Shown piece by piece: positions 1 through 31,751 of a DNA stretch of 31,751 nt. The stretch comes from a virus. The stretch lies in IMG/VR virus record IMGVR_UViG_3300021962_000400, positions 1 through 31,751 of that record. One strand, written 5' to 3'. Within the stretch, counting starts at the first letter, position 1. Every line of letters starts with the position of its first letter. Position numbers and translations under genes: made by a program. The notes below the pieces were generated by a model that was given only the letters and a program-made list of their open reading frames with translations, searched no databases and had not been told where the DNA came from.

Positions 1-1449
1 CTCAAAAAGTTTGAAGCAACTGTCAGATGCTGCACTCAAAATGGCATCAGAGGTGGATCAGCGACTGTCCACTTCCCAATCTGGCACAAAGAAATCCAAG
101 ACATCATCGTACTAAAAAATAATAAAGGAACCGAAGATAACCGTGTTCGTCGTTTAGACTACAGTATTCAAATCACCAAACTCTTCTATGAGCGTTTCAT
201 CAAGAACGAGTCAATTTCCCTCTTCAGTCCGCACGATGTTCCTGGTCTGTATGATGCTTTTGGTACTGATAGATTTGACGAGCTTTATGTGGGTTATGAA
301 TCAGATAAGTCTATTCCAAGACAGTCTGTTTCAGCACAAGAACTTTTCCTGAATCTGCTGAAAGAGAGAGCAGAGACTGGTCGTCTGTACATTATGAACA
401 TCGACCACTGTAACTCTCACTCTTCCTTCAAGGATAAGGTTGAGATGAGCAACCTCTGCCAAGAGATTACTCTGCCTACCAAACCTCTTCAGCACATTGA
501 TGGTGAAGGTGAGATTGCTCTGTGCATTCTGTCTGCTATCAATGTCGGTAAGATTCGTCACCTGGACGAACTGGAAGAACTCTGTGACCTCTCTGTGCGT
601 GGTCTGGATGCCCTTATCGATTTCCAAGGATATCCCGTTAAGGCAGCAGAGGTAGGCACCAAGAATCGTCGTTCTCTGGGTGTGGGTTATATTGGTCTTG
701 CACACTACCTTGCGAAGCATCGGGTGGGTTATAATGATCAAGAGGCACATCAACTCGTACACGACCTTACAGAGGCGTTTCAGTATTATCTGCTAAAGGC
801 ATCCAATCAACTTGCTAAGGAACTTGGACCTTGCGGTTACTTTGATCGTACCAAGTATTCTTCAGGTATTCTTCCGATTGATACATACAAGAAGGATGTT
901 GACGGAATCGTACCGCATAAGTTAAACTATGATTGGGAGGCTCTTAGAGAATCTATCGTATCCTACGGACTCAGGAACAGCACTTTGTCCGCACAAATGC
1001 CTTCGGAGAGCAGTTCCGTTGTGTCAAACGCTACCAATGGAATCGAACCTCCTCGTGGATTCCTGTCCACTAAGAAGTCCAAGAAAGGACCTCTTAAGCA
1101 GATTGTCCCCCAATACAATTCTCTCAAACATCACTACACGCTTCTTTGGGATATGCCGTCGAATGAAGGTTATATCAAGATTGTTGCCTTGATGCAAAAG
1201 TTCTTTGACCAGGCAATCTCTGGAAACTGGAGTTACAATCCTGAGAACTATAGTGATAATGAAGTGCCAGTCTCTGTCATGGCAAATGATCTTCTGACTA
1301 CATATAAGTACGGGTGGAAGACATCCTACTACCAAAATACTTACGACAACAAAACGGATGAAGTAGAAGATCAAAAAACAGAATCGGTTCTAGAAAACCT
1401 ACTCAATAATCTTAGCAAGCAAGAGGAGTGTGACGCCTGTGCAATTTAG
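1..1449 (+). CDS. nrdA: Class Ia ribonucleotide reductase, large (alpha) subunit, 3' part
   Basis: This is the C-terminal 482 residues of the alpha subunit that reduces ribonucleoside diphosphates to deoxynucleotides; the reading frame is open from the first base, so the start lies outside the window. Visible family landmarks are the RGGSATVHFP strand, KNNKGTEDNRVRR, SLFSPHDVPGLYD, the active-site loop SNLCQE (the equivalent of E. coli N437, C439 and E441), EIALC (C462), the PSESSSVVSNATNGIEPPRG loop and the radical-transfer tyrosine pair in KTSYYQNT. The protein ends in ECDACAI, a redox-shuttle cysteine pair spaced CX2C, whereas E. coli has CX4C. nrdB follows at once, so the two subunits are probably co-expressed. 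Identification is certain; only the 5' part is missing. Confidence 0.98.
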   Translation, partial: LKKFEATVRCCTQNGIRGGSATVHFPIWHKEIQDIIVLKNNKGTEDNRVRRLDYSIQITKLFYERFIKNESISLFSPHDVPGLYDAFGTDRFDELYVGYESDKSIPRQSVSAQELFLNLLKERAETGRLYIMNIDHCNSHSSFKDKVEMSNLCQEITLPTKPLQHIDGEGEIALCILSAINVGKIRHLDELEELCDLSVRGLDALIDFQGYPVKAAEVGTKNRRSLGVGYIGLAHYLAKHRVGYNDQEAHQLVHDLTEAFQYYLLKASNQLAKELGPCGYFDRTKYSSGILPIDTYKKDVDGIVPHKLNYDWEALRESIVSYGLRNSTLSAQMPSESSSVVSNATNGIEPPRGFLSTKKSKKGPLKQIVPQYNSLKHHYTLLWDMPSNEGYIKIVALMQKFFDQAISGNWSYNPENYSDNEVPVSVMANDLLTTYKYGWKTSYYQNTYDNKTDEVEDQKTESVLENLLNNLSKQEECDACAI

Positions 1450-1480
1450 GACTAAAGAAAAAGAAACAGTTATTGAAGGA

Positions 1481-2611
1481 ATGACTGTATTCAACACAAA
1501 CGCCACAGATCCTAAAAAACAACCAATGTTTTTTGGATCTCCCCTTAGCATTCAGAGATACGATTCATACAAGTATCCTATCTTTGACAAATTGACCCAG
1601 CAACAGTTGGGTTATTTTTGGAGACCAGAGGAGGTTTCCCTACAAAAAGATCGTTCTGACTATCATACACTTCGTCCAGAACAAAAACATATCTTTACTA
1701 GCAACCTAAAGTATCAGGTTATGCTAGACTCTATTCAGGGTCGTGGTCCTGGTATGGCGTTTACTCCATACTGTTCCCTTCCTGAATTGGAAGCATGTAT
1801 GAATGTGTGGCAGTTTATGGAAATGATCCATAGTCGCTCATACACATACATCATCAAAAATGTTTACAGTGACCCTTCAGAAGTCTTTGATACTATTATT
1901 GAGGACCAGAGAATTCTTGAGAGGGCAAGTGCTATCACCCAGGCATATGATGACTTCATTAATGCTGCACAGCAGTATGGTGTTAGTGATGACTGGAAGT
2001 ATGCACAAGAAGGTGCAGGCACCTTCAAAGAAAATCGTTATGAACTTAAGAGAAAACTTTTCCGTGCTGTAGCCAATGTCAACATTCTCGAAGGCATCAG
2101 GTTTTATGTCTCGTTCGCTTGCTCGTTTGCGTTTGGTGAACTCAAGCTTATGGAAGGATCCGCTAAAATTATCTCTCTCATCGCAAGAGACGAAAATCAG
2201 CACCTTGTCATTACTCAAAACATCATCAACAAATGGATTGAGGGCGATGACCCAGACATGCAGCAAATTGCTAAGGAGGAAGAATCCTGGTTGATTCAAA
2301 CCTTCCAGCATGCAGTTAATCAGGAGAAGCAGTGGGCGGAATATTTGTTCAAAGATGGATCCATGATTGGTCTGAATGAAAAACTTCTGTGCCAGTATGT
2401 CGAATGGATCGCCAATCGTCGTATGAAAGCCATTGGGATGAAACCTCTTTATGATATCTCTGCCAAAAATAATCCTCTCCCCTGGACACAACACTGGATC
2501 TCCTCCAAAGGTCTTCAGGTTGCTCCCCAAGAGACCGAAGTCGAGTCCTATATTGTCGGTGGCATCAAACAAGATGTCGAGAAAGACACTTTTGCAGGAT
2601 TTCAATTGTAG
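1481..2611 (+). CDS. nrdB: Class Ia ribonucleotide reductase, small (beta) subunit
   Basis: This subunit holds the di-iron tyrosyl radical cofactor and passes the radical to NrdA. All ligand motifs are present: the Asp in MLDSIQGR, Glu and His in MEMIHSRSY with the radical Tyr as the last residue, Glu in LEGIRFYVSF, and Glu/His in LIARDENQH. The C-terminus GFQL is the peptide that docks on the alpha subunit. From the ATG at 1481 the protein is 376 residues, exactly the E. coli length, and begins MTVFNTNATDP as expected before PMFFG. The frame is also open to GTG codons at 1430 and 1439, and an AGGAG lies 10 bases before 1439, so a longer form overlapping nrdA cannot be excluded. The gene overlaps or abuts nrdA and is followed three bases later by a methyltransferase-like gene. 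Confidence 0.96.
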   Translation: MTVFNTNATDPKKQPMFFGSPLSIQRYDSYKYPIFDKLTQQQLGYFWRPEEVSLQKDRSDYHTLRPEQKHIFTSNLKYQVMLDSIQGRGPGMAFTPYCSLPELEACMNVWQFMEMIHSRSYTYIIKNVYSDPSEVFDTIIEDQRILERASAITQAYDDFINAAQQYGVSDDWKYAQEGAGTFKENRYELKRKLFRAVANVNILEGIRFYVSFACSFAFGELKLMEGSAKIISLIARDENQHLVITQNIINKWIEGDDPDMQQIAKEEESWLIQTFQHAVNQEKQWAEYLFKDGSMIGLNEKLLCQYVEWIANRRMKAIGMKPLYDISAKNNPLPWTQHWISSKGLQVAPQETEVESYIVGGIKQDVEKDTFAGFQL

Positions 2612-2614
2612 TTC

Positions 2615-3313
2615 ATGATTCGTCTTCTCAACCAATTAAATTATACTCCCCCAAAATTAAAACCATACAAGAGGGATGGATTCGAAGTTACATATAATTC
2701 TATCGATGACTGTTTCCAACTCTCTTTAAATGGTGAGGAGTGGATGTCTTATAGAAATAAAGATCATGATCAAGCCTTTGAATTATATTCGCATTATGAT
2801 CTAGCAAAAGGACATTGTATATGTACTGGTTTGGGTCTGGGGGTAAGAGAGAACTGGATCTTAAATAAAAAAGAGGTTACTAAGGTAACAGTTATTGAAA
2901 AAAATAAAGAAGTCATTGAATATCATAGATATATCAATCCTTCTTTTTTTGATAATGTTGAAGTGATCCATTCTGATGTACATGATTATGAAGGTAAGTG
3001 TGATACTTTACTTCTAGATCATTACGAAGAAGAGTGCAGAAATGAATATCTGCTGCTACAAAATACTTCGAAAATTTGTGAAAAAATTGAATGCGATACT
3101 TTATGGTTCTGGACCTTAGAACAAATCATTGCTAGAGGTTCCAATATTAGATCTCAACAAGTAGGAATGTATGTTTCTAATTTGTTGGTGTATAATGAAT
3201 TGAAATCTAGATTTGATCTACCTCTTCCTAATTTATCCGAAGAGGATTTATCACTTTATTATTTCATGTATGCTTCAAAATCTGTCAGCGTTTTTAAAAC
3301 ATTTTTCATGTGA
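2615..3313 (+). CDS. Class I methyltransferase-like protein (Rossmann fold)
   Basis: The 232-residue product has the order of a class I SAM-binding fold: a glycine-rich loop at residues 70-77 (CTGLGLGV), an acidic strand end VIEK at 93-96 where the ribose-binding acidic residue is expected, HSDVHDY at 119-125 and a strand TLLLDHYEE at 131-139. The arrangement resembles spermidine-synthase-like and small O/N-methyltransferases, but the substrate cannot be told. The gene starts three bases after nrdB and ends in a TGATG overlap with the next small gene, so it belongs to the nrd transcript. It is clearly richer in A+T than nrdA/nrdB, which may indicate a different origin. The fold call is fairly safe; the activity is inferred. 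Confidence 0.62.
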   Translation: MIRLLNQLNYTPPKLKPYKRDGFEVTYNSIDDCFQLSLNGEEWMSYRNKDHDQAFELYSHYDLAKGHCICTGLGLGVRENWILNKKEVTKVTVIEKNKEVIEYHRYINPSFFDNVEVIHSDVHDYEGKCDTLLLDHYEEECRNEYLLLQNTSKICEKIECDTLWFWTLEQIIARGSNIRSQQVGMYVSNLLVYNELKSRFDLPLPNLSEEDLSLYYFMYASKSVSVFKTFFM

Positions 3314-3399
3314 TGGCACATTTATTTGTTTTTGCATTCATTCTTTTGTTGACAACAACACTGGAATTAACTTGGCCAATTAAAAATAATAAACTATGA
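3313..3399 (+). CDS. Tiny single-helix membrane protein (28 aa)
   Basis: A 28-codon frame starts with the ATG in a TGATG overlap with the preceding stop codon and ends in an ATGA overlap with the next gene. This double coupling is the main reason to call it a gene. The product is one hydrophobic helix (HLFVFAFILLL, residues 3-13, continuing to about 20) followed by a short basic tail, WPIKNNKL. No family is recognised. Translation probably depends on re-initiation from the upstream gene, since no separate ribosome binding site is visible. Confidence 0.5.
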   Translation: MAHLFVFAFILLLTTTLELTWPIKNNKL

Positions 3400-3611
3400 T
3401 TGAATATGAGTGGATCGATGATTGCTTTCGTGTTGAGCAAAAGAAGTGGAAGTCTTGGGAGTCCTTTAACAAGGATGGTAAAGGATTAGTTACTGGATTA
3501 GATAAAGATGTTGTCATTAGAATGACTCGTTTTTATTTGAAGGGACTACAGGATGGTTGGGATGGTGTTGAATCTACAAAACATGAAGGTGTAGTCGGTG
3601 GCAAACTCTGA
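3396..3611 (+). CDS. Hypothetical protein, 71 aa
   Basis: The product is small, soluble and charged, begins MIEYEWIDDCFRVEQKKW and has no recognisable catalytic motif. The start codon overlaps the stop of the 28-residue membrane protein (ATGA), and its 3' end overlaps the start of the next small gene by 14 bases. It looks like one of the many small conserved genes of T4-like cyanophages, but I cannot assign a function. Confidence 0.65.
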   Translation: MIEYEWIDDCFRVEQKKWKSWESFNKDGKGLVTGLDKDVVIRMTRFYLKGLQDGWDGVESTKHEGVVGGKL

Positions 3612-3735
3612 TTGGAAAACAAAAGCATTGCAATCTGAGACTGATGAGAGAGTGCTTAAGGTCCTCAAAGAAGGACCAAAGTCTCTCTCCCAGGCATGGA
3701 TGATGCAGGCAATGAAGTTTAAGTATTCTAAATAG
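3598..3735 (+). CDS. Hypothetical protein, 45 aa, GTG start
   Basis: A 45-codon frame starts at a GTG eight bases after a GAAGG ribosome binding site (3585-3589) and overlaps the previous gene by 14 bases. The product begins MANSDWKTKALQSETDERVL and is basic at the end (FKYSK). The good ribosome binding site, the overlap and the terminator starting about 20 bases after its stop support it as the last gene of this small operon. The sequence of a charged helix followed by KEGPKSLSQAWMMQAM could form a short helix-turn-helix, but that is speculative. Confidence 0.55.
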   Translation: MANSDWKTKALQSETDERVLKVLKEGPKSLSQAWMMQAMKFKYSK

Positions 3736-3755
3736 AACTGAATATCGTCGGCGCA

Positions 3756-3794
3756 GAAGACTTCCCTGGCAACTATCAGGGAGGTCTTCTTTTT
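3756..3794 (+). terminator. Rho-independent terminator
   Basis: A 13-base stem (3756-3768 pairing with 3777-3789, one G-T wobble, loop of eight bases) is followed by TTTTT at 3790-3794. It closes the nrdA-nrdB operon just before the late promoter of the next gene. Confidence 0.9.
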
Positions 3795-3801
3795 GCATGG
3801 A

Positions 3802-3809
3802 TATAAATA
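3802..3809 (+). promoter_or_regulatory. T4-type late promoter (TATAAATA)
   Basis: The octamer is identical to the T4 late promoter -10 element read by the gp55 sigma factor with sliding-clamp activation. It lies just after a terminator and before a large structural-type gene. Transcription would start near 3816, so the in-frame ATG at 3797 lies upstream of the transcript and the ATG at 3836 must be used. Confidence 0.85.
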
Positions 3810-3835
3810 CTTCTACTGGAGTCTGTCTAAGTAAG

Positions 3836-5806
3836 ATGCTTCCCTCTCATATCAACAACCTCGCTGAAGCTTATTCTCGGATTGCCGAAGGCAAGAAGTC
3901 CGAGGAAGAAGTTAAGGACTGGAATAGAAAAGACGACAATCCCGAAGGGAAGAAAGTCGATAAAAAGAAAGTAGACAAATGCACATGCGAGTCCTTCTAC
4001 CTGAAGAGACTGCAGGCAATGAACCCTGTCTATGCTGAACAGTATCGTGCCATTGCTGAAGTTCTGATTGGCGAAGGATACGAGAGCAGCAGACTCCTGG
4101 ATAACATCATCGAAGCACTCCCCAAAGAGGTTGTAGGGCACGAGTTCCGTGCTGCCCTGCAGGCAGTTAACCCTCGCATCTATGAGGACCTTCACACCGC
4201 TGAGAAGAAGCAAGCCAGAGCAATCGCAGAATTTGTTGATCTTAGTAGCTGGTTAAACAACAACCCTAAAAAGGCTAAAGAAATTAACCTGAAACCTTTC
4301 TTGGATAAACAAGCACAAAAAACTGGTGTGGGACCACTCCCCAGAGTTGCTGAACCTTATACACCACCAAGACCTGCTGCTAAAGTAGAACCTACTAAGG
4401 TAACTATTCCAAAGGCGGATAAACCAAGAGAAGATCCATTTGCTCCTGTTAAACAACCTGTTAAACAACCTGTTAAACAACCTGTTGCTGCTAAACCTGT
4501 TGCACCTAAACCCGACCCTAACGCTGACTACAAGGCACTACAGGCAAAGGCAAAGTCTGCAGCAAATGCAGGAGACACTAAAGCAGCATCTGCTGCTACC
4601 AGAGAAGCAGAGACTCTTGGACAAACTAAGTTCAAGGCAAACTTTGGTGCTAACTATGGCAGAAGATCTGGCATGACACCTAATCCTCTGATGAGTGCCA
4701 ATCCTCCTAAGTCTAAGATGACTTACAAGGGTAGGAATCCCCAGATGGATGGAATGCCTGGTAGTACCCTTAAGAATTCTTATGAAGTTGATGGTGAACT
4801 GGTAGAAGGATTCCCTCCCGTAAAAGGAACTCTGAATCCTTGGGAAGATCCTGCCACTGGCAAGTCTAGAATCAAAATGATTACCGACCCCAAGACTGGC
4901 AAACCCAAAGAGATCAAAGCTCCTGGAGATCTTAAAGCACACTACGAAGCAGAGGGTGAACAGATCGATGAGATCGCTCCTGCACTTGCTGCTGGTGCTG
5001 CACTGGGTATCGGTGCCGCTGGTCTTGGTTTGGTGAGGAACCTGACAAAGCAGAAGAAAGCAGCGGAATCTGGACAGGGTAATGGTGGTACATTAGTAGA
5101 TAGACTACATCAACGCAAGAAGGCGCTTCAAGGTGAAGAACTCCAATTGGAGGGTATCCGCGACAAAGATCCCGAGAAGGGAACTGAAGAGAGAAAGGAA
5201 CGCCTTGAGAAGAAGCGTGGGCATAGCGTAGACGATCATCCCGAGTACAAAAAAGAAAAGGATGATGATGATTCGTATTTGGAAACAAATATGAAGAAGC
5301 GTCATGAGAACAACGAAAAGGCTCGCAAAGAAATGGCATCCAAAAAGGATGACACTGTTCCCCGTTGGATGAAGGATGATTTTAATCTCTATGACATCAT
5401 CCTAACATACCTTGATGAGAACGGTCTCATGGACAGCGTAGAGCACGCTGAGGCGATCATGGAGCAACTGACTGCTGAACAGATCGAAAGCATCGTAGAG
5501 GAGCTCCTGGGTGAAGATCCAGTTCAAGATTACAGAGATAGAAGAAGAGCTGCTGAAAATAGATCTGGTGCTCGCGGTCCTGAATTTTCACATGGTCCCA
5601 ATCCAACTGGTACTAAATCAAGACCTACTAATTCTGGTACTCAATCAAAACCTACTAATTCTGGTACTCAATCAAGACCTACTAATAAACCCGATCCTGC
5701 AACCAACAAACCTACAAATTCTAATCGACCAAATTCTTCCGTTTCTTCTCCTGGATATGACACCAGAAGACTTGGTGGTTACGATTTAAGAAGACTTTCT
5801 AAGTAA
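3836..5806 (+). CDS. Large repeat-containing late protein, probable virion structural protein
   Basis: The 656-residue product is expressed from an exact T4-type late promoter, which is the main argument for a virion role. The N-terminal ~150 residues are helical with lysine-rich stretches and a Cys pair (CTCESF). A proline/lysine-rich linker follows, with a threefold PVKQ repeat. The middle contains DPATGKSRIKM and a short hydrophobic, alanine/glycine-rich segment IAPALAAGAALGIGAAGLGL that could be a membrane or core helix. Next comes a highly charged coiled region (DKDPEKGTEERKERLEKKRG). Near the end a helical motif, LYDIILTYLDENGLMDSVEHAEAIM, is of a type shared between cyanophage structural proteins, and the C-terminus has SGTQSxPTN repeats. 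The frame also opens at 3797, but that ATG precedes the expected transcript start. The exact role (head core, baseplate or other) is unknown. Confidence 0.75.
   Translation: MLPSHINNLAEAYSRIAEGKKSEEEVKDWNRKDDNPEGKKVDKKKVDKCTCESFYLKRLQAMNPVYAEQYRAIAEVLIGEGYESSRLLDNIIEALPKEVVGHEFRAALQAVNPRIYEDLHTAEKKQARAIAEFVDLSSWLNNNPKKAKEINLKPFLDKQAQKTGVGPLPRVAEPYTPPRPAAKVEPTKVTIPKADKPREDPFAPVKQPVKQPVKQPVAAKPVAPKPDPNADYKALQAKAKSAANAGDTKAASAATREAETLGQTKFKANFGANYGRRSGMTPNPLMSANPPKSKMTYKGRNPQMDGMPGSTLKNSYEVDGELVEGFPPVKGTLNPWEDPATGKSRIKMITDPKTGKPKEIKAPGDLKAHYEAEGEQIDEIAPALAAGAALGIGAAGLGLVRNLTKQKKAAESGQGNGGTLVDRLHQRKKALQGEELQLEGIRDKDPEKGTEERKERLEKKRGHSVDDHPEYKKEKDDDDSYLETNMKKRHENNEKARKEMASKKDDTVPRWMKDDFNLYDIILTYLDENGLMDSVEHAEAIMEQLTAEQIESIVEELLGEDPVQDYRDRRRAAENRSGARGPEFSHGPNPTGTKSRPTNSGTQSKPTNSGTQSRPTNKPDPATNKPTNSNRPNSSVSSPGYDTRRLGGYDLRRLSK
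4445..4486 (+). repeat. 12-bp tandem repeat coding for PVKQ
   Basis: The unit CCTGTTAAACAA occurs three times, plus a half unit, and encodes PVKQPVKQPVKQPV in the linker of the large late protein. In-frame periodicity of 12 suggests expansion by slippage or recombination. Confidence 0.9.
5606..5686 (+). repeat. 27-bp tandem repeat coding for SGTQSxPTN
   Basis: Three 27-base units, nearly identical, encode (T/S)GT(K/Q)S(R/K)PTN near the C-terminus of the large late protein. The product is a Thr/Ser/Pro-rich, probably extended and surface-exposed tail. Confidence 0.85.
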
Positions 5807-5818
5807 AATACTAAAGGG

Positions 5819-5831
5819 GGGTTGACAACCC
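5819..5831 (+). promoter_or_regulatory. Hairpin containing a TTGACA -35-like box
   Basis: GGGTT and AACCC flank GAC, giving a 5-bp hairpin whose loop side contains TTGACA (5822-5827). No clean -10 box stands 16-18 bases downstream (only an A-rich TAAAAAT), so a promoter for the following oxygenase gene is possible but weak. There is no T-tract, so it is not a classical terminator. Confidence 0.35.
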
Positions 5832-5864
5832 TATCAATTTGATAAAAATAAATTATTTAAAATT

Positions 5865-6431
5865 ATGGAAGAACAAAATTTTATTAAAACTTATGAAAAT
5901 GTTTTATCAGAAGAATGCATTGAATTTCTTTTAGATAGGGTTAACAATCAAATAGTTTATGATCATAGGAGCGTTACGGCTCACTTACAAGATAAACAGT
6001 TTACTCTTGATCCTTTTTACCCTGTTTTAGCAAAAGACATTAATAATTTTCTAATTAATAATGCATTTGCAAATTATCTTGAAGAATTTCCATATCTTAA
6101 AAGTAGGAAAGATTGGTTTACGGGAACTGTACTTCTTCAAAAAACTTCTCCCAGTGAAGGATATCACACTTGGCATTGCGAAGATGGGTCATATAGTGAT
6201 GTTAGCAGAATGGTTGCTTGGATGATTTATCTAAATGATGTTGAAGAAGGTGGAGAAACTGAATTCTTATACCAAAGAATTAGAATTAAACCAAAGAAAA
6301 ACATGGCAGTGATTTGGCCAGGTTCTTTTACCCATCTTCATAGGGGTAATCCTCCTTTAAAGGGTGACAAATATATTTTAACTGGATGGTTTTCTCCCAC
6401 TCTTGGGATGAATACATTTACAATGGCTTGA
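5865..6431 (+). CDS. 2OG-Fe(II) oxygenase, prolyl-4-hydroxylase type
   Basis: This 188-residue protein has the double-stranded beta-helix pattern of 2-oxoglutarate dioxygenases. The iron triad is H104-x-E106 in YHTWHCEDG plus a distal His in SFTHLHRG (H157 or H159), with a basic 2OG-binding residue in KGDKYILTGW. The first motif is HxE rather than the common HxD. VAWMIYLNDVEEGGETEF between them is the typical core strand of the family. The substrate (protein proline, nucleotide or glycan) cannot be told. It is the first of six oxygenase genes in this window, is strongly A+T-rich, and its stop codon overlaps a consensus promoter for the next gene. Confidence 0.88.
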   Translation: MEEQNFIKTYENVLSEECIEFLLDRVNNQIVYDHRSVTAHLQDKQFTLDPFYPVLAKDINNFLINNAFANYLEEFPYLKSRKDWFTGTVLLQKTSPSEGYHTWHCEDGSYSDVSRMVAWMIYLNDVEEGGETEFLYQRIRIKPKKNMAVIWPGSFTHLHRGNPPLKGDKYILTGWFSPTLGMNTFTMA

Positions 6432-6456
6432 CAAGATTCTTTTTTATGAGTAGAAT
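6428..6456 (+). promoter_or_regulatory. Sigma70-type promoter TTGACA-17-TAGAAT
   Basis: TTGACA (6428-6433) and TAGAAT (6451-6456) are separated by 17 bases, near the bacterial consensus. The -35 box overlaps the stop codon of the oxygenase gene. It would drive the GIY-YIG gene and possibly the tRNA cluster, using the host polymerase early in infection. Confidence 0.7.
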
Positions 6457-6513
6457 CGCTTTGCTAGGGTTGATCTAGATCTTCTATATACCTTAGAGTT
6501 CTTTGAAATTCAT

Positions 6514-7008
6514 TTGAATGACGACCTTGAGAGAAAAAATGAGGGCGAAGGGGGAGCTTCTTCTGGCTCATGCTCCTATCCTAACCCTTGGATGTACGAT
6601 GGTCACCACTTTGAGTCTGATGACATTGGCGACAACTTCGGTTTTGTCTACAGGATTACAAATAATGCAACGGGAAAATCCTACATTGGTAGGAAGTACT
6701 TCTGGTCAAAACGAAAGCCTAGAACTAGCAGTAGTAATAGACAAAGAAGAGTTACGATTGAAAGTGACTGGAAGAAATACTACGGAAGTTGTCCAGAGCT
6801 TAAAGAAGATATTAGGCAAAGCGGTAGGGATGGATTTTCACGAGAAATTCTTTCTCTCCACGGAACCCCAGGAAGGGTAAACTACGAGGAGACTCGTCAA
6901 TTATTTCTTCATGATGTGTTGACGAGTGCCTTGACAGATGGCACTCCTGCATACTACAATAGTAATATCCTCGGTAGATACTACCGAAAGGATTATTTCA
7001 ACAAATAA
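6514..7008 (+). CDS. GIY-YIG nuclease-like protein
   Basis: The domain begins at PWMYDG and contains the two signature strands, GFVYRITN and SYIGRKYFW, in place of the canonical GIY and YIG. It also has a conserved-looking WKKYYGS turn and a later NYEE that could provide the catalytic Glu. The family is found in T4-like phages as small nucleases and in homing endonucleases. No ordinary ATG with a ribosome binding site is visible: the frame is open from 6454, with TTG at 6514 as the first usual start and ATG only at 6592, inside the conserved PWMYDG motif. I give TTG with low certainty. An ATG at 6518 opens another frame that lacks family features. It sits before a tRNA cluster, a common neighbourhood for phage nucleases. 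Confidence 0.7.
   Translation: MNDDLERKNEGEGGASSGSCSYPNPWMYDGHHFESDDIGDNFGFVYRITNNATGKSYIGRKYFWSKRKPRTSSSNRQRRVTIESDWKKYYGSCPELKEDIRQSGRDGFSREILSLHGTPGRVNYEETRQLFLHDVLTSALTDGTPAYYNSNILGRYYRKDYFNK
6931..6960 (+). promoter_or_regulatory. Sigma70-type promoter TTGACA-18-TACAAT before the tRNA genes
   Basis: TTGACA at 6931-6936 and TACAAT at 6955-6960 are separated by 18 bases, inside the end of the GIY-YIG gene. Transcription would start about 50 bases upstream of tRNA-Thr, so this is the likely promoter of the first tRNA trio. Confidence 0.6.
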
Positions 7009-7019
7009 ATATCACACAC

Positions 7020-7091
7020 GCCATTTTAGCTCAGTGGTAGAGCAACCGCCTTGTAAGCGGTAGGTCGTCAGTTCGAATCTGACATGTGGCT
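7020..7091 (+). tRNA. tRNA-Thr (anticodon UGU)
   Basis: The 72-base cloverleaf has a D arm with GCTCAGTGGTAGAGC, an anticodon loop CTTGTAA (UGU, reading ACA), and a T arm GTCAG-TTCGAAT-CTGAC. The acceptor stem GCCATTT/ATGTGGC carries one T-T mismatch and one G-T pair. CCA is not encoded. Confidence 0.93.
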
Positions 7092-7098
7092 CCTTCAT

Positions 7099-7170
7099 TC
7101 CTCTGTGGCGCAGCGGTAGCGCAGTTGACTGTTAATCAATGGGTCGCAAGTTCGAATCTTGCCAGGGGAG
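7099..7170 (+). tRNA. tRNA-Asn (anticodon GUU)
   Basis: The acceptor stem TCCTCTG/CAGGGGA is complete with one wobble, the anticodon loop is CTGTTAA (GUU), and the T arm is GCAAG-TTCGAAT-CTTGC. CCA is not encoded. It lies seven bases after tRNA-Thr, so the two are probably cut from one precursor. Confidence 0.93.
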
Positions 7171-7172
7171 TT

Positions 7173-7259
7173 GGAGAGTTGTCCGAGTGGTTTAAGGAGC
7201 AGCACTGGAAATGCTGTATGGGGGTAACTTCATCTAGGGTTCAAATCCCTAACTCTCCG
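7173..7259 (+). tRNA. tRNA-Ser (anticodon GGA)
   Basis: This 87-base class II tRNA has the acceptor GGAGAGT/ACTCTCC, an anticodon loop CTGGAAA (GGA), a long variable arm and a T loop TTCAAAT. CCA is not encoded. It begins two bases after tRNA-Asn, and its 3' end is only two bases from the next start codon. Confidence 0.94.
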
Positions 7260-7261
7260 TT

Positions 7262-7906
7262 ATGATCAAAAACTTATTTTCAATTCCAATTTATCATACT
7301 CATTTTGATTGTCCTTCTAATATTATGGAAGGTATGATGAGATATGCTGAGGAGTTTTACTACAAAAACCAGAAAGATATTGAAGGTTACGGTGGACTAA
7401 CTGGAGATCAAGATATACCAAAGTTCTTTCTTCTTCAGCACAATAAAGAGTTTTACTGGTTGAACTATGTAATCTCACAATCAATGAAAGACTATCTAAG
7501 TCAAATCTCTGATTTAGAATATAATATCTTTGTTCAAAAGGCATGGACTACAGTCTGTAATTCTCAGGAGGGAAAAACTTCTCACCACACTCATAGAGGG
7601 TCACACTTTAGTGCTGTTTATTATCTTAGAACAGAAGGAGAAGGCGGAGAACTAGCATTCAGTAATCTTGGAGTTTTAGATTCTATGCCTGTAACTTTGA
7701 GAGATGAATACTCATATTATAAAATCGATCCTCAAGTAGGAGACTTAATCATCTTTCCTTCTTCTATGCTCCATGGAGTCACAGATTTTTATGGTGAACA
7801 GTTTAGAGCATCTATTGTGTACGATATTTTTGTAACATCTACAGAAAATGTAGACGACCAGTATGAAAATGTTGTTACCTCTCCGTCCAAATGGATACAG
7901 ATATAG
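7262..7906 (+). CDS. 2OG-Fe(II) oxygenase, PF13759-like
   Basis: The 214-residue protein shows the pattern of the short phage/bacterial 2OG-Fe(II) oxygenase family: HHTHRGSHFSAVYYL (H109/H111) for the first iron ligand region, a core GGELAFSNLG, and LIIFPSSMLHGV with the distal His (H171), then R182 in FRASIVYDIF for 2OG binding. The substrate is unknown. The ATG lies two bases after the end of tRNA-Ser and has no ribosome binding site. After 3' processing of the tRNA the mRNA would be essentially leaderless. The gene is A+T-rich. It has the same architecture as the oxygenase at 28941. Confidence 0.85.
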   Translation: MIKNLFSIPIYHTHFDCPSNIMEGMMRYAEEFYYKNQKDIEGYGGLTGDQDIPKFFLLQHNKEFYWLNYVISQSMKDYLSQISDLEYNIFVQKAWTTVCNSQEGKTSHHTHRGSHFSAVYYLRTEGEGGELAFSNLGVLDSMPVTLRDEYSYYKIDPQVGDLIIFPSSMLHGVTDFYGEQFRASIVYDIFVTSTENVDDQYENVVTSPSKWIQI

Positions 7907-7908
7907 TC

Positions 7909-7916
7909 CTAAATAC
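7909..7916 (+). promoter_or_regulatory. Possible degenerate late promoter (CTAAATAC)
   Basis: CTAAATAC lies in the short gap before the gene at 7940. It resembles the T4-type late octamer at six of eight bases and matches a copy at 29532 before the tail-fibre genes. Evidence is by analogy only. Confidence 0.3.
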
Positions 7917-7939
7917 TAGAAAGATTGGACATATCTGGT

Positions 7940-8254
7940 ATGCTGTCAACACAGTATCGTCTTCGTCTTGAAGGTATCTGTAAGAAGATATCAAACAAAG
8001 AAGAGGTGAATCTTGAGGATATGATTTGGGCAGAGAAACTTGCCAAGTCATATACAACTGCAAGAGACTGGTTAAACAAAGCACGACGCCAAGCAGCGGG
8101 AGATATTCAAGAAGGAAGTATGGATGATTTTATGAATAGGATGGGACTAGGAGACCCCGACCCATCCAACCATAGTACGGGGTTTAAATCTGCAGATGAA
8201 ATTGTAGATTGGTTCCAAAGAGATAAACCTGATGACTGGAGACAGCGTGATTAA
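7940..8254 (+). CDS. Hypothetical protein, 104 aa
   Basis: The product begins MLSTQYRLRLEGICKKI and is a helical, charged protein ending in DWFQRDKPDDWRQRD; it has no catalytic motif that I recognise. The frame opens at a TTG (7925), but the ATG at 7940 gives a more natural N-terminus. Its stop overlaps the next start (TAATG). Small proteins of this type are common between conserved genes in T4-like cyanophages. Confidence 0.7.
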   Translation: MLSTQYRLRLEGICKKISNKEEVNLEDMIWAEKLAKSYTTARDWLNKARRQAAGDIQEGSMDDFMNRMGLGDPDPSNHSTGFKSADEIVDWFQRDKPDDWRQRD

Positions 8255-8820
8255 TGATTGCTCAAATTTTAGATAACCTTTTTGATTATGACTATATGGT
8301 GCAGGTTGAGAAGACTATGCTCCATCTTCCTGTAACTGCTATCAATGAGGCAAACGGTACTGGTTATCCTGCAGGGCAACATGGCACTCATAAATTATTT
8401 GGTGAAAATCTTTTTGAAAGAAGTTCGATCAATCATATAGTTAACTGGACTCCCAAGTGTGAGTGTTTCTTTAATATGTTCGCTCATATTGAGGAGCAGG
8501 TTGACTTTCCTCTTCTTTTAAATAGAATCGATTTCAACCTACAACACTCTTTTTGTGATGGTACATCCCATGTTGATGGAGATCCTGGAGATTACACCAT
8601 CATGTATATGGTGAATACTAAATGGGACTCTAAAGAATGGGGTGGTCAATTTCAAATTGTAAATGAAGACAATGAAGTTATAGAGGAACATGAATATGTT
8701 CCTGGTAGAGTTCTTATCTTCCCGTCTGAAATTCCTCACAGGGGTCTAGGACCACGCCATCCTTATGTGTATAGATATACTGTGGTCTGGCGCGTCAGAA
8801 AGTTAGAAGATGTGCTATAA
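8254..8820 (+). CDS. 2OG-Fe(II) oxygenase with HxD...H triad
   Basis: The 188-residue protein has the classical triad H106-x-D108 (TSHVDGD), distal H162 (EIPHRGLGP) and the 2OG-binding R174 (YRYTVVWRV). GRVLIFPSEIPHRG is the usual C-terminal strand of prolyl-hydroxylase-like enzymes. The substrate is unknown. The gene is coupled to the upstream gene by a TAATG overlap, and its end contains the extended -10 promoter that serves tRNA-Gly. Confidence 0.88.
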   Translation: MIAQILDNLFDYDYMVQVEKTMLHLPVTAINEANGTGYPAGQHGTHKLFGENLFERSSINHIVNWTPKCECFFNMFAHIEEQVDFPLLLNRIDFNLQHSFCDGTSHVDGDPGDYTIMYMVNTKWDSKEWGGQFQIVNEDNEVIEEHEYVPGRVLIFPSEIPHRGLGPRHPYVYRYTVVWRVRKLEDVL

Positions 8821-8821
8821 T
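8813..8821 (+). promoter_or_regulatory. Extended -10 promoter of tRNA-Gly (TGCTATAAT)
   Basis: A perfect TATAAT with the extended TGn lies across the end of the oxygenase gene. No good -35 box is present. The predicted transcript starts about 8828, three bases before the mature tRNA 5' end. Confidence 0.6.
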
Positions 8822-8830
8822 GTATCTATC

Positions 8831-8902
8831 GCGGGGTTAGTTCAGCGGTAGAACGCTATCCTTCCAAGTTAGATGTCGTCGGTTCGATTCCGATACCCCG
8901 CT
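8831..8902 (+). tRNA. tRNA-Gly (anticodon UCC)
   Basis: The acceptor GCGGGGT/ACCCCGC pairs fully, the anticodon loop is CTTCCAA (UCC, reading GGA), and the T arm is GTCGG-TTCGATT-CCGAT with a wobble. The anticodon stem has one T-T mismatch. CCA is not encoded. Confidence 0.92.
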
Positions 8903-8910
8903 TATTTAAT

Positions 8911-9441
8911 ATGACAAAACAAAGACCAAGCATTCTTGCAGTGGATAAAGCTTTATCTCCTGAAGATTTTAGAGAAGTATCCAATTTTGCTTACAATGCT
9001 TCTTATACTTATGGAGAGACGGACGAGGAAAAATTTAAACCAACTGGATTAGTTTCTGAGTTGGATCCAGATTGTGAACAAGATACAGAAATTGTTGACA
9101 TTCTAAATGGTATCGTTCTTGATAAGTTTCCAGAACTTGAAAGTTACGAATTATACAGAGCATATATTAATTGTTTTGCTCCTAGAGAAATAGCAAACTT
9201 TCATCAAGATTGTGAAGATGATGAAGATCAAATTACAATTCTTTTTTATGCAAATAAAATGTATAATGGACTAAATGATGGGGGAACTACAGAATTCTAT
9301 CTAGATCAAAAGATCATTGCTATTCCTCCAATTCCAAATACTCTTGTTAAATTTACTTCTTGGGTATTGCATAGAGCAACTCCTTTAGTTTCTGAACATC
9401 GTTTTACATATGCATTCAAATACCGTAAAGAAAATAATTGA
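8911..9441 (+). CDS. 2OG-Fe(II) oxygenase with HxD...H triad
   Basis: The 176-residue protein has H98-x-D100 (NFHQDCED), distal H154 (WVLHRATPL) and R164 (EHRFTYAFKY), the complete iron and 2OG site. It starts eight bases after tRNA-Gly without a visible ribosome binding site, and its 3' end overlaps the next oxygenase frame. It is A+T-rich. The order of oxygenase, tRNA, oxygenase, oxygenase, tRNA is repeated around it. The substrate is unknown. Confidence 0.87.
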   Translation: MTKQRPSILAVDKALSPEDFREVSNFAYNASYTYGETDEEKFKPTGLVSELDPDCEQDTEIVDILNGIVLDKFPELESYELYRAYINCFAPREIANFHQDCEDDEDQITILFYANKMYNGLNDGGTTEFYLDQKIIAIPPIPNTLVKFTSWVLHRATPLVSEHRFTYAFKYRKENN

Positions 9442-10009
9442 AGAGGAAAGGTATCATGTGGTAGATAATTTGTTTCTGCCAGATGTTATTGATGACTTGC
9501 GTGAGTATGCTCTCAATGCAGATGATCCAGATGATATCTACGAAGACTATTACTCACTTAACTTCTCTCCAGACCGCTTGCGGCATCCCCTTCTATCTGC
9601 TATAATTACAGGGTTGGAAACGAGGTTCCCATTCCTCGGTCGTTTTGACAGAGGTTGGGCATTCGTTTACGACAACAACGCCAACGGCGTTACCCCGCAT
9701 GCTGATCCAGCATGCTATAATGTGAATCTCTGGGTCACTCCAGATTCTTCTGTAGAAGATCCAGAGAAAAACGGTTTAATTCTTTATGATATTAAACCGC
9801 CTCCGACATGGACCTGGCGCGAGTATAATACGGATGTCAAGTTGATTAGGAAATATCTAGAGTACACTAACTCTAAGAAGACGATTATTCCTTATGCGTG
9901 TAATCGTCTTCTTATATTTAACTCTAAATACTTCCATGAAACCAATAAAGTTTCAATGAAACATGGTTCTGGAAATCGAAGAGTTAATTACACTTTTATG
10001 TTTTCGTGA
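9410..10009 (+). CDS. 2OG-Fe(II) oxygenase with HxD...H triad
   Basis: The 199-residue frame contains H97-x-D99 (VTPHADPA), a core strand NVNLWVTPD typical of phage P4H-like enzymes, distal H175 (SKYFHETNK) and an Arg pair, R189/R190. The start is unsure: the ATG at 9410 overlaps the previous gene by 32 bases, while GTG at 9458 has an AAGAGGAAAGG ribosome binding site six bases upstream and would begin at VVDNLFLPD, close to the usual start of such domains. The stop codon TGA overlaps the first bases of tRNA-Arg. The substrate is unknown. Confidence 0.87.
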   Translation: MHSNTVKKIIEEERYHVVDNLFLPDVIDDLREYALNADDPDDIYEDYYSLNFSPDRLRHPLLSAIITGLETRFPFLGRFDRGWAFVYDNNANGVTPHADPACYNVNLWVTPDSSVEDPEKNGLILYDIKPPPTWTWREYNTDVKLIRKYLEYTNSKKTIIPYACNRLLIFNSKYFHETNKVSMKHGSGNRRVNYTFMFS

Positions 10010-10084
10010 CTCAGTAGCTCAGTTGGATAGAGCATCTGCCTTCTAAGCAGTTGGTCGGGGGTTCAAGTCCCTCCTGAGTCGCCA
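10008..10084 (+). tRNA. tRNA-Arg (anticodon UCU), with encoded CCA
   Basis: The acceptor GACTCAG/CTGAGTC is perfect, the anticodon loop is CTTCTAA (UCU, reading AGA), and the T loop is TTCAAGT. This is the only one of the six tRNAs with CCA in the DNA (10082-10084). Its first two bases are part of the stop codon of the upstream oxygenase gene, and tRNA-Val follows without a single spacer base. Confidence 0.94.
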
Positions 10085-10156
10085 GGGAGATTAACTCAGC
10101 GGTAGAGTGGTTGCCTTACAAGCAATAAGTCACTGGTTCGAATCCAGTATTTCCCA
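10085..10156 (+). tRNA. tRNA-Val (anticodon UAC)
   Basis: The acceptor GGGAGAT/ATTTCCC pairs with one wobble, the anticodon loop is CTTACAA (UAC, reading GTA), and the T arm is ACTGG-TTCGAAT-CCAGT. CCA is not encoded. The discriminator base is the A of an ATG that opens a small frame. Confidence 0.94.
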
Positions 10157-10314
10157 TGAAATTAAAAAAATCTATCCAATTAGATTTGGAAGATATTAAA
10201 AAGAGGTTAGATTATGTTATCTGTCAGATGCAAAATGTGCAATCTAGAATTGATCAGCTCGAACAAAACTCAGTGCTGTGGATGCGAGAACATGACCACA
10301 GTAATCGGGGATAA
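10156..10314 (+). CDS. Possible small coiled-coil protein, 52 aa
   Basis: A 52-codon frame begins MKLKKSIQLDLEDIKKRLDY and continues with a heptad-like pattern (VICQMQNVQSRIDQLEQ), as in short coiled coils. Its ATG shares the last base of tRNA-Val, there is no ribosome binding site, and the last 101 bases overlap the zinc-ribbon gene at 10214 in another frame. tRNA 3' processing would remove the start codon. The first 20 codons are the only part not explained by the other gene. I regard it as possible, not established. Confidence 0.35.
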   Translation: MKLKKSIQLDLEDIKKRLDYVICQMQNVQSRIDQLEQNSVLWMREHDHSNRG

Positions 10315-10462
10315 AGTTTCTGCTGCTGACTTAAGTAAAGTCGTATTGGTCAATTCTGAAAACAGTCTTAAGAGTTCTAGCGTTTTGTCCAAGGGCGACT
10401 TAGAATACCAAGAGAACAGACGCAAGCGCAAAGTTCGTAAACTCAACTTCGAAACACGATGA
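10214..10462 (+). CDS. Small zinc-ribbon-like protein, 82 aa
   Basis: The N-terminus MLSVRCKMCNLEL followed by TQCCGCENM gives a CxxC...CxC arrangement that suggests one bound zinc. The C-terminus is very basic (ENRRKRKVRKLNF), as expected for a nucleic-acid contact. An AAGAGG ribosome binding site lies seven bases before the ATG. Similar small Cys-rich proteins are common in T4-like cyanophages, but their role is not known. The stop overlaps the next start (ATGA). Confidence 0.75.
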   Translation: MLSVRCKMCNLELISSNKTQCCGCENMTTVIGDKVSAADLSKVVLVNSENSLKSSSVLSKGDLEYQENRRKRKVRKLNFETR

Positions 10463-10701
10463 TCAACCTTCACCAGCGTTTTAATCACTATCTCAATACC
10501 GATAAAAAGATTGATCTTCGTGATGTAAACGAACGGGTTATCTCTTATGGGTGGACTGACAATGGTAAAGATCTCACTGGTTATTATGTCTTGACTGAGA
10601 ACTACGAAATACAGTATAATTTGAAAGACGAATTCAAGTCCAAGGTTCCTCGCAACTCGTTGGCATCATCTAAAAAATCTAATGTGGAGACTTTGGTGTA
10701 A
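10459..10701 (+). CDS. Hypothetical protein, 80 aa
   Basis: The product begins MINLHQRFNHYLNTDKKIDL and contains TGYYVLTENYEIQYNLKDEF, a likely beta-hairpin. No family is recognised. It is coupled on both sides: ATGA with the zinc-ribbon gene upstream and a 20-base overlap with the membrane protein downstream. Confidence 0.7.
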   Translation: MINLHQRFNHYLNTDKKIDLRDVNERVISYGWTDNGKDLTGYYVLTENYEIQYNLKDEFKSKVPRNSLASSKKSNVETLV

Positions 10702-10915
10702 AGCTTTAGGAGAGAAAGCAACAGGAGATAATAAAGAGTCTGATAGGGTTGCGGTTATCCGCACCCTTATTTTTATCTCTTATTTCATAACTAATATTGC
10801 GATCGTCGCCAATGCCATCAGACACTGGAACGACCGTCCACCTGAACTTCCCAAAAGCGATCAGGTGGAGTATAATAACAAGGTAAACAAACAGAACGAT
10901 GTCTGTCACCACTAA
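10682..10915 (+). CDS. Small membrane protein, 77 aa
   Basis: The N-terminus MWRLWCKALGEKATGDNKESD is followed by one transmembrane helix (IRTLIFISYFITNIAIVANAI, split by one polar residue) and a hydrophilic, proline-containing tail. The same plan of a short basic, Trp-rich head, a helix and a tail is found in small cyanophage membrane proteins. The function is unknown. It overlaps the neighbouring genes on both sides. Confidence 0.72.
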   Translation: MWRLWCKALGEKATGDNKESDRVAVIRTLIFISYFITNIAIVANAIRHWNDRPPELPKSDQVEYNNKVNKQNDVCHH

Positions 10916-11135
10916 GTTCAAAAAGCATATCAACATCCTTCGTGGCACTGTTGAGGGGCAAGTTGCTCTTGACCATCAGTATCCTAAGGTCTTCCGTAAG
11001 GTAACCAAATACTACGAAGAAAAAGGCGTTCAATTCATGAACGATCCTTGTGATGATTACGAGATTCTGCTAGACTGTCTCTATGCTGATCTCCTTGAAG
11101 AAGGTGTTATCGATGAAACCGAATGTGATTCTTGA
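10899..11135 (+). CDS. Hypothetical protein, 78 aa
   Basis: The product begins MSVTTKFKKHINILRGTVEG and has an acidic C-terminus rich in Asp/Glu (DDYEILLDCLYADLLEEGV). It is probably a soluble helical protein. The start overlaps the previous gene by 17 bases, and the end overlaps the next by 23. No known domain is recognised. Confidence 0.7.
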   Translation: MSVTTKFKKHINILRGTVEGQVALDHQYPKVFRKVTKYYEEKGVQFMNDPCDDYEILLDCLYADLLEEGVIDETECDS

Positions 11136-11349
11136 GCGGTATCCTTACCGTTATGTAACCTGTGGTACTTTAGAAATCAACGGTAAACCTGATTGCCGCA
11201 TTCAAAAGTATCACGAATGGACCAAGCGTTACAATGACATGTATCTTTGCGATAATGAGATGCAACTTCATCTTGCTATCGAAGACAAAGAATACACCAA
11301 ATGGTTAGACCCTGACCCCGAAGTGGGTGCCTATCGCAAGTACGATTAA
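11113..11349 (+). CDS. Hypothetical protein, 78 aa
   Basis: From the ATG at 11113 the product begins MKPNVILERYPYRYVTCGTL and ends DPDPEVGAYRKYD. A GAAGAAGG ribosome binding site lies eight bases upstream, which is why I prefer it to the in-frame ATG at 11083. The sequence pattern suggests a small beta-rich protein. No family is recognised. Confidence 0.7.
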   Translation: MKPNVILERYPYRYVTCGTLEINGKPDCRIQKYHEWTKRYNDMYLCDNEMQLHLAIEDKEYTKWLDPDPEVGAYRKYD

Positions 11350-11351
11350 TT

Positions 11352-11534
11352 ATGACTTACACTGATTATCAAAACGCTGCTGATGCAGTCAAAGACGCTT
11401 TGATCGCTGCACTAAATAACGACGAAGAGACCAATACGCTGTCAGAACTTTGGCGTCACTATTTGGGTCTTCGTAATATTGCAGACAAGTCTTCAGCAGA
11501 TTTGATGTCTGAAGATCATATCAAAATCGTTTAA
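11352..11534 (+). CDS. Hypothetical protein, 60 aa
   Basis: This small helical protein (MTYTDYQNAADAVKDALIAA) has no recognised domain. It starts two bases after the previous stop, and its own stop directly abuts the first gene of the sugar cluster (TAA ATG), so the cluster may be read from the same transcript. Confidence 0.68.
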   Translation: MTYTDYQNAADAVKDALIAALNNDEETNTLSELWRHYLGLRNIADKSSADLMSEDHIKIV

Positions 11535-12527
11535 ATGAGAGCATTAATTACAGGAATAACAGGACAGGACGGTTCGTACCTTGCCGAATTTCTTCTCCAA
11601 AAGGGGTATGAAGTTCACGGCATTGTACGCCGTTCTTCTTTAATTAATACGCATCGTATTGATCACATCTATAATAAAATCCATAAACATTATGGAGACA
11701 TGACTGATGCAGGTAACCTCATGAGTTTGATTCAAAAGATCAAACCTACTGAGGTGTATAACCTTGCTGCCATGAGTCATGTAAAGGTGTCTTTTGATAT
11801 GCCTGAGTATACGGGAGAAGTTGATGCTCTAGGAACCCTGCGTCTCCTAGAGGCTATTCGTTTATTGGAACATCCTTGTAAGTTCTATCAGGCATCCACA
11901 AGCGAACTGTATGGACTTGTTCAAGAGGTCCCTCAGAAAGAGACCACTCCTTTCTATCCTCGCTCACCATATGGTGTAGCAAAGATGTATGCATATTGGA
12001 TTGTTAAGAACTATCGTGAAGCGTATGGTATCCATGCTAGCAATGGCATACTTTTCAATCATGAGTCCCCACGGAGAGGTGAAACCTTCGTTACCCGTAA
12101 GATCACGAGAGGACTCTCACGCATCTCTAGTGGACTCCAAGATGTCCTAGAACTAGGCAATCTGGATGCTCAGCGTGATTGGGGACATGCATTAGATTAT
12201 GTTCGTGGTATGTGGATGATTGTTCAGCACGAAACTCCTGATGATTTTGTTCTTGCTACAGGTGAGATGCGTAGTGTTCGTGAGTTTGTTAACGAATCTG
12301 CATCTTACTTTGGATTCAATATTGAGTGGCGTGGAGAGGGTCTTGATGAAGTTGGATTCTGTAAGAATCTCAACAGAGTGATCGTTCGCGTAGACCCTAA
12401 ATACTACCGCCCAACAGAAGTAGAGCAACTACTTGGGGATGCAACAAAAGCAAAAACTGTGCTAGGATGGGAACCAGAATATAGTTTCCAAGATCTTGTA
12501 GAAGACATGTGTATTAACGGACAATGA
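11535..12527 (+). CDS. gmd: GDP-mannose 4,6-dehydratase
   Basis: This enzyme converts GDP-D-mannose to GDP-4-keto-6-deoxymannose, the first step towards GDP-L-fucose and other 6-deoxy sugars. It is an extended short-chain dehydrogenase: the NADP-binding glycine loop [12 protein letters not shown] lies at residues 7-18, RRSS follows the second strand, the catalytic Thr and Glu are in ASTSELYG, and the Tyr/Lys pair is in [28 protein letters not shown] and [17 protein letters not shown] are diagnostic for GMD. At 330 residues it is near the normal length. It opens an eleven-gene run of overlapping glycan genes and pairs with the GDP-fucose synthase at 13771. Confidence 0.97.
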
Positions 12528-13774
12528 GTAAATTTCACAGAATTGAAAAGTGCAGAGTATGTGGTAATGAACACCTGATCACAGTCTTGGATCTTGGTGA
12601 TCAATATCTTTCTGGCATTTTTCCCAAAGAGATCGATGAGGACATGTACAAAGGTCCTCTCACTCTCGTCAAGTGTGACGAGTCTAAAGGTGGATGTGGT
12701 CATGTTCAACTAGAACATACCTTTGATCTTCCTACCATGTATGGTGAAGAGTATGGTTATCGTTCTGGTCTGAACGGTAGCATGGTTCGTCACCTGCGTG
12801 GAAAGGCAGAGAAGATTATGCGTGATGTCAAGTTTAACTCTGGCGATATCGTAATTGATATTGCAGGTAATGATGGCACCTTCTTGGGGTTCTTCCCCCA
12901 TGATCTGCAACTCATGAGCATTGATCCCACCTCGAAAAAGTTTAGAGATTACATTCCTGAGAATGTAAATTATATTGCCGACTTCTTCTCTTCCGATGTT
13001 TATCGTGAGCGGTTCGGTAAGCAGAAAGCAAAGGTAGTTACATCGTTCTCGATGTTCTATGACCTTGAAGATCCCTGCGAGTTTGCCCGCCAGGTCCATG
13101 ACATCCTTGATCCTCGCGGAATCTGGGTGCTTGAGCAAAGTTATATGCCAACGATGCTGCGGGTCAATTCGTTTGACACAGTATGTCATGAGCATCTCTC
13201 CTACTATGGTATGAGACAACTCAAGTACATCATGGATAAGTCTGGATTCAAGATTGTTGATTTTGAATTCAATGATGTTAATGGTGGTAGTATCTCTGTA
13301 GTAGTAACTCCTTCTACCAACAGTGAGCGTAAGGAATGTACAGTAAAACTTACTGCTCTTATTGCCTCAGAGTTGGAAGACAAACTGGATACCGTTGAAC
13401 CTTGGGAAGCTTTTGCAGAGCGTATTAATGCCTGTAAGAAACAGTTCTGGGAAATCATGGACTTCTATCGTCGTAATGGTTCTAAGATCTGTGCCCTTGG
13501 TGCCAGCACTAAAGGAAATGTAACGCTGCAAACCTGGGAGATTGGTCCTAAAGATGTTGCCGCTGTTGGTGATGTTAATCCTGACAAAGACGGATCCTTT
13601 ACACCTGGAACTTGGATTCCTATTACTAGCGAAGAGAGTGTGCTGGAAAAAGAATATGATCTTCATATTGTTCTTCCCTGGCACTTTAGAGATTTCTTCC
13701 TGAAGAATGAAAAGTTTAAAGGTCGTCGGTTCTTATTCCCACTTCCCGAACCTGAAGTCGTAATTATTCCATGA
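12524..13774 (+). CDS. NDP-sugar C-methyltransferase (TylC3-like)
   Basis: The 416-residue protein has the three-part plan of sugar C-methyltransferases. First comes an N-terminal zinc-binding segment (CRVCGN and [10 protein letters not shown]), then a class I SAM domain with [15 protein letters not shown] as motif I and [10 protein letters not shown] after strand 2. The C-terminal domain contains [16 protein letters not shown] and [12 protein letters not shown], known from this family. It would add a methyl group to a carbon of a keto-deoxy sugar nucleotide, perhaps the product of GMD next door, giving a branched sugar. It is joined to gmd and to the GDP-fucose synthase gene by ATGA overlaps. 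Confidence 0.88.
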
Positions 13775-14724
13775 AACTGAGAACAATGCAGAAACACGCA
13801 AGAATTTTTGTCGCTGGTCATCGTGGTTTAGTTGGATCTGCCATTGTTCGCCGTCTTCAAGAAGAAGGTTATGAGAACATCATTACTAGAACTCGGCAGG
13901 AGCTTGATCTTATGGATCAGTTTGCTGTCGAAAAGTTCTTCAGGTCTGAAGGTATCGACTATGTGTTTGATGCTGCTGCTCGTGTCGGTGGTATCCATGC
14001 CAATGATACTTACTCGGCAGAGTTTATCTACCAGAACACTCAGATCCAAACCAACCTTATTCACTATGCCTGGAAGCATGGTGTACAAAAGTTTCTTTTC
14101 CTTGGAAGCGTATGTATCTACCCTAAGTTTGCACCGACTCCTGTAAAGGAAGAGTCTCTGATGTCTGGAGAACTGGAGCCTACCAACGATGCGTATGCTC
14201 TTGCTAAGATCCATGGCATCTACATGCTGAGGTCTTACTACAAGCAGTACGGGTTCAAGGGTGTCTCCCTGATGCCTGCCAATCTGTATGGTCCTAACGA
14301 TAACTTCCACCCCATGAACGGGCATGTGATCCCTGCTATGCTCCAGAAGTTCAACAACTGGACCGTAGGAGACGCTCCAGTGACCTGCTGGGGCACAGGC
14401 ACCCCTCGTCGTGAGTTTCTCTATGTTGATGACCTTGCAGACGCATGTCTCTTCGCTATGGAGAACTACGAGTCTGCAGAGTTGTTGAATGTTGGATCTG
14501 GTGAAGATGTGACCATTGCAGAACTTGCTAACATGGTCGCTAATGTAACTGGGTACACAGGGAAAATTGAGTGGGATACTTCTAAACCTGATGGCACTCC
14601 CAAGCGTCCTCTTGATTACTCCAAACTTTTAGATAAAGGTTGGAAACCAAAGTACAATCTTCAAGATGGTCTACGCGAAACCTATAAGTGGTTTATTGAA
14701 AACACTGATATTCAAACGAGATGA
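13771..14724 (+). CDS. fcl: GDP-L-fucose synthase (epimerase/reductase)
   Basis: This enzyme finishes GDP-L-fucose from the GMD product by 3,5-epimerisation and 4-reduction. Visible features are the NADP loop VAGHRGLVGSAIV, the catalytic Ser and Cys in LGSVCIYPK, the Tyr/Lys pair in YALAKIHGIYM, and NLYGPNDNFHPMNGHVIPA with the active-site His. WGTGTPRREFLYVDDLADA is diagnostic. The second Ser of the usual GSSCIYP motif is Val here, but the catalytic residues remain. An inner ATG at 13786 is possible; the ATG at 13771 gives an ATGA overlap with the upstream gene. At 317 residues it is the normal size. Confidence 0.96.
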   Translation: MKLRTMQKHARIFVAGHRGLVGSAIVRRLQEEGYENIITRTRQELDLMDQFAVEKFFRSEGIDYVFDAAARVGGIHANDTYSAEFIYQNTQIQTNLIHYAWKHGVQKFLFLGSVCIYPKFAPTPVKEESLMSGELEPTNDAYALAKIHGIYMLRSYYKQYGFKGVSLMPANLYGPNDNFHPMNGHVIPAMLQKFNNWTVGDAPVTCWGTGTPRREFLYVDDLADACLFAMENYESAELLNVGSGEDVTIAELANMVANVTGYTGKIEWDTSKPDGTPKRPLDYSKLLDKGWKPKYNLQDGLRETYKWFIENTDIQTR

Positions 14725-15530
14725 TTGGTATTAACTATGTCGGCAAGATGAAAGAGCGTCTTGCCAATCAAATGTTTCAGTATGCTGCTGTAAAGGGTAT
14801 CGCTGCTAATCGGGGGTTCAACTACTGTGTTCCCCCATCAAATTATAAGAACAAAGCAGATGAATGGAATGAGCATCAACTGTTTGTTCCCTTTGAACTT
14901 TCAAGTTTAAGTGCTCTTCAGGTTCAGTCTATTGATCAAGATCGTCCCATTGTCAGGGAAGAGTCTTTTGAGTTTGATGAGAATCTCTTTAACAATTGTC
15001 CAGACTTTGTAAGTATATTTGGTTTCTTCCAGTCAGAAAAATACTTCAAGCACATTAGAGAAGATCTTCTCCTTGACTTTAAATTCAAGGATGAGTATCT
15101 GGAACCATGTAAGAAGATGATTACGGATGTCACTAATCCCATTGCATTACATGTTCGTCGTACTGACTACGCCAATTATTCTCACCATCCTATTTGTGAT
15201 ATAAATTACTATAAGGAAGCGTTGGCAAGGTTCGACTCTAATCGTGAAGTGATTATTTTCTCTGATGATCCAGAGTGGTGCCTCCAAGAAGAAATGTTCG
15301 ATAACGACAGGTTCTTAGTTTCCGAAACAAATGATCAGTATCTTGATCTTTGTATGATGTCTCTCTGCAGTGATTTTATTATTGCTAATAGTTCTTTTAG
15401 TTGGTGGGGAGCATGGCTCTGCACTAATCCGAACAAGAGAGTAGTCGCACCATCTAAATGGTTTGGTCCTCCTCTGAATCAAATCAATGACACTAAAGAT
15501 CTGTATTGCGAAGGTTGGGAAGTGGTATGA
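14721..15530 (+). CDS. GT11 alpha-1,2-fucosyltransferase
   Basis: This is a family 11 glycosyltransferase that moves fucose from GDP-L-fucose to the O-2 of a galactose-type acceptor. Diagnostic motifs are LANQMFQYAA at residues 14-23, HVRRTDY at 144-150 (the GDP-fucose binding HxRRxD), and ANSSFSWWGAWL at 222-233. The usual Gly-Leu-Gly before NQ is replaced by Arg-Leu-Ala, a small deviation. The gene overlaps fcl, the source of its donor, by ATGA and is followed at once by the GT6 gene, which suggests that the fucosylated product is the acceptor of the next enzyme. Confidence 0.93.
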   Translation: MIGINYVGKMKERLANQMFQYAAVKGIAANRGFNYCVPPSNYKNKADEWNEHQLFVPFELSSLSALQVQSIDQDRPIVREESFEFDENLFNNCPDFVSIFGFFQSEKYFKHIREDLLLDFKFKDEYLEPCKKMITDVTNPIALHVRRTDYANYSHHPICDINYYKEALARFDSNREVIIFSDDPEWCLQEEMFDNDRFLVSETNDQYLDLCMMSLCSDFIIANSSFSWWGAWLCTNPNKRVVAPSKWFGPPLNQINDTKDLYCEGWEVV

Positions 15531-16234
15531 AAAATGCAACAGTTGCAATAATTTTTATTGGTACTAATAAGTATCTTAATTTTTTTCCTGGATACTATGA
15601 GTCTTGTGAAAAATATTTGTTTCCCGAACTTCGTAAGCAATACTTTATCTTTACCGATGGTGAAATTGTAGGGGATGCATTACCTGACCATATAACAGTC
15701 CTGAAAATTCCTCATAAAGAATGGCCCTCTATTACCTTAGAGAGGTTCCATACGATCTTGTTAGCACAAGAAGAGTTGGAGGAGCACGATTGGTTGTTAT
15801 TCCTTGATGCTGATATGAAAGTCAATCAGGAAATTTCTCCTGAAGAATTCTTCAAGTTCGGCAAAGATTATATTGCTGTCCATCATCCATGCCATTACAA
15901 TACTGGAACTGGGACCTTTGAGCGGCGTCTTGAATCTGAAGCATGTGTGACTGGAGAACAACAGTCTTACTATCAAGGATGTCTATGGGGAGGTAGGATT
16001 GAGTCTGTAATTCCTATGATGAAACTCTTGAGAGATAGAGTTGACAAAGACTATGAAAATGGTATAATTGCCTTATGGCATGATGAGAGTCATTTGAATA
16101 GATTCTTTATTGAAAATCAGGATGAGGTTAATGCTCTACCTCCTGACTATGCATTCCCCGAATGTTTTCCAAACTATCCTTACGAGCAAAAAATTATTCA
16201 CCTAGCCAAAGATAATTCATCTTATCAAGTATGA
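15527..16234 (+). CDS. GT6 glycosyltransferase (blood-group A/B transferase family)
   Basis: Family 6 enzymes add Gal or GalNAc in alpha-1,3 linkage to galactose and include the human ABO transferases. The 235-residue protein is only the catalytic domain and has the GT6 landmarks in order: an N-terminal strand AIIFIGTN, FFPGYYESCEKYLFP, the metal motif DAD at 94-96 in LFLDADMK, YYQGCLWGG at 148-156 (equivalent to the donor-selecting YYxGxxxGG), WHDESHLNRF at 184-193, and LPPDYAFPE. Bacterial members often carry NxN at the metal site; here DxD is kept, as in vertebrates. The four donor-specificity positions read QGCL, so Gal versus GalNAc cannot be told. The start at 15527 gives an ATGA overlap with the GT11 gene. 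Confidence 0.9.
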   Translation: MKNATVAIIFIGTNKYLNFFPGYYESCEKYLFPELRKQYFIFTDGEIVGDALPDHITVLKIPHKEWPSITLERFHTILLAQEELEEHDWLLFLDADMKVNQEISPEEFFKFGKDYIAVHHPCHYNTGTGTFERRLESEACVTGEQQSYYQGCLWGGRIESVIPMMKLLRDRVDKDYENGIIALWHDESHLNRFFIENQDEVNALPPDYAFPECFPNYPYEQKIIHLAKDNSSYQV

Positions 16235-16932
16235 GCGACCCTAATGCCTGGCAAATGCCAACCTTTTACACTGCTGAAAAAGCAAGTGAAATCCGTTATA
16301 AATTCCCTGGACTTGAACTGGTAAGTCATCAGAATTTTTCTCAGTGTTATCAGGATATGTTTGTCCTGTGTATGACTGATGGAAGACCGAGGGGAACATT
16401 CGTTGAGATTGGATCTGGTCATCCTATTATTTCTAACAATACTGCTCTGCTTGAGTCTCGTTTTGAATGGGATGGTATTGGATTTGAAATTAAAGAACAT
16501 GAGTCTGATCTTTATAACAAACATCGTAGAGCAAAGGTTGCTGTAGGTGATGCAACTACTGCTGACTTCGATGAACTGTTTGAGGAAGTTGGTCTTGGTC
16601 CTACCTTTGATTACCTTCAGGTAGATTGTGAACCTTCTTCTGTTACCTTTGAGGCACTGAAGCGTATCGATCTTAATAAGTATAAGTTCGCCACCATCAC
16701 CTTCGAGCATGACTCTTACAACGATGGTCCTGAAGTCCGTGATGCTTCTCGTGAGTATCTTGAGTCATTCGGTTATGTTCTTATTGCTGACAATATTTCC
16801 GTTGACGATCAGCATCCTTTCGAAGATTGGTGGGCTCATCCTGATCTTGTCCCTTCTCATACTATCGATGCTATGAAGTGTGTGACTGGAGAAACTAAGA
16901 AAGCAGAAGATTACATGCTGGGGAGAGTCTGA
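16231..16932 (+). CDS. FkbM-type methyltransferase
   Basis: The 233-residue protein has the FkbM pattern: SQCYQDMFVL before the SAM domain, then GTFVEIGSGHPIISNNTALLE as motif I and WDGIGFEI. Later strands are FDYLQVDCEPSS and FATITFEHDSY, with a histidine and aspartate near the expected metal/catalytic region. Such enzymes often O-methylate sugars or small molecules. In this cluster a role in capping or decorating the glycan is likely. It is joined to both neighbours by overlaps of one to four bases. Confidence 0.85.
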   Translation: MSDPNAWQMPTFYTAEKASEIRYKFPGLELVSHQNFSQCYQDMFVLCMTDGRPRGTFVEIGSGHPIISNNTALLESRFEWDGIGFEIKEHESDLYNKHRRAKVAVGDATTADFDELFEEVGLGPTFDYLQVDCEPSSVTFEALKRIDLNKYKFATITFEHDSYNDGPEVRDASREYLESFGYVLIADNISVDDQHPFEDWWAHPDLVPSHTIDAMKCVTGETKKAEDYMLGRV

Positions 16933-17855
16933 TGCGTTGTGTTCTCTGGGGATATCCTCTTCACTCTGACACATATTCATATGTGCATGAAGGATTTCAA
17001 AAAGCATTAGAGAGAGCAGGTCACGAAGTCTTTTGGTTCCATGACAATGAGTATCCTGAAGACTTTGATTATGATGACTGCGTGTTCTTTACAGAAGGGT
17101 ATGCTGATAAAAATATTCCTTTGAGGAAGAACAGCACATATTATGTGCATGTATGTGTGAATCCTGAGAAGTATCTTGGCAATGTCAAGAAACTGATTGA
17201 CATGCGTTACCATCAAGATAAGATGGATAATGATAACTATGAATTCGATCACGATGTCACCCAGTTTGAAGAACTGGACACTGGCGTATGTGTTGATCGT
17301 GCCATGTCAAAGGAAAAAGGATATGATATCTCTTACTTAGCGTGGGCAACTGATATTCTTCCAGAAGAATTTAATGAAGACTGGGTAAACATCCAGAGAG
17401 AGAATACTTTCTATTTTATCGGTAGTATTTCTCCCGATGGTAGATTTATGAACGCACATCTTATTAAAGAGTTTGCTCAGTTATGTGCTAAAATTGGTGT
17501 GGATACTGTATGGTCTAACCCTTGGACTAACCCTATTGATGGTGAAGTCATGAGAGGATTGATGCAGAAATCTTTTCTTTCTCCCGACCTTAGAAATGAA
17601 ACTCATAAATTGTGGGGAACTAAAACTTGTAGAGTATTCAAGACTATGAGTTATGGTAATCTTGGACTTACAAACTCCCCCAAACTAGCAGAGTTTGCTG
17701 GTCCTGATGTTATTTGTAGGGAGAATATTTTAGAGTTGTTTGAAGAAGGTCTTCGTAATAAAGACGACAAAGAACTCATTCTTAGACAGATGCGTCATAC
17801 TAGAGAGCATCATACTTATGTCAATCGTATCAACGGACTTCTTAAATTACTATGA
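16932..17855 (+). CDS. Probable GT-B glycosyltransferase with CgeB-like C-terminus
   Basis: The 307-residue protein begins like a GT-B enzyme (MRCVLWGYPLHSDTYSYVHEGFQKALERAGHE, described here only by its ends: MRCVLWGY and ALERAGHEV). Its C-terminus matches the plan of the glycosyl transferase family 1-like CgeB domain: KTCRVFKTMSYGNLGLTNS, a segment ENILELFEEGL and MRHTREHHTYVNRI. The donor is unknown. The middle section (GVCVDRAMSKEKGYD) is not familiar. It is linked to the FkbM gene by a TGATG overlap and to the next transferase by ATGA. Confidence 0.7.
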   Translation: MRCVLWGYPLHSDTYSYVHEGFQKALERAGHEVFWFHDNEYPEDFDYDDCVFFTEGYADKNIPLRKNSTYYVHVCVNPEKYLGNVKKLIDMRYHQDKMDNDNYEFDHDVTQFEELDTGVCVDRAMSKEKGYDISYLAWATDILPEEFNEDWVNIQRENTFYFIGSISPDGRFMNAHLIKEFAQLCAKIGVDTVWSNPWTNPIDGEVMRGLMQKSFLSPDLRNETHKLWGTKTCRVFKTMSYGNLGLTNSPKLAEFAGPDVICRENILELFEEGLRNKDDKELILRQMRHTREHHTYVNRINGLLKLL

Positions 17856-18691
17856 CTAAACTGAGTTTTGGATTCATCGTTGGTGGCGATGATAGTTACT
17901 ATAAGAATTTGATGAGGGCTTGTGAATCCCTTGAGAGGATCGAACAAGATCATGAAATTGTTATCCTTGATATGGATGATCGGTTGGATATCGATGATCC
18001 TAAAGTAAAGATTGTCAAGGCAAATGCTGATGCTATTCGTAATGAGGATGATCGTAACTGGTTTCAACCACACATTTGGGCGGAGCGTTATAATGTCTTC
18101 AAGCATGTAGAAACTGACTACTGCATCTATCTTGATACCGATTGTGTAGTTGTCAATGATCGTGTTGATCAATTGATTGAAGAGGCACAAGATGATTTCT
18201 TGATTGCCCGTCACTGGTGGGTGCCTACCCTAGAAGATTATATCCGTAAAGTTCAAGTAGATAAGACTGGACTTGGAAAATATTTTCCAGAGGATCTTAG
18301 TACCTATGACTATGCTGCGTCGGGAGCATTCCTTTTTCAGAAGGGTAAGCATGATAATTTGTTTACTCGTTACATGGAAATCTTTAATGACATCTTTGGT
18401 GATGGTGGATTGCATGATGGTGTCACAGACGAGCTTGTTCTCTGTCTTGCCATGAACGAAGTTGGCGGATATAAATTTACTAACGGTGCATTCAATCATT
18501 GTGCTGCGGCAACTCAACAAGACATGAAACTTGTTGATGGTATTTGGTATGGTAAGAATCCTCAGGAAGATGAATACGAAAAAGTGTTTGCCTTCCATGC
18601 AGCATACCAAAACATTCCATCACTTATTGCACATAGCCCTGGATTTGTTAATCAAATTAAAGAGACGATGTATTGGGAGACTTACAGATGA
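17852..18691 (+). CDS. GT-A fold glycosyltransferase
   Basis: The 279-residue protein has the features of a metal-dependent GT-A enzyme: an N-terminal strand LSFGFIVGGDD, EIVILDMDD, and the DxD motif in YCIYLDTDCVVV. It continues with a core SGAFLFQKG and DELVLCLAMNE that resemble family 8/27-like folds. The donor and acceptor are unknown. Both ends overlap neighbouring transferase genes by four bases. Confidence 0.8.
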   Translation: MTKLSFGFIVGGDDSYYKNLMRACESLERIEQDHEIVILDMDDRLDIDDPKVKIVKANADAIRNEDDRNWFQPHIWAERYNVFKHVETDYCIYLDTDCVVVNDRVDQLIEEAQDDFLIARHWWVPTLEDYIRKVQVDKTGLGKYFPEDLSTYDYAASGAFLFQKGKHDNLFTRYMEIFNDIFGDGGLHDGVTDELVLCLAMNEVGGYKFTNGAFNHCAAATQQDMKLVDGIWYGKNPQEDEYEKVFAFHAAYQNIPSLIAHSPGFVNQIKETMYWETYR

Positions 18692-19650
18692 AAATTGCTT
18701 TGATTGGTCCTGGCATTATGCAGATTCCGCCTGATGGGTGGGGTGCTGTAGAGATGCTTATCTGGGATTACACCATGATCCTTAGAGACTTGGGTCATCG
18801 TGTTGAAATCATTAACACTCCCGACAGGGAACTAATCAAATTTGAAGTTGCTCACGGAAAGTATGACATTGTTCACCTTCATTATGATGTTTTCCATGAC
18901 ATCATTGATGACCTGGCTCCTTTATGCGGAGCACTGATCGTCTCTAGTCATTATCCATATGTTAATACTCCACATATGTGGGGTAGAGATGGTTATGGAC
19001 CCATCGCTCAAAAAATTGCTGCTAATAGAAAGCATCATATTTTCTGTTCATCTCAGAAAGATATTGATACCTGGATTAGTCTTGGTGCTAATCCTAATCG
19101 TGTCTGGTTGAGTAAACTAGGAGTTCGCCCCGAACCTTATAAGTTTGATGAGTTTGCTAGTTGGGATAGAACTCTTTGCTTCTCTCAGATTGTAGACCGT
19201 AAGCGTCAGTATCTCCTAGAGAAAATTGATAGCGTTGACTTTATGGGTCGCATGGAGTTTGGTGGTAAGTTTGATAAGAGGAATAAGAACTATAAGGGAG
19301 AAGTCGTTAGAGAAAAACTCAATGAGTACATTACTTGCTATTCAAACATTGCTCTCTTGAGTGAAGTTGAGAATACCACTCCTCTTGTTATTAAAGAGGG
19401 ATTGATTTGTGGACTTGGTGTTGTTTGTTCGGAAGCAGTTGCTCCTGAACTTGACACTTCTAAACCTTGGATTGATGTAATCCCAGAAAGCAAAATAAAT
19501 AACCTTGAATATGTTCTTGAGACAATCGAGAACAATAAAAAAGTATCTAAGCAGCATAGAAAAGAGATCAGAGAATACGGCATTTACGAATTCGGTCTTG
19601 AAAACATTCTTGCTTATGAATACATTCCGAAGTTGCAGTCGTTACTATGA
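18688..19650 (+). CDS. GT4-like glycosyltransferase, copy 1 of a tandem pair
   Basis: The 320-residue protein begins MKIALIGPGIMQIPPDGWG, the N-terminal Rossmann motif of GT-B transferases with the GWGAVE loop, then YDIVHLHYD. The C-terminal nucleotide-binding half has NTTPLVIKEGLICGLGVVCSE, the Glu-rich site that binds the donor diphosphate. It is clearly paralogous to the next gene: both share PP(D/V)GWGAVExLIWDY, HxHYD and VIPESKI. The start at 18688 gives an ATGA overlap. The donor sugar is unknown. Confidence 0.86.
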   Translation: MKIALIGPGIMQIPPDGWGAVEMLIWDYTMILRDLGHRVEIINTPDRELIKFEVAHGKYDIVHLHYDVFHDIIDDLAPLCGALIVSSHYPYVNTPHMWGRDGYGPIAQKIAANRKHHIFCSSQKDIDTWISLGANPNRVWLSKLGVRPEPYKFDEFASWDRTLCFSQIVDRKRQYLLEKIDSVDFMGRMEFGGKFDKRNKNYKGEVVREKLNEYITCYSNIALLSEVENTTPLVIKEGLICGLGVVCSEAVAPELDTSKPWIDVIPESKINNLEYVLETIENNKKVSKQHRKEIREYGIYEFGLENILAYEYIPKLQSLL

Positions 19651-20600
19651 GATTCTCTATCGTTGGTCCCGCCACTCCTATCCCTCCCGTAGGTTGGGGA
19701 GCAGTAGAGAGTCTTATCTGGGACTACAAACTTACCTTGGAGAAGTTAGGTCATGAAGTTGACATCATCAATGTCTCAGATCCTAGAGAGATCATCAAGA
19801 GAATCAATGCGTTTCGCCCTGATTTCGTGCATATTCATTATGACGACTGGGTTGTTCTCTATCCTTATGTGCAATATCCTTGTGCGTGTACCACCCACTT
19901 TGCCTACATCGAACGCCCAGACAAGATGAATGGGTATGGGCAGATCTTCGGTCACTTCCAACGGACTAAACCGAATGTCTTCTGCCTCTCCGAAGGCATC
20001 AAGAAAGCGTATCAATTCTTTGGTGATATCCCAGAAGAGAAACTTGCTATCGTTCCTAATGGTGTAAACCTAGATCTCTTCCGCACCACGGATGAACCAG
20101 AGTTCCCTGACCGTAGTATCTACCTTGCCAAGATTGACTACCGTAAGCGTCAGCATAAGTTCCAGTCCATCGACAGTCTGTTCTTTGCTGGTAACATTGC
20201 TGACAAGAGGTTCAATGCTAACAAAAACTATCTCGGTGAATGGAAGAAAGAATATCTCCATGACTATCTGACTGACTATGGTAACCTTGTGCTCCTGTCT
20301 GATGGTGAGGCACACTCTCTGGTTATCATGGAAGCATTTGCTTCTGGTCTCGGTGTTGTGGTCAGTGAGTTTGCTACAGCAAACCTGGATCTTGATCGTG
20401 AGTTTATTACAGTTATTCCAGAATCAAAGATTGATGATGTGGAATATGTTGAGTATGCTATAATCAAGAACAGGGAGTATTCAGTCTCCCATCGGGAAGA
20501 GATCCTAGAGTATGCTAAAGAGTTTGATTGGACTAATGTCCTGCAAAACCATTACCTACCTAATGTGAACGAAGTGATTGCTAAGCATGGACAAAAATAA
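19647..20600 (+). CDS. GT4-like glycosyltransferase, copy 2 of a tandem pair
   Basis: The 317-residue protein repeats the plan of the upstream gene: MRFSIVGPATPIPPVGWG, FVHIHYDDW, VPNGVNLDLF and the donor-binding segment HSLVIMEAFASGLGVVVSE. The VPNGV(D/N) element, typical of family 4, is retained here and is lost in copy 1. Tandem duplication followed by divergence is the simplest explanation. The two enzymes may add successive sugars. The end overlaps the GT25 gene by 14 bases. Confidence 0.88.
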   Translation: MRFSIVGPATPIPPVGWGAVESLIWDYKLTLEKLGHEVDIINVSDPREIIKRINAFRPDFVHIHYDDWVVLYPYVQYPCACTTHFAYIERPDKMNGYGQIFGHFQRTKPNVFCLSEGIKKAYQFFGDIPEEKLAIVPNGVNLDLFRTTDEPEFPDRSIYLAKIDYRKRQHKFQSIDSLFFAGNIADKRFNANKNYLGEWKKEYLHDYLTDYGNLVLLSDGEAHSLVIMEAFASGLGVVVSEFATANLDLDREFITVIPESKIDDVEYVEYAIIKNREYSVSHREEILEYAKEFDWTNVLQNHYLPNVNEVIAKHGQK

Positions 20601-21378
20601 ATCTGCACCAAAACTCAAAGACATTCCTCATATCTATTGGTTGAACTTAGACGATAAAACAGATCGTCGTAAGTTTATGGAAGATCAATTTGCATATTGG
20701 CAAATTGAAAAACATACTAGGATCTCTGCCTATGACGGTCGTCATGATGACCTGAGTGATATTATTGCTGGTAAATATCCAGACAATATGTCATCGGGTG
20801 AGATTGGTTGTGTAACTTCTCACCTCAAAGCAATTCAACATTGGTTGGAAACTTCCACTGATGATTATGCTATAATGATGGAAGATGATTGCGATCTAGA
20901 AGTGGTCAAGCATTGGCCATTTTCTTGGAAAGATTTCTTTCGCCATGCACCTGCTGCATGGGATTGTCTCCAGATTGCAATCATCAACCCTGCGATGCCT
21001 GTCATGCAGATGCATTATCGCTTCGTAAATGACTTTTCAACAGCTGCCTATGTCATTAATCGCAGGTATGGTCATAAACTTCTCGATCTTTATACTAAGA
21101 ATGGGAAGTACAAACTAGATGGTAGAATTAAACCACGCGCTGTTGCTGATGATCTTCTCTACAACAGTGGTCTGACCTATGCCATGCCAATCTTAATGTA
21201 TAAGATTGCTCTTGGGTCAGACATTCATGACATGCATATCGATGTGTTCCATCGTAATTGTCATGATGCCCTTTGGAATTTCTGGAGGAACGATGCTAAC
21301 ATGGTTGAAGATTGGAATCAGTTCTTCGATCTCAATCCTTACCTTGGTCGGTTACCCCCTGGTTTTGAAGGGAAGTAA
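20587..21378 (+). CDS. GT25-family glycosyltransferase
   Basis: The 263-residue protein shows the GT25 (LgtB/LgtE-type) pattern. IPHIYWLNLDDKTDRR lies near the start, MSSGEIGCVTSHLKAIQHW is in the middle, and the acidic donor/metal motif is MMEDDCDLE. Family members are often beta-1,4- or beta-1,3-galactosyltransferases of lipooligosaccharide. An ATG at 20587 is taken as the start; a TTG at 20578 is in frame. It is the last gene of the sugar cluster; a late promoter follows five bases after its stop. Confidence 0.85.
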   Translation: MDKNKSAPKLKDIPHIYWLNLDDKTDRRKFMEDQFAYWQIEKHTRISAYDGRHDDLSDIIAGKYPDNMSSGEIGCVTSHLKAIQHWLETSTDDYAIMMEDDCDLEVVKHWPFSWKDFFRHAPAAWDCLQIAIINPAMPVMQMHYRFVNDFSTAAYVINRRYGHKLLDLYTKNGKYKLDGRIKPRAVADDLLYNSGLTYAMPILMYKIALGSDIHDMHIDVFHRNCHDALWNFWRNDANMVEDWNQFFDLNPYLGRLPPGFEGK

Positions 21379-21382
21379 TATG

Positions 21383-21390
21383 TATAAATA
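21383..21390 (+). promoter_or_regulatory. T4-type late promoter (TATAAATA)
   Basis: This is an exact late promoter octamer directly after the sugar cluster. The transcript would start near 21397, inside a 20-bp palindrome, and cover the outer-membrane-like protein gene. Confidence 0.8.
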
Positions 21391-21394
21391 TTAC

Positions 21395-21414
21395 AACTGT
21401 CACATGTGACAGTT
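21395..21414 (+). other. Perfect 20-bp palindrome
   Basis: The centre is CTGTCACATGTGACAG, and the symmetry extends two more bases each side. It lies five bases after the late promoter octamer, across the expected start of transcription. It has no T-tract, so it is not a terminator. It may be an operator for a dimeric protein or a stable 5' hairpin. Confidence 0.75.
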
Positions 21415-21452
21415 CATGGAATGACCGCCTCAACTACTCGCGCTCCATTCTG

Positions 21453-21461
21453 TGCTATAAT
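21453..21461 (+). promoter_or_regulatory. Extended -10 promoter (TGCTATAAT)
   Basis: A perfect TATAAT with TGn is present, but a -35 box is not. Together with the late promoter at 21383 it gives the next gene two start signals, early/middle and late. It is the same string as that before tRNA-Gly. Confidence 0.6.
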
Positions 21462-21471
21462 CTTTAAATGC

Positions 21472-21519
21472 GATCGGGAAGTCGAATCCGATCCATCATC
21501 TGCGGGTAATCACTCCGCA
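21472..21519 (+). promoter_or_regulatory. Two-hairpin 5' leader
   Basis: Two small stems follow each other: GATCGG/CCGATC (21472-21477 with 21488-21493) and TGCGG/CCGCA (21501-21505 with 21515-21519). They fill the ~80-base leader before a GAGG ribosome binding site at 21533-21536. They could stabilise the mRNA or control translation. Confidence 0.5.
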
Positions 21520-21545
21520 AGTAAATTTTAACGAGGTTTTTTCAA

Positions 21546-21917
21546 ATGCTTAAGTCCACTATCGCAGCTCTGGCTGCTGCTCCCCTTTTCGCTGGCGCTG
21601 CTATGGCAGGTCCTTATGTGAATGTCGAAGCCAACTCTGGTTTCACTGGTTCCAACTACTCTGGCACCAACATTGACACCCATGTTGGCTACGAAGGCGC
21701 TCTGGGCGAATCCGCTGGTTGGTATGTCCAAGCTGGTGCTACCATCGTTGCTCCTGACGGCGGTGCTTCTGACACCGTTCCCTCTGGTAAGGCTGGTCTT
21801 TCCGCTGGTCTGACCGAGCAACTGTCTGCTTACGGCGAAGTTTCCTTCCTGGGCAGCGGCGTTGCTGGTGTTGATCGTTCCTACGGCACTAAGGCTGGTC
21901 TGAAGTTCACCTTCTGA
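21546..21917 (+). CDS. Exported small outer-membrane beta-barrel-like protein
   Basis: The 123-residue product starts with a clear signal peptide (MLKSTIAALAAAPLFAGAAMA, cut before GPYVN). The mature part alternates in short beta-strands (YVNVEANSGF, THVGYEGAL, WYVQAGATIV, AYGEVSFLG) and ends in FTF; a terminal aromatic residue is typical of proteins inserted by the BAM machinery. At about 100 residues it is smaller than normal 8-strand barrels. Codon use is strongly biased (GCT, GGT, TCC, ACC) and G+C is higher than in the neighbours, signs of high expression. Two promoters and a structured leader precede it. A role in the host outer membrane, for example against superinfection, is inference. 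Confidence 0.75.
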   Translation: MLKSTIAALAAAPLFAGAAMAGPYVNVEANSGFTGSNYSGTNIDTHVGYEGALGESAGWYVQAGATIVAPDGGASDTVPSGKAGLSAGLTEQLSAYGEVSFLGSGVAGVDRSYGTKAGLKFTF

Positions 21918-21920
21918 TAA

Positions 21921-22061
21921 ATGAAGTGGGCTGTACTCTTTCTATTAACAACATTTGTAGTGATAGAAGGAGTACACCTTCATGCCCACTACAAAATGGA
22001 TATAGATTCTGACTCTTATGTCAGAAATTTTCTTAGAAAAAATCCAAACTATAAACGCTAA
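21921..22061 (+). CDS. Small membrane protein, 46 aa
   Basis: A 46-codon frame three bases after the previous stop encodes a single hydrophobic N-terminal helix (WAVLFLLTTFVVIEGV). A basic tail RNFLRKNPNYKR follows. It could be a membrane anchor or a signal peptide for a very short product. The position between a translated gene and a terminator supports it. Confidence 0.55.
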   Translation: MKWAVLFLLTTFVVIEGVHLHAHYKMDIDSDSYVRNFLRKNPNYKR

Positions 22062-22094
22062 GTATTAATACTTAGTCTGTCAGGATACAATAAC

Positions 22095-22122
22095 AAGGGG
22101 TGCTTGACACCCCTTTCTTTTT
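22095..22122 (+). terminator. Rho-independent terminator
   Basis: An 8-bp stem AAGGGGTG/CACCCCTT with a five-base loop is followed by TCTTTTT. It ends the transcript of the outer-membrane-like gene. The -35 box of the next promoter lies inside it. Confidence 0.88.
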
Positions 22123-22132
22123 GCTATATAAT
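22104..22132 (+). promoter_or_regulatory. Consensus sigma70 promoter TTGACA-17-TATAAT
   Basis: Both boxes match the consensus fully with 17 bases between them (22104-22109 and 22127-22132). It would be a strong host-type promoter for the hli-ferredoxin operon. The start of transcription is near 22139, after the terminator stem, so the new RNA does not contain the hairpin. Confidence 0.88.
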
Positions 22133-22156
22133 GTTGTAAATCTTTACAAACAGATC

Positions 22157-22360
22157 ATGACCGTAACTACTAATGAAAACGGACAGATGAATATGTGGGC
22201 AAAGGAGCCCGAGATGGTTTATCAAGAGTACAACCGTAAGGGACTGCTGACCCCTATGCAGACCACGGAGATGTATAATGGTCGTTGGGCAATGATGGGC
22301 ATCATCTTTGGTGCTGTATCTTACCTCGCTACTGGTAAACTCTTTTTTGGCATTTTCTGA
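22157..22360 (+). CDS. hli: High-light-inducible protein
   Basis: The 67-residue protein ends in the chlorophyll-binding helix motif EMYNGRWAMMGIIFGAVSYL, the E..NGR.AM.G signature of Hli/Lhc proteins, followed by TGKLFFGIF. It sits in the thylakoid membrane and protects photosystem assembly from excess light. The start is placed at 22157 (MTVTTNENGQ), just downstream of the promoter; the longer frame from 22100 would begin in the terminator. It leads a redox operon. Confidence 0.95.
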   Translation: MTVTTNENGQMNMWAKEPEMVYQEYNRKGLLTPMQTTEMYNGRWAMMGIIFGAVSYLATGKLFFGIF

Positions 22361-22362
22361 CA

Positions 22363-22461
22363 ATGGATTTGACAATGACTTCAGTTTTCTTTACAATGGT
22401 ATCTGTTGCCTGGTTCGTTCTCCTGGCAGCATCCGTTGAAAAAGTTTGCGACACTTACTGA
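22363..22461 (+). CDS. Tiny single-helix membrane protein (32 aa)
   Basis: The frame begins two bases after the hli stop and ends in a TGATG overlap with the ferredoxin gene. The product is [18 protein letters not shown] followed by [14 protein letters not shown], one transmembrane helix with a short polar tail that holds a Cys. It resembles in size the small subunits of photosystems, but I cannot match it to one. A promoter also lies inside it. Confidence 0.5.
22369..22397 (+). promoter_or_regulatory. Sigma70-type promoter TTGACA-17-TACAAT
   Basis: TTGACA (22369-22374) and TACAAT (22392-22397) are separated by 17 bases, inside the 32-residue frame and about 60 bases before the ferredoxin start. 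It would give ferredoxin and the genes after it their own transcript. Confidence 0.6.
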
Positions 22462-22754
22462 TGACCATTTACAGCGTTACTCTCCAATCTCCTGATGGAA
22501 CTGAGACTAAAATCGAATGTCCTGAAGATCAGTACATTCTTGAAGCAGCAGAAGAGGCAGGCGTTGACCTCCCTTCGTCGTGCAAAGCAGGCGCTTGTAG
22601 TGCTTGTGCAGGGAAACTCATCTCTGGCACCGTAGATAACGAAGAGCAATCCTTCCTTGACGATGATCAAATCGCTGAAGGTTGGGTGCTTACCTGTGTG
22701 GCATATCCCACCAGCGACTGTGTGATTCTTACTGAGCAGGAAGAAAACCTGTGA
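22461..22754 (+). CDS. petF: Plant-type [2Fe-2S] ferredoxin
   Basis: The 97-residue protein carries the cluster ligands in [16 protein letters not shown] (CX4CX2C) and the fourth Cys in LTCVAYP, the standard plant/cyanobacterial ferredoxin arrangement. It accepts electrons from photosystem I and passes them to reductases. The start at 22461 ([13 protein letters not shown]) is coupled by TGATG to the small gene upstream. The length is normal. In a phage it may feed reducing power to ribonucleotide reduction, to bilin or flavin enzymes, or to the nearby halogenase through a flavin reductase, which is inference. Confidence 0.97.
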
Positions 22755-22996
22755 AGTCATTCGCTCCATCTGCTTCTGTCCCAGTCAATAGCGTTACCGC
22801 TGACATGCTTGGACAACTAGCAATCGCTTTAGAAAAATTAGTTGATTCTGGTGCATGGTCTTCTGAAGATCAACTTCAGGTTCAGATTGCTGGCACTCTC
22901 AAGAATGATAAGTTCATTGTCATCAAACCTGCCAGAGAAAAAGTAGACAGTATTCCTGATCCTAATCTGAAACAAAAACATCCATATAATGCTTAA
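22751..22996 (+). CDS. Hypothetical protein, 81 aa, GTG start
   Basis: The start is a GTG that overlaps the ferredoxin stop by four bases, with AGGAAG eight bases upstream as ribosome binding site. The product begins [20 protein letters not shown] and ends in a basic, proline-containing tail. No domain is recognised. Position suggests co-expression with ferredoxin. Confidence 0.72.
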
Positions 22997-23141
22997 GAAT
23001 ATTCTGGCTCGTCTTCGTTGGGGTTCTCTATCCCCAGAACAAAAAGAAGAATTGAAAACTATGTCCCTTAAACAAGTTTTCTCCCGTCCATATCTTGTTC
23101 CTAAACTCCACAAGCACTATGAAAAAACTCTTTACTCCTGA
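22989..23141 (+). CDS. Hypothetical protein, 50 aa
   Basis: The 50-codon frame overlaps the upstream gene by 8 bases and the second hli gene by 23 bases. The product is basic ([20 protein letters not shown] at the start, HKHYEKTLYS at the end) and probably helical. Overlap on both sides and the unbroken gene chain support it. No family is recognised. Confidence 0.6.
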   Translation: MLKNILARLRWGSLSPEQKEELKTMSLKQVFSRPYLVPKLHKHYEKTLYS

Positions 23142-23238
23142 GGCAGAGATCCTCAATGCTCGCCTGGCAATGATTGGTTTCGTTGCTGGTGTCGGTGCTT
23201 ACATTACAACTGGTCAACTGATTCCTGGCATTTGGTGA
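23119..23238 (+). CDS. hli: Short high-light-inducible protein, 39 aa
   Basis: The 39-residue product is almost only the Hli helix: PEAEILNARLAMIGFVAGV contains the E..NxRxAMIG chlorophyll-binding signature, with A in place of the usual G after the Asn, and ends in TTGQLIPGIW. It is a typical cyanophage mini-Hli. It sits next to a peroxiredoxin gene, so photoprotection and peroxide removal are joined. Confidence 0.9.
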   Translation: MKKLFTPEAEILNARLAMIGFVAGVGAYITTGQLIPGIW

Positions 23239-23239
23239 T

Positions 23240-23788
23240 ATGAGAATTCCCCACGCAAGATTCCACCTTCAAGGATCTCCTGTTCCTGATGAGAATGGTG
23301 AGATGGAGAAGTATCAAATCGTTGATACTGCAGATTACTTTGCTGGAAAGAAAGTAATTCTGTTCGGACTTCCTGGTGCATTTACTCCTACCTGCACCAA
23401 CGAAATGCTTCCCGCATATGAAGATCTCTACGATAAGTTCGTCAAGGATCTTGGTATTGATGCAATCTATTGCACCAGTGTTAACGACGACTATGTGATG
23501 GAAGCATGGGCAAAGTCTCTTGAGATTACTAAAGTTGAAATGATTCCTGACGGGAATGCTGAACTTGCCGATGGCATTGGCATGCTCGTTAAGAAAACTA
23601 ACATCGGATTCGGTAATCGTTCTTGGCGTTATGCTGCTTATGTTGTTGACGGTGAGATTGAACTGATGTTCGATGAAGAAGGTCTATCACACAATTATGT
23701 GGGAGATCCTTATGAAGAATCAACTCCTCTGAATGTTTATAAGAGGATCAAAGAACATTTGGGTCTCGAAGAAGAAGACGAAGAGTAA
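23240..23788 (+). CDS. Peroxiredoxin, Prx5/type II-like
   Basis: The 182-residue protein has the peroxidatic Cys C52 in LPGAFTPTCTNEMLP, the PxxxTxxC motif of peroxiredoxins with the preceding FGLPGAFTPTC typical of the type II/Prx5 group. A second Cys, C78 in AIYCTSVNDD, and the strand RYAAYVVDGEIE also fit the family. It reduces hydrogen peroxide and organic peroxides with thiol reductants. The C-terminus is very acidic (GLEEEDEE). In a phage infecting a phototroph it would limit oxidative damage during high photosystem activity. Confidence 0.93.
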   Translation: MRIPHARFHLQGSPVPDENGEMEKYQIVDTADYFAGKKVILFGLPGAFTPTCTNEMLPAYEDLYDKFVKDLGIDAIYCTSVNDDYVMEAWAKSLEITKVEMIPDGNAELADGIGMLVKKTNIGFGNRSWRYAAYVVDGEIELMFDEEGLSHNYVGDPYEESTPLNVYKRIKEHLGLEEEDEE

Positions 23789-23793
23789 TATTT

Positions 23794-23816
23794 GGGACAC
23801 CTATATAAGGTGTCCC
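23794..23816 (+). terminator. Likely terminator hairpin after peroxiredoxin
   Basis: An 8-bp perfect stem GGGACACC/GGTGTCCC with a seven-base loop is followed by TTTCT. The T-tract is short, so termination may be partial. Confidence 0.6.
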
Positions 23817-23830
23817 TTTCTAATAGCATG

Positions 23831-24058
23831 ATGCAAAAACTAATCAATGTTATTGCACTGCTTTCTGGTCTTACTTCTGCTGCCCTCATTGGTGGTAGCG
23901 CATATGTGCTCCTCAATAAGGATGCTATGATTGAAGCAGCAAAGAAGCAAGCAATCGAGCAAGTCACAGCATCAGTAACAGAAGCACTCCCTGGCATGAT
24001 CAGTGGTGCTATGCCAGAGATGCCTAAAGTAACTGGTCCTGCTCTCCCCCTTCCTTAA
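23831..24058 (+). CDS. Small membrane-anchored protein, 75 aa
   Basis: The product begins MQKLINVIALLSGLTSAALI, an N-terminal transmembrane helix ending in GGSAYVLLNKD, then a helical Ala/Glu/Lys segment and a proline-rich end (KVTGPALPLP). Proteins with this plan are frequent in T4-like cyanophages. An ATG one codon upstream (23828) is equally possible. The function is unknown. Confidence 0.7.
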   Translation: MQKLINVIALLSGLTSAALIGGSAYVLLNKDAMIEAAKKQAIEQVTASVTEALPGMISGAMPEMPKVTGPALPLP

Positions 24059-24060
24059 TT

Positions 24061-24225
24061 ATGCCTAGAAGTATCGTGACAAAGAATGATCTCTTGTATA
24101 GAGTTTACAGATTAAAGAATGAACTCTATAATGGACAGCATTACGCTAAGAATGGTGACTGGCATGATGGAGCTCATGATGCTTTGAACAAAGTTCTTGA
24201 TGTGTTAAAAGAGTATTCTCAATGA
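24061..24225 (+). CDS. Hypothetical protein, 54 aa
   Basis: The 54-codon frame begins two bases after the previous stop and overlaps the halogenase start by ATGA. The product is soluble and helical (MPRSIVTKNDLLYRVYRLKN at the start). The gene-to-gene overlap makes it probable. No family is recognised. Confidence 0.62.
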   Translation: MPRSIVTKNDLLYRVYRLKNELYNGQHYAKNGDWHDGAHDALNKVLDVLKEYSQ

Positions 24226-25334
24226 AAATTGGTGTTGTTGGTGGGGGCAACGGCGGTTTAGTCGTTGCCCTATTTTTGATTAGAGAAACTTACGGTCAAG
24301 ATGTAGAGATTGAAGTTTATTACGATCCTAAGATTCCTATTGAGAAAGTAGGACAGGGATCTTTAGTAAACTTTGTCGGTCTTATTCATGAGATTCTTGG
24401 TGTCGATTGGTATAACAATGAGATCGACGCCACATTTAAATCAGGAATTTTGTATGAGGGATGGGGAAAGAAGAAAGATAAGTTCTTCAACCCATTTCCC
24501 ATGGATTACATGGCAATACACTACTCTCCAGACAAACTGAGAGAGTGTATGATTGCAAAGAAGGTATGTAAATTTATAGAAAGACATGTTGATGATTGCA
24601 ATGAATTGGATTGCGATTATGTCTTTGACTGTAGAGGAACTCCTAAAGATTTTTCTTATTACAACATCCTTAAGAATCCTTTGAACAGTGTTGTCTTAGG
24701 TCGGGACAGTTACAGAGATCCTGATCAGCACTGGACTCGTTGTATTGCTACTCCAGACGGGTGGTGCTTCGGCATACCCAACAAAGGATTTACTTCGTAT
24801 GGATATTTGTACAACAACAAATACACTTCCAATGAAGAAGCAAAAGTAAACATACAAAAAATGTTTGGTGTTACTCCGACCGATACTTTGCATTTCAATA
24901 ACTATCTTGCCAGGAAACCAATTCAAAATGATAAGGTTATCTTGAATGGTAATAGGTTGTTGTTTATCGAACCATTAGAAGCGAGTTCGGTTGAAACATA
25001 CTATCGTTGGACTTCTTTAGTTTGCCAATGGATCTTTGATGGAAGATCAAAGAGGTCGATCCTCCAAGAGCTTGTGACAGATGTCGAAGAGGTACAGAAT
25101 TTCATCCTCTGGCATTACGCTAACGGGTCTAAGTATGCTACAATGTTCTGGTCAGCAGCGGAGGAGATGAGTCGCTCTCATTCTTATGATCAGCGGTTCT
25201 TCGATTTCATCACTGATGCAAAGTCTAAGTCAAGACTTGAACTGATCAATGACGATACACCTACTTATGGTCATTGGTACACCACCTATTTCCGTAACTG
25301 GATTGACAATGTACATCCCTTGACAGGTCTCTAA
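24222..25334 (+). CDS. prnA: Flavin-dependent (tryptophan-type) halogenase
   Basis: The 370-residue protein has the FAD-binding start VVGGGNGGLVVA, then the catalytic Lys in ATFKSGILYEGWG (K73, equivalent to K79 of PrnA), and RKPI...NGNRLLFIEPLEASSVETYY, where E253 stands in the position of PrnA E346. The WxWxIP motif reads GWCFGIP, so the second Trp is Phe, and the STG after PLE that binds halide is replaced by A-S-S. PrnA itself is about 540 residues, so this is a short form. The family is known in cyanophages, but the natural substrate is not. It is coupled by ATGA to a small gene and precedes psbA. Confidence 0.85.
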   Translation: MKIGVVGGGNGGLVVALFLIRETYGQDVEIEVYYDPKIPIEKVGQGSLVNFVGLIHEILGVDWYNNEIDATFKSGILYEGWGKKKDKFFNPFPMDYMAIHYSPDKLRECMIAKKVCKFIERHVDDCNELDCDYVFDCRGTPKDFSYYNILKNPLNSVVLGRDSYRDPDQHWTRCIATPDGWCFGIPNKGFTSYGYLYNNKYTSNEEAKVNIQKMFGVTPTDTLHFNNYLARKPIQNDKVILNGNRLLFIEPLEASSVETYYRWTSLVCQWIFDGRSKRSILQELVTDVEEVQNFILWHYANGSKYATMFWSAAEEMSRSHSYDQRFFDFITDAKSKSRLELINDDTPTYGHWYTTYFRNWIDNVHPLTGL

Positions 25335-25349
25335 CCTGGATGCTACAAT
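25320..25349 (+). promoter_or_regulatory. psbA promoter TTGACA-18-TACAAT
   Basis: TTGACA (25320-25325) lies in the end of the halogenase gene and TACAAT at 25344-25349. An overlapping AATAAATA (25348-25355) resembles the late octamer, so the site may also be used late. Transcription from the first promoter gives a leader of about 165 bases before psbA. Confidence 0.65.
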
Positions 25350-25408
25350 AAATAAGTAAACAAATGTAACGGACCTTTAAGGATTCGCAACATTACTTCC
25401 CTGCCGCT

Positions 25409-25498
25409 TGACCGAGACTAGGCTGGGTCACAAATCCGTCTCTCATATCCCCGCTAAGGGTGCGGGGAGCATAGTATCTCCACCATTTCCCTGATGGT
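25409..25498 (+). ncRNA. Structured 5' leader of psbA
   Basis: The 185-base gap before psbA contains no gene. It holds three successive hairpins: TGACC/GGTCA (25409-25413 with 25426-25430), CCCCGC/GCGGGG (25449-25454 with 25462-25467) and ACCAT/ATGGT (25482-25486 with 25494-25498). None has a T-tract. Host psbA mRNAs are controlled at the level of stability and translation through their leader, so such a function is plausible here. Start and end are approximate. Confidence 0.5.
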
Positions 25499-25519
25499 CT
25501 TACTATCTGTCTACTAACA

Positions 25520-26602
25520 ATGACTGCTACACTTTCACAAAAACAACAATCGAATACTGCTTGGGAACAATTCTGCGAATGGGTCACCAGCACTGACAAT
25601 CGTCTGTATGTTGGTTGGTTCGGAGTCCTCATGATTCCTTGCCTCCTTGCCGCTACCATTTGTTTCATCGTCGCATTCATCGCGGCACCTCCCGTCGATA
25701 TCGATGGAATCCGTGAACCCGTTGCTGGTTCGCTGATGTATGGTAACAACATCATCTCTGGTGCTGTTATCCCCTCTTCTAACGCAATTGGACTTCACTT
25801 CTATCCCATTTGGGAAGCCGCATCCCTTGATGAATGGCTTTACAATGGTGGTCCTTTCCAACTGGTTGTCTTCCACTTCCTGATCGGCATCTATGCCTAC
25901 ATGGGTCGTGAGTGGGAACTGTCCTATCGTCTGGGTATGCGTCCTTGGATCTGCGTTGCTTACAGTGCTCCTGTTGCTGCTGCTTCTGCTGTATTCCTGG
26001 TCTATCCTTTCGGTCAAGGTTCTTTCTCTGATGCGATGCCCCTGGGTATCAGTGGTACTTTCAACTACATGCTTGTCTTCCAAGCAGAGCACAACATTCT
26101 GATGCACCCCTTCCACATGCTTGGAGTTGCTGGTGTCTTCGGTGGTTCTCTGTTCAGTGCAATGCACGGTTCTCTGGTTACTTCCTCGCTGGTTCGTGAA
26201 ACCACCGAGAATGAGTCTCAGAACTATGGTTACAAGTTCGGTCAAGAAGAAGAGACCTATAACATTGTTGCTGCTCATGGATACTTTGGTCGTCTGATCT
26301 TCCAGTATGCTTCCTTTAATAATTCTCGTTCTCTTCACTTCTTCCTTGCTGCTTGGCCAGTGGTCGGTATCTGGTTTACTGCTCTTGGTGTCAGCACTAT
26401 GGCTTTTAACCTGAACGGTTTCAACTTCAACCAGTCTATCGTTGATAGTCAGGGTAAAGTGATCAACACTTGGGCAGATGTTCTCAATCGTGCTGGTCTG
26501 GGTATGGAAGTCATGCACGAGCGTAATGCTCACAACTTCCCTCTTGACCTTGCTGCTGCTGAGTCCACTCCTGTGGCACTCCAAGCACCTGCTATCGGTT
26601 GA
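25520..26602 (+). CDS. psbA: Photosystem II reaction centre protein D1
   Basis: The full 360-residue D1 protein is encoded without an intron. Landmarks are [16 protein letters not shown] (Tyr-Z and the Asp ligand of the Mn cluster), [13 protein letters not shown] (Glu and His ligands), SAMHGSLV, and the C-terminal [14 protein letters not shown] followed by a 15-residue extension that the host protease CtpA removes. Residue 131 in [11 protein letters not shown], equal to position 130 in common numbering, is Glu, the high-light form of D1. It replaces photodamaged host D1 and keeps electron flow going. It has its own promoter, a structured leader and a terminator. Confidence 0.99.
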
Positions 26603-26615
26603 TACTCGGATTCAT

Positions 26616-26632
26616 AATAAACACCGTTTATT
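26616..26632 (+). other. A/T-rich hairpin after psbA
   Basis: AATAAAC and GTTTATT pair over three loop bases, 13 bases after the psbA stop. It precedes the main terminator and could protect the 3' end of the mRNA. Confidence 0.5.
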
Positions 26633-26644
26633 AAGAAAACAACT

Positions 26645-26670
26645 AGGGGGCCGATCGGTCCCCTTTTTTT
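26645..26670 (+). terminator. Rho-independent terminator of psbA
   Basis: An 8-bp stem AGGGGGCC/GGTCCCCT with a GATC loop is followed by seven T residues. Confidence 0.92.
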
Positions 26671-26675
26671 CTCCA

Positions 26676-26825
26676 ATGATTAGTACAGATACTCCATACA
26701 AATTGAGGGAAATAATTATGGATACTTACCCTCAGTTATACTGGTTAAAAGATTCAAAGGTTAAAACTAATGACAACAAGTACACTAACAATTCCGCAGA
26801 GGGGGTGGTTCGATGTCCTCGATGA
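26676..26825 (+). CDS. Doubtful small frame between psbA and psbD
   Basis: A 49-codon frame from the ATG at 26676 ([18 protein letters not shown]) overlaps psbD by 56 bases in another frame. The inner ATG at 26718 has GAGG nine bases upstream. The composition of its unique part (26676-26769) is protein-like, but the end is only an alternate reading of psbD. It may be a short leader peptide or a remnant. No other gene is seen in this gap. Confidence 0.28.
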
Positions 26826-27825
26826 CTGGCTTAAAAGGGATCGCTTTGTCTTTGTGGGTTGGTCTGGATTACTACTTTTTCCCACTGCTTATCTTGCAAT
26901 TGGTGGCTGGCTTACTGGCACGGCGTTTGTTACAAGCTGGTATACCCACGGGATTGCGTCTTCTTACCTTGAGGGCTGCAATTTCCTTACAGCAGCTGTG
27001 TCAAGCCCTGCTGACGCTATGGGTCATTCTCTTCTTCTACTTTGGGGTCCTGAGTCTCAGGGAGATTTCGTCCGCTGGTGCCAACTTGGGGGACTCTGGC
27101 CTTTTGTGGCGCTCCACGGAGCCTTTGCTCTCATAGGTTTTATGCTTCGGCAGTTTGAAATTGCCCGTCTCGTTGGAATTCGTCCTTACAATGCTATTGC
27201 TTTCTCTGGTCCTATTGCTGTCTTCGTTAGCGTTTTCCTTATCTATCCCCTCGGTCAAAGCAGCTGGTTCTTTGCCCCCTCCTTCGGGGTCGCAGCAATC
27301 TTCAGGTTCCTGCTCTTCCTCCAAGGATTCCACAACTGGACCCTGAATCCTTTTCATATGATGGGCGTAGCAGGTATCCTTGGTGGAGCATTGCTTTCTG
27401 CCATTCATGGTGTTACAGTAGAGAATACTTTGTATGAGGACAGTGATCAGGCAAACACTTTTAAAGCATTTGATACAACTCAAGAAGAAGAAACCTATTC
27501 GATGGTTACTGCTAACCGTTTCTGGTCACAGATATTCGGCATTGCCTTTAGTAATAAGCGTTGGCTTCACTTCTTTATGCTTTTTGTACCCGTCATGGGT
27601 CTTTGGGTTAGTTCTATTGGTATCATTGGTCTCGCTCTCAATCTCCGTGCTTATGACTTCGTATCACAAGAAATCAGAGCAGCAGAAGATCCAGAGTTCG
27701 AGACATTCTATACCAAGAACATTCTCTTGAATGAAGGTCTTCGTAACTGGATGGCATCTGTTGACCAACCACATGAGAACTTTATCTTCCCAGAAGAAGT
27801 TCTACCTCGTGGCAACGCTCTCTGA
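26770..27825 (+). CDS. psbD: Photosystem II reaction centre protein D2
   Basis: The complete 351-residue D2 protein has the landmarks [19 protein letters not shown] near the start, [17 protein letters not shown] and [15 protein letters not shown] in the core, and the end LPRGNAL. It pairs with D1 to bind the special-pair chlorophyll and the quinone QA. The gene follows the psbA terminator and has no clear promoter of its own close by, so its transcript may come from read-through or from an unrecognised site. The stop overlaps the next ATG. Confidence 0.99.
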
Positions 27826-27947
27826 TGTCTAACAACAGACCATATGAACCTATGCCTAACTGGATTACCTGGGCAGGTGTAGGTTTGATGATCTTTACAG
27901 TCATCATTTTCGTTGTCTTCACTCTTTCCGTAATGTATTTCGGATAA
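27825..27947 (+). CDS. Small single-helix membrane protein after psbD, 40 aa
   Basis: The ATG shares its first base with the psbD stop (TGATG), so translation is coupled to D2. The product has a polar N-terminus [18 protein letters not shown] and one transmembrane helix (VGLMIFTVIIFVVFTLSVM). Its size and orientation recall low-mass photosystem II subunits, but I do not see a match to PsbI, J, K, L, M, T, X or Y. A terminator follows. Confidence 0.6.
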   Translation: MSNNRPYEPMPNWITWAGVGLMIFTVIIFVVFTLSVMYFG

Positions 27948-27971
27948 GATATTGCAGACACTATCTTTATC

Positions 27972-27980
27972 TGTTATAAT
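27972..27980 (+). promoter_or_regulatory. Extended -10 promoter (TGTTATAAT)
   Basis: A perfect TATAAT with TGn is present; TTGCAG 17 bases upstream (27952-27957) is a poor -35. The start would be near 27987, inside the following hairpin, so RNA begun here cannot form that terminator. It would serve the gene at 28007 and those after it. Confidence 0.55.
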
Positions 27981-27981
27981 T

Positions 27982-28006
27982 AGAAGGGTATATACCCTTC
28001 TTTTTT
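27982..28006 (+). terminator. Rho-independent terminator of the psbD operon
   Basis: AGAAGGGTAT and ATACCCTTCT form a 20-base perfect palindrome followed by a T6 run (28001-28006) that runs into the next ATG at 28007. Confidence 0.88.
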
Positions 28007-28288
28007 ATGTTTGATTATTGGGTAGTCGTTGAATATAGTACTGGTAAAGTCATCGCTCACTGTGGTGATGAGAGTGATGCCAAAATGCTTTGTGAATTGC
28101 GTCCTACCGAAAGGACTTATAGGAAGCAGAAGTTTATTATGGATCAAGTCATTACTGTTTCAGCAACAACAGACAAACAACTTCCTGGACAACAAGGTCT
28201 TCCTCCAGCAAAAATTACTATTGGTGGACAAGAAATCGCTGTTCAACAATCTCTACCAGAATCAGAACTCATTCATTTCAGAGTATGA
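28007..28288 (+). CDS. Hypothetical protein, 93 aa
   Basis: The product starts MFDYWVVVEYSTGKVIAHCG, a probable beta-hairpin, and has a more flexible Gln/Pro-rich second half ending ESELIHFRV. No catalytic motif is recognised. The ATG directly follows the T-run of the terminator, and a clear ribosome binding site is absent unless the GAAGGG of the hairpin serves. It is coupled by ATGA to the secreted protein gene. Confidence 0.72.
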   Translation: MFDYWVVVEYSTGKVIAHCGDESDAKMLCELRPTERTYRKQKFIMDQVITVSATTDKQLPGQQGLPPAKITIGGQEIAVQQSLPESELIHFRV

Positions 28289-28944
28289 AAAAACTTCTCC
28301 TTGCCATGATGATGGCACTAACTCCTTTGTCGGCAGCTGCGGAACCGACTAAAGGTTGGTATACGATGGATGCCATGGGTTGTATGCTCGTGCGTGAATG
28401 TACAGATGGCGTCGTGGAGATTAAAAAGGCAAGAGACATTGCCAAATACTATGCCAAGCATGAGATGCTTGAACCTGTCAGGACTGAGTTCAATGAGATG
28501 ATGACAGCATTGGGCAAGGTTGGTGTCAAAGTTTACATTGCCCCAGAGAAATACTTTCCTCCTGGTCATCGTGGTGTGTATCATACTGTCAGTAATAACT
28601 TCTTCCTCAATGCTACATTGGTTAAGCGTTACTCTACACTGATGAGTGTAATGAGGCATGAAGGATGGCATGCTGCCCAGGATTGTATGGCAGGAACTAT
28701 CAACAATAGTTTGATTGCTCTTATTCATCCAGAGGAAATGGTTCCTCCTCTCTGGCGTGAGATTGTAGAAAAGACTTATCCAAAATCTGCTGTACCGTTT
28801 GAAGCAGAAGCAACATGGGCAGGTAAGACAGAAGGCATGACCATGAAAGCACTACAAGCATGTTCTATTGGTAAGATGTGGGAGATCTATGAACCAACAC
28901 CTTTGACGGAGAAGTGGTTGAGAGAAGAAGGTTATATTAAATGA
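28285..28944 (+). CDS. Secreted protein with HExxH zinc-protease motif
   Basis: The 219-residue product has a signal peptide (MKKLLLAMMMALTPLSAAA, cut before EPT), so it is exported to the periplasm or beyond. The mature part carries HEGWH at 125-129 in SVMRHEGWHAAQD, a zinc metalloprotease motif. Glu residues in FEAEATWAG (173 and 175) lie in the distance where a third ligand is expected. Cys pairs at 33/39 and 134/193 could form disulphides. The peptidase family is not identified. It could act on host envelope proteins or peptidoglycan-linked targets. It is coupled by ATGA overlaps on both sides. Confidence 0.7.
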   Translation: MKKLLLAMMMALTPLSAAAEPTKGWYTMDAMGCMLVRECTDGVVEIKKARDIAKYYAKHEMLEPVRTEFNEMMTALGKVGVKVYIAPEKYFPPGHRGVYHTVSNNFFLNATLVKRYSTLMSVMRHEGWHAAQDCMAGTINNSLIALIHPEEMVPPLWREIVEKTYPKSAVPFEAEATWAGKTEGMTMKALQACSIGKMWEIYEPTPLTEKWLREEGYIK

Positions 28945-29531
28945 TTGATTATGCGACTATAGAATCTCATACGATTCTTCCATACCTCATGGCAGAATCC
29001 CATGATAAAAACTTTTCTGAAATTAAAGATGGGTTTATTGATTGGATGGTAAACTATTCAAAAGTTTATCCACAAAACTATAGGAGTAATGTAAACGGAT
29101 ATCAAAGTCCAGACGATTTTTATAAGGAAGAATCTTTCGCTCCTCTATTAAACTATATGAGCGAAAGAATACTTGATCTAGTTGATGTATACAAACAGAG
29201 CGAAGATGCTTGTGTTGAGTGTATTCCTAGACTATCTAACATGTGGTTTAATATAAACTACAAAGGATCGTACAATACTATTCATACTCATCCTGGATCT
29301 ATTCTTGGCGGTGTGCTTTATATTAATGTCCCAGAAAATTCTGGAGACATTAATTTCCAACATCAAGATAGTCATAGTCTATCTTTAATTCAACATACTT
29401 CCTTTTCTATCATGCCTTATGATGGATTAATGCTTTTGTTTCCTGCTTCTCTTGCGCATGGAGTTGGTATGAATTATTCGGATGAACCTAGGTTTTCAAT
29501 CGCATTTAATTTGTACGAGTTTTATGAGTAA
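28941..29531 (+). CDS. 2OG-Fe(II) oxygenase, PF13759-like
   Basis: The 196-residue protein has NTIHTHPGSILGGVLYINV (H115/H117), a core SGDINF, SLAHGVGMN preceded by GLMLLFPA with the distal His H173, and R184 in EPRFSIAFNLYEF. This is the standard order of the short 2OG-Fe(II) oxygenase family, as at 7262. It is A+T-rich like that gene. It follows the secreted protease-like gene by ATGA overlap. The substrate is unknown. Confidence 0.88.
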   Translation: MIDYATIESHTILPYLMAESHDKNFSEIKDGFIDWMVNYSKVYPQNYRSNVNGYQSPDDFYKEESFAPLLNYMSERILDLVDVYKQSEDACVECIPRLSNMWFNINYKGSYNTIHTHPGSILGGVLYINVPENSGDINFQHQDSHSLSLIQHTSFSIMPYDGLMLLFPASLAHGVGMNYSDEPRFSIAFNLYEFYE

Positions 29532-29539
29532 CTAAATAC
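29532..29539 (+). promoter_or_regulatory. Possible degenerate late promoter (CTAAATAC)
   Basis: The octamer lies in the gap before the tail-fibre genes. A start near 29545 would leave a leader of about 20 bases, as for the late gene at 3836. It matches the T4 late octamer at six of eight bases. Confidence 0.45.
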
Positions 29540-29566
29540 TAAGAAGCTCAAATTCTTTTTGTCGTA

Positions 29567-30037
29567 ATGCCTACTCGCATTAAACCAAAACGAAGTCTAA
29601 CGCAGGGTCAGATTCCTGGTCTTAATGACTTGGAAGACGGTGAAATGGCTATTAATATAGTTGACCAGAAAATCTATGTCCGCGTTGGCAATGAAGTAGA
29701 GACCGTTGCTCAAGCAGCAACTGGTGCTACTCCCATTTTTACTGAAGTTGTTGGTCCTACTACCACTCAGTTGGTTGTTAACAAACGCTACTTAATGACT
29801 ACCACTGATGGGGTGATCAATGCAACCATGCCCATCGTCAATTTGTCTGCTGGGGACAGCATTGAACTGGGAGATGGCGGACAAAACTGGAGTATAAATA
29901 ATGTTATACTGACCTCATCCTTGCATCAATTTAAAGATGCTATTGGCAATATTGATGACGGACCTGTGAACTTAGATGTTTCAGGTGTGACTGTTATGTT
30001 CTTGTGGACAGGTAGTTATTGGAGAATCATCAGCTAA
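29567..30037 (+). CDS. Tail-fibre-type structural protein, 156 aa
   Basis: The N-terminus MPTRIKPKRSLTQGQIPGLN followed by LEDGEMAINIVDQKIYVR is the attachment segment seen at the beginning of many cyanophage fibre and baseplate-associated proteins. The second half is a beta-rich domain (LMTTTDGVINATMP, GDSIELGDGG, VTVMFLWTGSYWRII). It is probably displayed on the virion. It is linked to the next gene by TAATG and carries an internal late promoter octamer at 29893. Confidence 0.75.
   Translation: MPTRIKPKRSLTQGQIPGLNDLEDGEMAINIVDQKIYVRVGNEVETVAQAATGATPIFTEVVGPTTTQLVVNKRYLMTTTDGVINATMPIVNLSAGDSIELGDGGQNWSINNVILTSSLHQFKDAIGNIDDGPVNLDVSGVTVMFLWTGSYWRIIS
29893..29900 (+). promoter_or_regulatory. 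Internal TATAAATA late promoter octamer
   Basis: An exact late octamer lies inside the 156-residue gene, 137 bases before the next start at 30037. It also encodes part of SINN, so it may be chance, but the position would fit extra late transcription of the downstream fibre genes. Confidence 0.4.
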
Positions 30038-30387
30038 TGGCAATCACATTAAGCAATGCTCACTTTAGTCCTAAAGACTCGACTGGGTATTTTGTATATG
30101 CTCTGAGAAGAGATGAAGACGATATGCTTTGGTTAACCAAAGTAAGCACTGCATCAACAACAGAAACTTTTGATGCATATCGTCTTGATGGAACTCAGGT
30201 CGAAGACTTTGGTGATTACAATGATTATGTTGAGGAGATCACCGAACAAAAAGCACTTGCCAATAACTCGCAAGATAAATATCAACAGATACGCTTTGAT
30301 AGGCGGAACCTGAATTATTACTTAGACTCTGATGGATATTTTGTCCTTCAAGTCAATGGAACCCACTCATACTCTGGACCTGTTTAA
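30037..30387 (+). CDS. Probable virion-associated protein, 116 aa
   Basis: The product begins MAITLSNAHFSPKDSTGYFV and has a beta-rich C-terminus (YYLDSDGYFVLQVNGTHSYSGPV). It is small, polar and sits between two fibre-type genes, so a structural role is likely but not proved. The start at 30037 is coupled to the upstream stop by TAATG. Confidence 0.68.
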   Translation: MAITLSNAHFSPKDSTGYFVYALRRDEDDMLWLTKVSTASTTETFDAYRLDGTQVEDFGDYNDYVEEITEQKALANNSQDKYQQIRFDRRNLNYYLDSDGYFVLQVNGTHSYSGPV

Positions 30388-30399
30388 CGAGAACCTACA

Positions 30400-31751
30400 A
30401 TGGCAGAATTTAGACTTGGCAGACTGAAATTTAACTGGCGTGGAGCCTGGGCTGCTTCTACTGCATATGTAATTGATGACATCGTTAGATACGGTGCCAA
30501 TTCATATGTTTGCACAAGCAACCATACTTCAGATTCTGCTTCCAACGGATTTCCCACCGACGCAGCATACTGGTCGCTCCATACAAAAGGTATGGAGAAT
30601 GCTGGTAACTGGACTCCCAGCACAGCGTATGTCCTTGATGACATCGTAAAGGAAGGCGGTAACCTCTACATCTGTACCGCTCAGCATACTTCGATTGGTA
30701 TCGAAAGCAGCTGGTATTCTTCCGACTTCCCTGCTTACTGGGATCTTTATCATGAAGGTCTGAGTTTCAAGGGTGCGTTCACAACAGATACTTACTACGG
30801 TATCAACGCTGTAGTTTCTTACGGTCCCTATACATATCGTTGTACTTCTCCTTTCCAAGTCCCTGCAGACTATTCAATGCAGGGAATCTCCACTTCTCCT
30901 CATGATCCGACTGGTATTGGATCTGATGGATTCTATCCCCCCGCATCTAACTTTGATCCGTTTGCTAAGGGATTTGAAAATAAATTAAAGTGGGATGGTA
31001 CTACAAGATATGAAAGAGGAGACCTCGTAGAATACAGGGGTGCTTCTTATGTAGCTATTGGAACCAATCCTTATGCAGATGCTCCTGCTGAGAATGTAAG
31101 TCAGTGGGCTCTGTTGATGGGTGGTATCGGCACTGGCGGAGCCAGTGTCTATGATCCTTCTCAAACATATGCCAGAGGAGAAACTGTAACCCTTGGTGGT
31201 AATACTTATATTGCTGACAACACTCTCATTGATGTTAATAACAGACCTGTTGGTCTCGCTATTACCTCTGTAGATACTGGTGTAAATGGATGGTCTCTTA
31301 TTTCTCGTGGACAAAGTTGGAAGGGCACTTGGAATTCTGGCACATACTATGAAATTGGTGATCTTGCCGAGTATTCTTCTTCTACTTATGTTTCGGTTGC
31401 TTCTTCTAACCTGAATGTAACCCCTGGTACTGCTGTTACCATGTGGCAAGCATTTGCCATTGGTGATAGTGCTGCTCTGCTGACCACCAAAGGCGATATC
31501 CTCACAAGAAACGCGACTGGTCCTACCAGACAGGGTATTGGTACACAAGGTACATTCCTGAGAGTATCTTCTTCTGATGAAGTTGAGTGGAACTATCCTG
31601 GTATTCGTACCAAGGTTTACTATGTTGACGCTCAGCAAGGTGATAACGATAATGTTGGACTTACTCCTGAGTCTGCATGGGGCACAATTTCTTATGCATC
31701 TACTGCTGCTCAAAGAGTAAGAGATATTAGCGCATTCACCTATGATGAGAG
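30400..31751 (+). CDS. Tail-fibre/spike protein with carbohydrate-binding-like repeats, 5' part
   Basis: The frame is open from the ATG at 30400 to the end of the window, 450 residues, and continues beyond it. At least six repeats of 35-70 residues share the pattern W-x-G-x-W-x(5)-Y-x(3)-D-x-V-x(6)-Y-x-C/A: for example WRGAWAASTAYVIDDIVRYG, NWTPSTAYVLDDIVKEGG, WDGTTRYERGDLVEYRG and WKGTWNSGTYYEIGDLAEY. These look like the small chitin-binding (CBM5/12) fold. After residue ~400 the sequence KVYYVDAQQGDNDN and GLTPESAWGTISYA is the start of a right-handed beta-helix, as in tail spikes. It would contact host glycans. Confidence 0.85.
   Translation, partial: MAEFRLGRLKFNWRGAWAASTAYVIDDIVRYGANSYVCTSNHTSDSASNGFPTDAAYWSLHTKGMENAGNWTPSTAYVLDDIVKEGGNLYICTAQHTSIGIESSWYSSDFPAYWDLYHEGLSFKGAFTTDTYYGINAVVSYGPYTYRCTSPFQVPADYSMQGISTSPHDPTGIGSDGFYPPASNFDPFAKGFENKLKWDGTTRYERGDLVEYRGASYVAIGTNPYADAPAENVSQWALLMGGIGTGGASVYDPSQTYARGETVTLGGNTYIADNTLIDVNNRPVGLAITSVDTGVNGWSLISRGQSWKGTWNSGTYYEIGDLAEYSSSTYVSVASSNLNVTPGTAVTMWQAFAIGDSAALLTTKGDILTRNATGPTRQGIGTQGTFLRVSSSDEVEWNYPGIRTKVYYVDAQQGDNDNVGLTPESAWGTISYASTAAQRVRDISAFTYDE

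What the first reader, a model, noticed from the sequence alone, without database searches (positions are those of the whole stretch)
5865..10009. Five 2OG-Fe(II) oxygenase genes interleaved with tRNA genes; a sixth at 28941
Genes at 5865, 7262, 8254, 8911 and 9410, plus 28941, have visible iron triads and are different from one another (P4H-like and PF13759-like). A count of six within 32 kb is high even for a cyanophage. They are mostly A+T-rich and mixed with tRNAs, which suggests a hot spot for gene gain. Possible roles include hydroxylation of virion or ribosomal proteins, DNA/RNA base modification or glycan modification; none can be decided from sequence.
Basis: partly seen in the sequence, partly recalled or inferred. 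Interest (0 to 1): 0.65.

Follow-up and report, generated by a model that had tools for sequence, protein, structure and literature searches.

The report
Oxygenase gene cassette in a cyanophage
A virus of marine cyanobacteria carries six small iron-enzyme genes, five packed among transfer-RNA genes; such sets are usual in these viruses, but three or four of these genes form a long-lived, ordered cassette next to sugar-making genes, and two of the six have an unusual three-histidine metal site.

Summary
The six genes are real. Five match 2OG-Fe(II) oxygenase profiles; the sixth (9410) has the motif, and its predicted fold (pLDDT 93) matches such enzymes. Six tRNA genes lie among them. The claim that the count is high even for a cyanophage fails: 15 cyanophages picked by a core gene alone carry 1-16 such genes (median 9), and 10 of 15 have an equally dense 32-kb stretch. 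S-SCSM1 is published with 24.

'Iron triads' needs correcting. Four genes have HxD/E...H. The two PF13759-type genes (7262, 28941) have HxH...H, as do 88 of 102 cyanophage relatives; the same change inactivates human prolyl 4-hydroxylase.

'Hot spot of gene gain' is half right. 2OG genes do crowd around tRNA genes (40 of 220 within 1 kb; 8.4 expected). But 8254-8911-9410 (C-D-E), often with 7262 upstream, keep their order and strand in all 50 contigs that hold the three. Thirty-one of those have no tRNA there. All 31 that extend far enough have the GDP-mannose dehydratase gene downstream. Ligands are invariant and dN/dS is low. The tRNAs and gene 5865 are the mobile part.

Substrates are unknown; protein side-chain hydroxylation is my best guess. 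New member of a known kind.

The parts
5865..6431 (+). Gene A: P4H-like 2OG oxygenase, PF13640, ligands H104-x-E106...H159, K169
   Evidence: best PDB sequence match Bacillus-type prolyl 4-hydroxylase 3itq/5hv0, E 1e-8. No orthologue in the related contigs except the 100% identical one
6514..7008 (+). SegE-type GIY-YIG homing endonuclease; conserved at this place in most related contigs
   Evidence: PF19835 E 3e-52
7020..7260 (+). tRNA-Thr, tRNA-Asn, tRNA-Ser
   Evidence: number and kind vary or are absent in relatives
7262..7906 (+). Gene B: PF13759-type 2OG-oxygenase-like protein with H109-x-H111...H171, R182 (three-histidine site)
   Evidence: PF13759 E 3e-16; all four residues invariant in 16 distinct orthologues
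7925..8254 (+). T4-GC49/phrog_507, conserved cyanophage protein of unknown function; present here in only part of the related contigs
8254..8820 (+). Gene C: PF13640-type oxygenase, H106-x-D108...H162, R174
   Evidence: weak match to EGLN prolyl hydroxylases
8831..8902 (+). tRNA-Gly between C and D; found there in only 3 of 50 related contigs
8911..9441 (+). Gene D: PF13640-type oxygenase, H98-x-D100...H154, R164; overlaps gene E by 32 bases
9410..10009 (+). Gene E: divergent oxygenase without Pfam match, H97-x-D99...H176, R191
   Evidence: AlphaFold2 pLDDT 93.2, Foldseek to HygX/PHD2
10008..10156 (+). tRNA-Arg, tRNA-Val
11535..21378 (+). Glycan cluster (GDP-mannose 4,6-dehydratase, C-methyltransferase, epimerase, GT11, GT6, further glycosyltransferases, GT25); its first gene lies downstream of C-D-E in all 31 relatives that reach far enough
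28941..29531 (+). Gene F: PF13759-type protein, H115-x-H117...H173, R184; between psbD/28285 and tail-fibre genes
   Evidence: closest relatives scattered in other cyanophages

Best explanation
The six genes are members of several old cyanophage families of 2OG-Fe(II)-type oxygenases, of which most T4-like cyanophages carry several to two dozen. C, D and E (8254, 8911, 9410), usually with B (7262) just upstream, form a stable, closely packed cassette between nrdB/SegE and a fucose-type glycan cluster in one lineage of uncultivated cyanophages; tRNA genes, GC49 and gene A (5865) come and go around and inside it. Most likely mechanism: C, D and E are made together, each binds Fe(II) through HxD...H and 2-oxoglutarate through an arginine, and each hydroxylates a macromolecule during infection, most likely a protein side chain on the virion or in the host (about 0.4). 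Shown: family and fold, invariant ligands, purifying selection, conserved order, gene overlap. Inferred: metal and 2OG binding, hydroxylation, co-expression. Guessed: the substrate. For B and F (three histidines) even the type of reaction is open.
For: Pfam and PHROG matches; model and Foldseek for E; ligands present in all four PF13640-type genes and in 122-124 of 124 relatives, invariant in the cassette orthologues; dN/dS medians B 0.12, C 0.21, D 0.28, E 0.13; C-D-E in the same order and strand in 50 of 50 contigs holding all three, 31 without tRNA, dehydratase gene downstream in 31 of 31; D and E overlap, and C and D overlap or abut in most relatives; weak sequence similarity of A to prolyl 4-hydroxylases and C to EGLN; base rates; published 2OG-rich cyanophages (PMC9602691, PMC9964418).
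Against: No substrate, product or expression evidence. The best structural matches of E include a carbohydrate-acting enzyme (HygX) as well as protein hydroxylases, so the fold does not choose between substrates. No collagen-like or clear hydroxylation-substrate protein was found in the window or neighbours. The 50 contigs are one lineage, partly near-identical, and were chosen for holding C, D and E, so gene order may reflect descent as well as function.
Confidence: 0.72

Rival explanations
1. The cassette tailors the phage-encoded surface sugar: C, D, E (and B) oxidise or hydroxylate sugar or glycan intermediates made by the adjacent GDP-mannose dehydratase/C-methyltransferase/glycosyltransferase cluster.
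For: Dehydratase gene downstream of C-D-E in 31 of 31 loci that reach far enough; best Foldseek match of E is HygX, which acts on an aminoglycoside, with KanJ also listed. Precedent from general knowledge: KdoO hydroxylates Kdo in lipopolysaccharide.
Against: In 22 cultured cyanophages 2OG genes are not nearer to sugar epimerase genes than chance (p about 0.2), and 16 of 22 have 2OG genes but no such epimerase. The link is within one lineage.
Confidence: 0.2
2. Plain gene-gain hot spot: unrelated oxygenase genes collected next to tRNA genes by homing endonucleases, each useful alone or not at all.
For: SegE endonuclease and tRNAs present; 2OG genes crowd near tRNAs; each protein is closest to a different phage locus, none to its neighbour; gene A and the tRNAs are not conserved.
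Against: C-D-E order kept in 50 of 50 contigs, 31 without tRNAs, with low dN/dS.
Confidence: 0.2
3. The enzymes act as a sink or switch for 2-oxoglutarate and so on NtcA-driven expression (Sullivan et al. 2010), not through a special substrate.
For: Proposed in PMC3037559 on the number of 2OG genes and NtcA sites.
Against: Does not explain why six different families with separate substrate-side sequences are kept, nor why three stay in a fixed order.
Confidence: 0.07
4. DNA or RNA repair or modification, AlkB-like or base-hydroxylating.
For: Relatives lie next to uvsY/uvsX in some cyanophages (PMC2984593; S-SSM5 and S-RIM4); AlkB-type ABH2 is among the fold matches of E, low in the list.
Against: No AlkB-family profile match for any of the six at E up to 0.1; nearest solved relatives by sequence are protein hydroxylases.
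Confidence: 0.08

Closest known systems
2OG-Fe(II) oxygenase set of cyanophage S-SCSM1 (24 genes, PMC9602691) and S-CREM1 (10 genes, PMC9964418)
   Same: Many small, mutually divergent PF13640 and PF13759 genes in a T4-like cyanophage
   Different: B-C-D-E in fixed order next to a GDP-mannose dehydratase cluster is not described there; D- and E-type genes have few relatives in cultured phages
tRNA-associated hot spots of T4-like cyanophages (Sullivan et al. 2010, PMC3037559)
   Same: Flexible genes, tRNAs and mobile endonucleases together; near psbA and other points
   Different: Here part of the array is stable in order and also present without tRNAs
Synechococcus phages Sf-FS3 and RN05-S
   Same: Same layout: nrdB, then tRNAs mixed with 2OG genes, then a sugar-nucleotide/glycosyltransferase cluster; Sf-FS3 holds A-like (40%) and B-like (34%) proteins there
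   Different: Other oxygenases at the place; no close D or E relative
Prolyl 4-hydroxylases / EGLN (PF13640)
   Same: A: catalytic-half similarity to bacterial P4H and PLOD3; C and D: weak similarity to EGLN
   Different: Only the catalytic half aligns; activity untested
PDB 2rg4 and 3bvc, bacterial PF13759 proteins of unknown function
   Same: B and F match them and share the HxH...H...R pattern
   Different: Phage proteins; similar over the core only

Membership tests
PF13640 2OG-Fe(II) oxygenases | Profile score above curated cut-off | tested here: met
   A 49.2, C 32.4, D 28.2 bits against 27; E has no match
PF13640 2OG-Fe(II) oxygenases | HxD/E...H iron ligands and distal Arg/Lys for 2OG | tested here: met
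   A HxE/H/K, C, D and E HxD/H/R; kept in relatives
2OG-Fe(II) oxygenase fold (gene E) | Double-stranded beta-helix fold | tested here: met
   pLDDT 93.2, Foldseek best matches 2OG oxygenases
PF13759 putative 2OG-Fe(II) oxygenases | Profile score above cut-off | tested here: met
   B 59.9, F 67.9 bits against 27
Canonical 2-His-1-carboxylate 2OG oxygenases (B and F) | Asp or Glu at the second ligand | tested here: not met
   His111 in B and His117 in F; column His in 88, Asp in 11, Glu in 2, Ser in 1 of the 102-row family alignment; HxH aligns over HxD
Canonical 2-His-1-carboxylate 2OG oxygenases (B and F) | Fold of gene B | tested here: inconclusive
   AlphaFold2 pLDDT 51.3
Prolyl 4-hydroxylase | Hydroxylates peptidyl proline | not testable with these tools
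   Sequence similarity only
AlkB (PF13532) | Profile match | tested here: not met
   No AlkB-family match for any of the six at E up to 0.1
tRNA-linked gene-gain hot spot | Gene content and order turn over while flanks stay | tested here: inconclusive
   Met for tRNAs, GC49 and gene A; not met for C-D-E

The most novel reading that the evidence does not exclude
B-C-D-E is a dedicated multi-step modification pathway: three carboxylate-type oxygenases and one three-histidine PF13759 enzyme act in turn on one phage or host product linked to the adjacent fucose-type glycan cluster, and the three-histidine PF13759 enzymes, widespread in cyanophages, carry out a reaction other than standard hydroxylation.
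Probability: 0.1. Interest if true: 0.7.

Novelty: new member of a known kind. Interest (0 to 1): 0.32.

Why it matters
2OG oxygenases are among the most numerous accessory genes of marine cyanophages, yet the papers read here report no tested function for any of them. A fixed cassette with invariant ligands and a linked glycan cluster is a better target than a scattered gene. The three-histidine pattern warns that most PF13759-type members, a large share of the annotated set, should not be assumed to be ordinary hydroxylases.

Tried and rejected
Collagen-like or strongly proline-rich substrate proteins in the window and the larger phage stretches then held: none convincing. Link of 2OG genes to sugar-nucleotide epimerases in 22 cultured phages: not significant. 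Recent tandem duplication as the source of the array: rejected, since none of the six is closest to another window gene. Cellular relatives of E in one genome per species: none found, with a scan limited to two short peptide patterns. AlphaFold2 of B: unusable, pLDDT 51. F as the orthologue of the 2OG gene after psbD in S-SCSM1: only 24% identity, not supported. Tail-fibre link: within 10 kb of the GC346 fibre gene 70 of 220 against 30.9 +- 7.4 expected, but no excess within 2 kb, so regional only. Papers on characterised phage 2OG hydroxylases or on PF13759 chemistry: none found in the held library.
Full report
What is there. The window is a 31,751-base IMG/VR virus fragment from a T4-like cyanophage: nrdB (1430), psbA (25520), psbD (26770), a glycan cluster (11535-21378) and tail-fibre genes (29567, 30400). 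Its genes are 100% identical to part of a larger IMG/VR contig, IMGVR_UViG_3300021960_000053. The six named ORFs exist as stated. Pfam assigns A (5865), C (8254) and D (8911) to PF13640 and B (7262) and F (28941) to PF13759. E (9410) has no Pfam match, but an AlphaFold2 model from 18 relatives (pLDDT 93.2) matches 2OG oxygenases in the PDB (HygX, PHD2, P. putida P4H; E about 1e-7). Six tRNA genes are interleaved. A SegE-type endonuclease (6514) and the conserved protein T4-GC49 (7925) also lie in the array.

Iron ligands. A has H104-x-E106...H159/K169; C, D and E have HxD...H/R; B and F have HxH...H/R. Across 220 homologous places in 22 cyanophages plus the window, the PF13640-type set (124 proteins) has His at the first ligand in 124, Asp or Glu at the second in 123 and His at the third in 124; the PF13759-type set (102 proteins) has His in 88, Asp in 11, Glu in 2 and Ser in 1 at the second position, with the other two His nearly invariant. 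Profile-profile alignment lays HxH over HxD, and the bacterial PF13759 proteins in the PDB also read HxH. In human prolyl 4-hydroxylase the Asp-to-His change abolishes activity (PMC2767507). So 'visible iron triads' holds for four genes in the usual sense; B and F carry a three-histidine pattern whose chemistry is unknown. In B all three His and the Arg are invariant in 16 distinct orthologues, which argues against simple loss of function.

Is the number unusual? No. I picked 15 cyanophages from a list of records sharing the core gene T4-GC49, one per species, without regard to 2OG genes. They hold 1-16 places (median 9) by the two Pfam profiles. With the same yardstick the window has 5; 10 of the 15 have a 31.75-kb stretch with at least 5, and 6 have at least 4 in 4.15 kb, as the window does. 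About 7.5% of random 31.75-kb stretches reach 5. Seven phages related to the window reach up to 9. S-SCSM1 is published with 24 such genes and S-CREM1 with 10.

Hot spot or cassette? Both. 40 of 220 2OG genes lie within 1 kb of a tRNA gene, against 8.4 +- 3.5 under circular shifts (related genomes are not independent, and any flexible gene might behave so). tRNA-linked hot spots were described in 2010 (PMC3037559). However, scans of IMG/VR for E and C found 50 contigs that hold C, D and E; in all 50 the three are in the same order and strand within 5 kb, 27 also have B, 31 have no tRNA in the locus, tRNA inside C-E occurs in 3, and the GDP-mannose dehydratase gene lies downstream in all 31 loci that extend far enough. 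E in these goes down to about 48% identity. dN/dS medians are 0.12-0.28. In the window D and E overlap by 32 bases, and in most relatives without the tRNA-Gly C and D overlap or abut. Gene A has an orthologue only in the identical contig. So the stable element is [B]-C-D-E; tRNAs, GC49 and A are the changing part. Caveats: the contigs are one lineage, some are near-identical, and they were chosen for holding the three genes. More distant E relatives (36-46%) occur without C and D, some of them near psbA/psbD.

Origin. Each of A, B, C, F has its nearest relatives in scattered loci of other cyanophages, and D and E have few relatives among cultured phages. None of the six is closest to a neighbour; only C and D share a 25-member clade. 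This speaks against recent tandem duplication. Four of six are A+T-rich (32-34% G+C against 41% for the window); C and E are less so.

Function. Nothing here shows a substrate. A resembles bacterial prolyl 4-hydroxylases and the PLOD3 lysyl hydroxylase in its catalytic half, C and D weakly resemble EGLN, and E resembles both sugar-acting (HygX, KanJ) and protein-acting enzymes in fold. I rate protein side-chain hydroxylation first (about 0.4), tailoring of the adjacent glycan second (0.2); AlkB-like repair and 2OG depletion are less likely. A general link between 2OG genes and sugar genes was tested and not found.

Verdict. The genes are real and probably active, the density is ordinary for this virus group, and the hot-spot story should be replaced by a stable cassette within a changing neighbourhood. 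The three-histidine pattern of PF13759 is the point most worth a biochemist's time.

Noticed in passing
7262-7906, 28941-29531 and 102 cyanophage relatives: PF13759-type proteins mostly carry HxH...H instead of HxD...H (88 of 102); no paper on this chemistry was found in the held library.
   Followed up: partly
3797-5806: 669-aa lysine/proline-rich, apparently disordered protein (PVKQPVKQPV..., RPTNSGTQSKPTNSGTQS repeats) directly upstream of the P4H-like gene A; not found at half length or more in related contigs other than the identical one. A possible but untested substrate.
   Followed up: partly
14721-16234 and 20578-21378: Glycan cluster with GT11 (fucosyltransferase type), GT6 (blood-group type) and GT25 glycosyltransferases behind a GDP-mannose dehydratase and a C-methyltransferase.
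   Followed up: no
28285-28944: phrog_591 protein of unknown function with an HEGWH motif (zinc-peptidase-like) and an apparent signal sequence, between psbD and gene F.
   Followed up: no
24222-25334: Tryptophan-halogenase-like protein of only 370 aa, shorter than the 458-position Pfam profile.
   Followed up: no
25388-25482: PhotoRC-II cis-regulatory RNA upstream of psbA (Rfam RF01717, 57 bits).
   Followed up: yes
PHROG families phrog_274, phrog_1644, phrog_447 (genes 8254, 8911, 9410, 6514): PHROG labels 'DNA endonuclease V' (phrog_274) and 'minor coat protein' (phrog_1644) fall on 2OG-oxygenase-like proteins, and 'NAD synthetase' (phrog_447) on a SegE endonuclease: probable misannotations.
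   Followed up: partly
L005 (Sf-CH1b) 5487-11887; S-RSM4 89,336-95,006; S-SSM5 34,202-38,267: Other cyanophages have tandem arrays of four to seven 2OG genes in the region of tail-fibre genes.
   Followed up: partly

Follow-up and report, generated by a model that had tools for sequence, protein, structure and literature searches.

A T4-like cyanophage (cyanomyovirus) represented by a 31,751-base IMG/VR virus record, analysed over its whole length and referred to here as the window, carried a GT11 alpha-1,2-fucosyltransferase-type gene overlapping a gene of the GT6 ABO-transferase family, downstream of genes for a GDP-deoxysugar that is probably C-methylated. The T4-like cyanophage assignment was based on the ribonucleotide reductase genes, photosystem II D1-family genes, tRNAs, and tail-fibre-like gene in the window. 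We are close to certain of the enzyme families as assigned; that the enzymes build an ABO-like branch on a host-surface glycan, with a deoxysugar that is probably 3-C-methylated, is a reading to which we give about an even chance. In humans, a two-step pair of GT11 and GT6 enzymes builds the ABO blood-group sugars: the GT11 enzyme (FUT1/2) makes the H antigen, and the GT6 ABO enzyme then adds Gal or GalNAc. The phage pair lay within a glycan operon of eleven genes, all on the same strand (11535-21378), and an independent IMG/VR contig (L004) held the identical cluster at 100% protein identity. The genes were as follows:

11535..12527, + strand: gmd (TIGR01472, 550 bits, cut-off 415; PF16363, E 2e-148)
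12524..13774, + strand: CMT, a putative TylC3/TcaB9-type sugar 3-C-methyltransferase (PF08421, PF13489, PF08484; 4rv9, E 1e-40)
13771..14724, + strand: fcl, a GDP-fucose-synthase-like epimerase/reductase of the CMT-linked clade (NF047922, 446 bits, cut-off 500; PDB 1bsv, E 5e-105)
14721..15530, + strand: GT11 alpha-1,2-fucosyltransferase-type enzyme (PF01531, E 1.4e-24; HxRRxD motif; GT-B fucosyltransferase fold)
15527..16234, + strand: GT6, ABO-transferase family (PF03414, E 3e-28; PDB BoGT6a, 6e-30, and GTB, 1e-23; model)
16231..16932, + strand: probable FkbM-like methyltransferase (no Pfam match of its own; 33% homologue in DSL-LC02 annotated FkbM)
16932..17855, + strand: glycosyltransferase, Glyco_trans_1_2 type (PF13524, E 2e-4, below cut-off)
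17852..18691, + strand: putative glycosyltransferase (weak PF00535, E 0.007; retained across syntenic clusters)
18688..19650, + strand: GT4-type glycosyltransferase (PHROG 33732, E 8e-70)
19647..20600, + strand: GT4-type glycosyltransferase, paralogue of the 18688..19650 gene (PF13439, E 1e-10; PHROG 33732, E 2e-154)
20578..21378, + strand: GT25 glycosyltransferase, last of the cluster, where the original prediction had placed it (PF01755, E 3e-11; PHROG 2835, E 1e-113)

The DSL-LC02 homologue of the 16231..16932 product matched PF05050 at its cut-off (E 1e-4). Among the genes of the cluster (11535-21378), none was recognised as encoding a ligase, a flippase, or an enzyme acting on a carrier lipid.

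The predicted four-base overlap between GT11 and GT6 was the sequence ATGA at 15527-15530, with GT6 starting at the ATG at 15527 rather than at the upstream TTG (15506) given in the list of open reading frames; fcl and GT11 likewise overlapped by four bases (14721-14724). The motifs named in the original prediction were all present, HVRRTDY (the HxRRxD motif) and SSFSWWG in GT11 and DAD, YYQGCLWGG, and WHDESHLNRF in GT6, and both family assignments were upheld by profile and predicted fold, for GT6 also by phylogeny. The GT11 product (269 aa) scored 87 bits against PF01531 (curated cut-off 23.9) and matched PHROG 2644 (E 1e-103), and the columns H144, R146, and D149 were invariant in its alignment. 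Its model (pLDDT 80) was less certain than that of GT6, and the top Foldseek matches were FUT8, NodZ, and POFUT1 (probability 1.00, TM about 0.5), indicating a GT-B fucosyltransferase fold. GT6 scored 99 bits against PF03414 (curated cut-off 25) and matched PHROG 3317 (E 6e-88). Its AlphaFold model (mean pLDDT 92) was closest to Bacteroides BoGT6a (TM 0.90), and the proposed comparison with human GTA/GTB gave TM values of 0.84-0.89 with a shared GT-A fold. The GT6 tree and both folds placed the proteins inside their families, so the refuting outcome named with the original prediction, a placement outside GT11 or GT6, did not occur.

The phage origin of the pair was supported, while its apparent peculiarity to one phage was not, as tblastn found 71 GenBank phage records with GT6 and 102 with GT11. 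For such phages the pair is nothing unusual, and dozens of related viruses carry it. Bellamy is an isolated phage with the pair. Of 75 distinct phage GT6 loci, 73 had a GT11 gene on the same strand, upstream of GT6: in 61 of these the two genes overlapped directly, 39 times by 4 bases and 22 times by a single base, and in 12 they were 0.6-2 kb apart. Chance overlap or motif coincidence was rejected on the profile matches, the 73 loci with an upstream GT11, and the fold match of the GT6 model, and a phage-specific one-off was rejected on the wide recurrence of the pair across phage records. GT11 was found within 3 kb in 42 of the 57 bacterial GT6 loci whose flanks extended 3 kb or more in each direction. 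The conserved pairing in phages and bacteria supported the two-step logic that had been predicted, and it is reasonably likely that GT11 and then GT6 act on one residue. None of gmd, CMT, and fcl was seen within the fetched flank of 24 IMG/VR GT6 loci, which suggested that the pair can spread with no GDP-fucose genes nearby. Its retention where those adjoining genes were unseen suggested that the branched structure itself is selected.

The GT6 of the window contained DAD, His120, WHDE, and Lys228, and the corresponding DXD, acceptor-site His, WHDE, and C-terminal Lys were kept in all 74 distinct phage GT6 sequences. The DXD was absent from 72 of 81 bacterial GT6 sequences, a difference that mapped to a single change on the GT6 tree. 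This tree, which comprised bacterial GT6 sequences and had human GTB as its root, placed the phage clade inside GT6, starred at 100 together with L017 and L018. The main phage clade sat on a long, well-supported branch (0.75, starred 100) and was joined by only two cellular sequences, from the metagenome bins of a Saprospiraceae (L017) and an Omnitrophota (L018), each with ~40% identity to the window. A vertebrate origin of the phage GT6 was not favoured, as the clade branched among bacterial sequences and had these two cellular relatives. Two adjoining GT6 genes were present at one bacterial locus (L091, Synergistaceae).

The donor named in the original prediction, Gal or GalNAc, could not be read from the donor pocket, which was Gln266/Cys268, with Trp270, in 72 of 74 phage copies. 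Human A type is Leu266/Gly268 and B type is Met266/Ala268, as given in a review (PMC4202792), and by its residues the phage pocket is neither. The review also holds that a larger residue at position 266 excludes GalNAc (PMC4202792), and because Gln is about the size of Met, Gal would be slightly favoured over GalNAc, a weak preference drawn from residue size. With its metal-binding DXD and a pocket that fits neither the A nor the B type, the phage clade may represent a further natural donor-site type in a much-studied family. Two phage sequences of the P-SSM2 type had an Ala/Gly pocket and formed a separate lineage on the tree, indicating that phages acquired GT6 at least twice. One virus contig (L158) carried both phage lineages, a P-SSM2-type gene (34% identity to the window) followed by a Gln/Cys-type gene (48%).

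Similar pairs are known from cells and from other phages. Escherichia coli O86 builds its B antigen using WbwK (GT11) and WbnI (GT6), the same two families acting sequentially on one galactose (PMC4202792); unlike the phage genes, these belong to a cellular O-antigen cluster, for which the available text describes no sugar C-methyltransferase (PMC4202792). The closest solved structure, that of Bacteroides ovatus BoGT6a (PDB 4ayj, 4cj8; 32% identity), belongs to an enzyme that transfers GalNAc to 2'-fucosyl-lactose (PMC3961637). Its C-terminal loop, YLYPE, resembles YAFPE in the phage enzyme, and the fold match to the acceptor complex 4ayj equalled the best among the structures compared. However, BoGT6a has NXN, is metal-independent, and has an Ala266/Gly268 GalNAc pocket (PMC3961637), in contrast to the DXD motif and Gln/Cys pocket of the phage enzyme. 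Prochlorococcus phage P-SSM2 carries GT6 (AAX44645) and GT11 (AAX44642) in one glycan cluster, so annotated in GenBank, but its GT6 is of the separate Ala/Gly lineage, two genes lie between GT11 and GT6, and the genome is without CMT. A single cluster of Synechococcus phage DSL-LC02 (OR032571) combines gmd-CMT-fcl with GT11-GT6-GT25 (CMT 66%, GT11 58%, and GT6 48% identity to the window), although in another gene order, with GT11-GT6 5 kb from fcl.

The GDP-fucose genes expected just upstream of the pair were there, as gmd and fcl, but they were not adjacent to each other: the CMT gene (12524-13774) lay between them and overlapped each by 4 bases. The sugar is thus probably not plain fucose as had been assumed, as this TylC3-type gene between gmd and fcl tracked with its own Fcl clade. 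CMT had the three domains of NDP-sugar C-methyltransferases (PF08421, PF13489, PF08484), and its best solved relative was the D-mycarose 3-C-methyltransferase 4rv9 (E 1e-40). The Zn-binding Cys4 (Cys10/13/51/58) and Glu223-His224 were kept in all 60 distinct phage copies and in TylC3. Of 68 distinct phage loci with CMT, 47 had it immediately between gmd and fcl, and 16 more, cut by a contig or locus end, were consistent with that order. Its position between gmd and fcl points to an NDP-4-keto-6-deoxysugar as the substrate, which would be methylated at C3, and production of a C-methylated GDP-deoxysugar appears quite likely. A comparable GDP-virenose route has been proposed in Coxiella, with GMD CBU_0689, TylCIII CBU_0691, and GMER CBU_0688 (PMC3539893). 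It involves the same three enzyme types and a proposed 3-C-methyl-6-deoxyhexose product, but it is a proposal for bacterial LPS, with no GT11/GT6 link and with the stereochemistry of the virenose route unresolved there (PMC3539893).

The fcl product, called Fcl-like because its 446 bits against NF047922 were under the equivalog cut-off of 500, kept Ser107, Cys109, Tyr136, Lys140, and His179 (E. coli numbering, also used below). The CMT-linked Fcl sequences formed one clade (SH-aLRT 100, stem 0.67) with a single exception. In all 44 sequences within that clade, Ser108, between the catalytic Ser107 and Cys109, was replaced by Val (Val114 in the window) and Lys283 by Arg (Arg279 in the window). 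Among CMT-free Fcl sequences, Ser108 was in the majority and Lys283 was found in 13 of 13, and E. coli likewise has Ser and Lys. The clade could reflect shared operon descent rather than a change of substrate. The exception (L224) is a phage that has CMT but an Fcl falling among the CMT-free sequences, and it offers a natural test of the need for the Fcl change. No origin of the gmd-CMT-fcl cassette in cyanobacterial hosts was found, the three-gene order occurring in 0 of 386 genomes of that phylum; CMT at 39-44% identity occurred in 12 of the 386. In three virus contigs (L248, L249, L250) with a CMT of ~50% identity, gmd lay downstream of that gene, not upstream; these contigs also had FkbM-like genes, and their GT11 and GT6 were in another part of the record.

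Eighteen CMT-bearing phage records, 17 from IMG/VR (chosen mainly as long contigs) and DSL-LC02, carried GT11 in 18 of 18 cases and GT6 in 17. Within the IMG/VR set the counts were 17/17 and 16/17, the remaining record having GT11 at the contig end; 14 of these 17 had shown no GT11 in the 6 kb flank, and it was located elsewhere in the record. Neither GT11 nor GT6 was found in 12 control cyanophage records (10 GenBank cyanophages, found through one short shared gene and possibly from few lineages, and two long contigs, nrdB contigs being mostly too short for length-matching). Related phages are not independent samples, and CMT and the glycosyltransferase genes are both located in glycan islands, so the co-occurrence may simply reflect large islands. 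No CMT match over cut-off was obtained in eight GenBank GT11-GT6 genomes, and many phages had GT11-GT6 without CMT, either with gmd-fcl or with none of the three genes, which indicated that the pair works without CMT. As all CMT records tested had GT11 and GT11-GT6 genomes exist without CMT, CMT was nested within the GT11-GT6 phages. The separate Fcl clade, its Val and Arg changes, and the co-occurrence with GT11 and GT6 suggested that CMT matters for the pair. The GT11 tree did not strictly follow CMT presence (8 label changes), so GT11 may be blind to the methylation, or the methylated sugar may serve a different transferase; whether GT11 uses the C-methylated GDP-deoxysugar is evenly balanced.

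We propose that these genes form an operon with which a T4-like cyanophage branches glycans in the cytoplasm. Gmd would make GDP-4-keto-6-deoxymannose, the TylC3-type enzyme would methylate it at C3, and the dedicated Fcl would epimerise and reduce the product to a GDP-3-C-methyl-6-deoxyhexose, perhaps with some GDP-fucose formed alongside. GT11 would transfer the fucose-like sugar, alpha-1,2, onto a galactose-type residue, and the translationally coupled GT6 would add a hexose alpha-1,3 to the same residue, yielding an ABO-shaped branched trisaccharide. The acceptor would most likely be a host surface glycan of LPS type, extended by the other transferases of the cluster; the cellular relatives suggest the host surface, not the virion, as its site. 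Such an altered surface would change the recognition of infected cells by other phages or grazers. In its most specific form, which we put forward only tentatively, cyanophages make a C-methylated ABO analogue: a virenose-type 3-C-methyl-6-deoxyhexose produced by the virus would be added by GT11 and then capped by a metal-dependent, Gln/Cys-pocket GT6. The host would be unable to produce the resulting surface antigen, which would go unrecognised by other phages or grazers. Were the sugar 3-C-methylated, the phage glycan could escape detection by standard blood-group antibodies and fucose lectins, and phage enzymes could be used to test the virenose-type pathway, which was proposed in silico (PMC3539893).

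A plain ABO arrangement, in which GT11 adds unmodified L-fucose, GT6 adds Gal or GalNAc to Fuc-alpha-1,2-Gal, and the C-methylated sugar is separate and used by another glycosyltransferase of the cluster, is possible but doubtful. It would accommodate the many phages that have the pair with gmd-fcl minus CMT or without all three genes, GT11 clades that do not track CMT, and an Fcl that keeps every epimerase/reductase residue. The presence of GT11 in every CMT record, with GT6 absent only once, on a contig ending at GT11, argues against it, as does the position next to GT11 of an fcl from a distinct CMT-linked clade, and no other cluster gene was shown to be a deoxyhexosyltransferase.

Two further explanations concern the second sugar and the site of the glycan. 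It is unlikely that the GT6, while a family member, uses a donor or acceptor other than Gal or GalNAc on fucosylated galactose, in a neighbourhood that is merely a set of surface-glycan gene islands. Direct overlaps at 61 loci, retention of GT11 even where gmd and fcl were unseen, the invariant acceptor-site His and WHDE, and a fold as near to the acceptor complex 4ayj as to any structure all speak against such different chemistry; in its favour are a pocket unlike those of human GTB, GTA, and BoGT6a (PMC4202792), the long branch with only two cellular sequences, and the 12 loci with GT11 and GT6 apart. Collagen GT25 enzymes start chains on hydroxylated residues. Decoration of the virion, with GT25 starting a chain on hydroxylated tail-fibre residues and GT11-GT6 capping it, would fit the several 2OG-Fe(II) oxygenases in the window, the GT25 that ends many phage clusters, and the collagen-like repeats of the relative DSL-LC02. 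Such repeats were absent from the window and its two closest IMG/VR contigs, however, and the best-known cellular GT11-GT6 pair serves O-antigen synthesis (PMC4202792), leaving this explanation very improbable. A collagen-like tail fibre as acceptor was sought in the window and none was found. In DSL-LC02, which shares the glycan cluster, ten collagen-like stretches (OR032571, 42235-46995) are possible GT25 acceptors.

Cyanophage GT6 genes have been in print since at least 2014, when Pham et al. counted them in two cyanophages (PMC3961637). The genes reported from phage S-SCSM1 include gmd, fcl, and one for an alpha-1,2-fucosyltransferase (PMC9602691), and soil phages with GT6 and GT11 were listed in a 2025 paper (PMC12016548). 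The literature searched, which covered few subscription journals, described neither the conserved overlapping pair nor the Gln/Cys pocket nor the C-methyltransferase, and their novelty is provisional.

Other genes of the window raised questions of annotation. The product of 6514-7008 matched PHROG 447, 'NAD synthetase', and also homing-endonuclease PHROGs, and the annotators of S-CAM9 identified the gene of that name as GIY-YIG; the PHROG name is probably wrong here. The genes at 8254-8820 and 8911-9441 matched PHROG 274, 'DNA endonuclease V', a name that looks wrong because Pfam assigned them to PF13640, 2OG-Fe(II) oxygenases. A tryptophan-halogenase family gene (24222-25334; PF04820, E 4e-31) adjoined the cyanophage photosynthesis genes.
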